NCBI GenBank assembly: GCA_017617445.1
Contig: JAFZWE010000009.1
Coordinates: 1-40,865 of the forward strand
Length of the DNA: 40,865 bases
Source of the DNA: Bacteroidales bacterium
GTDB lineage: Bacteria > Bacteroidota > Bacteroidia > Bacteroidales > WCHB1-69
Direction: 5' to 3'
The translations under genes and the position numbers were made by a program. Shown here in pieces: positions 1 to 40,865 of this stretch. The stretch's first letter is position 1. Every line of letters begins with the position of its first letter. Below the pieces are notes generated by a model. It searched no databases, was not told the origin of the DNA, and saw only the letters and a program-made list of their open reading frames with translations.

Positions 1-685
1 CACGGGCGACATCCCCGTGTCGGCCTACCAGCTGGCGGAGGTGTACAGCCAGGAGGGCGACCTTGCCGCCGCCCGCACGTTGCTGTCGGCCCTGCCGCAA
101 CAGTTCAGCCCCGACGAGGCCGCCCGCGCAGAATACGCCAACCACATGGCCATGCAACAGTTGCGGGAAATCGTTGCTGGCTATGGAGACGCGATGAATC
201 TTCAGGGAGACGCGATGAATCGCGTCTCTACAAATTGGTACCTGATGACCGACAGCGACATCGCGGCCATGCAGCAGGTGGCGGAACACGACAACGGTCG
301 CGCCGCCCGCATGGCGAAGGAAATCCTCTGTTTCTTCCACCATATTTGCTTCGAGGACAACATGGCGTTGAATCTCGGTGACATCGGGGAACGCAACCTG
401 TCGGGAGGACACGCGCAGGACGGACGCACGCGGTGCGTCCCCACAGACAATGGTCTGGTCATTTACCCGAATCCCACCGGCGGCACCCTCACGGTGGAAT
501 CGGCCAGCCCCATCCGCCAAATCACCGTGTATGACCTGTCAGGACGGGTGATGATGACCGTGGACGGAAACGGCACCGCACCCTGCTCCATCAACGTGAC
601 ATCCCTGCACAGCGGCATCTACATTCTGAAAGCCCTGACCGACCGCGGCGTACAGACGGGAAGGTTTGTGAAAGGTGAAAAGTGA
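1..685 (+). CDS. T9SS-exported protein, C-terminal part (N-terminus outside window)
   Basis: The reading frame is open to the left edge, so only about 227 C-terminal residues are visible. The last ~75 residues form a type A sorting domain of the type IX secretion system: a YPNPTGGTLTVES start, a YDLSGRVM strand, an LHSGIYIL strand and a basic end (RFVKGEK). In this family the domain directs a Sec-exported protein through the outer membrane and is then removed or used for surface attachment. The part before it is helical and Ala-rich with no recognisable catalytic motif, so the function of the mature protein is unknown. Residues encoded at about 181-232 come from a palindromic repeat inserted in frame (separate entry). 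No clear hairpin follows the stop. Confidence 0.8.
   Translation, partial: TGDIPVSAYQLAEVYSQEGDLAAARTLLSALPQQFSPDEAARAEYANHMAMQQLREIVAGYGDAMNLQGDAMNRVSTNWYLMTDSDIAAMQQVAEHDNGRAARMAKEILCFFHHICFEDNMALNLGDIGERNLSGGHAQDGRTRCVPTDNGLVIYPNPTGGTLTVESASPIRQITVYDLSGRVMMTVDGNGTAPCSINVTSLHSGIYILKALTDRGVQTGRFVKGEK
185..232. repeat. REP-like palindrome with partial direct copy, inside a CDS
   Basis: A perfect 10-bp inverted repeat, GAGACGCGAT (207-216) and ATCGCGTCTC (219-228), has a 2-bp loop and is followed by TACA. A 16-bp direct copy of its left side (GGAGACGCGATGAATC, 185-200) lies exactly 21 bp upstream of the matching bases (206-221). The 21-bp period keeps the reading frame, giving a repeated GDAMN in the protein. 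The termini resemble those of the repeat at 31244-31287. Confidence 0.7.
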
Positions 686-759
686 GAGACGGTGGGATGT
701 AAGGATATTTTCATAATCTAATAATCAATGATTTAAACAATCCTGTTCATCTAAAAATA

Positions 760-876
760 ATGAAACCATATCAAAAGTCAAAAATCCTCACCTTCATCGT
801 ACACCTGCTGTTTTGGGCATTGGCATGCTGGTTCTTTTGCGAATTTTCCCTGATGAGACCCATGTTCATTGCATAA
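760..876 (+). pseudogene. Frameshifted N-terminus of the LytTR membrane regulator
   Basis: An ATG at 760 opens a 38-codon frame ending at TAA 874-876. It encodes a short basic start followed by a strongly hydrophobic segment (FIVHLLFWALACWFFCEF) that looks like the first helix of the 4-helix membrane module found in Bacteroidota LytS/LytTR proteins. The next frame, which starts in the same loop (HKWKEALS, from 872), carries the remaining three helices. Removing one base near 871 would fuse ...RPMFI directly to HKWKEAL. This looks like a one-base insertion in the first loop, either real, a phase switch, or a sequencing or assembly error. Confidence 0.65.
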
Positions 877-1645
877 GTGGAAGGAGGCCCTCTCCATCCT
901 CTTTGTGGCCGGAATGGTATATACAAGCTATTTCATTTTCATTCCCCAACTTCTATTCAAAGGTAAAAGACTACTGTTCTGGATATGTGTCGGAGTACTA
1001 TTGTCGGTTTCCGTATTGGCCGAGATGACATTGGTCGATTCCGACATACGAATCCGCGCACTTTGGCTGCAAGCTGACAAATTCAGGCTGTATTATGAGA
1101 ACACCATCTTCCTTTTGCTGTTACGCAATGCCACCTTCTTTTTCTTTTTCATGCTGATAAAACTCTACCACGCCAATGCCATCAAGATTGAGAACTTGGC
1201 ACAAACCCTCTCACAGGAAACCAACAAACTGATAATTGTGTTTTCCCAAAACAAAATACAATTAGTTGATTTTGACAGTATCGCCTATTTTACATACACT
1301 GAGAAATATATAACAATCAACCTGAAAAATGGAGAATGCATAAAACAAAACGGATATCTTTCCGAACTTGAGAAATTGATTCCACCGGAACTTTGTATCA
1401 GAGTCAATCGCAAAACCATTGTCATGCGTGATTGTATTGTGCACTACACACCATCGTTTTTGTGCATCAATGTGGACGGGACAGAGCACACCTTCACCTA
1501 TTACTCCACAAAAAAAGACGAAATCCTTGAAAATCTGCAAGCCTGGAATCCGGATCTTTACTTACCCGAAGATTCCGATAGCGAGCCACAATTTGCAGAA
1601 GAACCGGAAAACCACTGCAATTCAACCATTCACCAAACTTTTTAA
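869..1645 (+). CDS. LytTR-family DNA-binding regulator with membrane helices
   Basis: This 258-residue frame has only a weak TTG start at 869, because the natural N-terminus (ATG 760) is in another frame. Three hydrophobic segments (about residues 7-30, 35-53 and 79-100) come first. A LytTR DNA-binding domain follows at about residues 120-225, with the typical pattern of KIQLVDFDSIAYFTYTEKYI, a central SELEKLIPPELCIRVNRKTIV region and a final beta strand. The family binds DNA repeats at promoters. A membrane-anchored LytTR protein without a receiver domain is common in Bacteroidota and may read a signal in the envelope. It sits alone, 74 bp after the T9SS gene. If the frameshift is real, one membrane helix is lost and topology would be altered. 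Confidence 0.75.
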   Translation: MHKWKEALSILFVAGMVYTSYFIFIPQLLFKGKRLLFWICVGVLLSVSVLAEMTLVDSDIRIRALWLQADKFRLYYENTIFLLLLRNATFFFFFMLIKLYHANAIKIENLAQTLSQETNKLIIVFSQNKIQLVDFDSIAYFTYTEKYITINLKNGECIKQNGYLSELEKLIPPELCIRVNRKTIVMRDCIVHYTPSFLCINVDGTEHTFTYYSTKKDEILENLQAWNPDLYLPEDSDSEPQFAEEPENHCNSTIHQTF

Positions 1646-1662
1646 CTTGTTGGAAATTTCAT

Positions 1663-1670
1663 TATTTTTG
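1663..1670 (+). promoter_or_regulatory. Candidate Bacteroidota -7 element before nucleotidase gene
   Basis: TATTTTTG fits the TAnnTTTG -7 consensus of the Bacteroidota primary sigma factor. It lies 23 bp before the ATG at 1694. A T-rich stretch sits about 20 bp upstream where the -33 element is expected, but it is not a clear TTTG. Confidence 0.45.
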
Positions 1671-1693
1671 CAGCCTTAATTGGTATTCAAAAA

Positions 1694-3319
1694 ATGCATC
1701 TGATGAAATCCCTGAAAAAATACATTCTTGTCGTCCTGGCACTGCTATGGGTGTCTTTGGGCTTTTCCCAAGTAAAAACACAATTGGACAACCTTTCTCC
1801 GCAGGATGCGGTGGTTTTCTATGAAAACGACGTGCATTGTGCGGTGGACGGCTACAGCAAACTGGCAGCCTTGCGCGATGAAACCCAACAGCGCACCTCC
1901 CGCGTGCTGTTGGTCTCCAGCGGGGATTTCATCTCCGGAAGCTCATTAGGGGCCAGTTCCCGTGGAGAATACATCATACGGATCATGAATGCCGTCGGGT
2001 ATGACTACATCACACTGGGGAACCATGAGTTCGACTTCGGCATGGAGCGAATGTTCGACCTGACCCATACACTGAAAGCCCGTGTCTTGTGCTGCAATTT
2101 CTACAAAATCGGGGAAAAAGAACCCGTTTTTGAGGGATATGCCATACACCATTTCGGGAATTTGAAAATCGCCTTTATTGGGGTGACCACGCCCGCCACC
2201 ATCAGTGCAGGCATTCCGGCCAACTTCATGGACGAGACTGGAGAATTTGTTTACACTTTCGGAACGGGCCAGGTGCCCGCACTGGTGCAGGCACAGGTGG
2301 ATGCCGCCCGCCAAGAGGGGGCAGACTATGTAGTGGTGCTCGCCCATTTGGGCATTGAACCGCCCGCCATCACCTCCACGGAACTCATCGCCCAAACCAA
2401 CGGCATTGATGTCGTACTGGACGGGCACTCACACAGTGTGATTGAACGGCAGGAGGTGCCCAACCGCGATGGGAAAAACGTCATCCTCTCCTCCACCGGA
2501 ACAGCATTCTCCCATATAGGTGCCCTGGTGATCCATGAGGACGGCACCCTCACCACACTGCTGATTCCCAAAACAGAATGCACAGCGGAAAACAGCGCTG
2601 TAGAAAAAGAAATAGAACTAGTGAAAGAAGAGTATGCCCTCATCGGGAACCGCCCCATCGGGGAATCCGCCATTACCCTGACAATTCTCGATGCCAACGG
2701 AAAACGCATAGTGCGGAATCAAGAGTGCAATCTGGGAGATTTCTTCGCCGACGCCTATCGCACGGTCATGCACACCGACATCGGCTGGGCAAACTCAGGA
2801 GGATGCCGCAACGTCATCCCTGCCGGCGCACTGACCTTCAACCACATCTACAATGCCAGCCCATTTGAAAACAAAGTGTGTGTGGCCCAGATCCTGGGGC
2901 AGGACCTTTTGGACGCTTTGGAAATGTCTGTCCACTCCACTCCTGAAGAGTTCGGCGGATTTGCTCAGGTTTCAGGAATCACCTTCACGGTGGACACCAC
3001 CATCGCCTCTCCAGTGATTTTGGACGAAAACCAGATGTTTGTCCGGGTCAGCGGTCCCAGACGCGTGAGCCAGGTGCAGGTCTGGAACAGCCAGAAAAAC
3101 AAATACCAGAAACTTTCACCCAGGAAATACTACTCCATGGCTGCCACAGATTTTGTATTGAAAAAGGGAGGTGACGGCCTTAAATTCCCCCACATGAAAA
3201 TAGTACAGGACGAGGTGATGCTGGACACACAAGTGTACGAAACCTACCTTCGGGAGCACCTGGGCGGCAGAATCCCCGACAGATATGCCCTACCGGACAG
3301 CCGTATTCTGTTCAAATAA
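1694..3319 (+). CDS. Exported 5'-nucleotidase / metallophosphoesterase (UshA family)
   Basis: The 541-residue protein starts with a signal peptide (hydrophobic core VVLALLWVSLGFS), so it should act in the periplasm or on the surface. The N-terminal calcineurin-like domain shows the di-metal motifs in order: D-x-H in YENDVHC, GDFISGS, GNHEFDFG, VLAHLG and DGHSHS. The C-terminal 5'-nucleotidase domain has the substrate-binding pattern NLGDFFADAYR followed by WANSGGCR and FNHIYNASPFENKV. The family hydrolyses 5'-nucleotides, and sometimes UDP-sugars or cyclic nucleotides, to nucleosides and phosphate. The exact substrate cannot be told from the sequence. ATG 1703 is an alternative start that keeps the signal peptide. 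The gene converges on the lipoprotein gene with only 11 bp between stops. Confidence 0.88.
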   Translation: MHLMKSLKKYILVVLALLWVSLGFSQVKTQLDNLSPQDAVVFYENDVHCAVDGYSKLAALRDETQQRTSRVLLVSSGDFISGSSLGASSRGEYIIRIMNAVGYDYITLGNHEFDFGMERMFDLTHTLKARVLCCNFYKIGEKEPVFEGYAIHHFGNLKIAFIGVTTPATISAGIPANFMDETGEFVYTFGTGQVPALVQAQVDAARQEGADYVVVLAHLGIEPPAITSTELIAQTNGIDVVLDGHSHSVIERQEVPNRDGKNVILSSTGTAFSHIGALVIHEDGTLTTLLIPKTECTAENSAVEKEIELVKEEYALIGNRPIGESAITLTILDANGKRIVRNQECNLGDFFADAYRTVMHTDIGWANSGGCRNVIPAGALTFNHIYNASPFENKVCVAQILGQDLLDALEMSVHSTPEEFGGFAQVSGITFTVDTTIASPVILDENQMFVRVSGPRRVSQVQVWNSQKNKYQKLSPRKYYSMAATDFVLKKGGDGLKFPHMKIVQDEVMLDTQVYETYLREHLGGRIPDRYALPDSRILFK

Positions 3320-3330
3320 TTATAAAACAG

Positions 3331-3858
3331 CTATTTAATTCTCACACAGCGACTTTCCAAATTCCCGCTTTTCACCAAGGAGTTCAGTTCGCTGGCGGGG
3401 TTGCTGTACGAGTTGCGAGGACCGCAGTTCCACAGTTCCAGAAGCGGGTCGGTATCCAGCAAGCTCTGGTACAGGTCGGCGGGCGGGTCAGGAAGTGCCG
3501 CATACTCCTCGTAGGTATAGCGCAAGAAGGCAGTGTTTTCGCTGATACCGCGGTTATCCAGCCAGTAGCCATCAGCCAACGGGGTAGGCAGTACCAACTG
3601 TCCACCCACCTTCAAATCGCGGGGATGCGGGTAGGAGATAATTTTCTTGTCGCGGAAGCCCACCGGGACGAGATCGCTATAGTCCTTGCGGGTTTTATAG
3701 ACCAATACGGGCGGGGAGGCGACACCGACCGCAGCCGGCTTGAGGGGCTGCTGCACAGGCGCGGCAGATTCGGAATCCGAAGAGGAAGCCATCTTCTTTG
3801 AAGTCCCACACGCAACAAACATCAATGACAAAACACTTATTAACAATAACTTGCGCAT
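3331..3858 (-). CDS. Conserved Bacteroidales lipoprotein, function unknown
   Basis: I chose the ATG at 3858 because it places a clean lipoprotein signal peptide at the N-terminus (MRKLLLISVLSLMFVACG, lipobox V-A-C, lipidated Cys at residue 17). The frame runs further upstream, but that would bury the signal and run through the promoter. The mature part begins with a Ser/Ala/Pro-rich linker. A conserved-looking domain follows (VLVYKTRKDYSDLVPV, a YPHPRDL segment, then ADGYWLDNRGI and FLRYTYEEYAALP). I recall similar uncharacterised lipoproteins in Bacteroides and relatives, but none with a known role. It is divergent from yebC, with a promoter for each in the ~100 bp between them. Confidence 0.75.
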   Translation of the reverse strand: MRKLLLISVLSLMFVACGTSKKMASSSDSESAAPVQQPLKPAAVGVASPPVLVYKTRKDYSDLVPVGFRDKKIISYPHPRDLKVGGQLVLPTPLADGYWLDNRGISENTAFLRYTYEEYAALPDPPADLYQSLLDTDPLLELWNCGPRNSYSNPASELNSLVKSGNLESRCVRIK

Positions 3859-3884
3859 AATATACCGTTTTTTATAACCGAGGG

Positions 3885-3892
3885 CAAAAATA
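3885..3892 (-). promoter_or_regulatory. Candidate -7 element for the lipoprotein gene
   Basis: On the minus strand the bases read TATTTTTG, matching TAnnTTTG. The element lies 27 bp before the ATG at 3858 and forms a divergent pair with the element at 3917. Confidence 0.45.
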
Positions 3893-3916
3893 CAATAATA
3901 TTTCCGAGAAAAATCG

Positions 3917-3924
3917 TAAATTTG
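3917..3924 (+). promoter_or_regulatory. Candidate -7 element for yebC
   Basis: TAAATTTG matches TAnnTTTG and lies 36 bp before the yebC ATG. A TTTCC stretch about 15 bp upstream is a weak candidate for the -33 part. Confidence 0.45.
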
Positions 3925-3960
3925 CCGCCGATTTTTTAACACATACCAAAACACATAACT

Positions 3961-4671
3961 ATGGGTCGAGCATTTGAATACAGAAAAGCAAGAAAATTGA
4001 AAAGATGGGGAAACATGGCACGTGTTTTCACCCGTTTAGGAAAAGAAATCACTATGGCTGCCAAAGCGGGCGGCCCTGATCCGGATACCAATGCCAAGCT
4101 GCGCTTGTTGATTCAGAACGCACGCTCTGAGAACATGCCGAAAGACAATGTGGACCGCGCCATCAAACGTGCTTTTGAAAAAGACACCTCCGATTACAAG
4201 GAAATCGTATTTGCAGGAACCGCTCCCCACGGAGTGGCCATCGTCATTGAAACCGCCACAGACAACAACCAGCGTACCGTCGCCAACCTCCGCAGCTACT
4301 TCAACAAACTGGGAGGCACCCTCGGAAACTCCAACATGCACGATTTCATCTTTGACAGAAAATGCAGCTTCATTGTCAACAAAAAAGACGGCGTGGATGT
4401 GGAAGAACTGGAACTGGAACTGATCGACTGCGGCTGCGAAGAGATTTTTGAAGAAGACGACCAGATTGTGGCCTACGGCGAATTCCAAAGCTTCGGCCCC
4501 ATGCAGAAATATTTTGAGGACAACAACTTTGAAATCAAAAGCTTCAAATTTGAAAGAATCCCCAATGTAACCAAAACTGTTACAGACGAAGAACGCGAAG
4601 AGGTGGAAAAACTGCTGGAAAAAATTGAAGAGGACGAAGATGTAACCAACGTCTTCACCAACATGGAATAG
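3961..4671 (+). CDS. yebC: YebC/PmpR/TACO1 family protein
   Basis: The 236-residue protein is full length for the family. It begins with a conserved MGRAFEYRKARK segment and continues with FTRLGKEITMAAKAGGPDP, NAKLRLLIQNARSENMPKDN and the IKRAF helix. The middle domain carries APHGVAIVIE and DNNQRTVANLR, followed by LGGTLGNSN. Family members are described as transcriptional regulators (PmpR) and as factors that help ribosomes through difficult sequences (TACO1, YebC2-type). Which role applies here cannot be told from the sequence. It leads a run of three co-directional genes ending in miaA. Confidence 0.93.
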   Translation: MGRAFEYRKARKLKRWGNMARVFTRLGKEITMAAKAGGPDPDTNAKLRLLIQNARSENMPKDNVDRAIKRAFEKDTSDYKEIVFAGTAPHGVAIVIETATDNNQRTVANLRSYFNKLGGTLGNSNMHDFIFDRKCSFIVNKKDGVDVEELELELIDCGCEEIFEEDDQIVAYGEFQSFGPMQKYFEDNNFEIKSFKFERIPNVTKTVTDEEREEVEKLLEKIEEDEDVTNVFTNME

Positions 4672-4733
4672 CCTTGCAGCACAAGCTCCAACCTGGGCAA
4701 CCCCTTGAAAACAAACCATTAATCCTTTGTTCT

Positions 4734-5321
4734 ATGTATTATTACAAATTCCGGGTTTATTATGATGAGGTAGAGGATTTCGTGCGCGACATTGAAATCC
4801 TGTCCAACGACAATTTTGAAAACTTCCACAAGATTCTGCTTGACGCCATCGGACTGGACGGCAAAGAACTGGCATCCTTTTACATTTGCGACTCCAAATG
4901 GAACAAACAAAAGGAGATTTCCCTGATGGACATGGGGGACGACAGCGACAAAGAAGAACCTGAATATGAGGAAGATGATGAATTTTCACTCCGTTCCAAA
5001 CTCCCCATCTTCGTAATGAAGGACTCTCTGTTGAAAGATTTCATCTCCGATCCGCACCAGCACATCATGTACGAATACGATTTCCTGAATCCGAAAGTGT
5101 TCTACATTGAACTGCTGAAAATCCTTCAGGAAGAGGCCGGAGTGACCTATCCCTGCTGCACGAAAAAGGAGAAAGAGCTGCCAAAAGAATTGAAACAGGC
5201 TCATCTGCCCAATCCCGATGACAACTTCATAGAAGAAGAACTCGTGGAAGATGAAGACGAATTCACCGATGGCTACGATGAACTCGACCTGGAAGGATTT
5301 GATGAATTCAAGGAATTTTAA
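4734..5321 (+). CDS. pRiA4b ORF-3-like (IS1096 TnpR-like) domain protein
   Basis: I start the gene at ATG 4734 (MYYYKFRVYYDEVEDFVRDI), where the domain begins. An upstream start would add 20 unlikely residues beginning just after the yebC stop. The 195-residue protein matches the plasmid pRiA4b ORF-3 / IS1096 passenger family in its first ~100 residues: an LSNDNFENFHKILLDAIGL segment, FYICDSKW, then a strongly acidic stretch. The C-terminal tail is also very acidic (many Asp/Glu). Such proteins are common chromosomal genes in Bacteroidales and have no settled function. The name does not mean that a transposon is present, and no transposase or terminal repeats are visible. The last 20 bp overlap the miaA start, which suggests translational coupling. 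Confidence 0.75.
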   Translation: MYYYKFRVYYDEVEDFVRDIEILSNDNFENFHKILLDAIGLDGKELASFYICDSKWNKQKEISLMDMGDDSDKEEPEYEEDDEFSLRSKLPIFVMKDSLLKDFISDPHQHIMYEYDFLNPKVFYIELLKILQEEAGVTYPCCTKKEKELPKELKQAHLPNPDDNFIEEELVEDEDEFTDGYDELDLEGFDEFKEF

Positions 5322-6180
5322 CAAGCCCACCCTACTGGTGATTGCCGGTCCGACAGCCGTCGGCAAGACGCAATACGCCATCCAAACTGCTATAGCATGC
5401 GAATCTGTCGTGATTTCGGCAGATTCGCGTCAGTTTTACAAGGAGATGAAAATCGGAACCGCTGCGCCGACAGAGGAGGAAATGGAACAGGTTCCCCACT
5501 ATTTTGTCGGGCATCTTTCTGTCAACGAATATTATAGCGCATCCCGTTTTGAGCAGGATGTGCTGGCGCTGCTGCCCTCCCTCTTCGCCAAGAGCAACGT
5601 TGTGATCATGTGCGGAGGCTCTGGGCTTTACATAGACGCCGTTTGCCATGGCATTGACGACCTGCCCGACCCCGACCCGCAAATCCGGCAGTTTGTACAC
5701 GACTGCTTTGAAAAAGAGGGCATTGCCGCCCTCCGCGCCCAACTCCGCCGACTGGATCCCGCCTACTACGACCACTGCAACCTCGCCGACCACAAACGGA
5801 TGATGCGCGCAGTGGAAGTCTCCCTGCAAATGAACCGACCCTACTCCGAATTCCTGAAAAACAACCGCAAGAGCCGCGACTTTGACATTGTCAAGGTGTG
5901 CCTTTGCCGCCCCCGCGCCGAACTGTTCAACCGCATCAACCGAAGAACCCTCCAAATGATGGAACAAGGATTCCTGGAGGAAGCCCGCTCCCTCCTGCCC
6001 TACCGGCACCTCAACGCACTTAATACCGTCGGCTACAAGGAACTTTTTGCCCACCTGGATGGGAAACTCACCCTGAAACAGGCCGTCACCGACATCCAGA
6101 CCCACACCCGCCGATATGCCAAACGGCAAATGACCTGGTTCAACCGCGACAACAGTTACGAAATGGTCACTCTCTCCTAA
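5302..6180 (+). CDS. miaA: tRNA dimethylallyltransferase MiaA
   Basis: The enzyme transfers a dimethylallyl group from DMAPP to N6 of A37 in tRNAs reading codons that begin with U. The start at 5302 gives MNSRNFNKPTLL and a 292-residue protein, close to the usual ~300. The P-loop GPTAVGKT is at residues 16-23. It is followed by the DSRQFY motif (DMAPP and tRNA contact region), the GGSGLYIDA motif, and a C-terminal HTRRYAKRQMTWFNR segment that is highly typical of MiaA. The gene overlaps the preceding one by 20 bp in another frame. Confidence 0.96.
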   Translation: MNSRNFNKPTLLVIAGPTAVGKTQYAIQTAIACESVVISADSRQFYKEMKIGTAAPTEEEMEQVPHYFVGHLSVNEYYSASRFEQDVLALLPSLFAKSNVVIMCGGSGLYIDAVCHGIDDLPDPDPQIRQFVHDCFEKEGIAALRAQLRRLDPAYYDHCNLADHKRMMRAVEVSLQMNRPYSEFLKNNRKSRDFDIVKVCLCRPRAELFNRINRRTLQMMEQGFLEEARSLLPYRHLNALNTVGYKELFAHLDGKLTLKQAVTDIQTHTRRYAKRQMTWFNRDNSYEMVTLS

Positions 6181-6261
6181 CCCCCTCCTGCATTCTCCAA
6201 AAGAATGGGTGTTTTACACGTTTTATGGATACAAAACAAACCGACTTTCAAAAAAAATACG

Positions 6262-6269
6262 TAAATTTG
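6262..6269 (+). promoter_or_regulatory. Candidate -7 element for iorAB
   Basis: TAAATTTG matches TAnnTTTG in the 160-bp gap before iorA. The resulting leader would be about 65 nt and AT-rich. I see no riboswitch-like structure in it. Confidence 0.45.
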
Positions 6270-6340
6270 CGTCCGTAATGTAAAAGTGTTATTTTTGATA
6301 CAAATATTTATAAATCAAATAATTATATAAACAAAAACTT

Positions 6341-7942
6341 ATGGCTAAAATACTTTTGTTAGGAGATGAAGCCATCGCGCAGGGAGCACTTGACGCTGGC
6401 TTGTCGGGAGTTTATGCCTATCCGGGCACTCCTTCCACTGAAATCACAGAGTACATTCAAAATTCCAAACAGGCGATTGAAGGCAATGTCCACCGCATCT
6501 GGGCCGGCAACGAGAAGACGGCCATGGAGAGCGCCATTGGCATGTCATACGCTGGCAAACGCGCTATGGTGTGCATGAAACATGTGGGCCTCAATGTGGC
6601 GGCCGACCCCTTCATGAACTCCTCCATCACCGGCGCCAACGGCGGTTTGGTGGTGCTGGTCGCAGACGACCCTTCCATGCACTCATCGCAAGACGAGCAG
6701 GATTCCCGCTACTATGCCAAGTTCGCCTTGATACCCACCATGGAACCCTCCAACCAGCAAGAAGCGTATGACATGGCCTACGACGCATTTGAACTTTCCG
6801 AGAAGTTCCACACCCCGGTGCTGCTGCGCGTGACCACCCGTCTGGCCCACTCCCGCGCAGGGGTGCAACGCCGCGAAGCCCGTCCCCAAAACCCGCTGAA
6901 TGTGTGCTCCAACCCCAAACAGTTTGTCCTGCTTCCCGCCAACGCACGCGTACACTACCGCGCCCTTTTAGCCAAACAGGATGATTTTGAAAAAGATGCA
7001 GAGAACTCCAAATACAACTTCTATAAGGAAGGCACCGACAAGAAACTGGGAGTCATCGCTTCCGGTATCGGATACAACTATCTGATGGAAAACTTTGTGG
7101 GCACCACTTGTCCTTATCCGGTGCTGAAAATTTCCCAGTATCCAGTCCCCACCAAACTCGTGGCCAAAATGGTGGACGAATGTGAAAGCGTGCTGGTGGT
7201 AGAAGAAGGCTATCCGCTGATTGAGGACCATCTGCGCGGACTGCTCAACCGCACTGGCAATATCAAGGGCCGAATGGACGGCACCCTGCCCCGTGACGGA
7301 GAGCTCAACCCGAACCTTGTGGCCAAAGCCCTCGGACTGCCCGACACTTACGGAAGCCCTGTTCCGGAAATCGTCGCCCCCAGACCCCCCGCGCTCTGCA
7401 ACGGCTGCCCCCACATTGACACCTATCTTGCACTGAACGAAGCAATGAAAGAACATGGTCCCGGCAAGGTGTTCGCCGATATCGGATGCTACACCCTCGG
7501 TGCTCTGCCGCCGTACAAAGCCATCTACACCACTGTGGACATGGGTGCCTCCATCACCATGGCCAAAGGCGCCGCCGATGCCGGCATGAGCCCCTGTGTG
7601 GCCGTTATCGGAGACTCCACCTTCACCCACAGCGGCATGACCTCCCTGCTGGATGCCATCTATGAAAACACGCCCATCACCGTGCTCATCCTTGACAACA
7701 GCACCACCGGCATGACCGGCGGTCAGGACAGCCACGCCCTTGGCCGGATCGGTAATATCTGCAAGGGACTTGGCGTTCCCGAAGAGCACATCCGCATCAT
7801 CACCCCGCTGAAAAACAACCATGACGCCAACGTACAGGTCATCAAAGAAGAACTGGCTTATCAAGGCGTTTCTGTCATTGTTCCCACCCGCGAATGCATC
7901 CAGACCCTGAGCCGCAGAATGAAGGCACAGGCTAAAAAATAA
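6341..7942 (+). CDS. iorA: Indolepyruvate ferredoxin oxidoreductase alpha subunit (lacks Fe-S tail)
   Basis: The protein is the large subunit of a thiamine-diphosphate enzyme that oxidatively decarboxylates aryl pyruvates to aryl-CoA and reduces ferredoxin, in amino-acid fermentation (or the reverse reaction in synthesis). The N-terminal pyrimidine-binding domain shows LGDEAIAQGALDAG and YPGTPSTEI. A CNGCPH motif starts at about residue 353. The thiamine-diphosphate site is GDSTFTHSG (from about residue 423) with the paired NSTTGMTGGQ. At 533 residues it ends right after the last helix. The C-terminal double [4Fe-4S] ferredoxin domain of classical ~600-residue IorA is absent, and no CxxCxxC cluster is present in the last 80 residues. 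iorB follows after 56 bp, so the two are probably one transcript. Confidence 0.92.
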   Translation: MAKILLLGDEAIAQGALDAGLSGVYAYPGTPSTEITEYIQNSKQAIEGNVHRIWAGNEKTAMESAIGMSYAGKRAMVCMKHVGLNVAADPFMNSSITGANGGLVVLVADDPSMHSSQDEQDSRYYAKFALIPTMEPSNQQEAYDMAYDAFELSEKFHTPVLLRVTTRLAHSRAGVQRREARPQNPLNVCSNPKQFVLLPANARVHYRALLAKQDDFEKDAENSKYNFYKEGTDKKLGVIASGIGYNYLMENFVGTTCPYPVLKISQYPVPTKLVAKMVDECESVLVVEEGYPLIEDHLRGLLNRTGNIKGRMDGTLPRDGELNPNLVAKALGLPDTYGSPVPEIVAPRPPALCNGCPHIDTYLALNEAMKEHGPGKVFADIGCYTLGALPPYKAIYTTVDMGASITMAKGAADAGMSPCVAVIGDSTFTHSGMTSLLDAIYENTPITVLILDNSTTGMTGGQDSHALGRIGNICKGLGVPEEHIRIITPLKNNHDANVQVIKEELAYQGVSVIVPTRECIQTLSRRMKAQAKK

Positions 7943-7998
7943 TCCCGTGTCCGGAGCCATGCTCCCAAACCAAACAATAACCAGAAAAATTTGAAAAA

Positions 7999-8577
7999 AT
8001 GAAAGTAGATATTATTTTAGCAGGTGTCGGCGGTCAAGGAATCCTCTCTATCGCTTCCACCATCGGCGTAGCCGCCGTAAAAAAAGGTTTATATCTGAAA
8101 CAGGCCGAGGTGCACGGAATGAGCCAGCGCGGCGGTGACGTGCAATCCCACCTCCGCCTGGCAGACTATGAGATCGCTTCCGACCTGATTCCCATGGGCA
8201 AAGCCGACCTCATCATCGCTGTAGAACCCATGGAGTCTCTCCGTTATCTGCCTTGGCTGTCCAAAGACGGATGGGTCATCACCAATGACCAGCCCTTCAT
8301 CAATATTCCCAACTATCCCGATGAAGCCACGCTGAAGGCAGAACTGGACAAACTCCCCAACAAGGTTGTCATCAACGCCGACCAGATAGCCAAGGACCTG
8401 GGCAGTGCCCGTTCGGCCAACATGGTCATCCTCGGCGCCGCTGCTCCCTTCCTCAAAATGGAGTATGCCGAAATTGAGGATGCCGTCCGCACGATTTTCT
8501 CCCGCAAGGGCGATGCCATCGTGAACACGAACCTGGCCTGCCTCAAAGCCGGTTATGACTTTGCCATGCAGAAATAA
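7999..8577 (+). CDS. iorB: Indolepyruvate ferredoxin oxidoreductase beta subunit
   Basis: The 192-residue protein is the small (gamma-like) subunit that pairs with IorA. It begins with the family signature of a strand followed by GVGGQGILSIASTIGVAA. It then shows EVHGMSQRGGDVQSHLR, a core motif of the pyruvate/ketoisovalerate oxidoreductase gamma domain, and LIIAVEPMESLRYLPWL. Length is normal for the family. It directly follows iorA on the same strand and is closed by two strong hairpins. Confidence 0.94.
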   Translation: MKVDIILAGVGGQGILSIASTIGVAAVKKGLYLKQAEVHGMSQRGGDVQSHLRLADYEIASDLIPMGKADLIIAVEPMESLRYLPWLSKDGWVITNDQPFINIPNYPDEATLKAELDKLPNKVVINADQIAKDLGSARSANMVILGAAAPFLKMEYAEIEDAVRTIFSRKGDAIVNTNLACLKAGYDFAMQK

Positions 8578-8593
8578 CTCCCATTCGGATCAT

Positions 8594-8624
8594 AAAGAGA
8601 GAGGTCAACCCTCTCTCTCTTTTT
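8594..8624 (+). terminator. Rho-independent terminator after iorB
   Basis: A GA-rich arm (596-604 of this kilobase) pairs with a CT-rich arm around a 5-nt loop and runs into TTTTT. It lies 17 bp after the iorB stop. Confidence 0.75.
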
Positions 8625-8631
8625 GCAAAAT

Positions 8632-8666
8632 AAAAGAGGGCGGATAAATATCCACCCTCTTTTTTA
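8632..8666. terminator. Bidirectional terminator between iorB and the TonB-domain gene
   Basis: AAAAGAGGG (8632-8640) pairs with CCCTCTTTT (8655-8663). An inner GGATA/TATCC stem (8642-8646 with 8649-8653) follows after one mismatch. There is an A-run on the left and a T-run on the right, so it can end transcription from both converging genes. It begins 16 bp beyond the stop of the minus-strand gene. Confidence 0.75.
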
Positions 8667-8682
8667 TTCATGAATCATTGCA

Positions 8683-9384
8683 CTATTGCAACGTGAACGT
8701 AATCGGGATACTGAAGTAGGAACGACATGTTGCTCCGTTGTTCTCGGCCGGTTTCCATTTCGGCAGGCTCTTGATCACGCGGACAGCTTCATTATCCAAA
8801 GATTCTGTCACACCCATCAAGACTTTCACATTGCTGATACGGCCGTCCTTCTCCACAACGAACTCCGTTATTACGGTTCCTTGCCAACCAGCTGTACGAG
8901 CTTCAGGGGGATACTGCACATTTTCGCGCAAGAATTTCTGCAATTCAGCCATACCGCCAGGGAATTCGGCTCTTTTCGTAGGAACACGTACAGGAGGTTC
9001 ATCCTCAATGACTTCTTCCACTGTTTCCACATCCCCTTCAGTATCATCCACCTCAGTGTCTTCGTCAGCTTCAGCACCAAAGATGGAAGCATCAAAAGCC
9101 ACTTTCTGGTCATTCTTCACCATTTCAATGGCCACCTCCTTGGTTTCTTCTTTCTGCTGTTCGGGTTCCTCTTGCGGTTTCTCCATCTCATCCGTATTCA
9201 TCATCTGGAGGTCTTCCATCTGCTGCTCGGGTGCGATATCACGGAAATCTTTTTGTTTGGCCTGAATGGTAGCGAAAATATCCAACCCAAGCCATGAAAG
9301 CGTGAGGGCTACAATACAACCGATCAGAAAAAAATTGATTTTTCTGCTTTCAAGATCGGCCTTGTTTGATTTTTTCTGGCTCAT
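8683..9384 (-). CDS. TonB-family energy transducer
   Basis: The 233-residue protein has an N-terminal inner-membrane anchor (hydrophobic stretch at about residues 17-37, after a basic lead). It continues with a long Glu/Gln/Pro-rich spacer that can cross the periplasm. The C-terminal TonB domain (about residues 140-233) contains EFPGGMAELQKFLRENVQYP, GTVITEFVVEKDGRI, VKVLMGV and LPKWKPAENNG. TonB proteins carry proton-motive energy from ExbB-ExbD to outer-membrane transporters. ExbB and ExbD are not nearby, so this is probably one of several accessory TonB proteins. A -7 element lies just upstream. Confidence 0.88.
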   Translation of the reverse strand: MSQKKSNKADLESRKINFFLIGCIVALTLSWLGLDIFATIQAKQKDFRDIAPEQQMEDLQMMNTDEMEKPQEEPEQQKEETKEVAIEMVKNDQKVAFDASIFGAEADEDTEVDDTEGDVETVEEVIEDEPPVRVPTKRAEFPGGMAELQKFLRENVQYPPEARTAGWQGTVITEFVVEKDGRISNVKVLMGVTESLDNEAVRVIKSLPKWKPAENNGATCRSYFSIPITFTLQ

Positions 9385-9419
9385 AATATTAAGGTTTTAC
9401 ATTATAATATTCCACGGGG

Positions 9420-9427
9420 CAAAAGTA
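9420..9427 (-). promoter_or_regulatory. Candidate -7 element for the TonB-domain gene
   Basis: On the minus strand the bases read TACTTTTG, matching TAnnTTTG, 36 bp before the start codon at 9384. Confidence 0.45.
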
Positions 9428-9475
9428 GAAAAAAAAATAATACAAACAGCTTCTTGTGAAAAAAAATTCCTGATG

Positions 9476-10633
9476 TCAGGCGCCCCTCATGATTTGCAGG
9501 ACTTCTTCTCCTTTTTTGCAATGGGAGCAATTTCTATAATTGCTCAAAAAAATCATGAAAACATCCCCTTCAGGATTGTATATCAACAGATTGTGAAAAC
9601 CATGCCAGAGTCCTCCGTGATACACCAATTCTCCGAATCGCACATTGTGCTCCAGATGCCAGCCATAGCCGTAATCTTCAGAGGGCATTTTATTATTTTT
9701 AAGCTTGTTTTCTGGAGAAGTGGCCAACTTTACCCAATCCTTGCTCAAAATCTTGTAGTCATCAAAATAGGCTATTTTCCATTTGAAAATATCCGAAACT
9801 GTGGAATAGAGTCCCTTGTCCCCGAAAGTTCCATCCAAGCCTTTGATTGTCAATGCACTTTTATCTTTCGTATGGCCTGTGGCGATACTGGAGGCATTTT
9901 TTTGTCCGCGCTGGGTGACATAAAAAGAACGGGTCATGCCGGCGGGTTCAAAAATATTGCGCCGCACATACTCTTCGAACGAAAGGCCGGAAGCTTGTTC
10001 CACAATCAAGGCGAGCAAGGCATAATTGGTATTGATGTACTTGTAATTGGTACCCGGATCAAACAGAGTGGCGGGGTGGTATTTCACCAGCGCATCCACC
10101 ACATCTTTGTTGGTGGTCAGCCTACCCTTGGGGAACCAGCTTTCGCTGAAGTTGAAATATTCCGGCAGCCCGGAAGTGTGGGACAACAGATGGTGCACGG
10201 TGATACCGTGATAAGGGAGTGCCGGGAAATATTTGGTGAGATAGTCGTTCAAGTGCACCTTTTCTTGTGCCACCAGTTGTAGCACGGCCGCGGCGGTGAA
10301 CTGTTTGGAGACGGAGGCCAGCTCAAAGCAGGTCGTGTCCGCGATTTTCTGCTCACTGGTCGGGAAGGCCAACTTGCGATAGCCGTATGCCCGCTGGGTG
10401 TAAATCTGGTTCCCTTTGGAAATCAGCATGGTGCCGTTCAGCACGCTTCCCATTTCGTCCGCAAACTTTCCAATTTCCACTTTTTTATGCTGCTCACTGA
10501 CATCCAGGCACAAGCTTGCAAGCTCCTCCGCAGTGAGGTCTTTCAGGGCCTTGTCCGGCTTATGCTGCGGATAAACCTGCGCCAGCAGTACGGCAGGCAA
10601 CAGGAGCAACAGGAGGAAAAGATATTTATACAT
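9476..10633 (-). CDS. Exported serine hydrolase, beta-lactamase class C / DD-peptidase fold
   Basis: I chose the ATG at 10633 (MYKYLFLLLLLLPAVLLAQ) because it puts a signal peptide first. A start 24 bp upstream would only add eight residues and enter the preceding hairpin. The 385-residue protein shows the active-site pair S107-x-x-K110 (SVSK), the YxN motif at Y199-N201 (YIN) and HTSGLPEY near residue 152. This fold includes penicillin-binding DD-carboxypeptidases, class C beta-lactamases and esterases. The sequence does not say which, and resistance should not be assumed. It is probably periplasmic. A terminator separates it from pepD upstream, so it needs its own promoter, which I could not find. 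Confidence 0.87.
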   Translation of the reverse strand: MYKYLFLLLLLLPAVLLAQVYPQHKPDKALKDLTAEELASLCLDVSEQHKKVEIGKFADEMGSVLNGTMLISKGNQIYTQRAYGYRKLAFPTSEQKIADTTCFELASVSKQFTAAAVLQLVAQEKVHLNDYLTKYFPALPYHGITVHHLLSHTSGLPEYFNFSESWFPKGRLTTNKDVVDALVKYHPATLFDPGTNYKYINTNYALLALIVEQASGLSFEEYVRRNIFEPAGMTRSFYVTQRGQKNASSIATGHTKDKSALTIKGLDGTFGDKGLYSTVSDIFKWKIAYFDDYKILSKDWVKLATSPENKLKNNKMPSEDYGYGWHLEHNVRFGELVYHGGLWHGFHNLLIYNPEGDVFMIFLSNYRNCSHCKKGEEVLQIMRGA

Positions 10634-10645
10634 GGTCAATGGTTT

Positions 10646-10681
10646 TAAAAACGTCATCCTCCTGGTTGCGGAGGATGACGT
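10646..10681 (-). terminator. Rho-independent terminator after pepD
   Basis: A perfect 12-bp stem, ACGTCATCCTCC (10651-10662) with GGAGGATGACGT (10670-10681), encloses a 7-nt loop. On the minus strand it runs into TTTTT. It lies 20 bp after the pepD stop. Confidence 0.85.
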
Positions 10682-10701
10682 GAAGTATCCCCTTATGGGA
10701 T

Positions 10702-12150
10702 TTATTTCAAAATGCGGAAAAATTCAAGGATCAGGTTCCAGCTTTTCTGCACGGAAGCAATTTCAAGTTTTTCATCCGGTGAATGCACGCCGCGGAGGGT
10801 CGGACCAAAGGACACCATGTCCAATTCAGGGTATTTTTCTCCGATGAGGCCGCATTCCAGTCCTGCGTGGATGGCTCTGATGACCGGTTCTTCGTGATGC
10901 AGGTTCCGATAGGCTTCCACCATTACTTTCAGCACGGCAGAATCGGGATTGGGGTTCCAGCCCGGATAGCCATCACTGTGAACGATTTCGTCTGCACCGG
11001 TAGCGGAGAAGACCGCCGCCACATGGTCGCAGGCATCCTTTTTGCGTGATTCCACAGAACTGCGCTGACTTGTGGTAATCGTGATGACATCCTTCTCCAG
11101 TTTCACAGATGCCAGGTTGGTGGAAGTTTCCACAAAGCCGGGAATGTTCTGGTCCATGGCCAGAATGCCATGAGGACAGGAATAGAGCGCGTTCATGATG
11201 TCAATCTGCAAGCCCTCTTCCATGATGCGGGCGGGCATGGAGGTCTTTTCCAACTTCACAAACACCTCTTTGTCGGAGGTGCGCAGTTCGTTCTTGTAGG
11301 CTTTGTCCATTTCTGCCACATACTTTTCAAATTCAGGGGCATTGGATTGGGGCAGGGTGACGACGGCCCATCCCTCACGGGCGATGGCATTGCGCAGGTT
11401 TCCTGCATTGATGTCCGCCACGCGCACATCGTAGTCCTGATAACTGTTCCACAGAATGCGGTTCAGCAGCTTAACGGCATTGCCACGGTTTTTGTCAATG
11501 TCATCACCGGAGTGACCTCCCTGCAATCCGCCAACCATCAACTTGTAGGCCACTGAATTAGCGGGGATTTTATCCTCATAAGTGCAGTCGTAGGCAGCCA
11601 CGGTATCCTGTCCGCCGGCGCACCCGATGCAAAATTCGCCATAATCCTCATCATCCAAGTTCACCAGCATCTTCCCTTTCAGGAAGCCAGGTTTCAACTC
11701 GGAGGCTCCGGTCAATCCGGTTTCCTCATCCACCGTGAACAGGCATTCCACCGGGCCATGTTCAATGGTTTTGGAAGCGAGAATCGCCAGCGCGATGGCC
11801 ATGCCGATTCCGTCATCCGCCCCCAGTGTGGTGCCCTTGGCCTTGATCCATTCGCCATCCACATAGGCCTGGATGGCATCCTTCTCAAAATCAAAATCCA
11901 CATCGTTGTTCTTCTCGCACACCATATCCATGTGAGATTGGAAAATGACGGGAGTGACATTTTCCTTCCCCGGGGTGGCGGGTTTGCTGATCAATACATT
12001 ACCGGCTTCATCTCGCTGGGTTTCCAAGCCCATCTCCTTTCCGGTTTTGAGCAACCATTCCGTCATCTTGGCCTCTTTCTTGGAAGGACGGGGAACTTTG
12101 GTGATTTCATTGAAAAAATGGAAAATTTCTTTCGGTTCTAAATTTGTCAT
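10702..12150 (-). CDS. pepD: Aminoacyl-histidine dipeptidase PepD (M20 family)
   Basis: The 482-residue zinc dipeptidase hydrolyses dipeptides such as carnosine-like Xaa-His in the cytoplasm, since no signal peptide is present. Metal ligands can be placed in order: SHMDMVCEKN (H73, D75), the bridging Asp in GADDGIGMA (about D112), the catalytic DEETGLTGA (E142/E143) and an NLDDED segment. The lid domain carries GGLQGGHSGDDI, typical of PepD. The C-terminus has AIHAGLECGLIGEKYP with the last ligand His in VHSPDEKLEI. Length matches the family. It follows the BatA-like gene by 37 bp on the same strand and ends in a strong terminator. Confidence 0.94.
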   Translation of the reverse strand: MTNLEPKEIFHFFNEITKVPRPSKKEAKMTEWLLKTGKEMGLETQRDEAGNVLISKPATPGKENVTPVIFQSHMDMVCEKNNDVDFDFEKDAIQAYVDGEWIKAKGTTLGADDGIGMAIALAILASKTIEHGPVECLFTVDEETGLTGASELKPGFLKGKMLVNLDDEDYGEFCIGCAGGQDTVAAYDCTYEDKIPANSVAYKLMVGGLQGGHSGDDIDKNRGNAVKLLNRILWNSYQDYDVRVADINAGNLRNAIAREGWAVVTLPQSNAPEFEKYVAEMDKAYKNELRTSDKEVFVKLEKTSMPARIMEEGLQIDIMNALYSCPHGILAMDQNIPGFVETSTNLASVKLEKDVITITTSQRSSVESRKKDACDHVAAVFSATGADEIVHSDGYPGWNPNPDSAVLKVMVEAYRNLHHEEPVIRAIHAGLECGLIGEKYPELDMVSFGPTLRGVHSPDEKLEIASVQKSWNLILEFFRILK

Positions 12151-12187
12151 AATATTTGATTTTATATTGATTTTTTACTCAAAAAAA

Positions 12188-14248
12188 TTACACTGTTTCA
12201 GATGACGTTTTCCGCCGCCAAAGGCGCAACACGGCAATTTCCGCCGCCAAGAAGAACAGGGCTGCGAATACAAAATAGATCCAAAGGGGTACTCCGTGAA
12301 TGGTCTGAGCAATTTTACCTGAAATATCCTGTTCCTCCCCATGAATCAACTGCACATGTTCTTCTTTAGGCATGTCGCTGACTACATTTTGAAGTTCATC
12401 CTCCTTATAATAAGAAAGCTGTGATTCTTTTCTATCAAAATTGAAAGCCACTGCCCCTTGCACACCTCCATCCTGAAGCAGTTGATAGATACCGGCCTGC
12501 GTGATATTGTCCCCAAAGAAAAGCACCACCTCATTCCCGAGATTCCTTTGTTCGGGAACGATCTCCTCCCCTCCCTCCAGGGCTTTCAGCACCAGCACAT
12601 TCTCCGACCCCTCCACCGACTTGGCCACATTTTGGGAATGGTCTGTCCCCAGCACGTTGTACAGTTTCTGCTGCATCAGACTGCGAATGCCGATGTTGTG
12701 CAGGGGGATGAAAAACAGTGCATGACGGTGGATGTTGCCGAATTCGTCATTCATAGCCACTGCCGACAGAATCACGCGCCCTTTTCCGGCACGACTGACA
12801 AACAGCAACGGCGCCTGGTTTTCAAAAGTCATGATCGTTTCATCTGATTGAAACGCATTGAAAGTGAAATATTTCAGTGCCGTCGGCATATCCAGACGGC
12901 TGTTGTTGTCTTCCAAGCTGCCTTTAAAATAGATGCTTTCAGCATTGATGCTCCCCACCTTCATTTCCTGTTCCTGCACCGCACCGAATTGAGGCGCACC
13001 CAACTGGGACAAAAAACTGTTCCATGATCCATATTCCATTTTCAACGAAGGGAATATCAGCAATGTACCGCCATTGTTCACATATTTGGAAAGTTCATCG
13101 GCCAAACCGGAAGAGATGCGTTCCACCTCATCCAAGACAATCACCGAGCTGTTACCGAAAGCGGAGTAGTTGATTTTTTCGGAGGGCATTGTCGTACAGG
13201 AGAATACGGAATCCATCCCATACAGCGCATGGAGATATCGGTTGGGGGTTTTCTCATCAATCACCGTGATGTTGGTGTTATCGGAGACTCGGTAGGTGAA
13301 GTAGAGCTGATTGTCGAAAGTGATGGGGGCATCGTCAATGGAGAGCACACCGTTCTGGATGCCGGAGCCTGTAAGGGTATAGTTGAGCTGATAGTTGGCC
13401 GAACCTCCGGCGGCGATATCCACCGCTGCCATCGCCTTTTGTTCCCCGTTCACATGCAGTTTCAAAGGAAGTTTCACCACATCCACATCTCCATAGTTGC
13501 ACAAACGCACCGTAAGGGTCACCTGCTGTCCCTCCCGGAACACCGGGGAAAGGAACCAGCAACTGTCGACAGAAACATTGTTGATTTCCTTGGCTGGTTT
13601 ATGAATCAGATAGGAAGCACTTCCGTCCTGATGGGAAAATTCAAAAAAATCAAAATTATTCTTCTGGAAATCAGAAATATAATAATGAAAAACATTCATT
13701 TGATCCGATGCGGTACAGGCATTCTTCTCAAAAGCCAGCAGATCCTTCCACGACCGGGTATTGGATGAAATATTCCATGACTCCAACTCCTGCAACGCCT
13801 CCTCCTTGTTCAACTTGCACCGTTGTTTGGAGGAGAAATCATTGTTATACAAGACAAACTGGTCGGAGTAGTCAAAATGGCTGACAATCTGGCGGGCATT
13901 GGCGATTCCATCCAAGAAAAGGGTACCCTCCAGCGTGTTCCCTTCCATGGAGAAGGAGTTGTCCACATAAATGGAAACCAGATTGCCGTTTTTCTGGACC
14001 TTATCATGAGAAGGAAGATACGGTCTGGCAAAGGCCGTCACCAAAGCGATAATAAACAAGCACCTGAGTGTTAAAACGATAAGCTGTTTTACCTGGGATT
14101 CCCTTTTGGTTTTTTGCACCACATCCTGCAACATTCTCACATTGGAGAAGTAGTACGTCCGGTATCTTCTGAAATTGAACAGATGTATCAAAATCGGAAC
14201 CAGGATGGCGGCATATCCTATCAGGAAAAGAGGCTGTGTGAATTGCAT
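12188..14248 (-). CDS. BatA-domain membrane protein with von Willebrand A-like region
   Basis: The 686-residue protein opens with the BatA / aerotolerance N-terminal domain: a helix LFLIGYAAILVPILIHLF, the FRRYRTYYFSNVRML segment, and a second helix near residues 58-75 followed by ARPYLP. A VWA-like strand with an intact D-x-S-x-S site comes next (VDNSFS, D96 to S100). The long middle is periplasmic-looking beta structure and includes a glutamine-amidotransferase-like stretch (NGGTLLIFPSL). The C-terminus has one more helix (IYFVFAALFFLAAEIAVL). Related Bat proteins sit with MoxR ATPases and are linked to aerotolerance and envelope stress, but no MoxR is visible here. This standalone long form is common in Bacteroidota. 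Its start is 9 bp after the lipoprotein gene, so the two are co-transcribed. Confidence 0.85.
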   Translation of the reverse strand: MQFTQPLFLIGYAAILVPILIHLFNFRRYRTYYFSNVRMLQDVVQKTKRESQVKQLIVLTLRCLFIIALVTAFARPYLPSHDKVQKNGNLVSIYVDNSFSMEGNTLEGTLFLDGIANARQIVSHFDYSDQFVLYNNDFSSKQRCKLNKEEALQELESWNISSNTRSWKDLLAFEKNACTASDQMNVFHYYISDFQKNNFDFFEFSHQDGSASYLIHKPAKEINNVSVDSCWFLSPVFREGQQVTLTVRLCNYGDVDVVKLPLKLHVNGEQKAMAAVDIAAGGSANYQLNYTLTGSGIQNGVLSIDDAPITFDNQLYFTYRVSDNTNITVIDEKTPNRYLHALYGMDSVFSCTTMPSEKINYSAFGNSSVIVLDEVERISSGLADELSKYVNNGGTLLIFPSLKMEYGSWNSFLSQLGAPQFGAVQEQEMKVGSINAESIYFKGSLEDNNSRLDMPTALKYFTFNAFQSDETIMTFENQAPLLFVSRAGKGRVILSAVAMNDEFGNIHRHALFFIPLHNIGIRSLMQQKLYNVLGTDHSQNVAKSVEGSENVLVLKALEGGEEIVPEQRNLGNEVVLFFGDNITQAGIYQLLQDGGVQGAVAFNFDRKESQLSYYKEDELQNVVSDMPKEEHVQLIHGEEQDISGKIAQTIHGVPLWIYFVFAALFFLAAEIAVLRLWRRKTSSETV

Positions 14249-14257
14249 CTGAAGAGA

Positions 14258-14803
14258 TTATTTAGCAGTGATTAGATTTTGATTCACATTTTCCACCACA
14301 AATCCTTTCCCATCAAAAACAATGCGATAGTGTATCTCCTCCGATCGGAAATAGATGACATGGTAACCATTAATCATCTCATTTTCAGGAACATTATCCG
14401 TTTCAATTTGTCCAAGTGTCTGAAAAAGGATATGGTAGCCCGTGGCATTTTTTTCACAAATGTAGATATTGTTTTCTCCGGAAGTTCCCGTCATCACACC
14501 AATTTCCTGGAAGAAAGTGCCATGCAGCGAATCCTGCATATAGCCGGGAGCGCAGAATTCCACTGCCTCCGAAATGCACTCAAAAGAGTGAAGTCCCCCA
14601 TTTTTTTCATGATCACACACCAGATATTCTGGGGTAATCATATTGCTGTCCAGATAAAAGCGCATCAATTCGTCCACCATCACGCTGTCTGACAAATCAA
14701 AGGAGATCAACTTTGACGAGGCCGGAGTTTCTTTTTTCTGATGACAAGAGGAGAATAAAAGAGCCATGACGGTCAAAACCAAGACATAACGGAAAAATTT
14801 CAT
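14258..14803 (-). CDS. Lipoprotein, function unknown
   Basis: The ATG at 14803 gives MKFFRYVLVLTVMALLFSSC, a lipoprotein signal with lipobox F-S-S-C and the lipidated Cys at residue 20. A TTG twelve bases upstream is possible but less likely. The 181-residue protein has no motif I recognise. The mature part is rich in acidic residues and beta strands, with several Cys (CDHEKN, ECISEAVEFC, YICEKN). It is 22 bp after the nucleoside phosphorylase gene and 9 bp before the BatA-like gene, so it probably belongs to that transcript and may work with the BatA-like protein at the membrane. Confidence 0.75.
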   Translation of the reverse strand: MKFFRYVLVLTVMALLFSSCHQKKETPASSKLISFDLSDSVMVDELMRFYLDSNMITPEYLVCDHEKNGGLHSFECISEAVEFCAPGYMQDSLHGTFFQEIGVMTGTSGENNIYICEKNATGYHILFQTLGQIETDNVPENEMINGYHVIYFRSEEIHYRIVFDGKGFVVENVNQNLITAK

Positions 14804-14825
14804 TGCCCTATTCAAATTTAATAAT

Positions 14826-15686
14826 TTAAAAAATTCTATCTAAAACGGTTTTAATCAGTTGATCCACATGGGGATGATAGTCTTGGGAGAAGTCGTGTGT
14901 AATGCGATTGGCAATTACCACACAGACGGTCAGCATGTTGTGTCCAAGAACGTGTCCGAAGCCATAAAGGGCGGAGGTTTCCATCTCCAGGTTGGTGATA
15001 CAGCGGTTGCCCACCCGGAAGGAGTCGATTTTGCTGTTAAGATCCGGATATTGGAGTTGGGCGCGCACCTGTCGTCCCTGCGGGCCGAAAAATCCCGGGG
15101 CGCTGGCCGTGATGCCGTGAATCATATCCTGCGCGATTCTGTCAAGCAGCTGCTGGCTGCCTTTCACACAATAGGGATAAGGGAGCCGCTCATTCCATCC
15201 AGTATGTTTGACAAAGGCCTCCACGATTTCCTCATCAAAACCTTCATGTTTGTAAAAGTGCATCAGTCCGTCGAAGCCGAAACCATATTCCGCCGCCACA
15301 AATGAGTGCACGGGAATGTCAGCCTGCAACGCACCGCACGTACCGATACGGACGATGTTCAGCGTCCGGTGTTTTTCCTTTATCTCCCTTGTTTTCAGGT
15401 CAATATTGGCAAGGGCATCCAATTCATTCATCACAATGTCAATATTGTCGGTCCCCATGCCCGTGGAGAGGGCGGTGATCCGCTTTCCCCTCAACGTGCC
15501 GGTATGGGTCACCAGCTCACGGTTCTGCTGGCGGAAATCAATGGTATCAAAATATTTGGAGACATTAGCCACACGGCCGGGATCGCCCACCACAATGATA
15601 TGGTCGGCAATATCCTCGGGATTCAGCCCCAGATGATAAATCCTTCCATCGGGGGTCAAAGGCAATTCAGAGGCGGGTATTTTCAT
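14826..15686 (-). CDS. Nucleoside phosphorylase (uridine phosphorylase-like)
   Basis: The 286-residue enzyme belongs to the PNP/UDP phosphorylase family 1, which splits nucleosides with phosphate into a base and ribose-1-phosphate. Visible motifs are VVGDPGRVA (phosphate loop), ITALSTGMGTDNIDIV, VRIGTCGALQADIPVHSFV (core strand and active-site loop) and NLEMETSALYGFG, the ribose-contacting ME-rich motif. Uridine is the likely substrate class, but the base specificity cannot be fixed by eye. It is cytosolic. It is transcribed leftwards after cinA from its own likely promoter at 15763-15770 and leads the lipoprotein and BatA-like genes. Confidence 0.88.
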   Translation of the reverse strand: MKIPASELPLTPDGRIYHLGLNPEDIADHIIVVGDPGRVANVSKYFDTIDFRQQNRELVTHTGTLRGKRITALSTGMGTDNIDIVMNELDALANIDLKTREIKEKHRTLNIVRIGTCGALQADIPVHSFVAAEYGFGFDGLMHFYKHEGFDEEIVEAFVKHTGWNERLPYPYCVKGSQQLLDRIAQDMIHGITASAPGFFGPQGRQVRAQLQYPDLNSKIDSFRVGNRCITNLEMETSALYGFGHVLGHNMLTVCVVIANRITHDFSQDYHPHVDQLIKTVLDRIF

Positions 15687-15762
15687 TTTATTTTTGCTTT
15701 AAAAATTTATAATATTGATTTATAAGTAATTACAATCAATATATTTTCATTGAAACTTTTGG

Positions 15763-15770
15763 CAAAGTTA
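15763..15770 (-). promoter_or_regulatory. Candidate -7 element for the phosphorylase gene
   Basis: On the minus strand the bases read TAACTTTG, matching TAnnTTTG, about 77 bp before the start codon, in the 108-bp gap after cinA. Confidence 0.4.
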
Positions 15771-15794
15771 CACTATTTTCCGAGAAAAACCTCG

Positions 15795-17057
15795 TTACTT
15801 TTCAACTTTCCCATGGACGACACGCACCAGCAGTCCGAACAATTCATTGCACGTTCTGTCAACGACTTGCGCACGTTTTCCTGGGCATTGCAGCTTGCGG
15901 GCAAACACCTGCGAACGGCTGGCCACGGCGATCCACACCGTGCCGACCGGCTTTTCCGGAGTGCCGCCGCCCGGTCCGGCGATACCGGTCGTGGCCAGGG
16001 CGTAGTCGGTGTCCAATCGTTCCCGCACGCCGCACACCATCTCGCGGACGGTCTGCTCGCTCACCGCGCCCCACTGCTCCAGCGTCTCATGCCGAACCCC
16101 CAATACATTCTCTTTCACATCATTGCTGTAGGAGACAACGCCACCCGAAAAATATTCAGAAGCTCCGGCCAAGGCCGTCAGCTTGGCTGCCAACATACCG
16201 CCGGTGCAGCTCTCCGCCGTGGACAAAGTCTTTCCGCAAGCACGCATCACCTCCGCCACCAGTTCGGGCATACTCTCACGGTCTTCGCCCACAATGTATG
16301 GTCCGGCAATAGAGTACAGCGATGGCAGCAGTTCTGACACCTGTTGTTGCAGGTGGTCGGACTCGCTTCCCCGAGCGGTAAGGCGCAGCTTGGTCAAGCC
16401 CGGTTGCGGAAGATAGGCCAGCCTGACATTTTCGGGCAGGGCACGCTCCCACGGCTCAATCAGGTCACTGAGGAAGGACTCCCCGATGCCCTGCACCAGC
16501 AGGTTTTTGTGGAAGATGGCCTGCTGCCGGAAATGCGACCGCAAGCGCGGAATCACCTCTGTTTCCATCAGGTTGGCCATTTCAAACGGCACGCCGGGAA
16601 GTGAGACCACCACCGACGCGGGCTGGGAACCTGGCACCTCAAACCACATCCCGGGTGCAGTTCCCAGCGGATTGTTGAGAAACGTGCAACAGCGCGGAAT
16701 CCAGGCCTGCAACCGGTTAATGGGAGTGAGCTCGCGGCCGTGCGCAGCCAAGCGCCTTTTCACATTCTCCAACGCCTCCCCATTTTCGTATAATTCGCTG
16801 TGGAAAAAATCACACAGCACCTTCTTGGTAATGTCATCCTTAGTGGGCCCCAGACCGCCTGTAACCAAAACAATATCACTGATTTTCAAACAAGAATCCA
16901 ACGTGTCGCGGATGGCATCGGCCCGATCGCCAATGGTATAAACACCAACCACATCAAAACCGCCGGCATTCATCATGCGGGACATCTGTGCCGCGTTGGT
17001 GTTGATCACCTGCCCAATCAACAGCTCGTCACCGATATTTATCAAAGTCGCCTTCAT
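15795..17057 (-). CDS. cinA: Competence/damage-inducible protein CinA
   Basis: I start at the ATG at 17057 (MKATLINIGDELLIGQVINT), where homologues begin. An upstream start would add 12 residues without family support. The 420-residue protein has the N-terminal MoaB/Mog-like domain (VTGGLGPTKDDITKKVL near residue 75) and the C-terminal PncC domain with ESCTGGMLAAKLTALAG, the FSGGVVSYSNDVK region and TTGIAGPGGGTPEKPVGTVW. In characterised CinA proteins the two domains act as an ADP-ribose pyrophosphatase and an NMN deamidase in pyridine-nucleotide salvage. It is therefore mildly interesting that it is a near neighbour of a TIR-domain gene, although the two are on opposite strands and CinA is a housekeeping gene. 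Confidence 0.94.
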   Translation of the reverse strand: MKATLINIGDELLIGQVINTNAAQMSRMMNAGGFDVVGVYTIGDRADAIRDTLDSCLKISDIVLVTGGLGPTKDDITKKVLCDFFHSELYENGEALENVKRRLAAHGRELTPINRLQAWIPRCCTFLNNPLGTAPGMWFEVPGSQPASVVVSLPGVPFEMANLMETEVIPRLRSHFRQQAIFHKNLLVQGIGESFLSDLIEPWERALPENVRLAYLPQPGLTKLRLTARGSESDHLQQQVSELLPSLYSIAGPYIVGEDRESMPELVAEVMRACGKTLSTAESCTGGMLAAKLTALAGASEYFSGGVVSYSNDVKENVLGVRHETLEQWGAVSEQTVREMVCGVRERLDTDYALATTGIAGPGGGTPEKPVGTVWIAVASRSQVFARKLQCPGKRAQVVDRTCNELFGLLVRVVHGKVEK

Positions 17058-17089
17058 GGTTTCACATTCAATTTGACTGCAAAAGTACA

Positions 17090-17097
17090 ACAATTCT
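17090..17097 (-). promoter_or_regulatory. Candidate -7 element for cinA
   Basis: On the minus strand the bases read TACTTTTG, matching TAnnTTTG, 33 bp before the cinA ATG. Confidence 0.45.
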
Positions 17098-17148
17098 TTC
17101 TTACTGCCACATTTTTTGATTCCGGCTATATCATTTCCAAAATTATTC

Positions 17149-17156
17149 TATATTTG
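17149..17156 (+). promoter_or_regulatory. Candidate -7 element for the Cys-cluster TonB gene
   Basis: TATATTTG matches TAnnTTTG, 22 bp before the ATG at 17178. It is divergent from the cinA promoter. Confidence 0.45.
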
Positions 17157-17177
17157 CGCTCTCAAATATATGGCAAC

Positions 17178-17792
17178 ATGAATGGAAAAGAAAAATGCAG
17201 CTACTTAAAAGCAGTACGGCGAGAGGTGGCTGCAGCCAACGGCTTGACGCTGGACATGCCCGAATGCACACATGAAGGAGACTGTATGGGCACATGCCCA
17301 CGGTGCGAGAGCGAAGTGAGGCAATTGGAAGAGGCGCTTTCCTTGCGCAAGAACCTGGCAAAGAAAGTGTCCATCCTGGGAGTGGCGGTGGGAATGGCCT
17401 TTTCCAGTGCGACAATGGCCTCCGCACAAACCATCGTCCCTGCCGACAGCACAGAAATCATCCAAATAGATGGTGAAATTCCTGATCCTATACAACCCAC
17501 AAAAGCAGAATTCATCGGCGGCATGGATTCCCTGCAAAAATTTTTAGCAGAGAACTTCAAGTTTCCGCCATTGGGAGAACACATGTTCAAAGGTACTATA
17601 TGGGTCGAATTCGTTGTGGAGGAGACCGGAGAAATCACCCATGTAAAAGTGATTAAGGGATTATATCCTTCTTTGGATGAAGAAGCAAAGAGGCTGGTCT
17701 CCTCCATGCCCCCGTGGAAGCCAGCCCAAAGCCACGGTCAGCCAGCAAGGAGCACCTATACCTTGCCCATCACCATTCAAATGGAAGATTAG
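17178..17792 (+). CDS. TonB C-terminal domain protein with N-terminal Cys cluster
   Basis: The frame is open far upstream, antisense to cinA. I chose the ATG at 17178 because it follows a promoter element and begins a recognisable domain. The first ~45 residues (MNGKEKCSYLKAVRREV...) hold a Cys cluster, C30-x5-C36-x3-C40-x2-C43 (CTHEGDCMGTCPRC), plus C7, which could bind zinc or an Fe-S cluster. A short hydrophobic segment follows at about residues 66-85 (VSILGVAVGMAFSSATMASA). The TonB-like C-terminal domain contains FIGGMDSLQKFLAENFKFP, GTIWVEFVVEETGEI and MPPWKPAQ. At 204 residues it has almost no periplasmic spacer. Similar small proteins occur in Bacteroidales, and a role in gene control through the envelope has not been shown to my knowledge. 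Confidence 0.78.
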   Translation: MNGKEKCSYLKAVRREVAAANGLTLDMPECTHEGDCMGTCPRCESEVRQLEEALSLRKNLAKKVSILGVAVGMAFSSATMASAQTIVPADSTEIIQIDGEIPDPIQPTKAEFIGGMDSLQKFLAENFKFPPLGEHMFKGTIWVEFVVEETGEITHVKVIKGLYPSLDEEAKRLVSSMPPWKPAQSHGQPARSTYTLPITIQMED

Positions 17793-17932
17793 CAATTACT
17801 TACATTATCACACTCTTCGTCAAAGCACTATCGTTCCGTCTGCCAGATGTCGAGGAAAAGCCGGCAGGGGGACAGGAAAAATGTTTTTAACTATGCAAAA
17901 AGGGGGGATTCCGTTTTTTTATTATTTTTGCA

Positions 17933-17940
17933 GATTTAAC
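17933..17940 (+). promoter_or_regulatory. Candidate -7 element for the TIR-TPR-RyR run
   Basis: TATTTTTG matches TAnnTTTG, 22 bp before the TIR gene ATG. It is preceded by a T-run. The gap of 169 bp after the TonB gene has no other clear feature, so this could drive the whole downstream run. Confidence 0.45.
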
Positions 17941-17961
17941 ATTAAAATTTGCTCTTTTATA

Positions 17962-19107
17962 ATGGATTCACCACTCACAAATTTACAATACAAGTATTTT
18001 GCCTTTATCAGCTACAACTCCCACGACATCAAGTGGGGAAAACGCTTGCAGAAGAAACTGGAGCATTACCGGATGCCGGCCACCCTGTGCAGCGAGCGCG
18101 GATGGGTGCGCACGCCTATCAAACCAGTGTTTTTCGCGCCCACCGACATACAGCCGGGCGGTCTGTCGCAAGAGTTGCAGGAACGGTTGGCAGCATCCCG
18201 CCACCTCATCGTGATCTGTTCCCCCCATTCGGCCAAATCGGAATGGGTTGGAAAAGAAATCGAGTTTTTCCATCAGCTGGGAAGAACGCAGGATATCCAC
18301 TTCTTCATAGTAGATGGGGAACCTCATAGCGGGAATCCCGACACGGAGTGCTTCAACCCGGTGGTGGAAAAGTTGGGACTGCCTGAGATTTTGGGGGCGA
18401 ATATCCATGAGAAAATCCATCACCTGCCGTGGCTGAACCGCGAGCGGGCCTACGTGCAGCTCATCTCCAAACTGTTGAATGTTGAATTCGACACGATTTG
18501 GAAACGCCATCGCCGCCAACGCAGGATCAAAGCGATGGCTTGGGCTGTGGGGGCGCTGGTGTTGCTGGCCGTGTTGCTGGGAGTATGGCATAACAGCCAG
18601 CCCATGGATGTGACCTTGCAGGTGAAAGAGACCTCCGTCCATAACAACAACCTACCGCCACTGAAAGATGCTGTAGTGACCCTCGCTCTCGACAACAAGA
18701 CCGAAACCGACACGCTCCGCACCATCGATGGAAAGTTGGTTTTCCGTAACATCCCGCACAAGTACCTCAACCAGCCCGTGCACGTGACCATCGCCTGCCG
18801 CGACTTCCTGACAACCGATACCGTCATTACCCTGACAAAAGATTTGACCTTGAACATCGCCCGCGATCCGGCCGTCTATGGCGACATCCACTTCCAACTC
18901 TATGACCCGATGACGGAGCAATATCTGCCCGGTGTAGAAGTGACCATAGAAGGGCAAAACGTGCAGTCTGACGAAACAGGAACCGTTGCGCTGCAAATTC
19001 CATTGTCGGCCCAGCGGGAAAAGTATCCCATTTCCGCCTCCATTTCCCTGCATGAAGATACCCTCTACCCACCCTGCACGGGTAGTTATATGATTTTTAA
19101 GAAATAA
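17962..19107 (+). CDS. TIR-domain protein with one transmembrane helix and periplasmic beta domains
   Basis: The start at 17962 follows a promoter element; the open frame further upstream overlaps the TonB gene. The 381-residue protein has a TIR domain at about residues 10-180: FISYNSHD at 15-22, a GGLSQELQERLAASRHLIVICSP core, and a W95-x3-E99 motif (EWVGKE). The Glu is in the place of the catalytic Glu of NAD-cleaving TIR domains. IVDGEP and HLPWLNRERA motifs follow, as in a bacterial TIR subfamily I recognise. A basic stretch (KRHRRQRRIK) precedes one helix at residues 191-209, so the TIR domain should be cytosolic. The C-terminal ~170 residues look like two carboxypeptidase-regulatory-like beta sandwiches in the periplasm. 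The next gene starts 16 bp on. I infer NAD hydrolysis or cyclisation controlled from the periplasm. A scaffolding role is the alternative. Confidence 0.85.
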   Translation: MDSPLTNLQYKYFAFISYNSHDIKWGKRLQKKLEHYRMPATLCSERGWVRTPIKPVFFAPTDIQPGGLSQELQERLAASRHLIVICSPHSAKSEWVGKEIEFFHQLGRTQDIHFFIVDGEPHSGNPDTECFNPVVEKLGLPEILGANIHEKIHHLPWLNRERAYVQLISKLLNVEFDTIWKRHRRQRRIKAMAWAVGALVLLAVLLGVWHNSQPMDVTLQVKETSVHNNNLPPLKDAVVTLALDNKTETDTLRTIDGKLVFRNIPHKYLNQPVHVTIACRDFLTTDTVITLTKDLTLNIARDPAVYGDIHFQLYDPMTEQYLPGVEVTIEGQNVQSDETGTVALQIPLSAQREKYPISASISLHEDTLYPPCTGSYMIFKK

Positions 19108-19123
19108 CCAATATTATATTATA

Positions 19124-21463
19124 ATGAAAAGAATTTTTACCCTCTTTTTCTTTTTGCTCTCTGTCACCTTTGCGTTTGCGCAGACCACCCAGGTGGGCTA
19201 TGCGAAGACCAAAGGACGGATGGATAGCAAAGGAAATCTGATTCCAGGCACCCGCATCGGCGGGGTCTCCATCCAGCTCACAGGCGGTCACTCCACCGTG
19301 GCCGACGCCAATGGTAACTTCACCCTGACGGCGCCCGACAAGAAGTTTTACCTCAGCAATGTGCAGAAGCAGGGCTATGTGCTCACCGACCCCGACATGC
19401 TGAAAAAGCAGTATGCCTGCTCCTCCAACCCGCTGGTGATTTCGATGGAGACCAAGGAGAAACTCGCCGACGACCAGTTGGCCGCCGAGCGGAAACTGCG
19501 CCGTCAGCTACAGAAGCAGCTGCAACAGAAGGAAGAGGAAATTGATGCCCTCAAGGAGGAAAACAAGATCACCGAAGAGGAGTACCGCCAAGCATTGCAG
19601 AAGCTCTATGCCGACCAGGAGAGCAACGAGAAACTCGTCTCCGAAATGGCCAAGCGGTATGCAGAAATTGATTACGACCTGCTGGACGAGTTCTACCGGC
19701 AGGTGTCGTTCTCTATCGAGAACGGCGACTTGGTGAAAGCCGACTCGTTGCTGCGCTCCCGCGGTGACGTGTCGCAACAGATCAAGGATGCACAAAAGAA
19801 AGCACAGGCGCTCAACGAGGAGAGGGAGCAGCTGCGCCAGGCCGAAGCGGTATTGGCCGCCGACATCGAAGAGTTGGGCCGCCGCTGCTATGGTTTCTAT
19901 GAAAAATTTGCTGCACAATACAAAAACGACTCCGCCGCCTATTACTTGGAGTTGCGGGCGAATCTGGATACGACGAATGTGGGGTGGCAGTTGGAGGCAG
20001 GCAAGTTCATTCAAGAATACTTAGCCGACTACAATAAGGGGCTGACCTATTACCAACGTGCCTTGCGACAGGCTTTGGCACAAAATGGGGAGAAACATCA
20101 TGATGTGGCGATCTGCTACAACAGCATAGGTACCATATATGTTGATATGGGTGATTACAAAAAAGGGATAGAGTTTTACCAAAAAGCCCTTGCCATTCAA
20201 CAATCGGTTTATGGAGAGAACAATCCCGATGTGGCTCAGAGTTACCACAATATGGGGATGGGGTATTCGAATTTAGGAGAATACAAACGTGCAATGGAGT
20301 ATTACCAAAAAGCTCTGGATCTCCGAAAATCAGTTTGTGGTGAATCTCATCCCGATGTGATGGACAGCTACCTCAACTTCGGTGCATTTTATGCTGAACA
20401 AGGGGAATTTGAATCCGCATTGGATTATTTCCAAAAGGCGCTATCCATCGGGCAAACGGTTTACGGGGAGGAACATCCGGAGGTGGCGCCAATCTACCAC
20501 AACATCGGTCTGGTGTATTCCAATTTTGGCAACTATGACCAAGCTTTGGAGTATATCCAAAAATGTCTGGCCATTCTGAAATCAGTTTATGGGGAGGAAC
20601 ATCCCGATGTGGCAAATACCTACATCAGTATCGCTGTCGTGTACTATGACCAACAAGAATATCTCCAAGCACTTGAATATTACTCGAAAGTCTTGGCTAT
20701 CCGAAAGTCAATTCTCGGAGAACATCATCCTGATGTGGCTCAAACTTACGTCAATATGGGTTTGGCTTACTCTTGTATAGGAGAAGACAATCTGGCGTTG
20801 GAGTGCCACCGAAAGGCATTGGCAATCCAGTTGCCGCTTTTGGGAGAAAACCATCGCGATGTGGCAAGCGCATACACGGGTATCGGTTTTGCATACCTGA
20901 ACCTCAGAGACTATGTCCAGTCATTAGAATACAACCAGAAAGCATTGTCTATCAGAATAATGCTTTTTGGTGAAGGCAATCCGTATGTGGCATTATGCGA
21001 AAATAGCATTGCGGAAGTTTACGATGCAAAAGGCGATTATGACCAGGCAAAAGAATATTACAAGAAGGCTTCGACGATTCTGAAATCTTATCTCGGGGCA
21101 GACTTTCCTTTGGTCGTGCAAATTGAAAACAATATCACTTTCCTTCAAAAAAAGAAAATCGCACTGGATCCTGCCGCCATGCAACAATATGTCTATACGC
21201 TTGCCTTTGATGCGGAAGTAAGTCCCGGATTTTCAGGAGAATATGTTGTACTGGAGTGCGATCAATGGTCGGTTGAAAGCCAGGAGTCTCTCTTTATCTT
21301 TATTGAAGGTCAAAGAGGAAAATCCACCACGGTTTTAATGATGAAAGATGATGTCATCTTGCATCATACTTTTGAAAATGGCATTGATGTACCCATCGAT
21401 TTGAAAAAGATCGGGAAGAAAGAGAAGGCGCGTATAATGGGATTGTATCAACAGAATAAATAA
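19124..21463 (+). CDS. Exported TPR protein, paralogue 1 of 4
   Basis: The 779-residue protein has a signal peptide (residues 1-20, ending FAFAQ). A beta-sandwich domain follows at about 21-108, of the carboxypeptidase-regulatory type (GNLIPGTRIGGVSIQL, VADANGNFTL). Next is a charged coiled coil at about 111-260 (AERKLRRQLQKQLQQKEEEI). About eight TPR units of 42 residues of the kinesin-light-chain type come next (A-x-EYYQKAL, then VYGE-x-HPDVA). The C-terminal domain is about 95 residues of unknown type (FSGEYVVLE, IDLKKIGKKEKARI). No T9SS tail is present, so it probably stays in the periplasm. It follows the TIR gene by 16 bp, and the beta-sandwich type is shared with the TIR protein's periplasmic part. 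I infer a sensor or scaffold acting on it. Confidence 0.82.
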   Translation: MKRIFTLFFFLLSVTFAFAQTTQVGYAKTKGRMDSKGNLIPGTRIGGVSIQLTGGHSTVADANGNFTLTAPDKKFYLSNVQKQGYVLTDPDMLKKQYACSSNPLVISMETKEKLADDQLAAERKLRRQLQKQLQQKEEEIDALKEENKITEEEYRQALQKLYADQESNEKLVSEMAKRYAEIDYDLLDEFYRQVSFSIENGDLVKADSLLRSRGDVSQQIKDAQKKAQALNEEREQLRQAEAVLAADIEELGRRCYGFYEKFAAQYKNDSAAYYLELRANLDTTNVGWQLEAGKFIQEYLADYNKGLTYYQRALRQALAQNGEKHHDVAICYNSIGTIYVDMGDYKKGIEFYQKALAIQQSVYGENNPDVAQSYHNMGMGYSNLGEYKRAMEYYQKALDLRKSVCGESHPDVMDSYLNFGAFYAEQGEFESALDYFQKALSIGQTVYGEEHPEVAPIYHNIGLVYSNFGNYDQALEYIQKCLAILKSVYGEEHPDVANTYISIAVVYYDQQEYLQALEYYSKVLAIRKSILGEHHPDVAQTYVNMGLAYSCIGEDNLALECHRKALAIQLPLLGENHRDVASAYTGIGFAYLNLRDYVQSLEYNQKALSIRIMLFGEGNPYVALCENSIAEVYDAKGDYDQAKEYYKKASTILKSYLGADFPLVVQIENNITFLQKKKIALDPAAMQQYVYTLAFDAEVSPGFSGEYVVLECDQWSVESQESLFIFIEGQRGKSTTVLMMKDDVILHHTFENGIDVPIDLKKIGKKEKARIMGLYQQNK
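19192..19287 (+). repeat. 96-bp exact repeat, copy 1 (paralogue 1)
   Basis: These bases are identical to 21543-21638 in paralogue 2. They encode the start of the beta-sandwich domain. The match continues further left after one mismatch, back into the signal-peptide region (CACCTTTGCGTTTGCGCAGA). Confidence 0.85.
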
Positions 21464-21471
21464 ATATCGAT

Positions 21472-23817
21472 ATGCGAAAAAGTCTGATATTGTCCATCTT
21501 GTTCCTCCTCGCCGCCACCTTTGCGTTTGCGCAGACCACCCGGGTGGGCTATGCGAAGACCAAAGGACGGATGGATAGCAAAGGAAATCTGATTCCAGGC
21601 ACCCGCATCGGCGGGGTCTCCATCCAGCTCACAGGCGGACACTCCACCGTGGCTGACGGCAACGGAAACTTCACACTGACGGCGCCCGACAAGAAGTTCT
21701 ACCTCAGCAATGTGCAGAAACAAGGATATGTGCTCACCGACCCCGACATGCTGAAGAAGCAGTATGTATGCTCCTCCAATCCGCTGGTCATTTCGATGGA
21801 AACCAAGGAGAAACTTGCCGATGACCAGTTGGCCGCCGAGCGAAAACTGCGCCGTCAGCTACAGAAGCAACTGCAACAGAAGGAAGATGAAATCGATGCC
21901 CTCAAGGAGGAAAACGAACTCACCGAGGAGGAATACCGCCAAGCTTTGCAAAAACTCTATGCCGAACAGGAGAGCAACGAGAAACTCGTCTCCGACATGG
22001 CCAAAAGGTATGCGGAACTTGATTACGACTTGCTGGACGAGTTCTACCGGCAGGTGTCGTTCTGTATCGAAAACGGCGATTTGGTGAAAGCCGACTCGCT
22101 GTTGCTCTCCCGCGGCGATGTGTCGCAGCAGATCAAGGATGCGCAAAAGAAAGCGCAGGCGCTCAACGAAGAAAAGGAGAAGTTGCAACAGGCCGAAGCG
22201 GTATTGGCCGCCGACATCGAAGAGTTGGGCCGCCGCTGCTACAGCTTCTATGAAAAATTCTCCTCGCAGTATAAAAACGATTCCGCCGCTTATTACTTGG
22301 AACTGCGCGCGAATCTGGATACAACGAATATAGGGTGGCAGTTGGAGACGGGTGAGTTTATCCAAGAATACTTGGCCGACTACAACAAGGGACTGACCTA
22401 TTACCAACGCGCTTTACGACAGGCATTGGCACAATACGGGGAAAATCACCGGGATGTCGCTTACAGCTACAACTATATCGGCTCCGTGTATCACGCTTTG
22501 GGCGAATACGAACACGCAATGGACTATTTCCAAAAGGCCTTGTCCATCCAACAAGCGATTTTGGAGAAAAATCATCCGGATTTGGTGAGCACCTACAACC
22601 ACATTGGCTCGGTGTATGGAGCTTTGGGCGACTTCTCCCACGCTTTGGAGTATTACCATAAATGTTTGGACATCCGCCGAACGCTTTACGGGGAGAATAA
22701 CCCGGAGGTGGCGAATAGCTACACCAACATCGGTTATACACTCTATGAATCAAGAGACTTCGAACATGCGATGGAGTATCACCAAAAGGCTTTGTCCATC
22801 CTGAAATCGGTTTACGGAGAGAACCATCCGGAGGTGGCGATAAGCTACAACAACATCGGTTTGGTGTACGAAATCATGGACGATTATGCCCAAGCACTGG
22901 AGTATCACCAAAAGGCCTTGAACATCCGGAAATCGATTTATGGAGAGAATCACCCCAATGTGGCAATCAACCTGAACAATGTCGGCTCCGTGTACATCGT
23001 GCTAAAGGAGTACACGCAGGCACTGGAGTATTTCCAGAAGTCCCTCTCTATCTGGAAAGCATTTTACGGGGAGAATCACCCGCAAGTGGCCCTGAGCTAC
23101 AATAACATCGGCTGGCTGTACGTGAATCAAGGAAAGTATTCCACAGCATTGGAGTGCTATCAGAAGAGCTTGTCCATTTGGAAATCCGTTTACGGAGAGA
23201 AACATCCGGATGTGGCGATGTGCTATAACAATATCGGAGAATTATATACTAACCAGGGCGATTATGCCCATGCTTTGGAGTATCGCCAAAAGGCCCTGGA
23301 CATCATGGTCTCCCTTTATGGAGAAAGTCATCCGGAGGTGGGCTTGTGCTATTATTTTATTGGAAACGTGTACGAGAACCAAGGCAACTATGACTCGGCG
23401 ACGGAGTATTACCAGAAATCCATGGCCATTAATGAACAGGTTTATGGCAAAGACCATCTCTATACAAAAATCACCGCCGGGAGAATTGAGACTGTTTCCA
23501 AAAAGAAAACGGCGCAGGATCCTGTGGCCATGAAGCAATATGTTTTTACGGCAGCTTTTGAAGCGAATGAAAATCAAGAACTTTCAGGGGAATATGTGGT
23601 GCTGAAGTTTGATAATTGGACCATCGATGACACGAAATCGCTGTATGATGTCCGAAAAGAGATGAAAGGGAAACCTACAACTGTACTGCTGATGAAAGGC
23701 AATGGCCTTGCACAGCATACTTTTGATAAAGGGATAGATGTGCCCATCGATTTGAAAAAGGTAGGGAAGAAAGAGAAGACGCGGATCGTGGGATGGTTCC
23801 ATCAGTATGTCAAATAA
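21472..23817 (+). CDS. Exported TPR protein, paralogue 2 of 4
   Basis: The 781-residue protein has the same plan as paralogue 1: signal peptide (MRKSLILSILFLLAATFAFA), beta sandwich, coiled coil with nearly the same sequence (QLQKQLQQKEDEIDALKEEN), about eight 42-residue TPR units and the unknown C-terminal domain (LSGEYVVLKFDNW, IDLKKVGKKEKTRI). The N-terminal ~310 residues are almost identical to paralogue 1, while the TPR units are clearly different. This is what expected if the N-terminus is homogenised and the TPR face diversifies. The gene starts 8 bp after paralogue 1, so it is co-transcribed. Confidence 0.82.
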   Translation: MRKSLILSILFLLAATFAFAQTTRVGYAKTKGRMDSKGNLIPGTRIGGVSIQLTGGHSTVADGNGNFTLTAPDKKFYLSNVQKQGYVLTDPDMLKKQYVCSSNPLVISMETKEKLADDQLAAERKLRRQLQKQLQQKEDEIDALKEENELTEEEYRQALQKLYAEQESNEKLVSDMAKRYAELDYDLLDEFYRQVSFCIENGDLVKADSLLLSRGDVSQQIKDAQKKAQALNEEKEKLQQAEAVLAADIEELGRRCYSFYEKFSSQYKNDSAAYYLELRANLDTTNIGWQLETGEFIQEYLADYNKGLTYYQRALRQALAQYGENHRDVAYSYNYIGSVYHALGEYEHAMDYFQKALSIQQAILEKNHPDLVSTYNHIGSVYGALGDFSHALEYYHKCLDIRRTLYGENNPEVANSYTNIGYTLYESRDFEHAMEYHQKALSILKSVYGENHPEVAISYNNIGLVYEIMDDYAQALEYHQKALNIRKSIYGENHPNVAINLNNVGSVYIVLKEYTQALEYFQKSLSIWKAFYGENHPQVALSYNNIGWLYVNQGKYSTALECYQKSLSIWKSVYGEKHPDVAMCYNNIGELYTNQGDYAHALEYRQKALDIMVSLYGESHPEVGLCYYFIGNVYENQGNYDSATEYYQKSMAINEQVYGKDHLYTKITAGRIETVSKKKTAQDPVAMKQYVFTAAFEANENQELSGEYVVLKFDNWTIDDTKSLYDVRKEMKGKPTTVLLMKGNGLAQHTFDKGIDVPIDLKKVGKKEKTRIVGWFHQYVK
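21543..21638 (+). repeat. 96-bp exact repeat, copy 2 (paralogue 2)
   Basis: These bases are identical to 19192-19287. Paralogues 3 and 4 have the same protein segment with many synonymous changes, so the two exact copies are the most recent exchange. Confidence 0.85.
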
Positions 23818-23825
23818 TTATCAAT

Positions 23826-26507
23826 ATGCGAAAAAGTCTGATATTCTCCATCTTGCTCCTCCTCTCCACCGCCTTTGCGTTCGCACAGGCCACGCAAGCT
23901 GGCTATGTGAAGACCAAAGGACGTATGGACAGCAAGGGAAACCTGATTCCCGGCACTCGCATCGGAGGGGTTTCCATCCAACTCACAGGCGGCCACTCCA
24001 CCGTAGCTGATGCCAACGGCAATTTTACACTGACCGCTCCCGACAAAAAGTTCTATCTCAGCGACGTGCAGAAGCAGGGCTATGTGCTCACTGATCCCGA
24101 AATGCTGAAAAAGCAGTATGTATGCTCCTCCAACCCGTTGGTGATTTCGATGGAGACACCCTCACAGCAACAGGACGACAAGCTGGCGGCCGAGCGAAAA
24201 CTTCGGCGCACCTTGCAGCAGCAGTTGCAAAAGCGCGAGCAGGAGATGGACTCGCTGCGCGAGCTGAACCGCATCACGGAAGAAGAGTACCGTGCAGCCC
24301 TCCAGCAAATATATGACGAACAGGATCATAGCTCCCGCCTCGTCAAGGCAATGGCGGAGCGTTATGTGAGTATTGATTTCGACAATTTGGATGAATTCAA
24401 TCGCCGCATCAGCGACTGCATCCTCAACGGACGGCTGCAGGAGGCCGACTCACTCATCGCTTCCAAAGGCAGCATACAATCGAGGGTGAACCAGCTCGAC
24501 CAGCAACTGGCCGCCAACGCTCAGGTGCGTGAGGCGCTGGAGAAGAGCGAGGCACTTGCCCGTATCACCCGCGACGAACTGGCCGCCGACTGCTACCACA
24601 AGTCTGAAATTTTCCAGCTGCAGAACCAGCGCGACTCCGCCGCCCACTACCTTGAGATTCGCGCCCGCCTCGACAGCTCCAACGTGCTGTGGCAACTGGA
24701 TGCCGGCGAATACCTGTTCCGGTATATGGCCCAATTGGATCAGGCCATGGCCTATTACGAGCGGGCGATGAACCTCGCCATCTCAGAGGATGTAGGCGAT
24801 AAGTCGCTCGCAATCAAGTGCTATAACCATATCGGACACCTCTATTTTGATAAAGGAGAATATGATTCCGCCCTCCAGTATTTTCAAAAGGCCTTGAGCC
24901 TGACCGCTTCGGTTTATGGTGACCATCATCCAGAAATCGCATTGTGTTACAGCAACATAGGAAGTGTCAATTCGGTATGGGGGCACTACGCCACTGCGGA
25001 GGAACATTATCAAAATTCATTGGATATTTTGAAATCGAATGATGGTGAAAACCATGCTGAAGTGGCCAATGTGTACCATAACCTCGGCAGTCTGCATTCC
25101 CAACAAGGGAATTACGAGAGCGCATTGAAGGATTTTGAGAAAGCCTTGGAAATCCGGAAGGCACTGTTTGGCGATGAGCATTCTGACCTCTCCAACAGTT
25201 ACCTTGCGCTGGGTGCGTTGTACTACAACTATAAAAGGGATGAGGAAAAGGGGATGGAGTACATGAATAAGGCTCTTGACATCCGCACGAAAATATATGG
25301 GGAGTCCCATCCTGAAGTGGCCGACTGCTACAGTGAGATCGGATACGTCTGCTCCGACCAAGGCGAATATGGCCAGGCATTGGAGTATCATCAAAAGGCG
25401 TTGCAGATTCTGATGGAGGTATATGGTCAGCGGCATCCGATGGTGGCCTCCACCTACGACCAGATTGGACGGGAGTATTTCCGCATGTCCAATTTTCCAA
25501 AATCGTTGGAGAATTTTCAAAAGGCTTTGGAACTTCGGCAGCAGATTTTCGGAGACAACCATCCCACCACAGCCATCAGTTACAACAATGTCGCACTGGT
25601 GCATACCCGTGTGGGCAACTACGACGAGGGCCTTGCTGATTATCAGAAAGCCTTAGACATCTCCATCCAATATCATGGCGAAAATCATCCCGAAGTGGCG
25701 GATGTTTACAACAACATCGGTCGTTTGTGTTTTCTGACAGGAGATAATGACTGTGCGATGGAATATCATCGTAAGGCATTGGATATTAGAAAGAAGATAT
25801 ATGGAAATGAGCATCCCGACGTAGCTTTGAGCTACAATGAATTGGCGGGTGTATCGGCGCGCAAAGGGGATTTTGAGGGTGCGATGGAACAGTATCAAGC
25901 CGCACTCGACATCCGGTTGAAGGAATATGGGAACGAGCATCCCACCGTGGCGGCCTGCTATAACGACATGGGACGGCTTTTGTCGAACCATGGCGACTAT
26001 GCCAAGGCAATGGATTACTATTTGAAATCTTTGGCCATCAAGAAGAAAGTGGATGGTGAAGAGCATGTGGCAACGGCGATTAACTATAATGATATCGGGG
26101 TATTGTATTTTCGACAAAAATTATATGACTCTGCCGTTGTAAACTATCAGAAAGCGTTGGAAATCAATAAAAAAGTGTACGGAGAAAACCATCCGCAAGT
26201 GGCTGTGTGCAACTATAATATTGGATTTTCGCTTGCCGGAAAAGGCGACTTGGAAGGGGCGTTGCATTACCTGCAAAATGCCTTGAATATGATGGTGGCA
26301 CTGGCAGGTTCCAGCCATCGTGCGATTGCTATGTACGAAAAGGCTGTTGCCGACTTACAGGTTCAATTGGGAGATTATAAAACAGCCTTGGAGCATTATC
26401 AGAATATTTTGGAAATCACGCAGGCCAAATATGGGAAGAAATCTTCGCAGGCCAAGGCGGTTATTCAAAAAATTGATGAAATAAAGAAATTAATAAAACA
26501 GAAATGA
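23826..26507 (+). CDS. Exported TPR protein, paralogue 3 of 4 (divergent, longer)
   Basis: I start at ATG 23826, giving the signal peptide MRKSLIFSILLLLSTAFAFA and leaving 8 bp after paralogue 2. An upstream ATG (23793) overlaps paralogue 2 and has no signal. The 893-residue protein shares the beta sandwich (to about residue 108) with the others. From there the coiled coil is different (KLAAERKLRRTLQQQLQKREQEMDSLREL). It has about twelve or thirteen TPR units instead of eight, and it ends in a basic helix (KKLIKQK) without the C-terminal domain seen in the other three. It may therefore do a different job in the same complex. The stop overlaps the next start by 4 bp. Confidence 0.82.
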   Translation: MRKSLIFSILLLLSTAFAFAQATQAGYVKTKGRMDSKGNLIPGTRIGGVSIQLTGGHSTVADANGNFTLTAPDKKFYLSDVQKQGYVLTDPEMLKKQYVCSSNPLVISMETPSQQQDDKLAAERKLRRTLQQQLQKREQEMDSLRELNRITEEEYRAALQQIYDEQDHSSRLVKAMAERYVSIDFDNLDEFNRRISDCILNGRLQEADSLIASKGSIQSRVNQLDQQLAANAQVREALEKSEALARITRDELAADCYHKSEIFQLQNQRDSAAHYLEIRARLDSSNVLWQLDAGEYLFRYMAQLDQAMAYYERAMNLAISEDVGDKSLAIKCYNHIGHLYFDKGEYDSALQYFQKALSLTASVYGDHHPEIALCYSNIGSVNSVWGHYATAEEHYQNSLDILKSNDGENHAEVANVYHNLGSLHSQQGNYESALKDFEKALEIRKALFGDEHSDLSNSYLALGALYYNYKRDEEKGMEYMNKALDIRTKIYGESHPEVADCYSEIGYVCSDQGEYGQALEYHQKALQILMEVYGQRHPMVASTYDQIGREYFRMSNFPKSLENFQKALELRQQIFGDNHPTTAISYNNVALVHTRVGNYDEGLADYQKALDISIQYHGENHPEVADVYNNIGRLCFLTGDNDCAMEYHRKALDIRKKIYGNEHPDVALSYNELAGVSARKGDFEGAMEQYQAALDIRLKEYGNEHPTVAACYNDMGRLLSNHGDYAKAMDYYLKSLAIKKKVDGEEHVATAINYNDIGVLYFRQKLYDSAVVNYQKALEINKKVYGENHPQVAVCNYNIGFSLAGKGDLEGALHYLQNALNMMVALAGSSHRAIAMYEKAVADLQVQLGDYKTALEHYQNILEITQAKYGKKSSQAKAVIQKIDEIKKLIKQK

Positions 26508-28894
26508 TGAAACACAATGTTATTGTTGAGTTGTCTCGTTGCAAGGGTGTGAGCCTGCTCTTTTTACTTTTGCTGTTCACGCTTCTTGCCCCTGCGCAGA
26601 CCACCCAAAACGGCTATGTGAAAACCACGGGTCGGATGGACAACAAGGGAAACCTGATTCCCGGCACCCGCATCGGAGGGGTTTCCATCCAACTCACAGG
26701 AGGCCACTCCACCGTGGCCGATGCCAACGGCAACTTTACACTGACGGCACCCGACACGAAGTTCTACCTCAGCGATGTGCAGAAGCAGGGCTATGTGCTC
26801 ACCGACCCCGAAATGCTGAAAAAGCAATATGTATGCTCCTCCAACCCGCTGGTGATTTCAATGGAGACCAAGGAGAAACTCGCCGACGACCAGTTGGCCG
26901 CCGAGCGGAAACTGCGCCGCCAGCTTCAGAAGCAGCTGCAACAGAAGGAAGAGGAGATCGATGCCCTCAAGGAGGAGAACAAAATTACCGAAGAGGAATA
27001 CCGCAAGGCGATGAAGAAACTCTATGCCTATCAGGAGAGCAATGAAAAGCTCGTCTCCGACATGGCCAAACGATACGCGGAGCTCGATTACGACCTGCTG
27101 GATGAGTTCTACCGGCAGGTGACGTTCTGCATTGAGAACGGCGACCTCGTGAAGGCCGACTCGCTGCTGCACTCCCGCGGCAATGTGTCGCAACAGATTG
27201 AAGAGGCCCGAAAGAAAGCACAAGCAATCAGCGAGGAAAATGAAAAACTGCGTCAGGCCGAAGCGGTATTGGCCGCCGACATCGACGAGCTGGCTCGCCG
27301 TTGCAATAGCTACTATGAGAAATTCGCCGCGCAATTTGAAAACGACTCCGCAGCCTATTACATGGAGCTGCGAGCGAGTCTGGACACAACGAAGGTGGAC
27401 TGGCAGTTGGATGCAGCTTCGTTCATTATGAAATACCTCGCTGGCTACAAAAAAGCCTTGTTCTATTACCAACGCGCCCTGCGACAGGCACTTTCCCAAT
27501 ACGGGGAACAACATCCGTATGTGATGAAGAGCTATAACAATATGGCTATCGGATATTTTAATATTGGCGAATACGAGCGTGCATTGGAATATCATAAAAA
27601 ATCCTTAGCCATCCGCAAAGCGGTTTACGGGGAAAACCATCCTGATGTGGCAACCAGCTATGGCAACCTCGGCAATGTTTATGGTGAACTCGGAGACTAT
27701 GCCCATGAGTTGGAATGTTACCACAAAGCCATGGAGATACGAAAAGCAGTCTATGGGGAGAACCATCCTGATGTGGCCATGAATTATAGCGACCTTGGTG
27801 TTGCGTATGAGTATTCAGGCGACTATGCACAGGCATTAGAGTGCCATCAAAAGGCTTTGGATATCAGAAAGTCGGTTTTGGGTGAACATCACACTGATGT
27901 GGCGGACAGCTACATCAACCTGGGAATATTATATGCTGATATAGAAGATTTTGAAAAGGCATACGAGTGTTTTCAAAAGGCTTTGGACATACAAAAAGAC
28001 ATTTACAGCGAACACCATCCTGACGTGGCGGAAATCTACAATAACCTTGGATTGGTCTGCAGCTCATTGGGAAATCACACCCAGGCATTGGAGTATATCC
28101 AGAAAGGATTGGACATCATGAAATCCTTTTTCGGGGAGTCGCATCCGAAAGTGGCCATCGTTTACAACAGCATGGGGACAGTGTATTCCGAACAAGCTGA
28201 CTATCCCCATGCTTTGGAGTATTACCAAAAGGCGTTAACCATCCAGAAATTGTTTTTGGGAAATAATCATCCTGATGTGGCCCTCAGCTACATCAATATC
28301 GGCGACGTGTATTCTTGCCAAAAAGACAGCAAACAGGCCATGGAATATTACCAAAAGGCATTGGATATCTTGCAATCACTTTATGGGGACGGGCATCCCT
28401 ATGTGGCTATGATTTATAGCAATATGGGGGAATTGTATGATGTACAAGGCGATTACGCACAAGCACAGAAGTATTACCAAAAGGCCCTGCCCATCCTTAA
28501 GTCGGTTTTTGGCGAGGAGTATCCGTTGACAATAAAAACTGAAAAGAAATTAGCGTTGCTTCCCCAAAAGAAAATCGCACTAAATCCTGCCGCCATGGCA
28601 CAGTATGTCTATACGTTGACCTTTGACGCTGACGCAAACCAAGAATTTTCAGGGGAATATGTAGTGCTGGAGCTCAACAAATGGACCATCGACAGTGAAG
28701 AATCTCTCTTCATCTTATCCGAAGAAACAAAAGAGAAATCCATCCCTTGCATAATGATGAAAGACGAAGTGATAACAACGTGTACTGTTACTGAGGATTC
28801 TAATGTGACACTTGATATGAAGAAGGTGGGGAAAAAGGAGAAACAGCGGATCACGGAGAAGTATCACCAATGGAAAAATGAACAGGGGAAATAG
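26504..28894 (+). CDS. Exported TPR protein, paralogue 4 of 4
   Basis: The 796-residue protein starts at ATG 26504, overlapping the stop of paralogue 3 as ATGA. ATG 26507 is an equal alternative. The signal peptide is longer and has a polar lead before VSLLFLLLLFTLLAPAQ. The beta sandwich, coiled coil, about eight TPR units (YYQKALDI, NHPDVA) and the C-terminal domain (FSGEYVVLELNKW, LDMKKVGKKEKQRI) match paralogues 1 and 2. Overlap of the stop and start codons suggests translational coupling. After its stop there are 72 bp before the channel-like gene, with no clear hairpin. Confidence 0.82.
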   Translation: MMKHNVIVELSRCKGVSLLFLLLLFTLLAPAQTTQNGYVKTTGRMDNKGNLIPGTRIGGVSIQLTGGHSTVADANGNFTLTAPDTKFYLSDVQKQGYVLTDPEMLKKQYVCSSNPLVISMETKEKLADDQLAAERKLRRQLQKQLQQKEEEIDALKEENKITEEEYRKAMKKLYAYQESNEKLVSDMAKRYAELDYDLLDEFYRQVTFCIENGDLVKADSLLHSRGNVSQQIEEARKKAQAISEENEKLRQAEAVLAADIDELARRCNSYYEKFAAQFENDSAAYYMELRASLDTTKVDWQLDAASFIMKYLAGYKKALFYYQRALRQALSQYGEQHPYVMKSYNNMAIGYFNIGEYERALEYHKKSLAIRKAVYGENHPDVATSYGNLGNVYGELGDYAHELECYHKAMEIRKAVYGENHPDVAMNYSDLGVAYEYSGDYAQALECHQKALDIRKSVLGEHHTDVADSYINLGILYADIEDFEKAYECFQKALDIQKDIYSEHHPDVAEIYNNLGLVCSSLGNHTQALEYIQKGLDIMKSFFGESHPKVAIVYNSMGTVYSEQADYPHALEYYQKALTIQKLFLGNNHPDVALSYINIGDVYSCQKDSKQAMEYYQKALDILQSLYGDGHPYVAMIYSNMGELYDVQGDYAQAQKYYQKALPILKSVFGEEYPLTIKTEKKLALLPQKKIALNPAAMAQYVYTLTFDADANQEFSGEYVVLELNKWTIDSEESLFILSEETKEKSIPCIMMKDEVITTCTVTEDSNVTLDMKKVGKKEKQRITEKYHQWKNEQGK

Positions 28895-28966
28895 CTGACT
28901 TTCCTTTGGCAATGATGATTCTGATGATAAAAACGAATTTTGTTTATTGATAAATCTATTGATATC

Positions 28967-30928
28967 ATGAATTTTCAAACGTGGCTTCCCAAGAGTATGT
29001 CCAAAATCTCGTCGAGATTCATTTGGCTGCTGCTCTGTATAATCGTGATTTCCATCATCCTGATCCCAGTTGTGGGAGAAATCGTGCCTTGTATGAGGTT
29101 TGTGAGCAAATTCTGGGTGGATATTTTCAGTCCGGTGAGCCTGCGACAGATATCGTATAAGGGCAGCTGCGACGACAACATGGGCATCGCCTCTGCCGTG
29201 GCCTACGCGATAGGTTTTGTCTTGATTACCATTATCATGATTCCCATAGTTACGAACTATATGCGTACGATGGGCGACCGCTATTTGGATGGCACACTGA
29301 AAAAATACGCTTGGAAAGGGCATATCCTCTTTTTGGGCTTCGACAGTATGATGCTGTGCGCCCTGAAAGACGCTTGCCAACAGGGAAAACAGGTGGTGCT
29401 GGCGGTACCGACGGATGTGCGGCAAGTCCGTGACCGTCTCCGTGAGATGCTGCCGGTCGATAAATTCGAGCGTTTGGAGGTGGTGCAGTGCAACAAATGC
29501 GATGTTCAGGATCTTCAGATGAAGGCGTGCGTCAGTGAAGCGTACGAGATTTTTATCATCGGTCAGTCGGACGACCCGATGCACGATGCCAACAACCTCA
29601 AGTCGTTGGATCACATTTGCGAAATGGTGACTGCCCCTGAAAACTTCCGCTGCCACGTCCATATTCGCAATATCGTGACCTTCGCGCTGATGCAACGGCA
29701 GGGATTGGGAGTGAAAGACAGCCTGCGCAACAAGGCCATGGCCTTCAACTTTTATGAGAATATCGCAGGGAATCTGTTGTCGGATTTTGAAAGCGGCAAA
29801 AAGCTGATGACATTGGACTACCAGAATGAGCGGCAGAATCTCTCCAACTGCCCCGGCACGACCGCTCATCTGCTCATTCTCGGCATGACACAGATGGGAC
29901 TGGCTTTGGCCCGTGAGGCGCTCATGGTGGCGCATTACCCCAACCATCGCGTCAAAATCACGCTGGTGGACGACCGCGCCCAAGAAGAAATGTATTACTT
30001 TATAGGCCGCTATAAGGAGCTGTTCAAATGGTGCCATCATTCGTATGCTGAGCTCGATGCGTTGAATCTTGAGGATCATGTCCCTCTCCGCGTTGCTGAC
30101 AATCCTCTTTTGGACGTTGAATTTGAATTTATTCAGGGAAGCATTGCACACCCCAAGCTGATGAATCTCATTGAGGCTTGGGCCAAAGACAAAAGTCAGA
30201 TTCTGACGATGGCGGTTTGCACCAATGACTCTCCCAAGAATATGGCAACGGCATTGTATCTTCCGCGCACCCTGCTGGAGGGCGACAACCCCATCCATGT
30301 TTGGGTCTATCAACATGATGACGATAGTATGCAGGGGTTCAGCGACCACCCGATGTTCCAGTACCTGCATGTTTTCTCTCCCGGCGAATATGGCAGTCTG
30401 AACACCCCCGGAAATACCATCCGAGAGCTGGTGGAGTCCGTGGATTTTGCCTATCGTCAATCCTACAACCCGGATGCAAAGGAGGTCGGCTGGATGGAAA
30501 TGTCGCATTATGAGAGGTGGTCGAATGTTTATAATGTACGTTCCATCATCGCCAAACTGCGCGGGCTGGGCTATGCAATGACCTGGGCCAATGGCGCCGT
30601 GGAATCGTTGGCTTGTTTGGCTCCCAATACTCCTGGAAACTGCGAGCATTTCCCGACGGAGGAGGAGATCCTGCAGTTGAGTGTAACGGAACAATTCCGC
30701 TGGGTGACGGATACGTTGACCCGAGGGTTCCGTCCTACTACGAAAGAGGAACATTACAAGGTGTCTGAATTAGGGAAAGATTTTAAAAGAGAATTGAAAA
30801 ACAGGCATTTCGCACACGATGACATCCGTCCGTTTGATGAACTGGATGAAGAAACGGCAAAAATCAATATCGACATGACGAAAGCCATCATAGACATTAT
30901 CAAGAAAAAAATGACTCAAAAGATATGA
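28967..30928 (+). CDS. Two-helix membrane protein with two RCK/TrkA-N-like domains (channel-like)
   Basis: I start at ATG 28967 (MNFQTWLPKSM...). A TTG nine codons upstream is less likely. The 653-residue protein has helices at about residues 18-37 (WLLLCIIVISIILIPVVG) and 76-97 (AYAIGFVLITIIMIPIVT), with a ~40-residue loop between. A linker leads to a Rossmann-like domain at about 118-255 (KGHILFLGFD, KQVVLAVPTD, YEIFIIGQSDDP) and a second at about 301 onward (AHLLILGMTQMGLALAREAL, ITLVDD). The order resembles BK, CASTOR and other ligand-gated channels with tandem RCK domains. However, the classical TVGYG filter is absent and the loop reads GSCDDNMG instead. It could be a channel of unknown ion, or a nucleotide-sensing membrane protein. 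Overlap with the RyR gene implies a shared function. Confidence 0.78.
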   Translation: MNFQTWLPKSMSKISSRFIWLLLCIIVISIILIPVVGEIVPCMRFVSKFWVDIFSPVSLRQISYKGSCDDNMGIASAVAYAIGFVLITIIMIPIVTNYMRTMGDRYLDGTLKKYAWKGHILFLGFDSMMLCALKDACQQGKQVVLAVPTDVRQVRDRLREMLPVDKFERLEVVQCNKCDVQDLQMKACVSEAYEIFIIGQSDDPMHDANNLKSLDHICEMVTAPENFRCHVHIRNIVTFALMQRQGLGVKDSLRNKAMAFNFYENIAGNLLSDFESGKKLMTLDYQNERQNLSNCPGTTAHLLILGMTQMGLALAREALMVAHYPNHRVKITLVDDRAQEEMYYFIGRYKELFKWCHHSYAELDALNLEDHVPLRVADNPLLDVEFEFIQGSIAHPKLMNLIEAWAKDKSQILTMAVCTNDSPKNMATALYLPRTLLEGDNPIHVWVYQHDDDSMQGFSDHPMFQYLHVFSPGEYGSLNTPGNTIRELVESVDFAYRQSYNPDAKEVGWMEMSHYERWSNVYNVRSIIAKLRGLGYAMTWANGAVESLACLAPNTPGNCEHFPTEEEILQLSVTEQFRWVTDTLTRGFRPTTKEEHYKVSELGKDFKRELKNRHFAHDDIRPFDELDEETAKINIDMTKAIIDIIKKKMTQKI

Positions 30929-31224
30929 AAACAAAACATTATACACCCAATCCCATTGACACCTCCCGTATAGAGTTGCCAACCGAGCTCCTTGATTTGG
31001 CCGAGACCATGGCCCGGAACGTGCACGAAGTGTGGGCGAGAACCCGCCTTGAACAAGGATGGACCTACGGCCCTGAACGCAATGACCCGCTCAAAGAGCA
31101 TCCCTGCCTCGTGCCCTACGACGAGCTTCCGGAAAGTGAAAAGGAATACGACCGCCACACCTCCCTCGAAACCCTGAAGATGCTGGCGGCCTTGGGCTGG
31201 AAGCTGGTGAAAACGGAGGAATAG
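30925..31224 (+). CDS. RyR-domain protein (ryanodine receptor repeat, bacterial)
   Basis: The 99-residue protein is a single RyR domain. Its conserved core is visible: YTPNPIDTSRIELP, LAETMARNVHEVWA, GWTYGPERND, HPCLVPYDELPESEK and YDRHTSLETLKMLAALGW. RyR repeats occur in animal ryanodine receptors and as stand-alone or fused domains in bacteria. A structure of a Bacteroides example has been determined, but the ligand is not settled. The ATG at 30925 overlaps the stop of the channel-like gene by 4 bp, so the two are probably made in equal amounts and may bind each other. No membrane helix or signal is present, so it is cytosolic. A palindromic repeat follows 19 bp after the stop. Confidence 0.9.
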   Translation: MKTKHYTPNPIDTSRIELPTELLDLAETMARNVHEVWARTRLEQGWTYGPERNDPLKEHPCLVPYDELPESEKEYDRHTSLETLKMLAALGWKLVKTEE

Positions 31225-31243
31225 AGGGCGGGCATACCTCCCC

Positions 31244-31287
31244 GTAGGGCTGCCATTGTAGGGCTGCCATAGTATGACAGCCCTACA
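31244..31287. repeat. REP-like palindrome with partial direct copy (possible terminator)
   Basis: TGTAGGGCTG (31257-31266) and CAGCCCTACA (31278-31287) form a perfect 10-bp inverted repeat with an 11-bp loop, part of which can pair (CATA/TATG). A 13-bp direct copy of its left side (GTAGGGCTGCCAT, 31244-31256) stands directly in front of the copy at 31258-31270. It lies between the RyR gene and a converging gene, so it could also act as a transcription stop. The ~160-bp gap holds nothing else I can name. Confidence 0.65.
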
Positions 31288-31385
31288 GTTCAGAAAGGAA
31301 CCGACTGGCAGAAGGGGCAACAGAGGTGGGCTCTGGTTCCGATGAGGCGAACTTTTTCCCACCATGTAAGAGACTACGGCGTGTA

Positions 31386-32216
31386 TCAGTCTCTCACGCA
31401 CCGCACCGAGCAACCCTCACCTTTGTCTACAGTTCCTCTTCCCACTGTGGCACTGTGATAGTAAATTCCCCGGTAGAAGGCTGGCCATACAACGGGATTA
31501 TCACCATAAATAGTGGTAAGGTCCCCGCCGTGTTCAATATCCGTAGAGCTCCAAAAGCGGGCATATTCACCGAAGTGAACGCAGCCATCTGTGTAGGTGC
31601 CGGCAGGACGGGCGGAAAAACCGGTGGTGTTGTTGTATTCAGGAGTATTGCCTACCGCACACTCCGCATACGAAACCTTCCATCCCGTACTGCAGGCCAA
31701 AGCCTTGGCGATGGCGGTGGGGTCATCGCCACAGTTTATGTGGTGCTGGCTGAGATAGTCGGTGAGCTGTGTCCATTCCGCGTCGCTCGGCAGATGCCAG
31801 CCGTCGGGACATACGCCCTGTACCCCCGAAGGATTAGCATCGCTGCCAGAAGACACTCCCCGCACTGCTGTTGTCCAATTGTACAGGTAACCGTATTCTT
31901 CCACGTTGTTCACGTCGTTATCGGGATAATAGAGCCGCAAATTCAATCCGTTCGTATTGTCAACGTAAGGTATGGCGGTGCTGTCGGCGTAACGGTGGGC
32001 ACGCAGGTTCTGCGCCATCCATACCTGACTGCCAATCTGTACGGCATCGTAGTGGTGCCCTTCAATGTCGGTGACGGCATCGGGAATCATCACCAACACA
32101 GCGGGATTTTCCGGGTCAACAGGGGTAGGCTCTGGTTCCGGTTGGGGATCTTTCTCGCAACTAACCAACATCACCACAGCCATCATGCTGAATAGTATTG
32201 ATGTTATCTTTTTCAT
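31386..32216 (-). CDS. FISUMP-domain lipoprotein
   Basis: The 276-residue protein has a lipoprotein signal with lipobox V-S-C and Cys at residue 20, then a Pro/Glu-rich linker (PEPEPTPVDPENP). One Fibrobacter-succinogenes-type domain fills the rest. Typical features are DIEGHHYDAVQIGSQVWMAQ, the YGYLYNW segment, GVCPDGWHLPSDAEW and the end SVRCVRD. The domain has a C-type-lectin-like / formylglycine-generating-enzyme-like feel with conserved Trp and Cys, but its ligand is unknown. It is probably surface- or periplasm-exposed. It lies 41 bp after the larger FISUMP gene on the same strand and probably shares its transcript. Confidence 0.85.
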   Translation of the reverse strand: MKKITSILFSMMAVVMLVSCEKDPQPEPEPTPVDPENPAVLVMIPDAVTDIEGHHYDAVQIGSQVWMAQNLRAHRYADSTAIPYVDNTNGLNLRLYYPDNDVNNVEEYGYLYNWTTAVRGVSSGSDANPSGVQGVCPDGWHLPSDAEWTQLTDYLSQHHINCGDDPTAIAKALACSTGWKVSYAECAVGNTPEYNNTTGFSARPAGTYTDGCVHFGEYARFWSSTDIEHGGDLTTIYGDNPVVWPAFYRGIYYHSATVGRGTVDKGEGCSVRCVRD

Positions 32217-32257
32217 CTTATAATAATTATTAAAGATTTGATATACAATAAATTATA

Positions 32258-34441
32258 TTATTCATTACGCAGACAGCGCACCGATAATCTGGCAGGTGGA
32301 TAAATAACAGTTTCTAGATACAAATCAGTATCTATCGTCCACAGCTGTGCACAGAAGTTGTAAGCGTTGCTTAGGAATTGAGCATAATTGAATATACCAA
32401 TATCTTGGTAAGAGCCATAAGAAGTGGGGCGAATGGTAAATCCCGTGGCATTGTTGGTGGACGGTTCTCCTCCCACTGAACATGTCCCATTGACGTGCAT
32501 CCACCCTGTCTGTGCAGCCAGTGCTTTGGCATTACTCACACCATCTTCATTGCAAGTCAGTTCCGGATGGGTGGCAAAATAGTTGTATAAGTCCAGCCAT
32601 TCGTAGCGGCTGGGGATATGCCATCCTTCCGGACAGATGCCCCTGTAGTGTCCGTTGGTGTCAGCGCACCACTCCCCTTCTGAACCGATGGTGTCCAAGG
32701 CGACAGCCCAGGAATAGAGCAAACCCAACTCGTTGCCGACATTGCTAGCCGAATCATGGTTGGGCCAGTAGGCACCGACTTCCGTGTAGTCATATCCATT
32801 TTGACTGGTGTATGCAAACGAGTCGTTGATGAAGCGTTGGCCGGTGCGTGGGGAGGTCTCGCAACGCATGTTCTCTTTTGTCCAGCACTGGCTGCCAATC
32901 TGCACGGTGTGGTACACGATGCCCTCGTGGTCCGCAACAGTGGGCATATCAGGGCATGGGGTGCCGTATTCTTCCTCCTCAGGGTCTTCCTCTTCCAAAG
33001 CATAATCACGCAGACAGCGCACCGAGAAGCAGTTGTCGGGGTCGGACCATGAACGAACTCTTCCAATTTCCCATGAACTATTTAGTTGCATCGCAACAGG
33101 AGACGATAATGATGCCCTTGAACTGCTCCAGAAGACAGCCGTACTGAACATATCGGCATAATAGGTATAGTACCAGCCGGCAGGCATTGCAGAAAAACCA
33201 GTGGCATTGTTTGCCCCCAGGTCGTTACCAGGGTCGCAAGTTGCGGTGGTGTCGCGCCAGCCTGTCTGTGCGGCTAAAGATTTTGCCAAATAGGGTGAAT
33301 AGTAATTATTGGGGTCGTCAGGGTTGCTACACAGGTATTCACTTTGTGACGATACATATTTCTTCAACTCATACCATTCATTGTAGCTGGGCACATGCCA
33401 TCCTTCGGGACAGATGCCTCTGCGGTGGCCTTTGAAGAAGGCCCATACGGGGTGTATGCGGGTAGTGTCCACATGCAACTCACCGTAGGTGGTATTGAAG
33501 GTGTCCACCGCCGCGTTCCAGTTGTAGAGTACTCCGTAGCCCAGCGGCGCGTAGGTGGCTGAGTCGCCCAGCATCCAGTGCGCCTGCTTGCCCGTGGCGG
33601 TATAGGGAGTTCCTTCCGGTGTAATCAGATAGGTTCCTGTGGTTGGTGAGGTTACGCACCGCATATTCTCCCGTGTCCAGCACTGGCTGCCAATCTGCAC
33701 GGTGTGGTACACGTTGCCTTCGTGGTCGGCAACGGTGGGCATACCTGGACAAGGTATGGCATCGGCAGCGAAAAATTCCATGGAGAGGGCTTCGTCATAA
33801 CTCTGCGGCTGGGCAATCACCGCACTCTGGCGGGTGATGTTGCTGATGGTGGCATAGCCGATGTAGCGCATGTAGTCGCCGGGCAGGAAATCGTGCGTGG
33901 AGGTGCCCTTCAGCTGCAGCGTGCGCGGGTTGTAGGTGCTACCCGTGAACATAATCCGGTCGGAGCCGCCGTGTCCCGTGTTCACCATCTTCAGACTCTG
34001 CCGGCGGGTCGGAGTCTGCACGGTGAGGATATACATTTGCGGTGTGGAAAGGCTGATGTTGAAGTAGTTGTCGCCGGCAGCCAGCTCCGTCTGGCATTGC
34101 GCGTAGAGGCGCCCCTGTAGGTCCACAATGGTGAGTTGTGCCCGCTCGTTGGCTGGCGAGCTGAGGTTCACCCGCGTGGCTCCGTCAAACGGGTTGGGCA
34201 TCACCTTCGTCTCCTCCTTCAGCGTATGGTTTCCCACCCCCACACCGATGGCGAGGGTATAGACCGTGTCGGGGAAGGCGATGGTCTCCTGCCAGCCCCG
34301 CGAGAGGTTGGCGATCACCACGCGGTCGAGTTGCACGTAGGCGTTGTTCTGGTCCTGACCGGTGAACGTCAGCGTAACGCTCTGCCCCCAAAGGGCAATG
34401 CTTCCGAATAGGAAGAGGGAAAATAATATGAGCTTTTTCAT
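32258..34441 (-). CDS. Exported protein with sorting-like domain and two FISUMP domains
   Basis: The 727-residue protein has a signal peptide (residues 1-20). A region at about residues 80-155 has a T9SS type A sorting-domain look (VMPNPFDGATRVNL, VDLQGRLYAQ, PQMYILTVQT, then a KMVNTG end), although such domains normally lie at the C-terminus. Two FISUMP domains follow at about residues 231-475 and 490-727. Both open with a near-identical segment (MPTVADHEG, VYHTVQIGSQCWT-x-ENMRC) and end SVRCLR. The DNA for the openings is also highly alike, so one domain is a duplicate. Function is unknown. A surface or periplasmic binding role is likely. A -7 element lies about 100 bp upstream. Confidence 0.82.
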   Translation of the reverse strand: MKKLILFSLFLFGSIALWGQSVTLTFTGQDQNNAYVQLDRVVIANLSRGWQETIAFPDTVYTLAIGVGVGNHTLKEETKVMPNPFDGATRVNLSSPANERAQLTIVDLQGRLYAQCQTELAAGDNYFNISLSTPQMYILTVQTPTRRQSLKMVNTGHGGSDRIMFTGSTYNPRTLQLKGTSTHDFLPGDYMRYIGYATISNITRQSAVIAQPQSYDEALSMEFFAADAIPCPGMPTVADHEGNVYHTVQIGSQCWTRENMRCVTSPTTGTYLITPEGTPYTATGKQAHWMLGDSATYAPLGYGVLYNWNAAVDTFNTTYGELHVDTTRIHPVWAFFKGHRRGICPEGWHVPSYNEWYELKKYVSSQSEYLCSNPDDPNNYYSPYLAKSLAAQTGWRDTTATCDPGNDLGANNATGFSAMPAGWYYTYYADMFSTAVFWSSSRASLSSPVAMQLNSSWEIGRVRSWSDPDNCFSVRCLRDYALEEEDPEEEEYGTPCPDMPTVADHEGIVYHTVQIGSQCWTKENMRCETSPRTGQRFINDSFAYTSQNGYDYTEVGAYWPNHDSASNVGNELGLLYSWAVALDTIGSEGEWCADTNGHYRGICPEGWHIPSRYEWLDLYNYFATHPELTCNEDGVSNAKALAAQTGWMHVNGTCSVGGEPSTNNATGFTIRPTSYGSYQDIGIFNYAQFLSNAYNFCAQLWTIDTDLYLETVIYPPARLSVRCLRNE

Positions 34442-34536
34442 GGTTGTGGGATTTTATAAAGGGACTTCTATTTTATTTCTCGCTACTCCTTCAGACTCTG
34501 CAAGTCCCATCAACAGAATCTGAAAATACAACGGGG

Positions 34537-34544
34537 CAAATTTA
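34537..34544 (-). promoter_or_regulatory. Candidate -7 element for the FISUMP genes
   Basis: On the minus strand the bases read TAAATTTG, matching TAnnTTTG. CTTG about 20 bp further upstream on the same strand is close to the -33 TTTG. Confidence 0.5.
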
Positions 34545-34705
34545 CACATTATTTTCTGATTTTCAAGGGGGTGTTCAGTTTTTTAATTTAAAATAATGTA
34601 ACAAAATCATGTGGCAACGAAGTTGATAATTTGCCAGGCATTGACATGGAATTGGAGGTTGACAAATGTGAATCAATGAATTTGTAACTTGAAAGAAATG
34701 AATCC

Positions 34706-34736
34706 AAATGAGAGTGACTTTTAGTCACCCTCATTT
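34706..34736. terminator. Terminator after the pseudokinase-AAA+ gene
   Basis: A 14-base arm (34706-34719) pairs with 34723-34736 around a TTT loop, with one A-C mismatch. It lies 45 bp beyond the stop of the minus-strand gene. The flanking T-run on the minus strand is short; it is longer on the plus strand. Confidence 0.7.
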
Positions 34737-34780
34737 TTATACACCCCACTTCAAAAGTGCTAATTTTTCAATATCAGACC

Positions 34781-36556
34781 TTAATCTTGTCTGAGTTGGA
34801 ATCCGATTCTTTGTTGCGGTTGTACCTTGTTCTCAAATTCGTCCCTCATCTTTTCGTATTGTTTGCGGACAGAGATATGGAGTGAAGGCGGGGTTTTTGA
34901 GATGACTTCTTCCAAAATCGTCTGGCTGATCAATTCATTTTTTTCAAAAGCGAAGATGGCTGCGTCGTTCACAATGCGTTCGATGTCACTGGCGATGTAG
35001 CCGTCTGTCTTTTCCGCGAGGATACGGGGGTTGATATTCTCTTCTTGCGGCCTTTTGGACAGGTGAAGGTTGAAAAGTGCTTCGCGTGAGGGAATATCGG
35101 GAAAGGGGATGTAGATTTTTTGATCGAATCGGCCGCTGCGCAGAATGGCGTCATCAATCAGTTGCGGCTGGTTGGTGGTTGCGATGACAAATATGCCATC
35201 ACGGCCGCAGTTGTTAAGTTGTGCGAGGAATTCGTTAACCTCCTCCGACTTGTGCTGATTCTGGGAAGGGTTGCGTTTAGGGACCATAGCGTCAAATTCG
35301 TCAAAGCAAAGTACGGCGGGAGCATTTTCCCTTGCCATCTCAAACATTTGCCGGATTTTCATCACTGTTTCGTGGATATAAGTGCTGGCGATGTCGGAAA
35401 ATTTGACCAGTTTGTAATTGTAACCGCTCTCTTCTGCGAATTTTTGTGCGAAATAGGTTTTCCCACAGCCTGGAGGTCCGAAAAGCAGGAGCCCGTTCGG
35501 AATGGAAAGGCGATATTTTTTTGCGTCTTCTGCGTGTTTCAAGATATTGATGACCTTCTTTTGTAGCATTTCTTTTTGTTCTTCCATTCCGGCAATGCCG
35601 GCGAAGCCCTTGAAATCCGCCGAGTCAGTTTCGGGAAGAGGAGCTTCCCTGTCGGTTCCAGAGATGACCGAGGACTTTTCATCGCTCTGGTTGAGTGCCT
35701 CAAGCATTTCGGCCGCTGACTGGAACCGTTGTGCAGGATCCCTTTGGGTGGCTTTGATCATGATCGTCGCCAAACTCTTATTGTTTCTGTGATTGTATAA
35801 AAGTTGAGAATCATTCATCCCTTCTTGTTTTTCAATCAACATATTGAGACATTGTTCCATTCCCATTTTCCCAAAATCACCCCATTCCTGCGGATGTTGT
35901 CCGAACAGCATTTGAAGCATCACAATCCCAACATTGTAAAGGTCTGTCTGTACGGTGTTATATCCCTCACGGCGTTCTGGAGCAAACAGAAACGAATCAG
36001 TTTCGCATGAAGGATAGACTGGCCGTTGGTCCACGTAATGAGCACCTTCAAATCCAGCAAGTACAGCCTTTGTCTCTTTTCCAGAAAGATCAACAAGAAT
36101 ATTCTCCGTATAAATTGAATTGTGGATAACCGGATTACGCAGTGTGTGAAGATAGTTCAAGGCTTCAAGGATATTTTTGGTAATTCTGGTTACTTCGTAT
36201 ACAGGGAGCATGTTCGCACGGCTGATTCTTTGGTGCAATGTCTCTCCACTGACGAATTCAGTGACCAAGGCATCATAATCCGTGCCGTCATTATTTAAGC
36301 GAAAGTTTTCCACATAATTGCAGATATTGGTATGCTGGATATTTTTGAGCACCTCGATTTCATTGATTCGCCCTTTTCTGTCGTGCATTGACTCCAAAAT
36401 TCTGTTCCTGTTGAACAGCTTGAGGTGACGGAAGATACCGTCAGCATGACGGACTGTGTACTCTTCCGCGTAGTCGTTGTGCGATAGAGGGAAAACAACG
36501 GTATAGTTCCCTATCTGTTGGTTCTTTTGGTATATCATACTGTCTTTCTTTAACAT
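34781..36556 (-). CDS. Pseudokinase fused to AAA+ ATPase
   Basis: I start at ATG 36556 (MLKKDSMIYQ), 25 bp after the Hsp70 stop; ATG 36538 is an alternative. The 591-residue protein has a protein-kinase fold at about residues 10-295. The VAIK-type Lys is kept (HLKLF, K45), as are Asn152, APE (192-194) and D205. The HRD motif is HNS (145-147) and DFG is GFE (168-170), so both catalytic Asp are missing. A classic AAA+ module follows at about 315-530: GPPGCGKT (360-367), Walker B VLCFDEFDA (415-423), sensor ATTN (459-462) and RSGRFDQKI (473-481), similar to FtsH/Cdc48. I infer that the pseudokinase recruits a client or senses ATP and that the AAA+ part remodels protein. It is the last gene of the run. 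Confidence 0.88.
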   Translation of the reverse strand: MLKKDSMIYQKNQQIGNYTVVFPLSHNDYAEEYTVRHADGIFRHLKLFNRNRILESMHDRKGRINEIEVLKNIQHTNICNYVENFRLNNDGTDYDALVTEFVSGETLHQRISRANMLPVYEVTRITKNILEALNYLHTLRNPVIHNSIYTENILVDLSGKETKAVLAGFEGAHYVDQRPVYPSCETDSFLFAPERREGYNTVQTDLYNVGIVMLQMLFGQHPQEWGDFGKMGMEQCLNMLIEKQEGMNDSQLLYNHRNNKSLATIMIKATQRDPAQRFQSAAEMLEALNQSDEKSSVISGTDREAPLPETDSADFKGFAGIAGMEEQKEMLQKKVINILKHAEDAKKYRLSIPNGLLLFGPPGCGKTYFAQKFAEESGYNYKLVKFSDIASTYIHETVMKIRQMFEMARENAPAVLCFDEFDAMVPKRNPSQNQHKSEEVNEFLAQLNNCGRDGIFVIATTNQPQLIDDAILRSGRFDQKIYIPFPDIPSREALFNLHLSKRPQEENINPRILAEKTDGYIASDIERIVNDAAIFAFEKNELISQTILEEVISKTPPSLHISVRKQYEKMRDEFENKVQPQQRIGFQLRQD

Positions 36557-36581
36557 TTTAATAACCAATATGTTACATTTA

Positions 36582-39089
36582 TCAATATCCTTTAACAGGA
36601 ATATTTCCATCATTAAGGTCGACATCGTCGTTGAGGAGTCCCATAATTTGTTTGAAAACGGGATAAAGTTCTGATTCTTTGGGATTCTGATTTAACATTG
36701 GCAGGGCAGAGTTAAGGAGTCGGCGTGCATGTCCCTCATCCTTCCAGCTATACGCCAGGAAATTCTTATGCAAATGTTCAATCCAGTTGATGCATTGGTA
36801 GAGAATAGTCTGTTGATTATATACTTGTGTGAGTTGTTCCAGAAAGTTTCTGCCGAGGTTCACATTTTTTGTTGAAAGGATTTGATCACGGTTTTGGCGA
36901 AGGGTAGCGAGTTTTTCCTTATCCATTTCTATGTTCAAATTCATAAAAGCATAATCCAGACTGTCAAAGGTTTCACGTATTTCCTTTTCCAATCTAAGCC
37001 ATTCTGTTTCAGCATCAAGTTCTTCTATCCTCCTGAGAATCTCCTTCAAGTGTTGGAGAATGGCTTTCTTTTCATTGCTGTTTCTATTCTCCGATACGAT
37101 GGAGGAAAGTTCAATAGCAAGGTTTTGGGTACTGATACCAAGTTCCTTCATTTGTTGCAGGCCGTTGTGGGCATCCTCGATGAGGCGGTGGATCTGTTTC
37201 TCAATTTCACTAATGTTCTGTTTCTTGCTTGTGTCAAGGATCTTGGAGATGGAGAAGTCTGCGGAGGGGAAGTATATATCCATGGTCATTTGCTCAGACG
37301 AGTTCATTTTGAGGGTGATGTCAATGGGGCTGTTTTCGGGAATCAGGGTGGGAACCTCTTCCCCGTTCACCACAATATCGGCCACATACTCATAGAGGTC
37401 GGCGTTTCTGCCTACAGAGGGATTGTCTTCGCACTGGTATACGGGAACGGTCATGATATCGCTGGAAATGCCCGGCCGCAATTGTCTGGAAGTGCGCAAT
37501 CCATTGATGACGCCAATGGCGGGGAGTGCCTTGTTTTTTTCCAAACCTCTGGCAGCTTGAAAAATCTTCTTTTCTCTCTCTGTGTCCCAAAATGCGATGC
37601 CCGTGTAATAGGGCATGATAGCAATAGGAGAATCCATGCCAACGATGGTGAATTCGGAAGGCTGGCATTCCACACGGTTTCCCTTATGATCATAGCAGAA
37701 AATGGAAAATGTGGTATTTTTCCCATTTAAGAGATTGACTTCCAACGTGGTTTTGTTATTTGCCAGAGAAAATTTCCCACTTGCCCAGGCTTTGTCTGTC
37801 CTAAGCAGCTCAACTTGCAGGTTGGAGGTGTCTGTAAAAGTGGAGGCGGTAGTGTCCACTGAAATGGCCACCCATTCCGAGTTGGCAACAGAGGTGTTGT
37901 TGTATTTCAGCTTGAGTTTTACGCCGTTGGGCACCACCTCATCGTCATCCAGATGGGAATCAAGGGTTGCCGCATATAGCGTAGCACCGGTGGCCACAGC
38001 AGTCATCGGGTTGATACTGGAGTCAATATTGGGGGAAACCTGTTCTTTCAACATTTGTCGGATCAGAGGCGAGTAAGTGGGGCCACCGACAAGAATCAGC
38101 TTCTCTAGATTATTACCTTTCAACGAATTACGATCAAGCAGATTCTTACAGATGTCAATTGCTTTTTGGAAAGTTGGACGCATTGCATCGAATACCTGTT
38201 TCTGCTCAACGGTGATGTCCAGTTCTATTTCATCCCCATTATCGTCCAATCCGAGGTCCCCCAAGTTTGAGATGATATCCTCTGATTCTTTGAATGAGAG
38301 CTGGTTCTTCACCTCCTCGGCATAGGTTTTCATCGCATCACGAAAAACTATGTTCTTCTTAGGGTTGGAGAGAATACCCTCTATGCTGTACTCTTTTTGC
38401 AAGTAGGGGATGATAATCTTGTCCACAATGGCATTGTCCAGGTCTTTGCCGCCGAGATAATTGTCACCCGCAGTATCGAAAACTTGCAAGATTCCCTCCT
38501 CGGATCTCAGCAAGGCAGCATCAAAAGTTCCGCCGCCGAAATCGAAGACCATCCAGATTCCATCTTTATTGTCGGAAGAGTATCCGTAGGCGAAGGCGGC
38601 GGCGATGGGCTCCTGCAGCAGCTCGCAGTGTTCAAAGCCGGCCAAAGATGCCGCATGTAGCGTGGCGGTCTTCTGCCCAACGGTGAATTTTGCAGGAACA
38701 GTGATGACTGCAGAACGGACTTGCTCGTCTGTGACAAAGGATTTCAGTGATTTCAGTATTTCCGCCGACAGCTGTTCGGAGGTAAACTGTCTGCCAGCGT
38801 TGGGGCTCGCATACAGCGTGTCCGTGCCCATTGTGCGTTTGAACTCAATATAAGTGTTGGTGCCTTCATCAACCCAGTTTCTGGTGGCGCGGCGCTTGTC
38901 GCTCTTCATCGTGTTATATGCGCCGTCGCCCGTCTTGATGCTTCCCTTTTTGTTGATGGACACGCAAGAAGGCAGCGTCTCTTTTTGTGTATCGGTTTTA
39001 ATTACTACAGGATTCCCCTTTTCCATTCGGCAGATGGATGAATTTGTTGTTCCTAAGTCAATGCCGTAATCAATTTTGATTCTTGTCAT
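36582..39089 (-). CDS. Divergent Hsp70 (DnaK-like) protein with long C-terminus
   Basis: The 835-residue protein has a full actin-like ATPase: GIDLGTTNS (9-17), VITVPAKFTVGQK (128-140), VFDFGGGTFD (181-190) and LVGGPTYSPLIR (333-344). The nucleotide-binding motifs are intact, so it should bind and hydrolyse ATP. Beyond about residue 370 the sequence departs from DnaK: beta-rich segments replace a recognisable substrate domain, and a long helical, partly coiled-coil tail follows (EIEKQIHRLIEDAH, LEKEIRETFD). It is about 200 residues longer than DnaK. It is not the housekeeping DnaK. It starts 12 bp after the GrpE-like gene stop, and I infer that this is its exchange factor. Possible clients are not visible. 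Confidence 0.9.
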   Translation of the reverse strand: MTRIKIDYGIDLGTTNSSICRMEKGNPVVIKTDTQKETLPSCVSINKKGSIKTGDGAYNTMKSDKRRATRNWVDEGTNTYIEFKRTMGTDTLYASPNAGRQFTSEQLSAEILKSLKSFVTDEQVRSAVITVPAKFTVGQKTATLHAASLAGFEHCELLQEPIAAAFAYGYSSDNKDGIWMVFDFGGGTFDAALLRSEEGILQVFDTAGDNYLGGKDLDNAIVDKIIIPYLQKEYSIEGILSNPKKNIVFRDAMKTYAEEVKNQLSFKESEDIISNLGDLGLDDNGDEIELDITVEQKQVFDAMRPTFQKAIDICKNLLDRNSLKGNNLEKLILVGGPTYSPLIRQMLKEQVSPNIDSSINPMTAVATGATLYAATLDSHLDDDEVVPNGVKLKLKYNNTSVANSEWVAISVDTTASTFTDTSNLQVELLRTDKAWASGKFSLANNKTTLEVNLLNGKNTTFSIFCYDHKGNRVECQPSEFTIVGMDSPIAIMPYYTGIAFWDTEREKKIFQAARGLEKNKALPAIGVINGLRTSRQLRPGISSDIMTVPVYQCEDNPSVGRNADLYEYVADIVVNGEEVPTLIPENSPIDITLKMNSSEQMTMDIYFPSADFSISKILDTSKKQNISEIEKQIHRLIEDAHNGLQQMKELGISTQNLAIELSSIVSENRNSNEKKAILQHLKEILRRIEELDAETEWLRLEKEIRETFDSLDYAFMNLNIEMDKEKLATLRQNRDQILSTKNVNLGRNFLEQLTQVYNQQTILYQCINWIEHLHKNFLAYSWKDEGHARRLLNSALPMLNQNPKESELYPVFKQIMGLLNDDVDLNDGNIPVKGY

Positions 39090-39101
39090 GGTTATGGTGT
39101 T

Positions 39102-40016
39102 TTAAATGTTTTGGCTTACTGTGATTTGTGAGGATTGAATCATTTCCCCGTTATAGTTTATCTGTGGTTTGATGATGGAGGAAATCACCTGCTGGCCTTG
39201 GACGAGGGTTTCGTCGTATACGAAGTTGGCGATAGCTTTCATCCCGTCGTCGTAGGGTTTCCCCAGCATGTCAACGATTTCATAGCCCTCGGCATAAAGG
39301 TTCTCCTTGATGCGCTTGACAGACTTAGATATCTGCTTGAACCCTTTTTCATTGGGGTCCATTCGAACAAGATTGTTCTCCATTCTTGCAATTTCATCCG
39401 CAATCTTTATCGCAAAAGAGTGTTCACTTGCTGTGGATTCTACAGCTTTGAGCGGTTCTTCATTGGTGGAGGGGCTTGGCATAGCGCTAAGCATCATGTT
39501 GCACAGGCCGATTTGCTCTTCTATCCGGTCCTGGCCTTGCTGGATCAGGCGGAGTGTCCCATCCACTTTTTTTCTTGATATATAGAAAAACCATCCGGCA
39601 AGAAGGACCATGCCGACCAGACACGCAATTTGCAAAATCAGATTCCATTTTCTGGCAGGCAAAAGCAAATCTGTCACCTGCACGATACTTCCATGATTTT
39701 TGGAATGGATGTCATTTTGCTTCTGCAGTTCGTCTTGCAGTATGGTTATGTTTTGGATGATAGCCCCCATGGTGTCGTTTTGCGCAAGAATCTGGGTGTC
39801 TATTTTGTCAATTTCAGCTTTTTGTTCCGCGAGGGCCTTTGTGAGTTGGTTAAGCTGTATAACTTGTTCTTCCTCTTGTACTTGCAATTGTTCCACGGCA
39901 ATCCACAAGGAGTCAGTGCTCTGCTGATGGATGATAGAATGGGTGGTTCCACAGGGGGTGCTGAACAATTGATAAACCATGGCGCACATAAACCCAATCA
40001 AAATGGATCTTTTCAT
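39102..40016 (-). CDS. Membrane coiled-coil protein with GrpE-like C-terminal domain
   Basis: The 304-residue protein has a hydrophobic N-terminus (residues 4-20), then a coiled coil at about 40-100 (QLQVQEEEQVIQLNQLTKAL). A transmembrane helix at about 125-147 follows, with SRKK behind it, so the C-terminal half should be cytosolic. The last ~100 residues look like the GrpE head: a helix (IARMENNLVRMDPNEKGFKQ), LYAEGYEIVDMLGKPYDDGM (GrpE has G-x-P-F-D here), and a final beta part with VISSIIKPQINYNGEMI and a TVSQ end. GrpE is the nucleotide exchange factor of Hsp70, and the next gene is an Hsp70. The match is by eye and remote. A general coiled-coil scaffold is the alternative. Confidence 0.62.
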   Translation of the reverse strand: MKRSILIGFMCAMVYQLFSTPCGTTHSIIHQQSTDSLWIAVEQLQVQEEEQVIQLNQLTKALAEQKAEIDKIDTQILAQNDTMGAIIQNITILQDELQKQNDIHSKNHGSIVQVTDLLLPARKWNLILQIACLVGMVLLAGWFFYISRKKVDGTLRLIQQGQDRIEEQIGLCNMMLSAMPSPSTNEEPLKAVESTASEHSFAIKIADEIARMENNLVRMDPNEKGFKQISKSVKRIKENLYAEGYEIVDMLGKPYDDGMKAIANFVYDETLVQGQQVISSIIKPQINYNGEMIQSSQITVSQNI

Positions 40017-40033
40017 TGTCTTTGTTTTTTTAT

Positions 40034-40865
40034 TTAATTGAATAACTTCACGAAGATTATAGTAACAATAGCAATAGTTGTGATAATTACTGATAGCATC
40101 ACTAGTAATACGATTCTCTTGTCATCGTCTTCAGAGGTCCCCCCTTGACGTTTGGCATATTCCATTATCCTCTGATATTCGGGACTATTCGTAATTTCCT
40201 GAATCCTGGCATCACTCTGCGTGAAACTGATAAATTCATCCAAACGTGAAGCGGCGGATTCTCCGCAGACCAAATTTTGTGCGTAATCGAGCAGCGGACG
40301 AAGATCTTTCAAGCGGTCTGTAACGTCACCTGGAGAACTCATGTAATAAAAGACGCAACAGTCAAGAATGAAGAGGGTAACCTCGTCAGCGATGAAACTA
40401 TACTGTACATCGTCTGTGGGAAAGATGTTTTTTAGTTCAGTAAAAAGAGGATAAGTCTTTTCCATAAGCAGGTCAGCAGTCCTTTTCCTCACTTTCGCAT
40501 CGGCCTTATCTGCGTCTTCCGCCATCCTGAGTTCTTTATCAATTGCGGCCAGGAATTCCTTAGAGCATTTGGTACTGATATAACCGGACCACTCCGTGTC
40601 ATAGCAGTATTCCACAATCTTTGTCACTGACATCTCTTTGTCGAGCATGTCAATAAACTGATGGATAAGCCCGGAACGCTCCATTTGGATATGGACACTG
40701 GGCAGGGTGCATTGTTGGTAGTCTTCGCCGTGCCGTGCATAGAGCTGCTCGGCTGTTTTGATGGCAGCGGGTATGTCTTCCTGAAGGAAGTAGCATATCA
40801 TTCTGTTCTGCAACGAAGACAAGGAGTCTTCATTTTCCCAGATATGGATGGCTTTCTCAATATCG
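40034..40865 (-). CDS. C-tail-anchored helical protein, N-terminus outside window
   Basis: The frame stays open to the right edge, so the TTG at 40822 is not the start; at least 276 residues are visible. The visible part is almost entirely helical and Cys-rich. It opens with a TPR-like stretch (AIHIWENEDS, YFLQEDIPAAIKTAEQLYA), followed by a long acidic central region (ELRMAEDADKADAKVRKRT). It ends in one hydrophobic helix (VLLVMLSVIITTIAIVTIIF) followed only by VKLFN, which is a C-terminal membrane anchor with the body in the cytosol. I do not recognise the family. It is 17 bp before the GrpE-like gene and co-transcribed with it. The missing N-terminus may hold a J domain or more TPRs; the sequence cannot say. 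Confidence 0.7.
   Translation of the reverse strand, partial: DIEKAIHIWENEDSLSSLQNRMICYFLQEDIPAAIKTAEQLYARHGEDYQQCTLPSVHIQMERSGLIHQFIDMLDKEMSVTKIVEYCYDTEWSGYISTKCSKEFLAAIDKELRMAEDADKADAKVRKRTADLLMEKTYPLFTELKNIFPTDDVQYSFIADEVTLFILDCCVFYYMSSPGDVTDRLKDLRPLLDYAQNLVCGESAASRLDEFISFTQSDARIQEITNSPEYQRIMEYAKRQGGTSEDDDKRIVLLVMLSVIITTIAIVTIIFVKLFN

Follow-up and report, generated by a model that had tools for sequence, protein, structure and literature searches.

A candidate cross-envelope TIR signalling operon in Bacteroidales with exported TPR proteins and a RyR-bearing, channel-like receiver

What could a membrane-spanning TIR protein be doing in an operon that also encodes four exported TPR proteins, a channel-like protein and a ryanodine receptor (RyR) domain? 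This gene set occupies positions 17962-31224 of the window, the whole 40,865-nucleotide stretch of DNA analysed here, and comes from a relative of rumen Bacteroidales. Reading the sequence, we found seven intact ORFs on the + strand, each with an ATG and a stop codon, and their coordinates agree exactly with the intergenic distances of 16, 8, 8, -4, 72 and -4 bp (in gene order) reported in the first-pass annotation of this DNA. The scanned part of the left flank contains mostly housekeeping genes, and neither a tRNA search nor an Rfam search of the window returned a match. Promoter-like sites numbered 23 for 16.6 expected, and terminator-like sites 13 for 14.5 expected, neither count being informative. 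We propose that the operon encodes a TIR system that signals across the envelope and has an ion channel as its output, a reading to which we assign a probability of about 0.58. The gene set, its domain make-up, its recurrence and the residue patterns were observed directly, and the folds are assigned by sequence only.

The first gene (17962..19107, + strand) encodes a receptor-like TIR-TM protein of 381 aa, whose TIR domain matches Pfam TIR_2 (PF13676, 40.2 bits for a cut-off of 28) and ThsB_TIR (PF08937, 29.8 bits for a cut-off of 21.2). E99, previously pointed out as a candidate catalytic Glu, lies within the motif WVGKEI, and a Glu occupies this position in all 11 aligned TIR-TM proteins, the window included; together with the Pfam matches, this conservation supports the proposal. 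Identity to the TIR-TM protein of the window is 60-72% for those of G120, G003 and G201. Based on charge, a single helix (residues 191-209) is predicted to separate a cytoplasmic TIR part from a periplasmic C-terminal part: in the 15 residues flanking the helix, seven K/R are found on the TIR side and one on the other side, which confirms the basic residues noted there earlier. The C-terminal part weakly matches a carboxypeptidase-regulatory-like beta domain in Pfam. TIR-TM proteins were not found in viral contigs. For a clade of relatives that carry the TM-beta part without a TIR, DUF4062 is a doubtful candidate for the identity of the N-terminus: PF13271 fell at the expected place in two of four genomes with 14.8 and 12.7 bits, below cut-off, and hhalign against one DUF4062 protein failed.

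The next four genes, also on the + strand, encode TPR-family proteins of 779 aa (19124..21463), 781 aa (21472..23817), 893 aa (23826..26507) and 796 aa (26504..28894). Read by eye, all four start with a signal-peptide-like stretch, ending in AFAQ in three proteins and in APAQ in one, so that the export already proposed for them is also predicted here. Protein 3 is the most divergent and lacks a C-terminal domain common to proteins 1, 2 and 4. Proteins 1 and 2 are 97% identical in their beta domain and 50% in their TPR region, and in the five of six paralog pairs covered by the comparison, dN ranged from 0.015 to 0.054 in the beta domain and from 0.39 to 0.59 in the TPR region. The first-pass annotation had also described the beta sandwiches of the TIR-TM protein as being of the same type as the N-termini of the TPR proteins. 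Profile-profile comparison recovers this likeness (E 2e-5, probability 77%), but plain BLASTP between the two returned nothing.

The sixth gene (28967..30928, + strand) encodes a channel-like protein of 653 aa (662 aa if started at the upstream TTG at 28940), which, according to family profiles, consists of two helices, RCK-type Rossmann domains and a C-terminal RyR repeat. Taken alone, it gave no Pfam match at E 0.05 and no credible match in the PDB; a single-sequence PDB match to N-acetylneuraminate lyase (E 0.7) was dismissed as a chance match. Its earlier description as a two-helix RCK protein therefore lacks a direct match for the window copy but stands through the profiles of its family, built from 27 of the 34 channel rows, which match GsuK, MthK, TrkA, CASTOR, DMI1 and RyR Repeat12. 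The match to GsuK (4gx0, 4gx5) covers columns 22-219 with an E value of 1.2e-9, and those to the plant channels are weak (DMI1, E 0.0043; CASTOR, E 0.013). Among the same 27 relatives, Pfam detects TrkA_N in six and Slo-like_RCK in eight, and hydropathy together with the profile matches predicts the two helices followed by RCK domains that characterize RCK ligand-gated channels. In the 16 of 34 channel rows aligned over the pore loop, the K+ filter TVGYG is absent from all sequences and, by eye, the Asp of a D-P-G-N-like motif is present in 12. The pore loop of the window reads FSPVSL, without the filter Asp of CASTOR type, which makes conduction uncertain for the window copy. The channel gene was not found in plasmids.

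The first-pass annotation had treated RCK and RyR as separate neighbours. This part has to be revised, as the channel family bears, by profile, its own C-terminal RyR repeat after the two TM helices and RCK domains, while the separate RyR gene is a second copy; the linked gene set, the TIR Glu and the RCK/RyR receiver stand. The RyR-like domain of the window channel (30437..30925, + strand) was assigned through a chain of relatives. First, PF02026 is matched at E 0.01 by 8 of the 27 channel relatives. Second, six channel relatives align with the separate RyRs (hhalign 96.5%, E 7.5e-10). Third, the channel C-termini of the window and of L034 align with those six relatives (98.9%, E 1.3e-17). 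Compared directly with the separate RyRs, the window C-terminus reaches an hhalign probability of 1.5%, and it has no direct Pfam match either. Since iterated HMMs could have drifted, we repeated the assignment without them: the chain through relatives holds and the direct comparison fails. The whole-sequence channel profile also matches RyR1, RyR2 and RyR3 at about 1e-9 to 1e-10. In our reading of the alignments, these matches straddle the boundary of two repeats.

The last gene (30925..31224, + strand) encodes a single RyR domain of 99 aa (PF02026, E 5.4e-37, 126.4 bits for a cut-off of 27.4) and overlaps the channel gene by 4 bp, as first annotated. According to excerpts of a 2026 preprint (PMC13232231), phage proteins with a RyR domain bind or cleave 2'cADPR and 3'cADPR, two products of TIR enzymes: RyDEP hydrolyses cADPR isomers, and of eight phage homologs tested, six bound them without cleavage. 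By analogy, the RCK/RyR receiver could bind an NAD-derived nucleotide, as had been suggested. In our own mapping, RyDEP residues H75, W78, H100 and D117 correspond to H34, W37, H59 and D76 of the separate RyR, where the spacing is equal, and to Q585, W588, H626 and N643 of the channel copy (662-aa numbering). The window channel copy thus keeps the W and the second H, and its catalytic pair H75/D117 is replaced by Q and N, as in the L034 copy. After removal of L085, which is the same locus as L159, RyRs outside the channel retain H34, W37 and D76 in 22/22 and H59 in 19/22 cases; channel-linked RyRs retain W588 in 34/34 and H585, H626 and D643 in 31/34 each. Given that the channel RyR lost both catalytic residues while the separate RyR kept them, the channel copy of this lineage most likely acts as a sensor only; the separate RyR most likely either adds a second sensing subunit or hydrolyses the signal and so ends it.

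The same residues could be read otherwise: the separate RyR might be the main receiver or the terminator, with the channel RyR being only structural in this lineage. With four residues kept there against Q and N in two channel copies, it would bind the signal and dock on the channel, or hydrolyse the signal as phage RyDEP is described to do. We find this reading rather doubtful, given that the catalytic His and the Asp are each kept in 31 of 34 channel copies, that most of the tested phage homologs bound without cleaving (excerpts of PMC13232231) and that, at 15 of 33 channel loci, the stretch read shows no RyR gene within 3 kb apart from the repeat on the channel itself.

We then asked how far these genes travel together. 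RyR was found in 25 and the channel in 16 of 295 genomes, and all 10 genomes matching the TIR half (window included) carry RyR or the channel, compared to 20 of the 285 others, a count that ignores kinship. TIR genes are in excess near RyR/channel loci: 16 of 49 lie within 10 kb, about 33-fold more than the 0.48 expected (Poisson tail printed as 0.0; the expectation is based on rounded genome sizes and takes no account of contig ends), and they cover 13 of 36 loci. As distances were counted from match starts, the window itself does not come within the 10-kb limit. The expectation that the genes stay together across genomes, examined likewise without L085, proved right for the receiver, with a channel within 3 kb of 18 of the 23 RyR genes that are not part of the channel protein, and only partly for the TIR, found within 10 kb at 15 of 38 loci (18 when counting TM-beta relatives without TIR) and missing at 23. 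TM-beta, TPR and receiver genes occur together at eight loci, in different orders and with several overlapping genes, so linkage of the set goes beyond chance and the set recurs. Four of these loci have a TIR (window, L034, L070, L083) and four have another head in its place (L087, L156, L158, L159), L156 and L158 having been brought in by the TIR-TM search rather than by the RyR/channel searches. Five further loci (L147-L151; L147 reaches the contig end) hold TIR-TM and TPR genes without a nearby channel. Since its modules are found together and apart, the gene set is modular, not fixed. On the channel tree, the set requires at least three changes and shows no more clustering than shuffled labels do, 87 of 500 shuffles giving a value as low. 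Nine loci from a single genus encode tandem-RyR proteins of another kind; no TIR and no RCK channel was seen in the stretch read around them.

Outside the order, 10 channel proteins have a match that extends into the RyR columns (five of them being weaker candidates), and a TIR gene stands beside 7 of these, which is far above chance. Five of the seven TIRs were detected by PF13676 over cut-off within 6 kb and two by our own TIR HMM; the three remaining channels show no TIR on contigs of 4.8, 6.5 and 10.9 kb. Of the 26 RyR genomes that the phylum set holds besides that of the window, 12, all of genus g240, were left out.

The neighbours at these loci also bear on what the system responds to. 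In two genomes (L082, L083), an MscS-type gene lies beside a shorter RCK-RyR gene, in the place expected for the pore, which supports the ion flux proposed earlier as output. An MscS-type partner, the exported sensors with their signal-like starts and the mostly housekeeping left flank would also suit an envelope or osmotic stress pathway, unrelated to phages, with the TPR proteins as detectors of envelope damage and the channel as a regulator of ion balance. We regard such a role as unlikely: RyR and channel are spread patchily among the genomes, TPR arrays diverge while the beta domain is fixed, relatives have neighbours typical of conflict systems (TIR-SIR2, nSTAND, TIR-FGE) and phages carry RyR genes. 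In the three phage arrays scanned, no NARP1 enzyme was found beside the RyR gene, and the neighbour was PurA-like.

Many bacterial TIRs deplete NAD+, and NAD+ loss alone might kill the cell here, with RCK/RyR being a cation regulator that reads NAD/ADP without any dedicated second messenger. This would fit GsuK, which has two RCK domains and responds directly to ADP and NAD+, both activating it (excerpts of PMC3510474), but we consider it improbable in view of the cyclic ADPR isomers bound by RyR domains of the same Pfam family (excerpts of PMC13232231) and of the repeated pairing of TIR with RyR channels, also outside the order. Finally, that separate TIR-TPR and channel-RyR modules, each of them also found without the other, adjoin by accident is highly improbable and close to refuted by the recurrence counts, namely the eight loci with varied gene orders and several overlaps, the TIR excess and the seven of 10 channels outside the order.

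The operon resembles several known systems in part. As in Thoeris, a TIR enzyme is encoded beside an effector expected, by analogy, to sense its product, and the TIR is of ThsB type with a catalytic Glu (PF13676 and PF08937 over cut-off, E99). None of the SIR2, SLOG and macro families, looked for as marks of a ThsA effector, was found in the seven genes and the 17 flanking ORFs scanned. Unlike in Thoeris, the part of the receiver falls to a RyR repeat borne by a channel-like protein, and the TIR protein spans the membrane and is accompanied by exported TPR proteins. To our knowledge, neither ion-channel output nor cross-envelope sensing is part of the described Thoeris types. The TM-macro type of Thoeris likewise acts at the membrane (excerpts of PMC11204291). 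The separate RyR shares its Pfam family and four ligand residues with RyDEP and the phage RyR sponges; the latter are counter-defences carried by phages, whereas the RyR domains described here belong to a TIR operon of a bacterium and, for one of the two, to a channel, and the excerpts of the preprint name no bacterial TIR-RyR system, only a RyR-like structure of B. thetaiotaomicron (PMC13232231). GsuK (4gx0, 4gx5), MthK and other RCK channels also have two helices followed by RCK domains, but the family described here lacks TVGYG (16 aligned) and has an additional C-terminal RyR and a TIR partner. CASTOR, POLLUX and DMI1 (6o6j, 7vm8) are matched weakly and over the first RCK part only; the D-P-G-N pore motif of the relatives resembles the CASTOR filter AD(S/A)GNHA (excerpts of PMC6697748), but no RyR repeat is matched in these channels, and the filter Asp is absent from the window copy. 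Animal ryanodine receptors share a RyR repeat (Repeat12) on a channel, but the rest of the receptor is unmatched and the pore family differs. PADLOC-DB 2.0.0, searched with the operon except TPR proteins 2 and 4, gave no named model over cut-off for channel, RyR or exported TPR, the matches being of ThsB/SAVED-TIR type and to generic TPR models; PDC-S11 weakly matches one of the 27 channel relatives (E 5.7e-4). In NCBIfam 20.0 (TPR proteins 2 and 4 again excluded), the operon matches, which concern the TIR and TPR proteins, stay below the curated cut-offs except for the TPR end-of-group model in TPR protein 3. The literature matches listed contain no description of a bacterial TIR-RyR-channel system, in line with the first-pass annotation, which knew of no system with this TIR-TM, TPR and RCK/RyR set; parts of it may stand in other TIR papers.

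Together, these data suggest how a cross-envelope TIR system with ion-channel output might work. Exported TPR proteins with variable arrays would sense something in the periplasm and would dock, through their near-invariant beta domain, on its counterpart in the TIR-TM protein. From NAD+, the TIR would then produce a signal of ADP-ribose type, probably one of the cyclic ADPR isomers, as its family and E99 lead us to infer. This signal would be read by the RyR repeats, one fused to the RCK-type channel and one separate, and ligand binding would open the pore, so that ion flow halts or kills the cell; the MscS-type gene of two relatives supports a pore-type output. That TIR-made cADPR isomers directly gate RyR-bearing channels, be they of RCK or MscS type, with the trigger lying outside the inner membrane, is a more tentative proposal.

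Whether cyclic ADPR acts directly on ryanodine receptors is an old and disputed question, and a cADPR-ryanodine receptor axis in bacteria is a tentative analogy of ours. Excerpts of the RyDEP preprint call for tests of the ryanodine-receptor repeat region (PMC13232231); with a compact bacterial channel-like RyR protein, encoded beside the TIR expected to make its ligand, direct binding and gating become testable in vitro. If the proposal is true, TIR immunity would gain an ion-channel output and sensing across the envelope, and the RyR repeat would be an ADPR-signal receptor on bacterial ion channels, independent of its use in animals or preceding it. Thus, a domain shared with animal calcium-release channels may connect TIR-made signals with ion channels in bacteria.

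The genome that holds the window comprises 2.07 Mb and is 80% complete. The first-pass annotation had described a run of seven same-strand genes, and ORF coordinates agree, placing them on the plus strand at 17962-31224 with spacings of 16, 8, 8, -4, 72 and -4 bp. The scanned genes of the left flank are for the most part housekeeping genes (CinA, nucleoside phosphorylase, BatA-like), followed by a TonB_C protein. The right flank encodes, on the minus strand, two adjoining Fib_succ_major domain proteins by Pfam, one with two domain stretches (31386-34441), then a kinase-AAA fusion, an Hsp70-like protein and two further proteins, closely spaced (34781-40822). The kinase-AAA protein gave partial matches to the PD-T4-6, MAD6 and IetA models.

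The TIR domain of the TIR-TM protein scored above the Pfam cut-off for both TIR_2 and ThsB_TIR. E99, the proposed candidate catalytic Glu, lies within WVGKEI, and Glu was found at that position in 11/11 aligned TIR-TM proteins; this stretch we take to resemble the SARM1 catalytic motif. The basic residues noted on the TIR side of the helix were also recovered (7 K/R, vs 1 beyond helix 191-209), and by this imbalance the part beyond the helix should be periplasmic. This predicted periplasmic part gave a weak Pfam match to a carboxypeptidase-regulatory-like beta domain, and profile-profile comparison with the N-terminal domain of the TPR proteins (E 2e-5) supports the earlier claim that the two are of the same type. 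A second clade has the same helix and beta-domain half (TM-beta) with a different N-terminus. The N-terminus of TM-beta is another domain, not TIR, at four loci (L087, L156, L158 and L159), a C39-like peptidase at L155 (849-2372) and a short unrelated stretch at L157, so the cytoplasmic head of these proteins seems exchangeable. A C39-like peptidase is also fused to RyR at L084 (9035-10036). Immediately upstream of the TIR-TM gene, locus L148 encodes a Patatin-Omp85 protein (9184-11292), and L151 has a gene of similar size in the same place.

All four TPR paralogs have signal-peptide-like N-terminal sequences. Across five paralog pairs, the beta domain (residues 20-110) showed 90-97% identity and a dN of 0.015-0.054, and the TPR region (300-690) 39-50% identity and a dN of 0.39-0.59. 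Since dS was also lower in the beta domain (0.25-0.87) than in the TPR region, gene conversion may add to constraint in keeping the beta domains alike. A fixed docking domain carrying variable TPR arrays would fit diversified sensors.

Searched alone against Pfam and PDB, the channel-like protein of the window gave no match. However, the N-terminal part of a profile of 27 channel relatives matched GsuK (4gx5, E 1.2e-9), TrkA (4.4e-7) and MthK (3.4e-5), so that the RCK assignment of the first-pass annotation stands through the family and not through the window copy by itself. An N-terminal-only profile (16 of 34 sequences) matched GsuK (E 2.6e-4), DMI1 (0.0043) and CASTOR (0.013). Columns 522-631 of the 27-relative profile matched the bacterial RyR 3nrt (3.4e-9) and animal RyR1, RyR2 and RyR3 (about 1e-9 to 1e-10 for whole sequences, single stretches being weaker); its best match was 6uhi (2.2e-18), a chimera with two such copies. 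Among the 27 members, Pfam identified PF02026 in 8, Slo-like_RCK in 8 and TrkA_N in 6. In profile comparisons, the C-termini of six relatives matched the separate RyRs with a probability of 96.5% (E 7.5e-10), and those of the window and L034, a locus of a sheep-rumen Bacteroidales MAG (RGIG6737) whose channel is 87% identical to the window's, matched the six relatives with a probability of 98.9% (E 1.3e-17) and the separate RyRs directly with one of only 1.5%. This chain argues that the C-terminus of the window channel is a strongly diverged RyR-family member.

The loop between the helices contains an Asp motif (FVDPGN, LIDSNA and similar) in 12/16 aligned channel sequences, and reads FSPVSL in the window and L034 and FRGIGG in L074/L075. 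The predicted filter of CASTOR is AD265(S/A)GNHA, and the mutation D265N kills the channel (PMC6697748). In genomes G003 and G201 (L082, L083), an MscS domain scoring above cut-off is encoded by a gene of its own, with an RCK-RyR gene of reduced length (368 and 388 aa) and RyR and TPR genes following closely. Further channel members differ in the helix region, which has neither motif.

The phage RyR-domain protein RyDEP uses H75 and D117 for catalysis, W78 to stack on adenine and H100 to hold the phosphates; 6/8 tested phage homologs bound cADPR isomers, and cleavage is reported for none of these homologs (PMC13232231). The separate RyR of the window has H34, W37, H59 and D76, spaced as in RyDEP. 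Of 22 RyR domains that are not part of the channel protein, all have H34, W37 and D76, and 19 have H59. All 34 channel-linked copies (numbered by the 662-aa form) have W588, with H585, H626 and D643 conserved in 31 copies apiece; those of the window and L034 have Q585 and N643. Possession of these four RyDEP-type residues is no proof that the separate RyR cleaves.

Among 295 genomes of the order, PF02026 was found in 25 and the channel in 16 (30 with either or both). The TIR-TM protein was matched in 16, the match reaching the TIR half in 10 (in 3, the TIR half only). RyR or channel was present in 10/10 TIR-half genomes, the window's included, vs 20/285 others. The 30 RyR/channel genomes encode 49 TIR genes, 16 of them within 10 kb of a RyR/channel locus (0.48 expected), and 13/36 such loci have a TIR gene within 10 kb. 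Conservation of the neighbourhood was partial: at 38 loci read in detail, 23 had a RyR encoded separately from the channel protein, with a channel within 3 kb in 18/23, whereas TIR lay within 10 kb in only 15/38 (18/38 counting TIR-less TM-beta proteins). TM-beta, TPR and a RyR-bearing receiver occur together in 8 loci, four with a TIR head (window, L034, L070, L083) and four with a non-TIR head (L087, L156, L158, L159). TPR copies number one in L034 and L087, two in L070 and L083, three in L158 and L159, and four in L156 and the window. Gene order is TIR-TPR-channel-RyR in the window and L034, channel-RyR-TIR-TPR in L070 and MscS-RCK/RyR-RyR-TPR-TIR in L083. In G003, a fifth TIR-headed set would span two contigs that have 107 bp in common, located within repeated TPR sequence; its continuity is therefore likely rather than proven. 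Other neighbours of RyR or channel genes include a SIR2-TIR fusion adjoining the RyR gene (L065, 8646-9971; L079, 10886-12343, there followed by an nSTAND protein) and, by Pfam, MutS-domain proteins with about four helices (L067, 7244-9058; L079, 8325-10160), matched in size and helix number by proteins in L076, L078 and L092.

In a sample of 375 genomes of the phylum, RyR was found in 27, including the window's, and 15 loci from 14 of the other 26 were read. A separate search of 395 genomes yielded ten channel proteins outside the order whose match extends to the RyR columns. Within 6 kb of the channel, a TIR scoring over the PF13676 cut-off was found in G296, G307, G328 (interrupted by a stop), G510 and G383 (RyR match below the Pfam cut-off), and a purpose-built HMM placed a TIR gene beside the channel in G411 and G471. 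No TIR was found on the channel's contig in G634, G644 and G668 (10.9, 4.8 and 6.5 kb), and a purpose-built RyR HMM had no match in G471, G644 and G668. Nine loci of one genus (L220-L228) encode another kind of protein, with tandem RyR repeats at the C-terminus and, with one exception, no predicted helices; eight of these proteins are 880-924 aa long and the ninth is truncated at the end of its contig. Neither TIR nor RCK channel was found in the stretch read. L219 gave no match. RyR genes of viral contigs (11 loci) are 54-64% identical to the window's. In five (L206, L207, L208, L210, L212) the RyR gene is followed by genes of ~205, ~290 and ~400 aa, the last being adenylosuccinate-synthetase-like in 3/3 scanned contigs (L206, L208, L210). 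Catalogued as viral, the 9 kb contig L209 carries a RyR gene, a TIR gene and an incomplete channel-RyR gene (5345-9096), and so looks like a host locus.

On a 34-row channel tree, at least three changes (bootstrap 3-5) are required to explain the loci that hold the complete set, and these loci cluster no more than with shuffled labels. Identity to the window's TIR-TM protein is 72% in G120, 64% in G003 and 60% in G201. Together, this scatter and this relatedness indicate that related TIR-TPR modules have been paired with different RyR-bearing receivers. From gene content, we infer that the RyR repeat reads a TIR product, the repeated pairing being the strongest argument. The best reading, to which we give a probability of roughly 0.58, is TIR-based signalling in which the sensors are exported and RyR gates a pore; a role in anti-phage defence is likely, if unproven. 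Thoeris has a ThsA effector; because no such effector was found in the seven genes or in the 17 flanking ORFs scanned, we place the operon within TIR nucleotide signalling as a variant separate from Thoeris.
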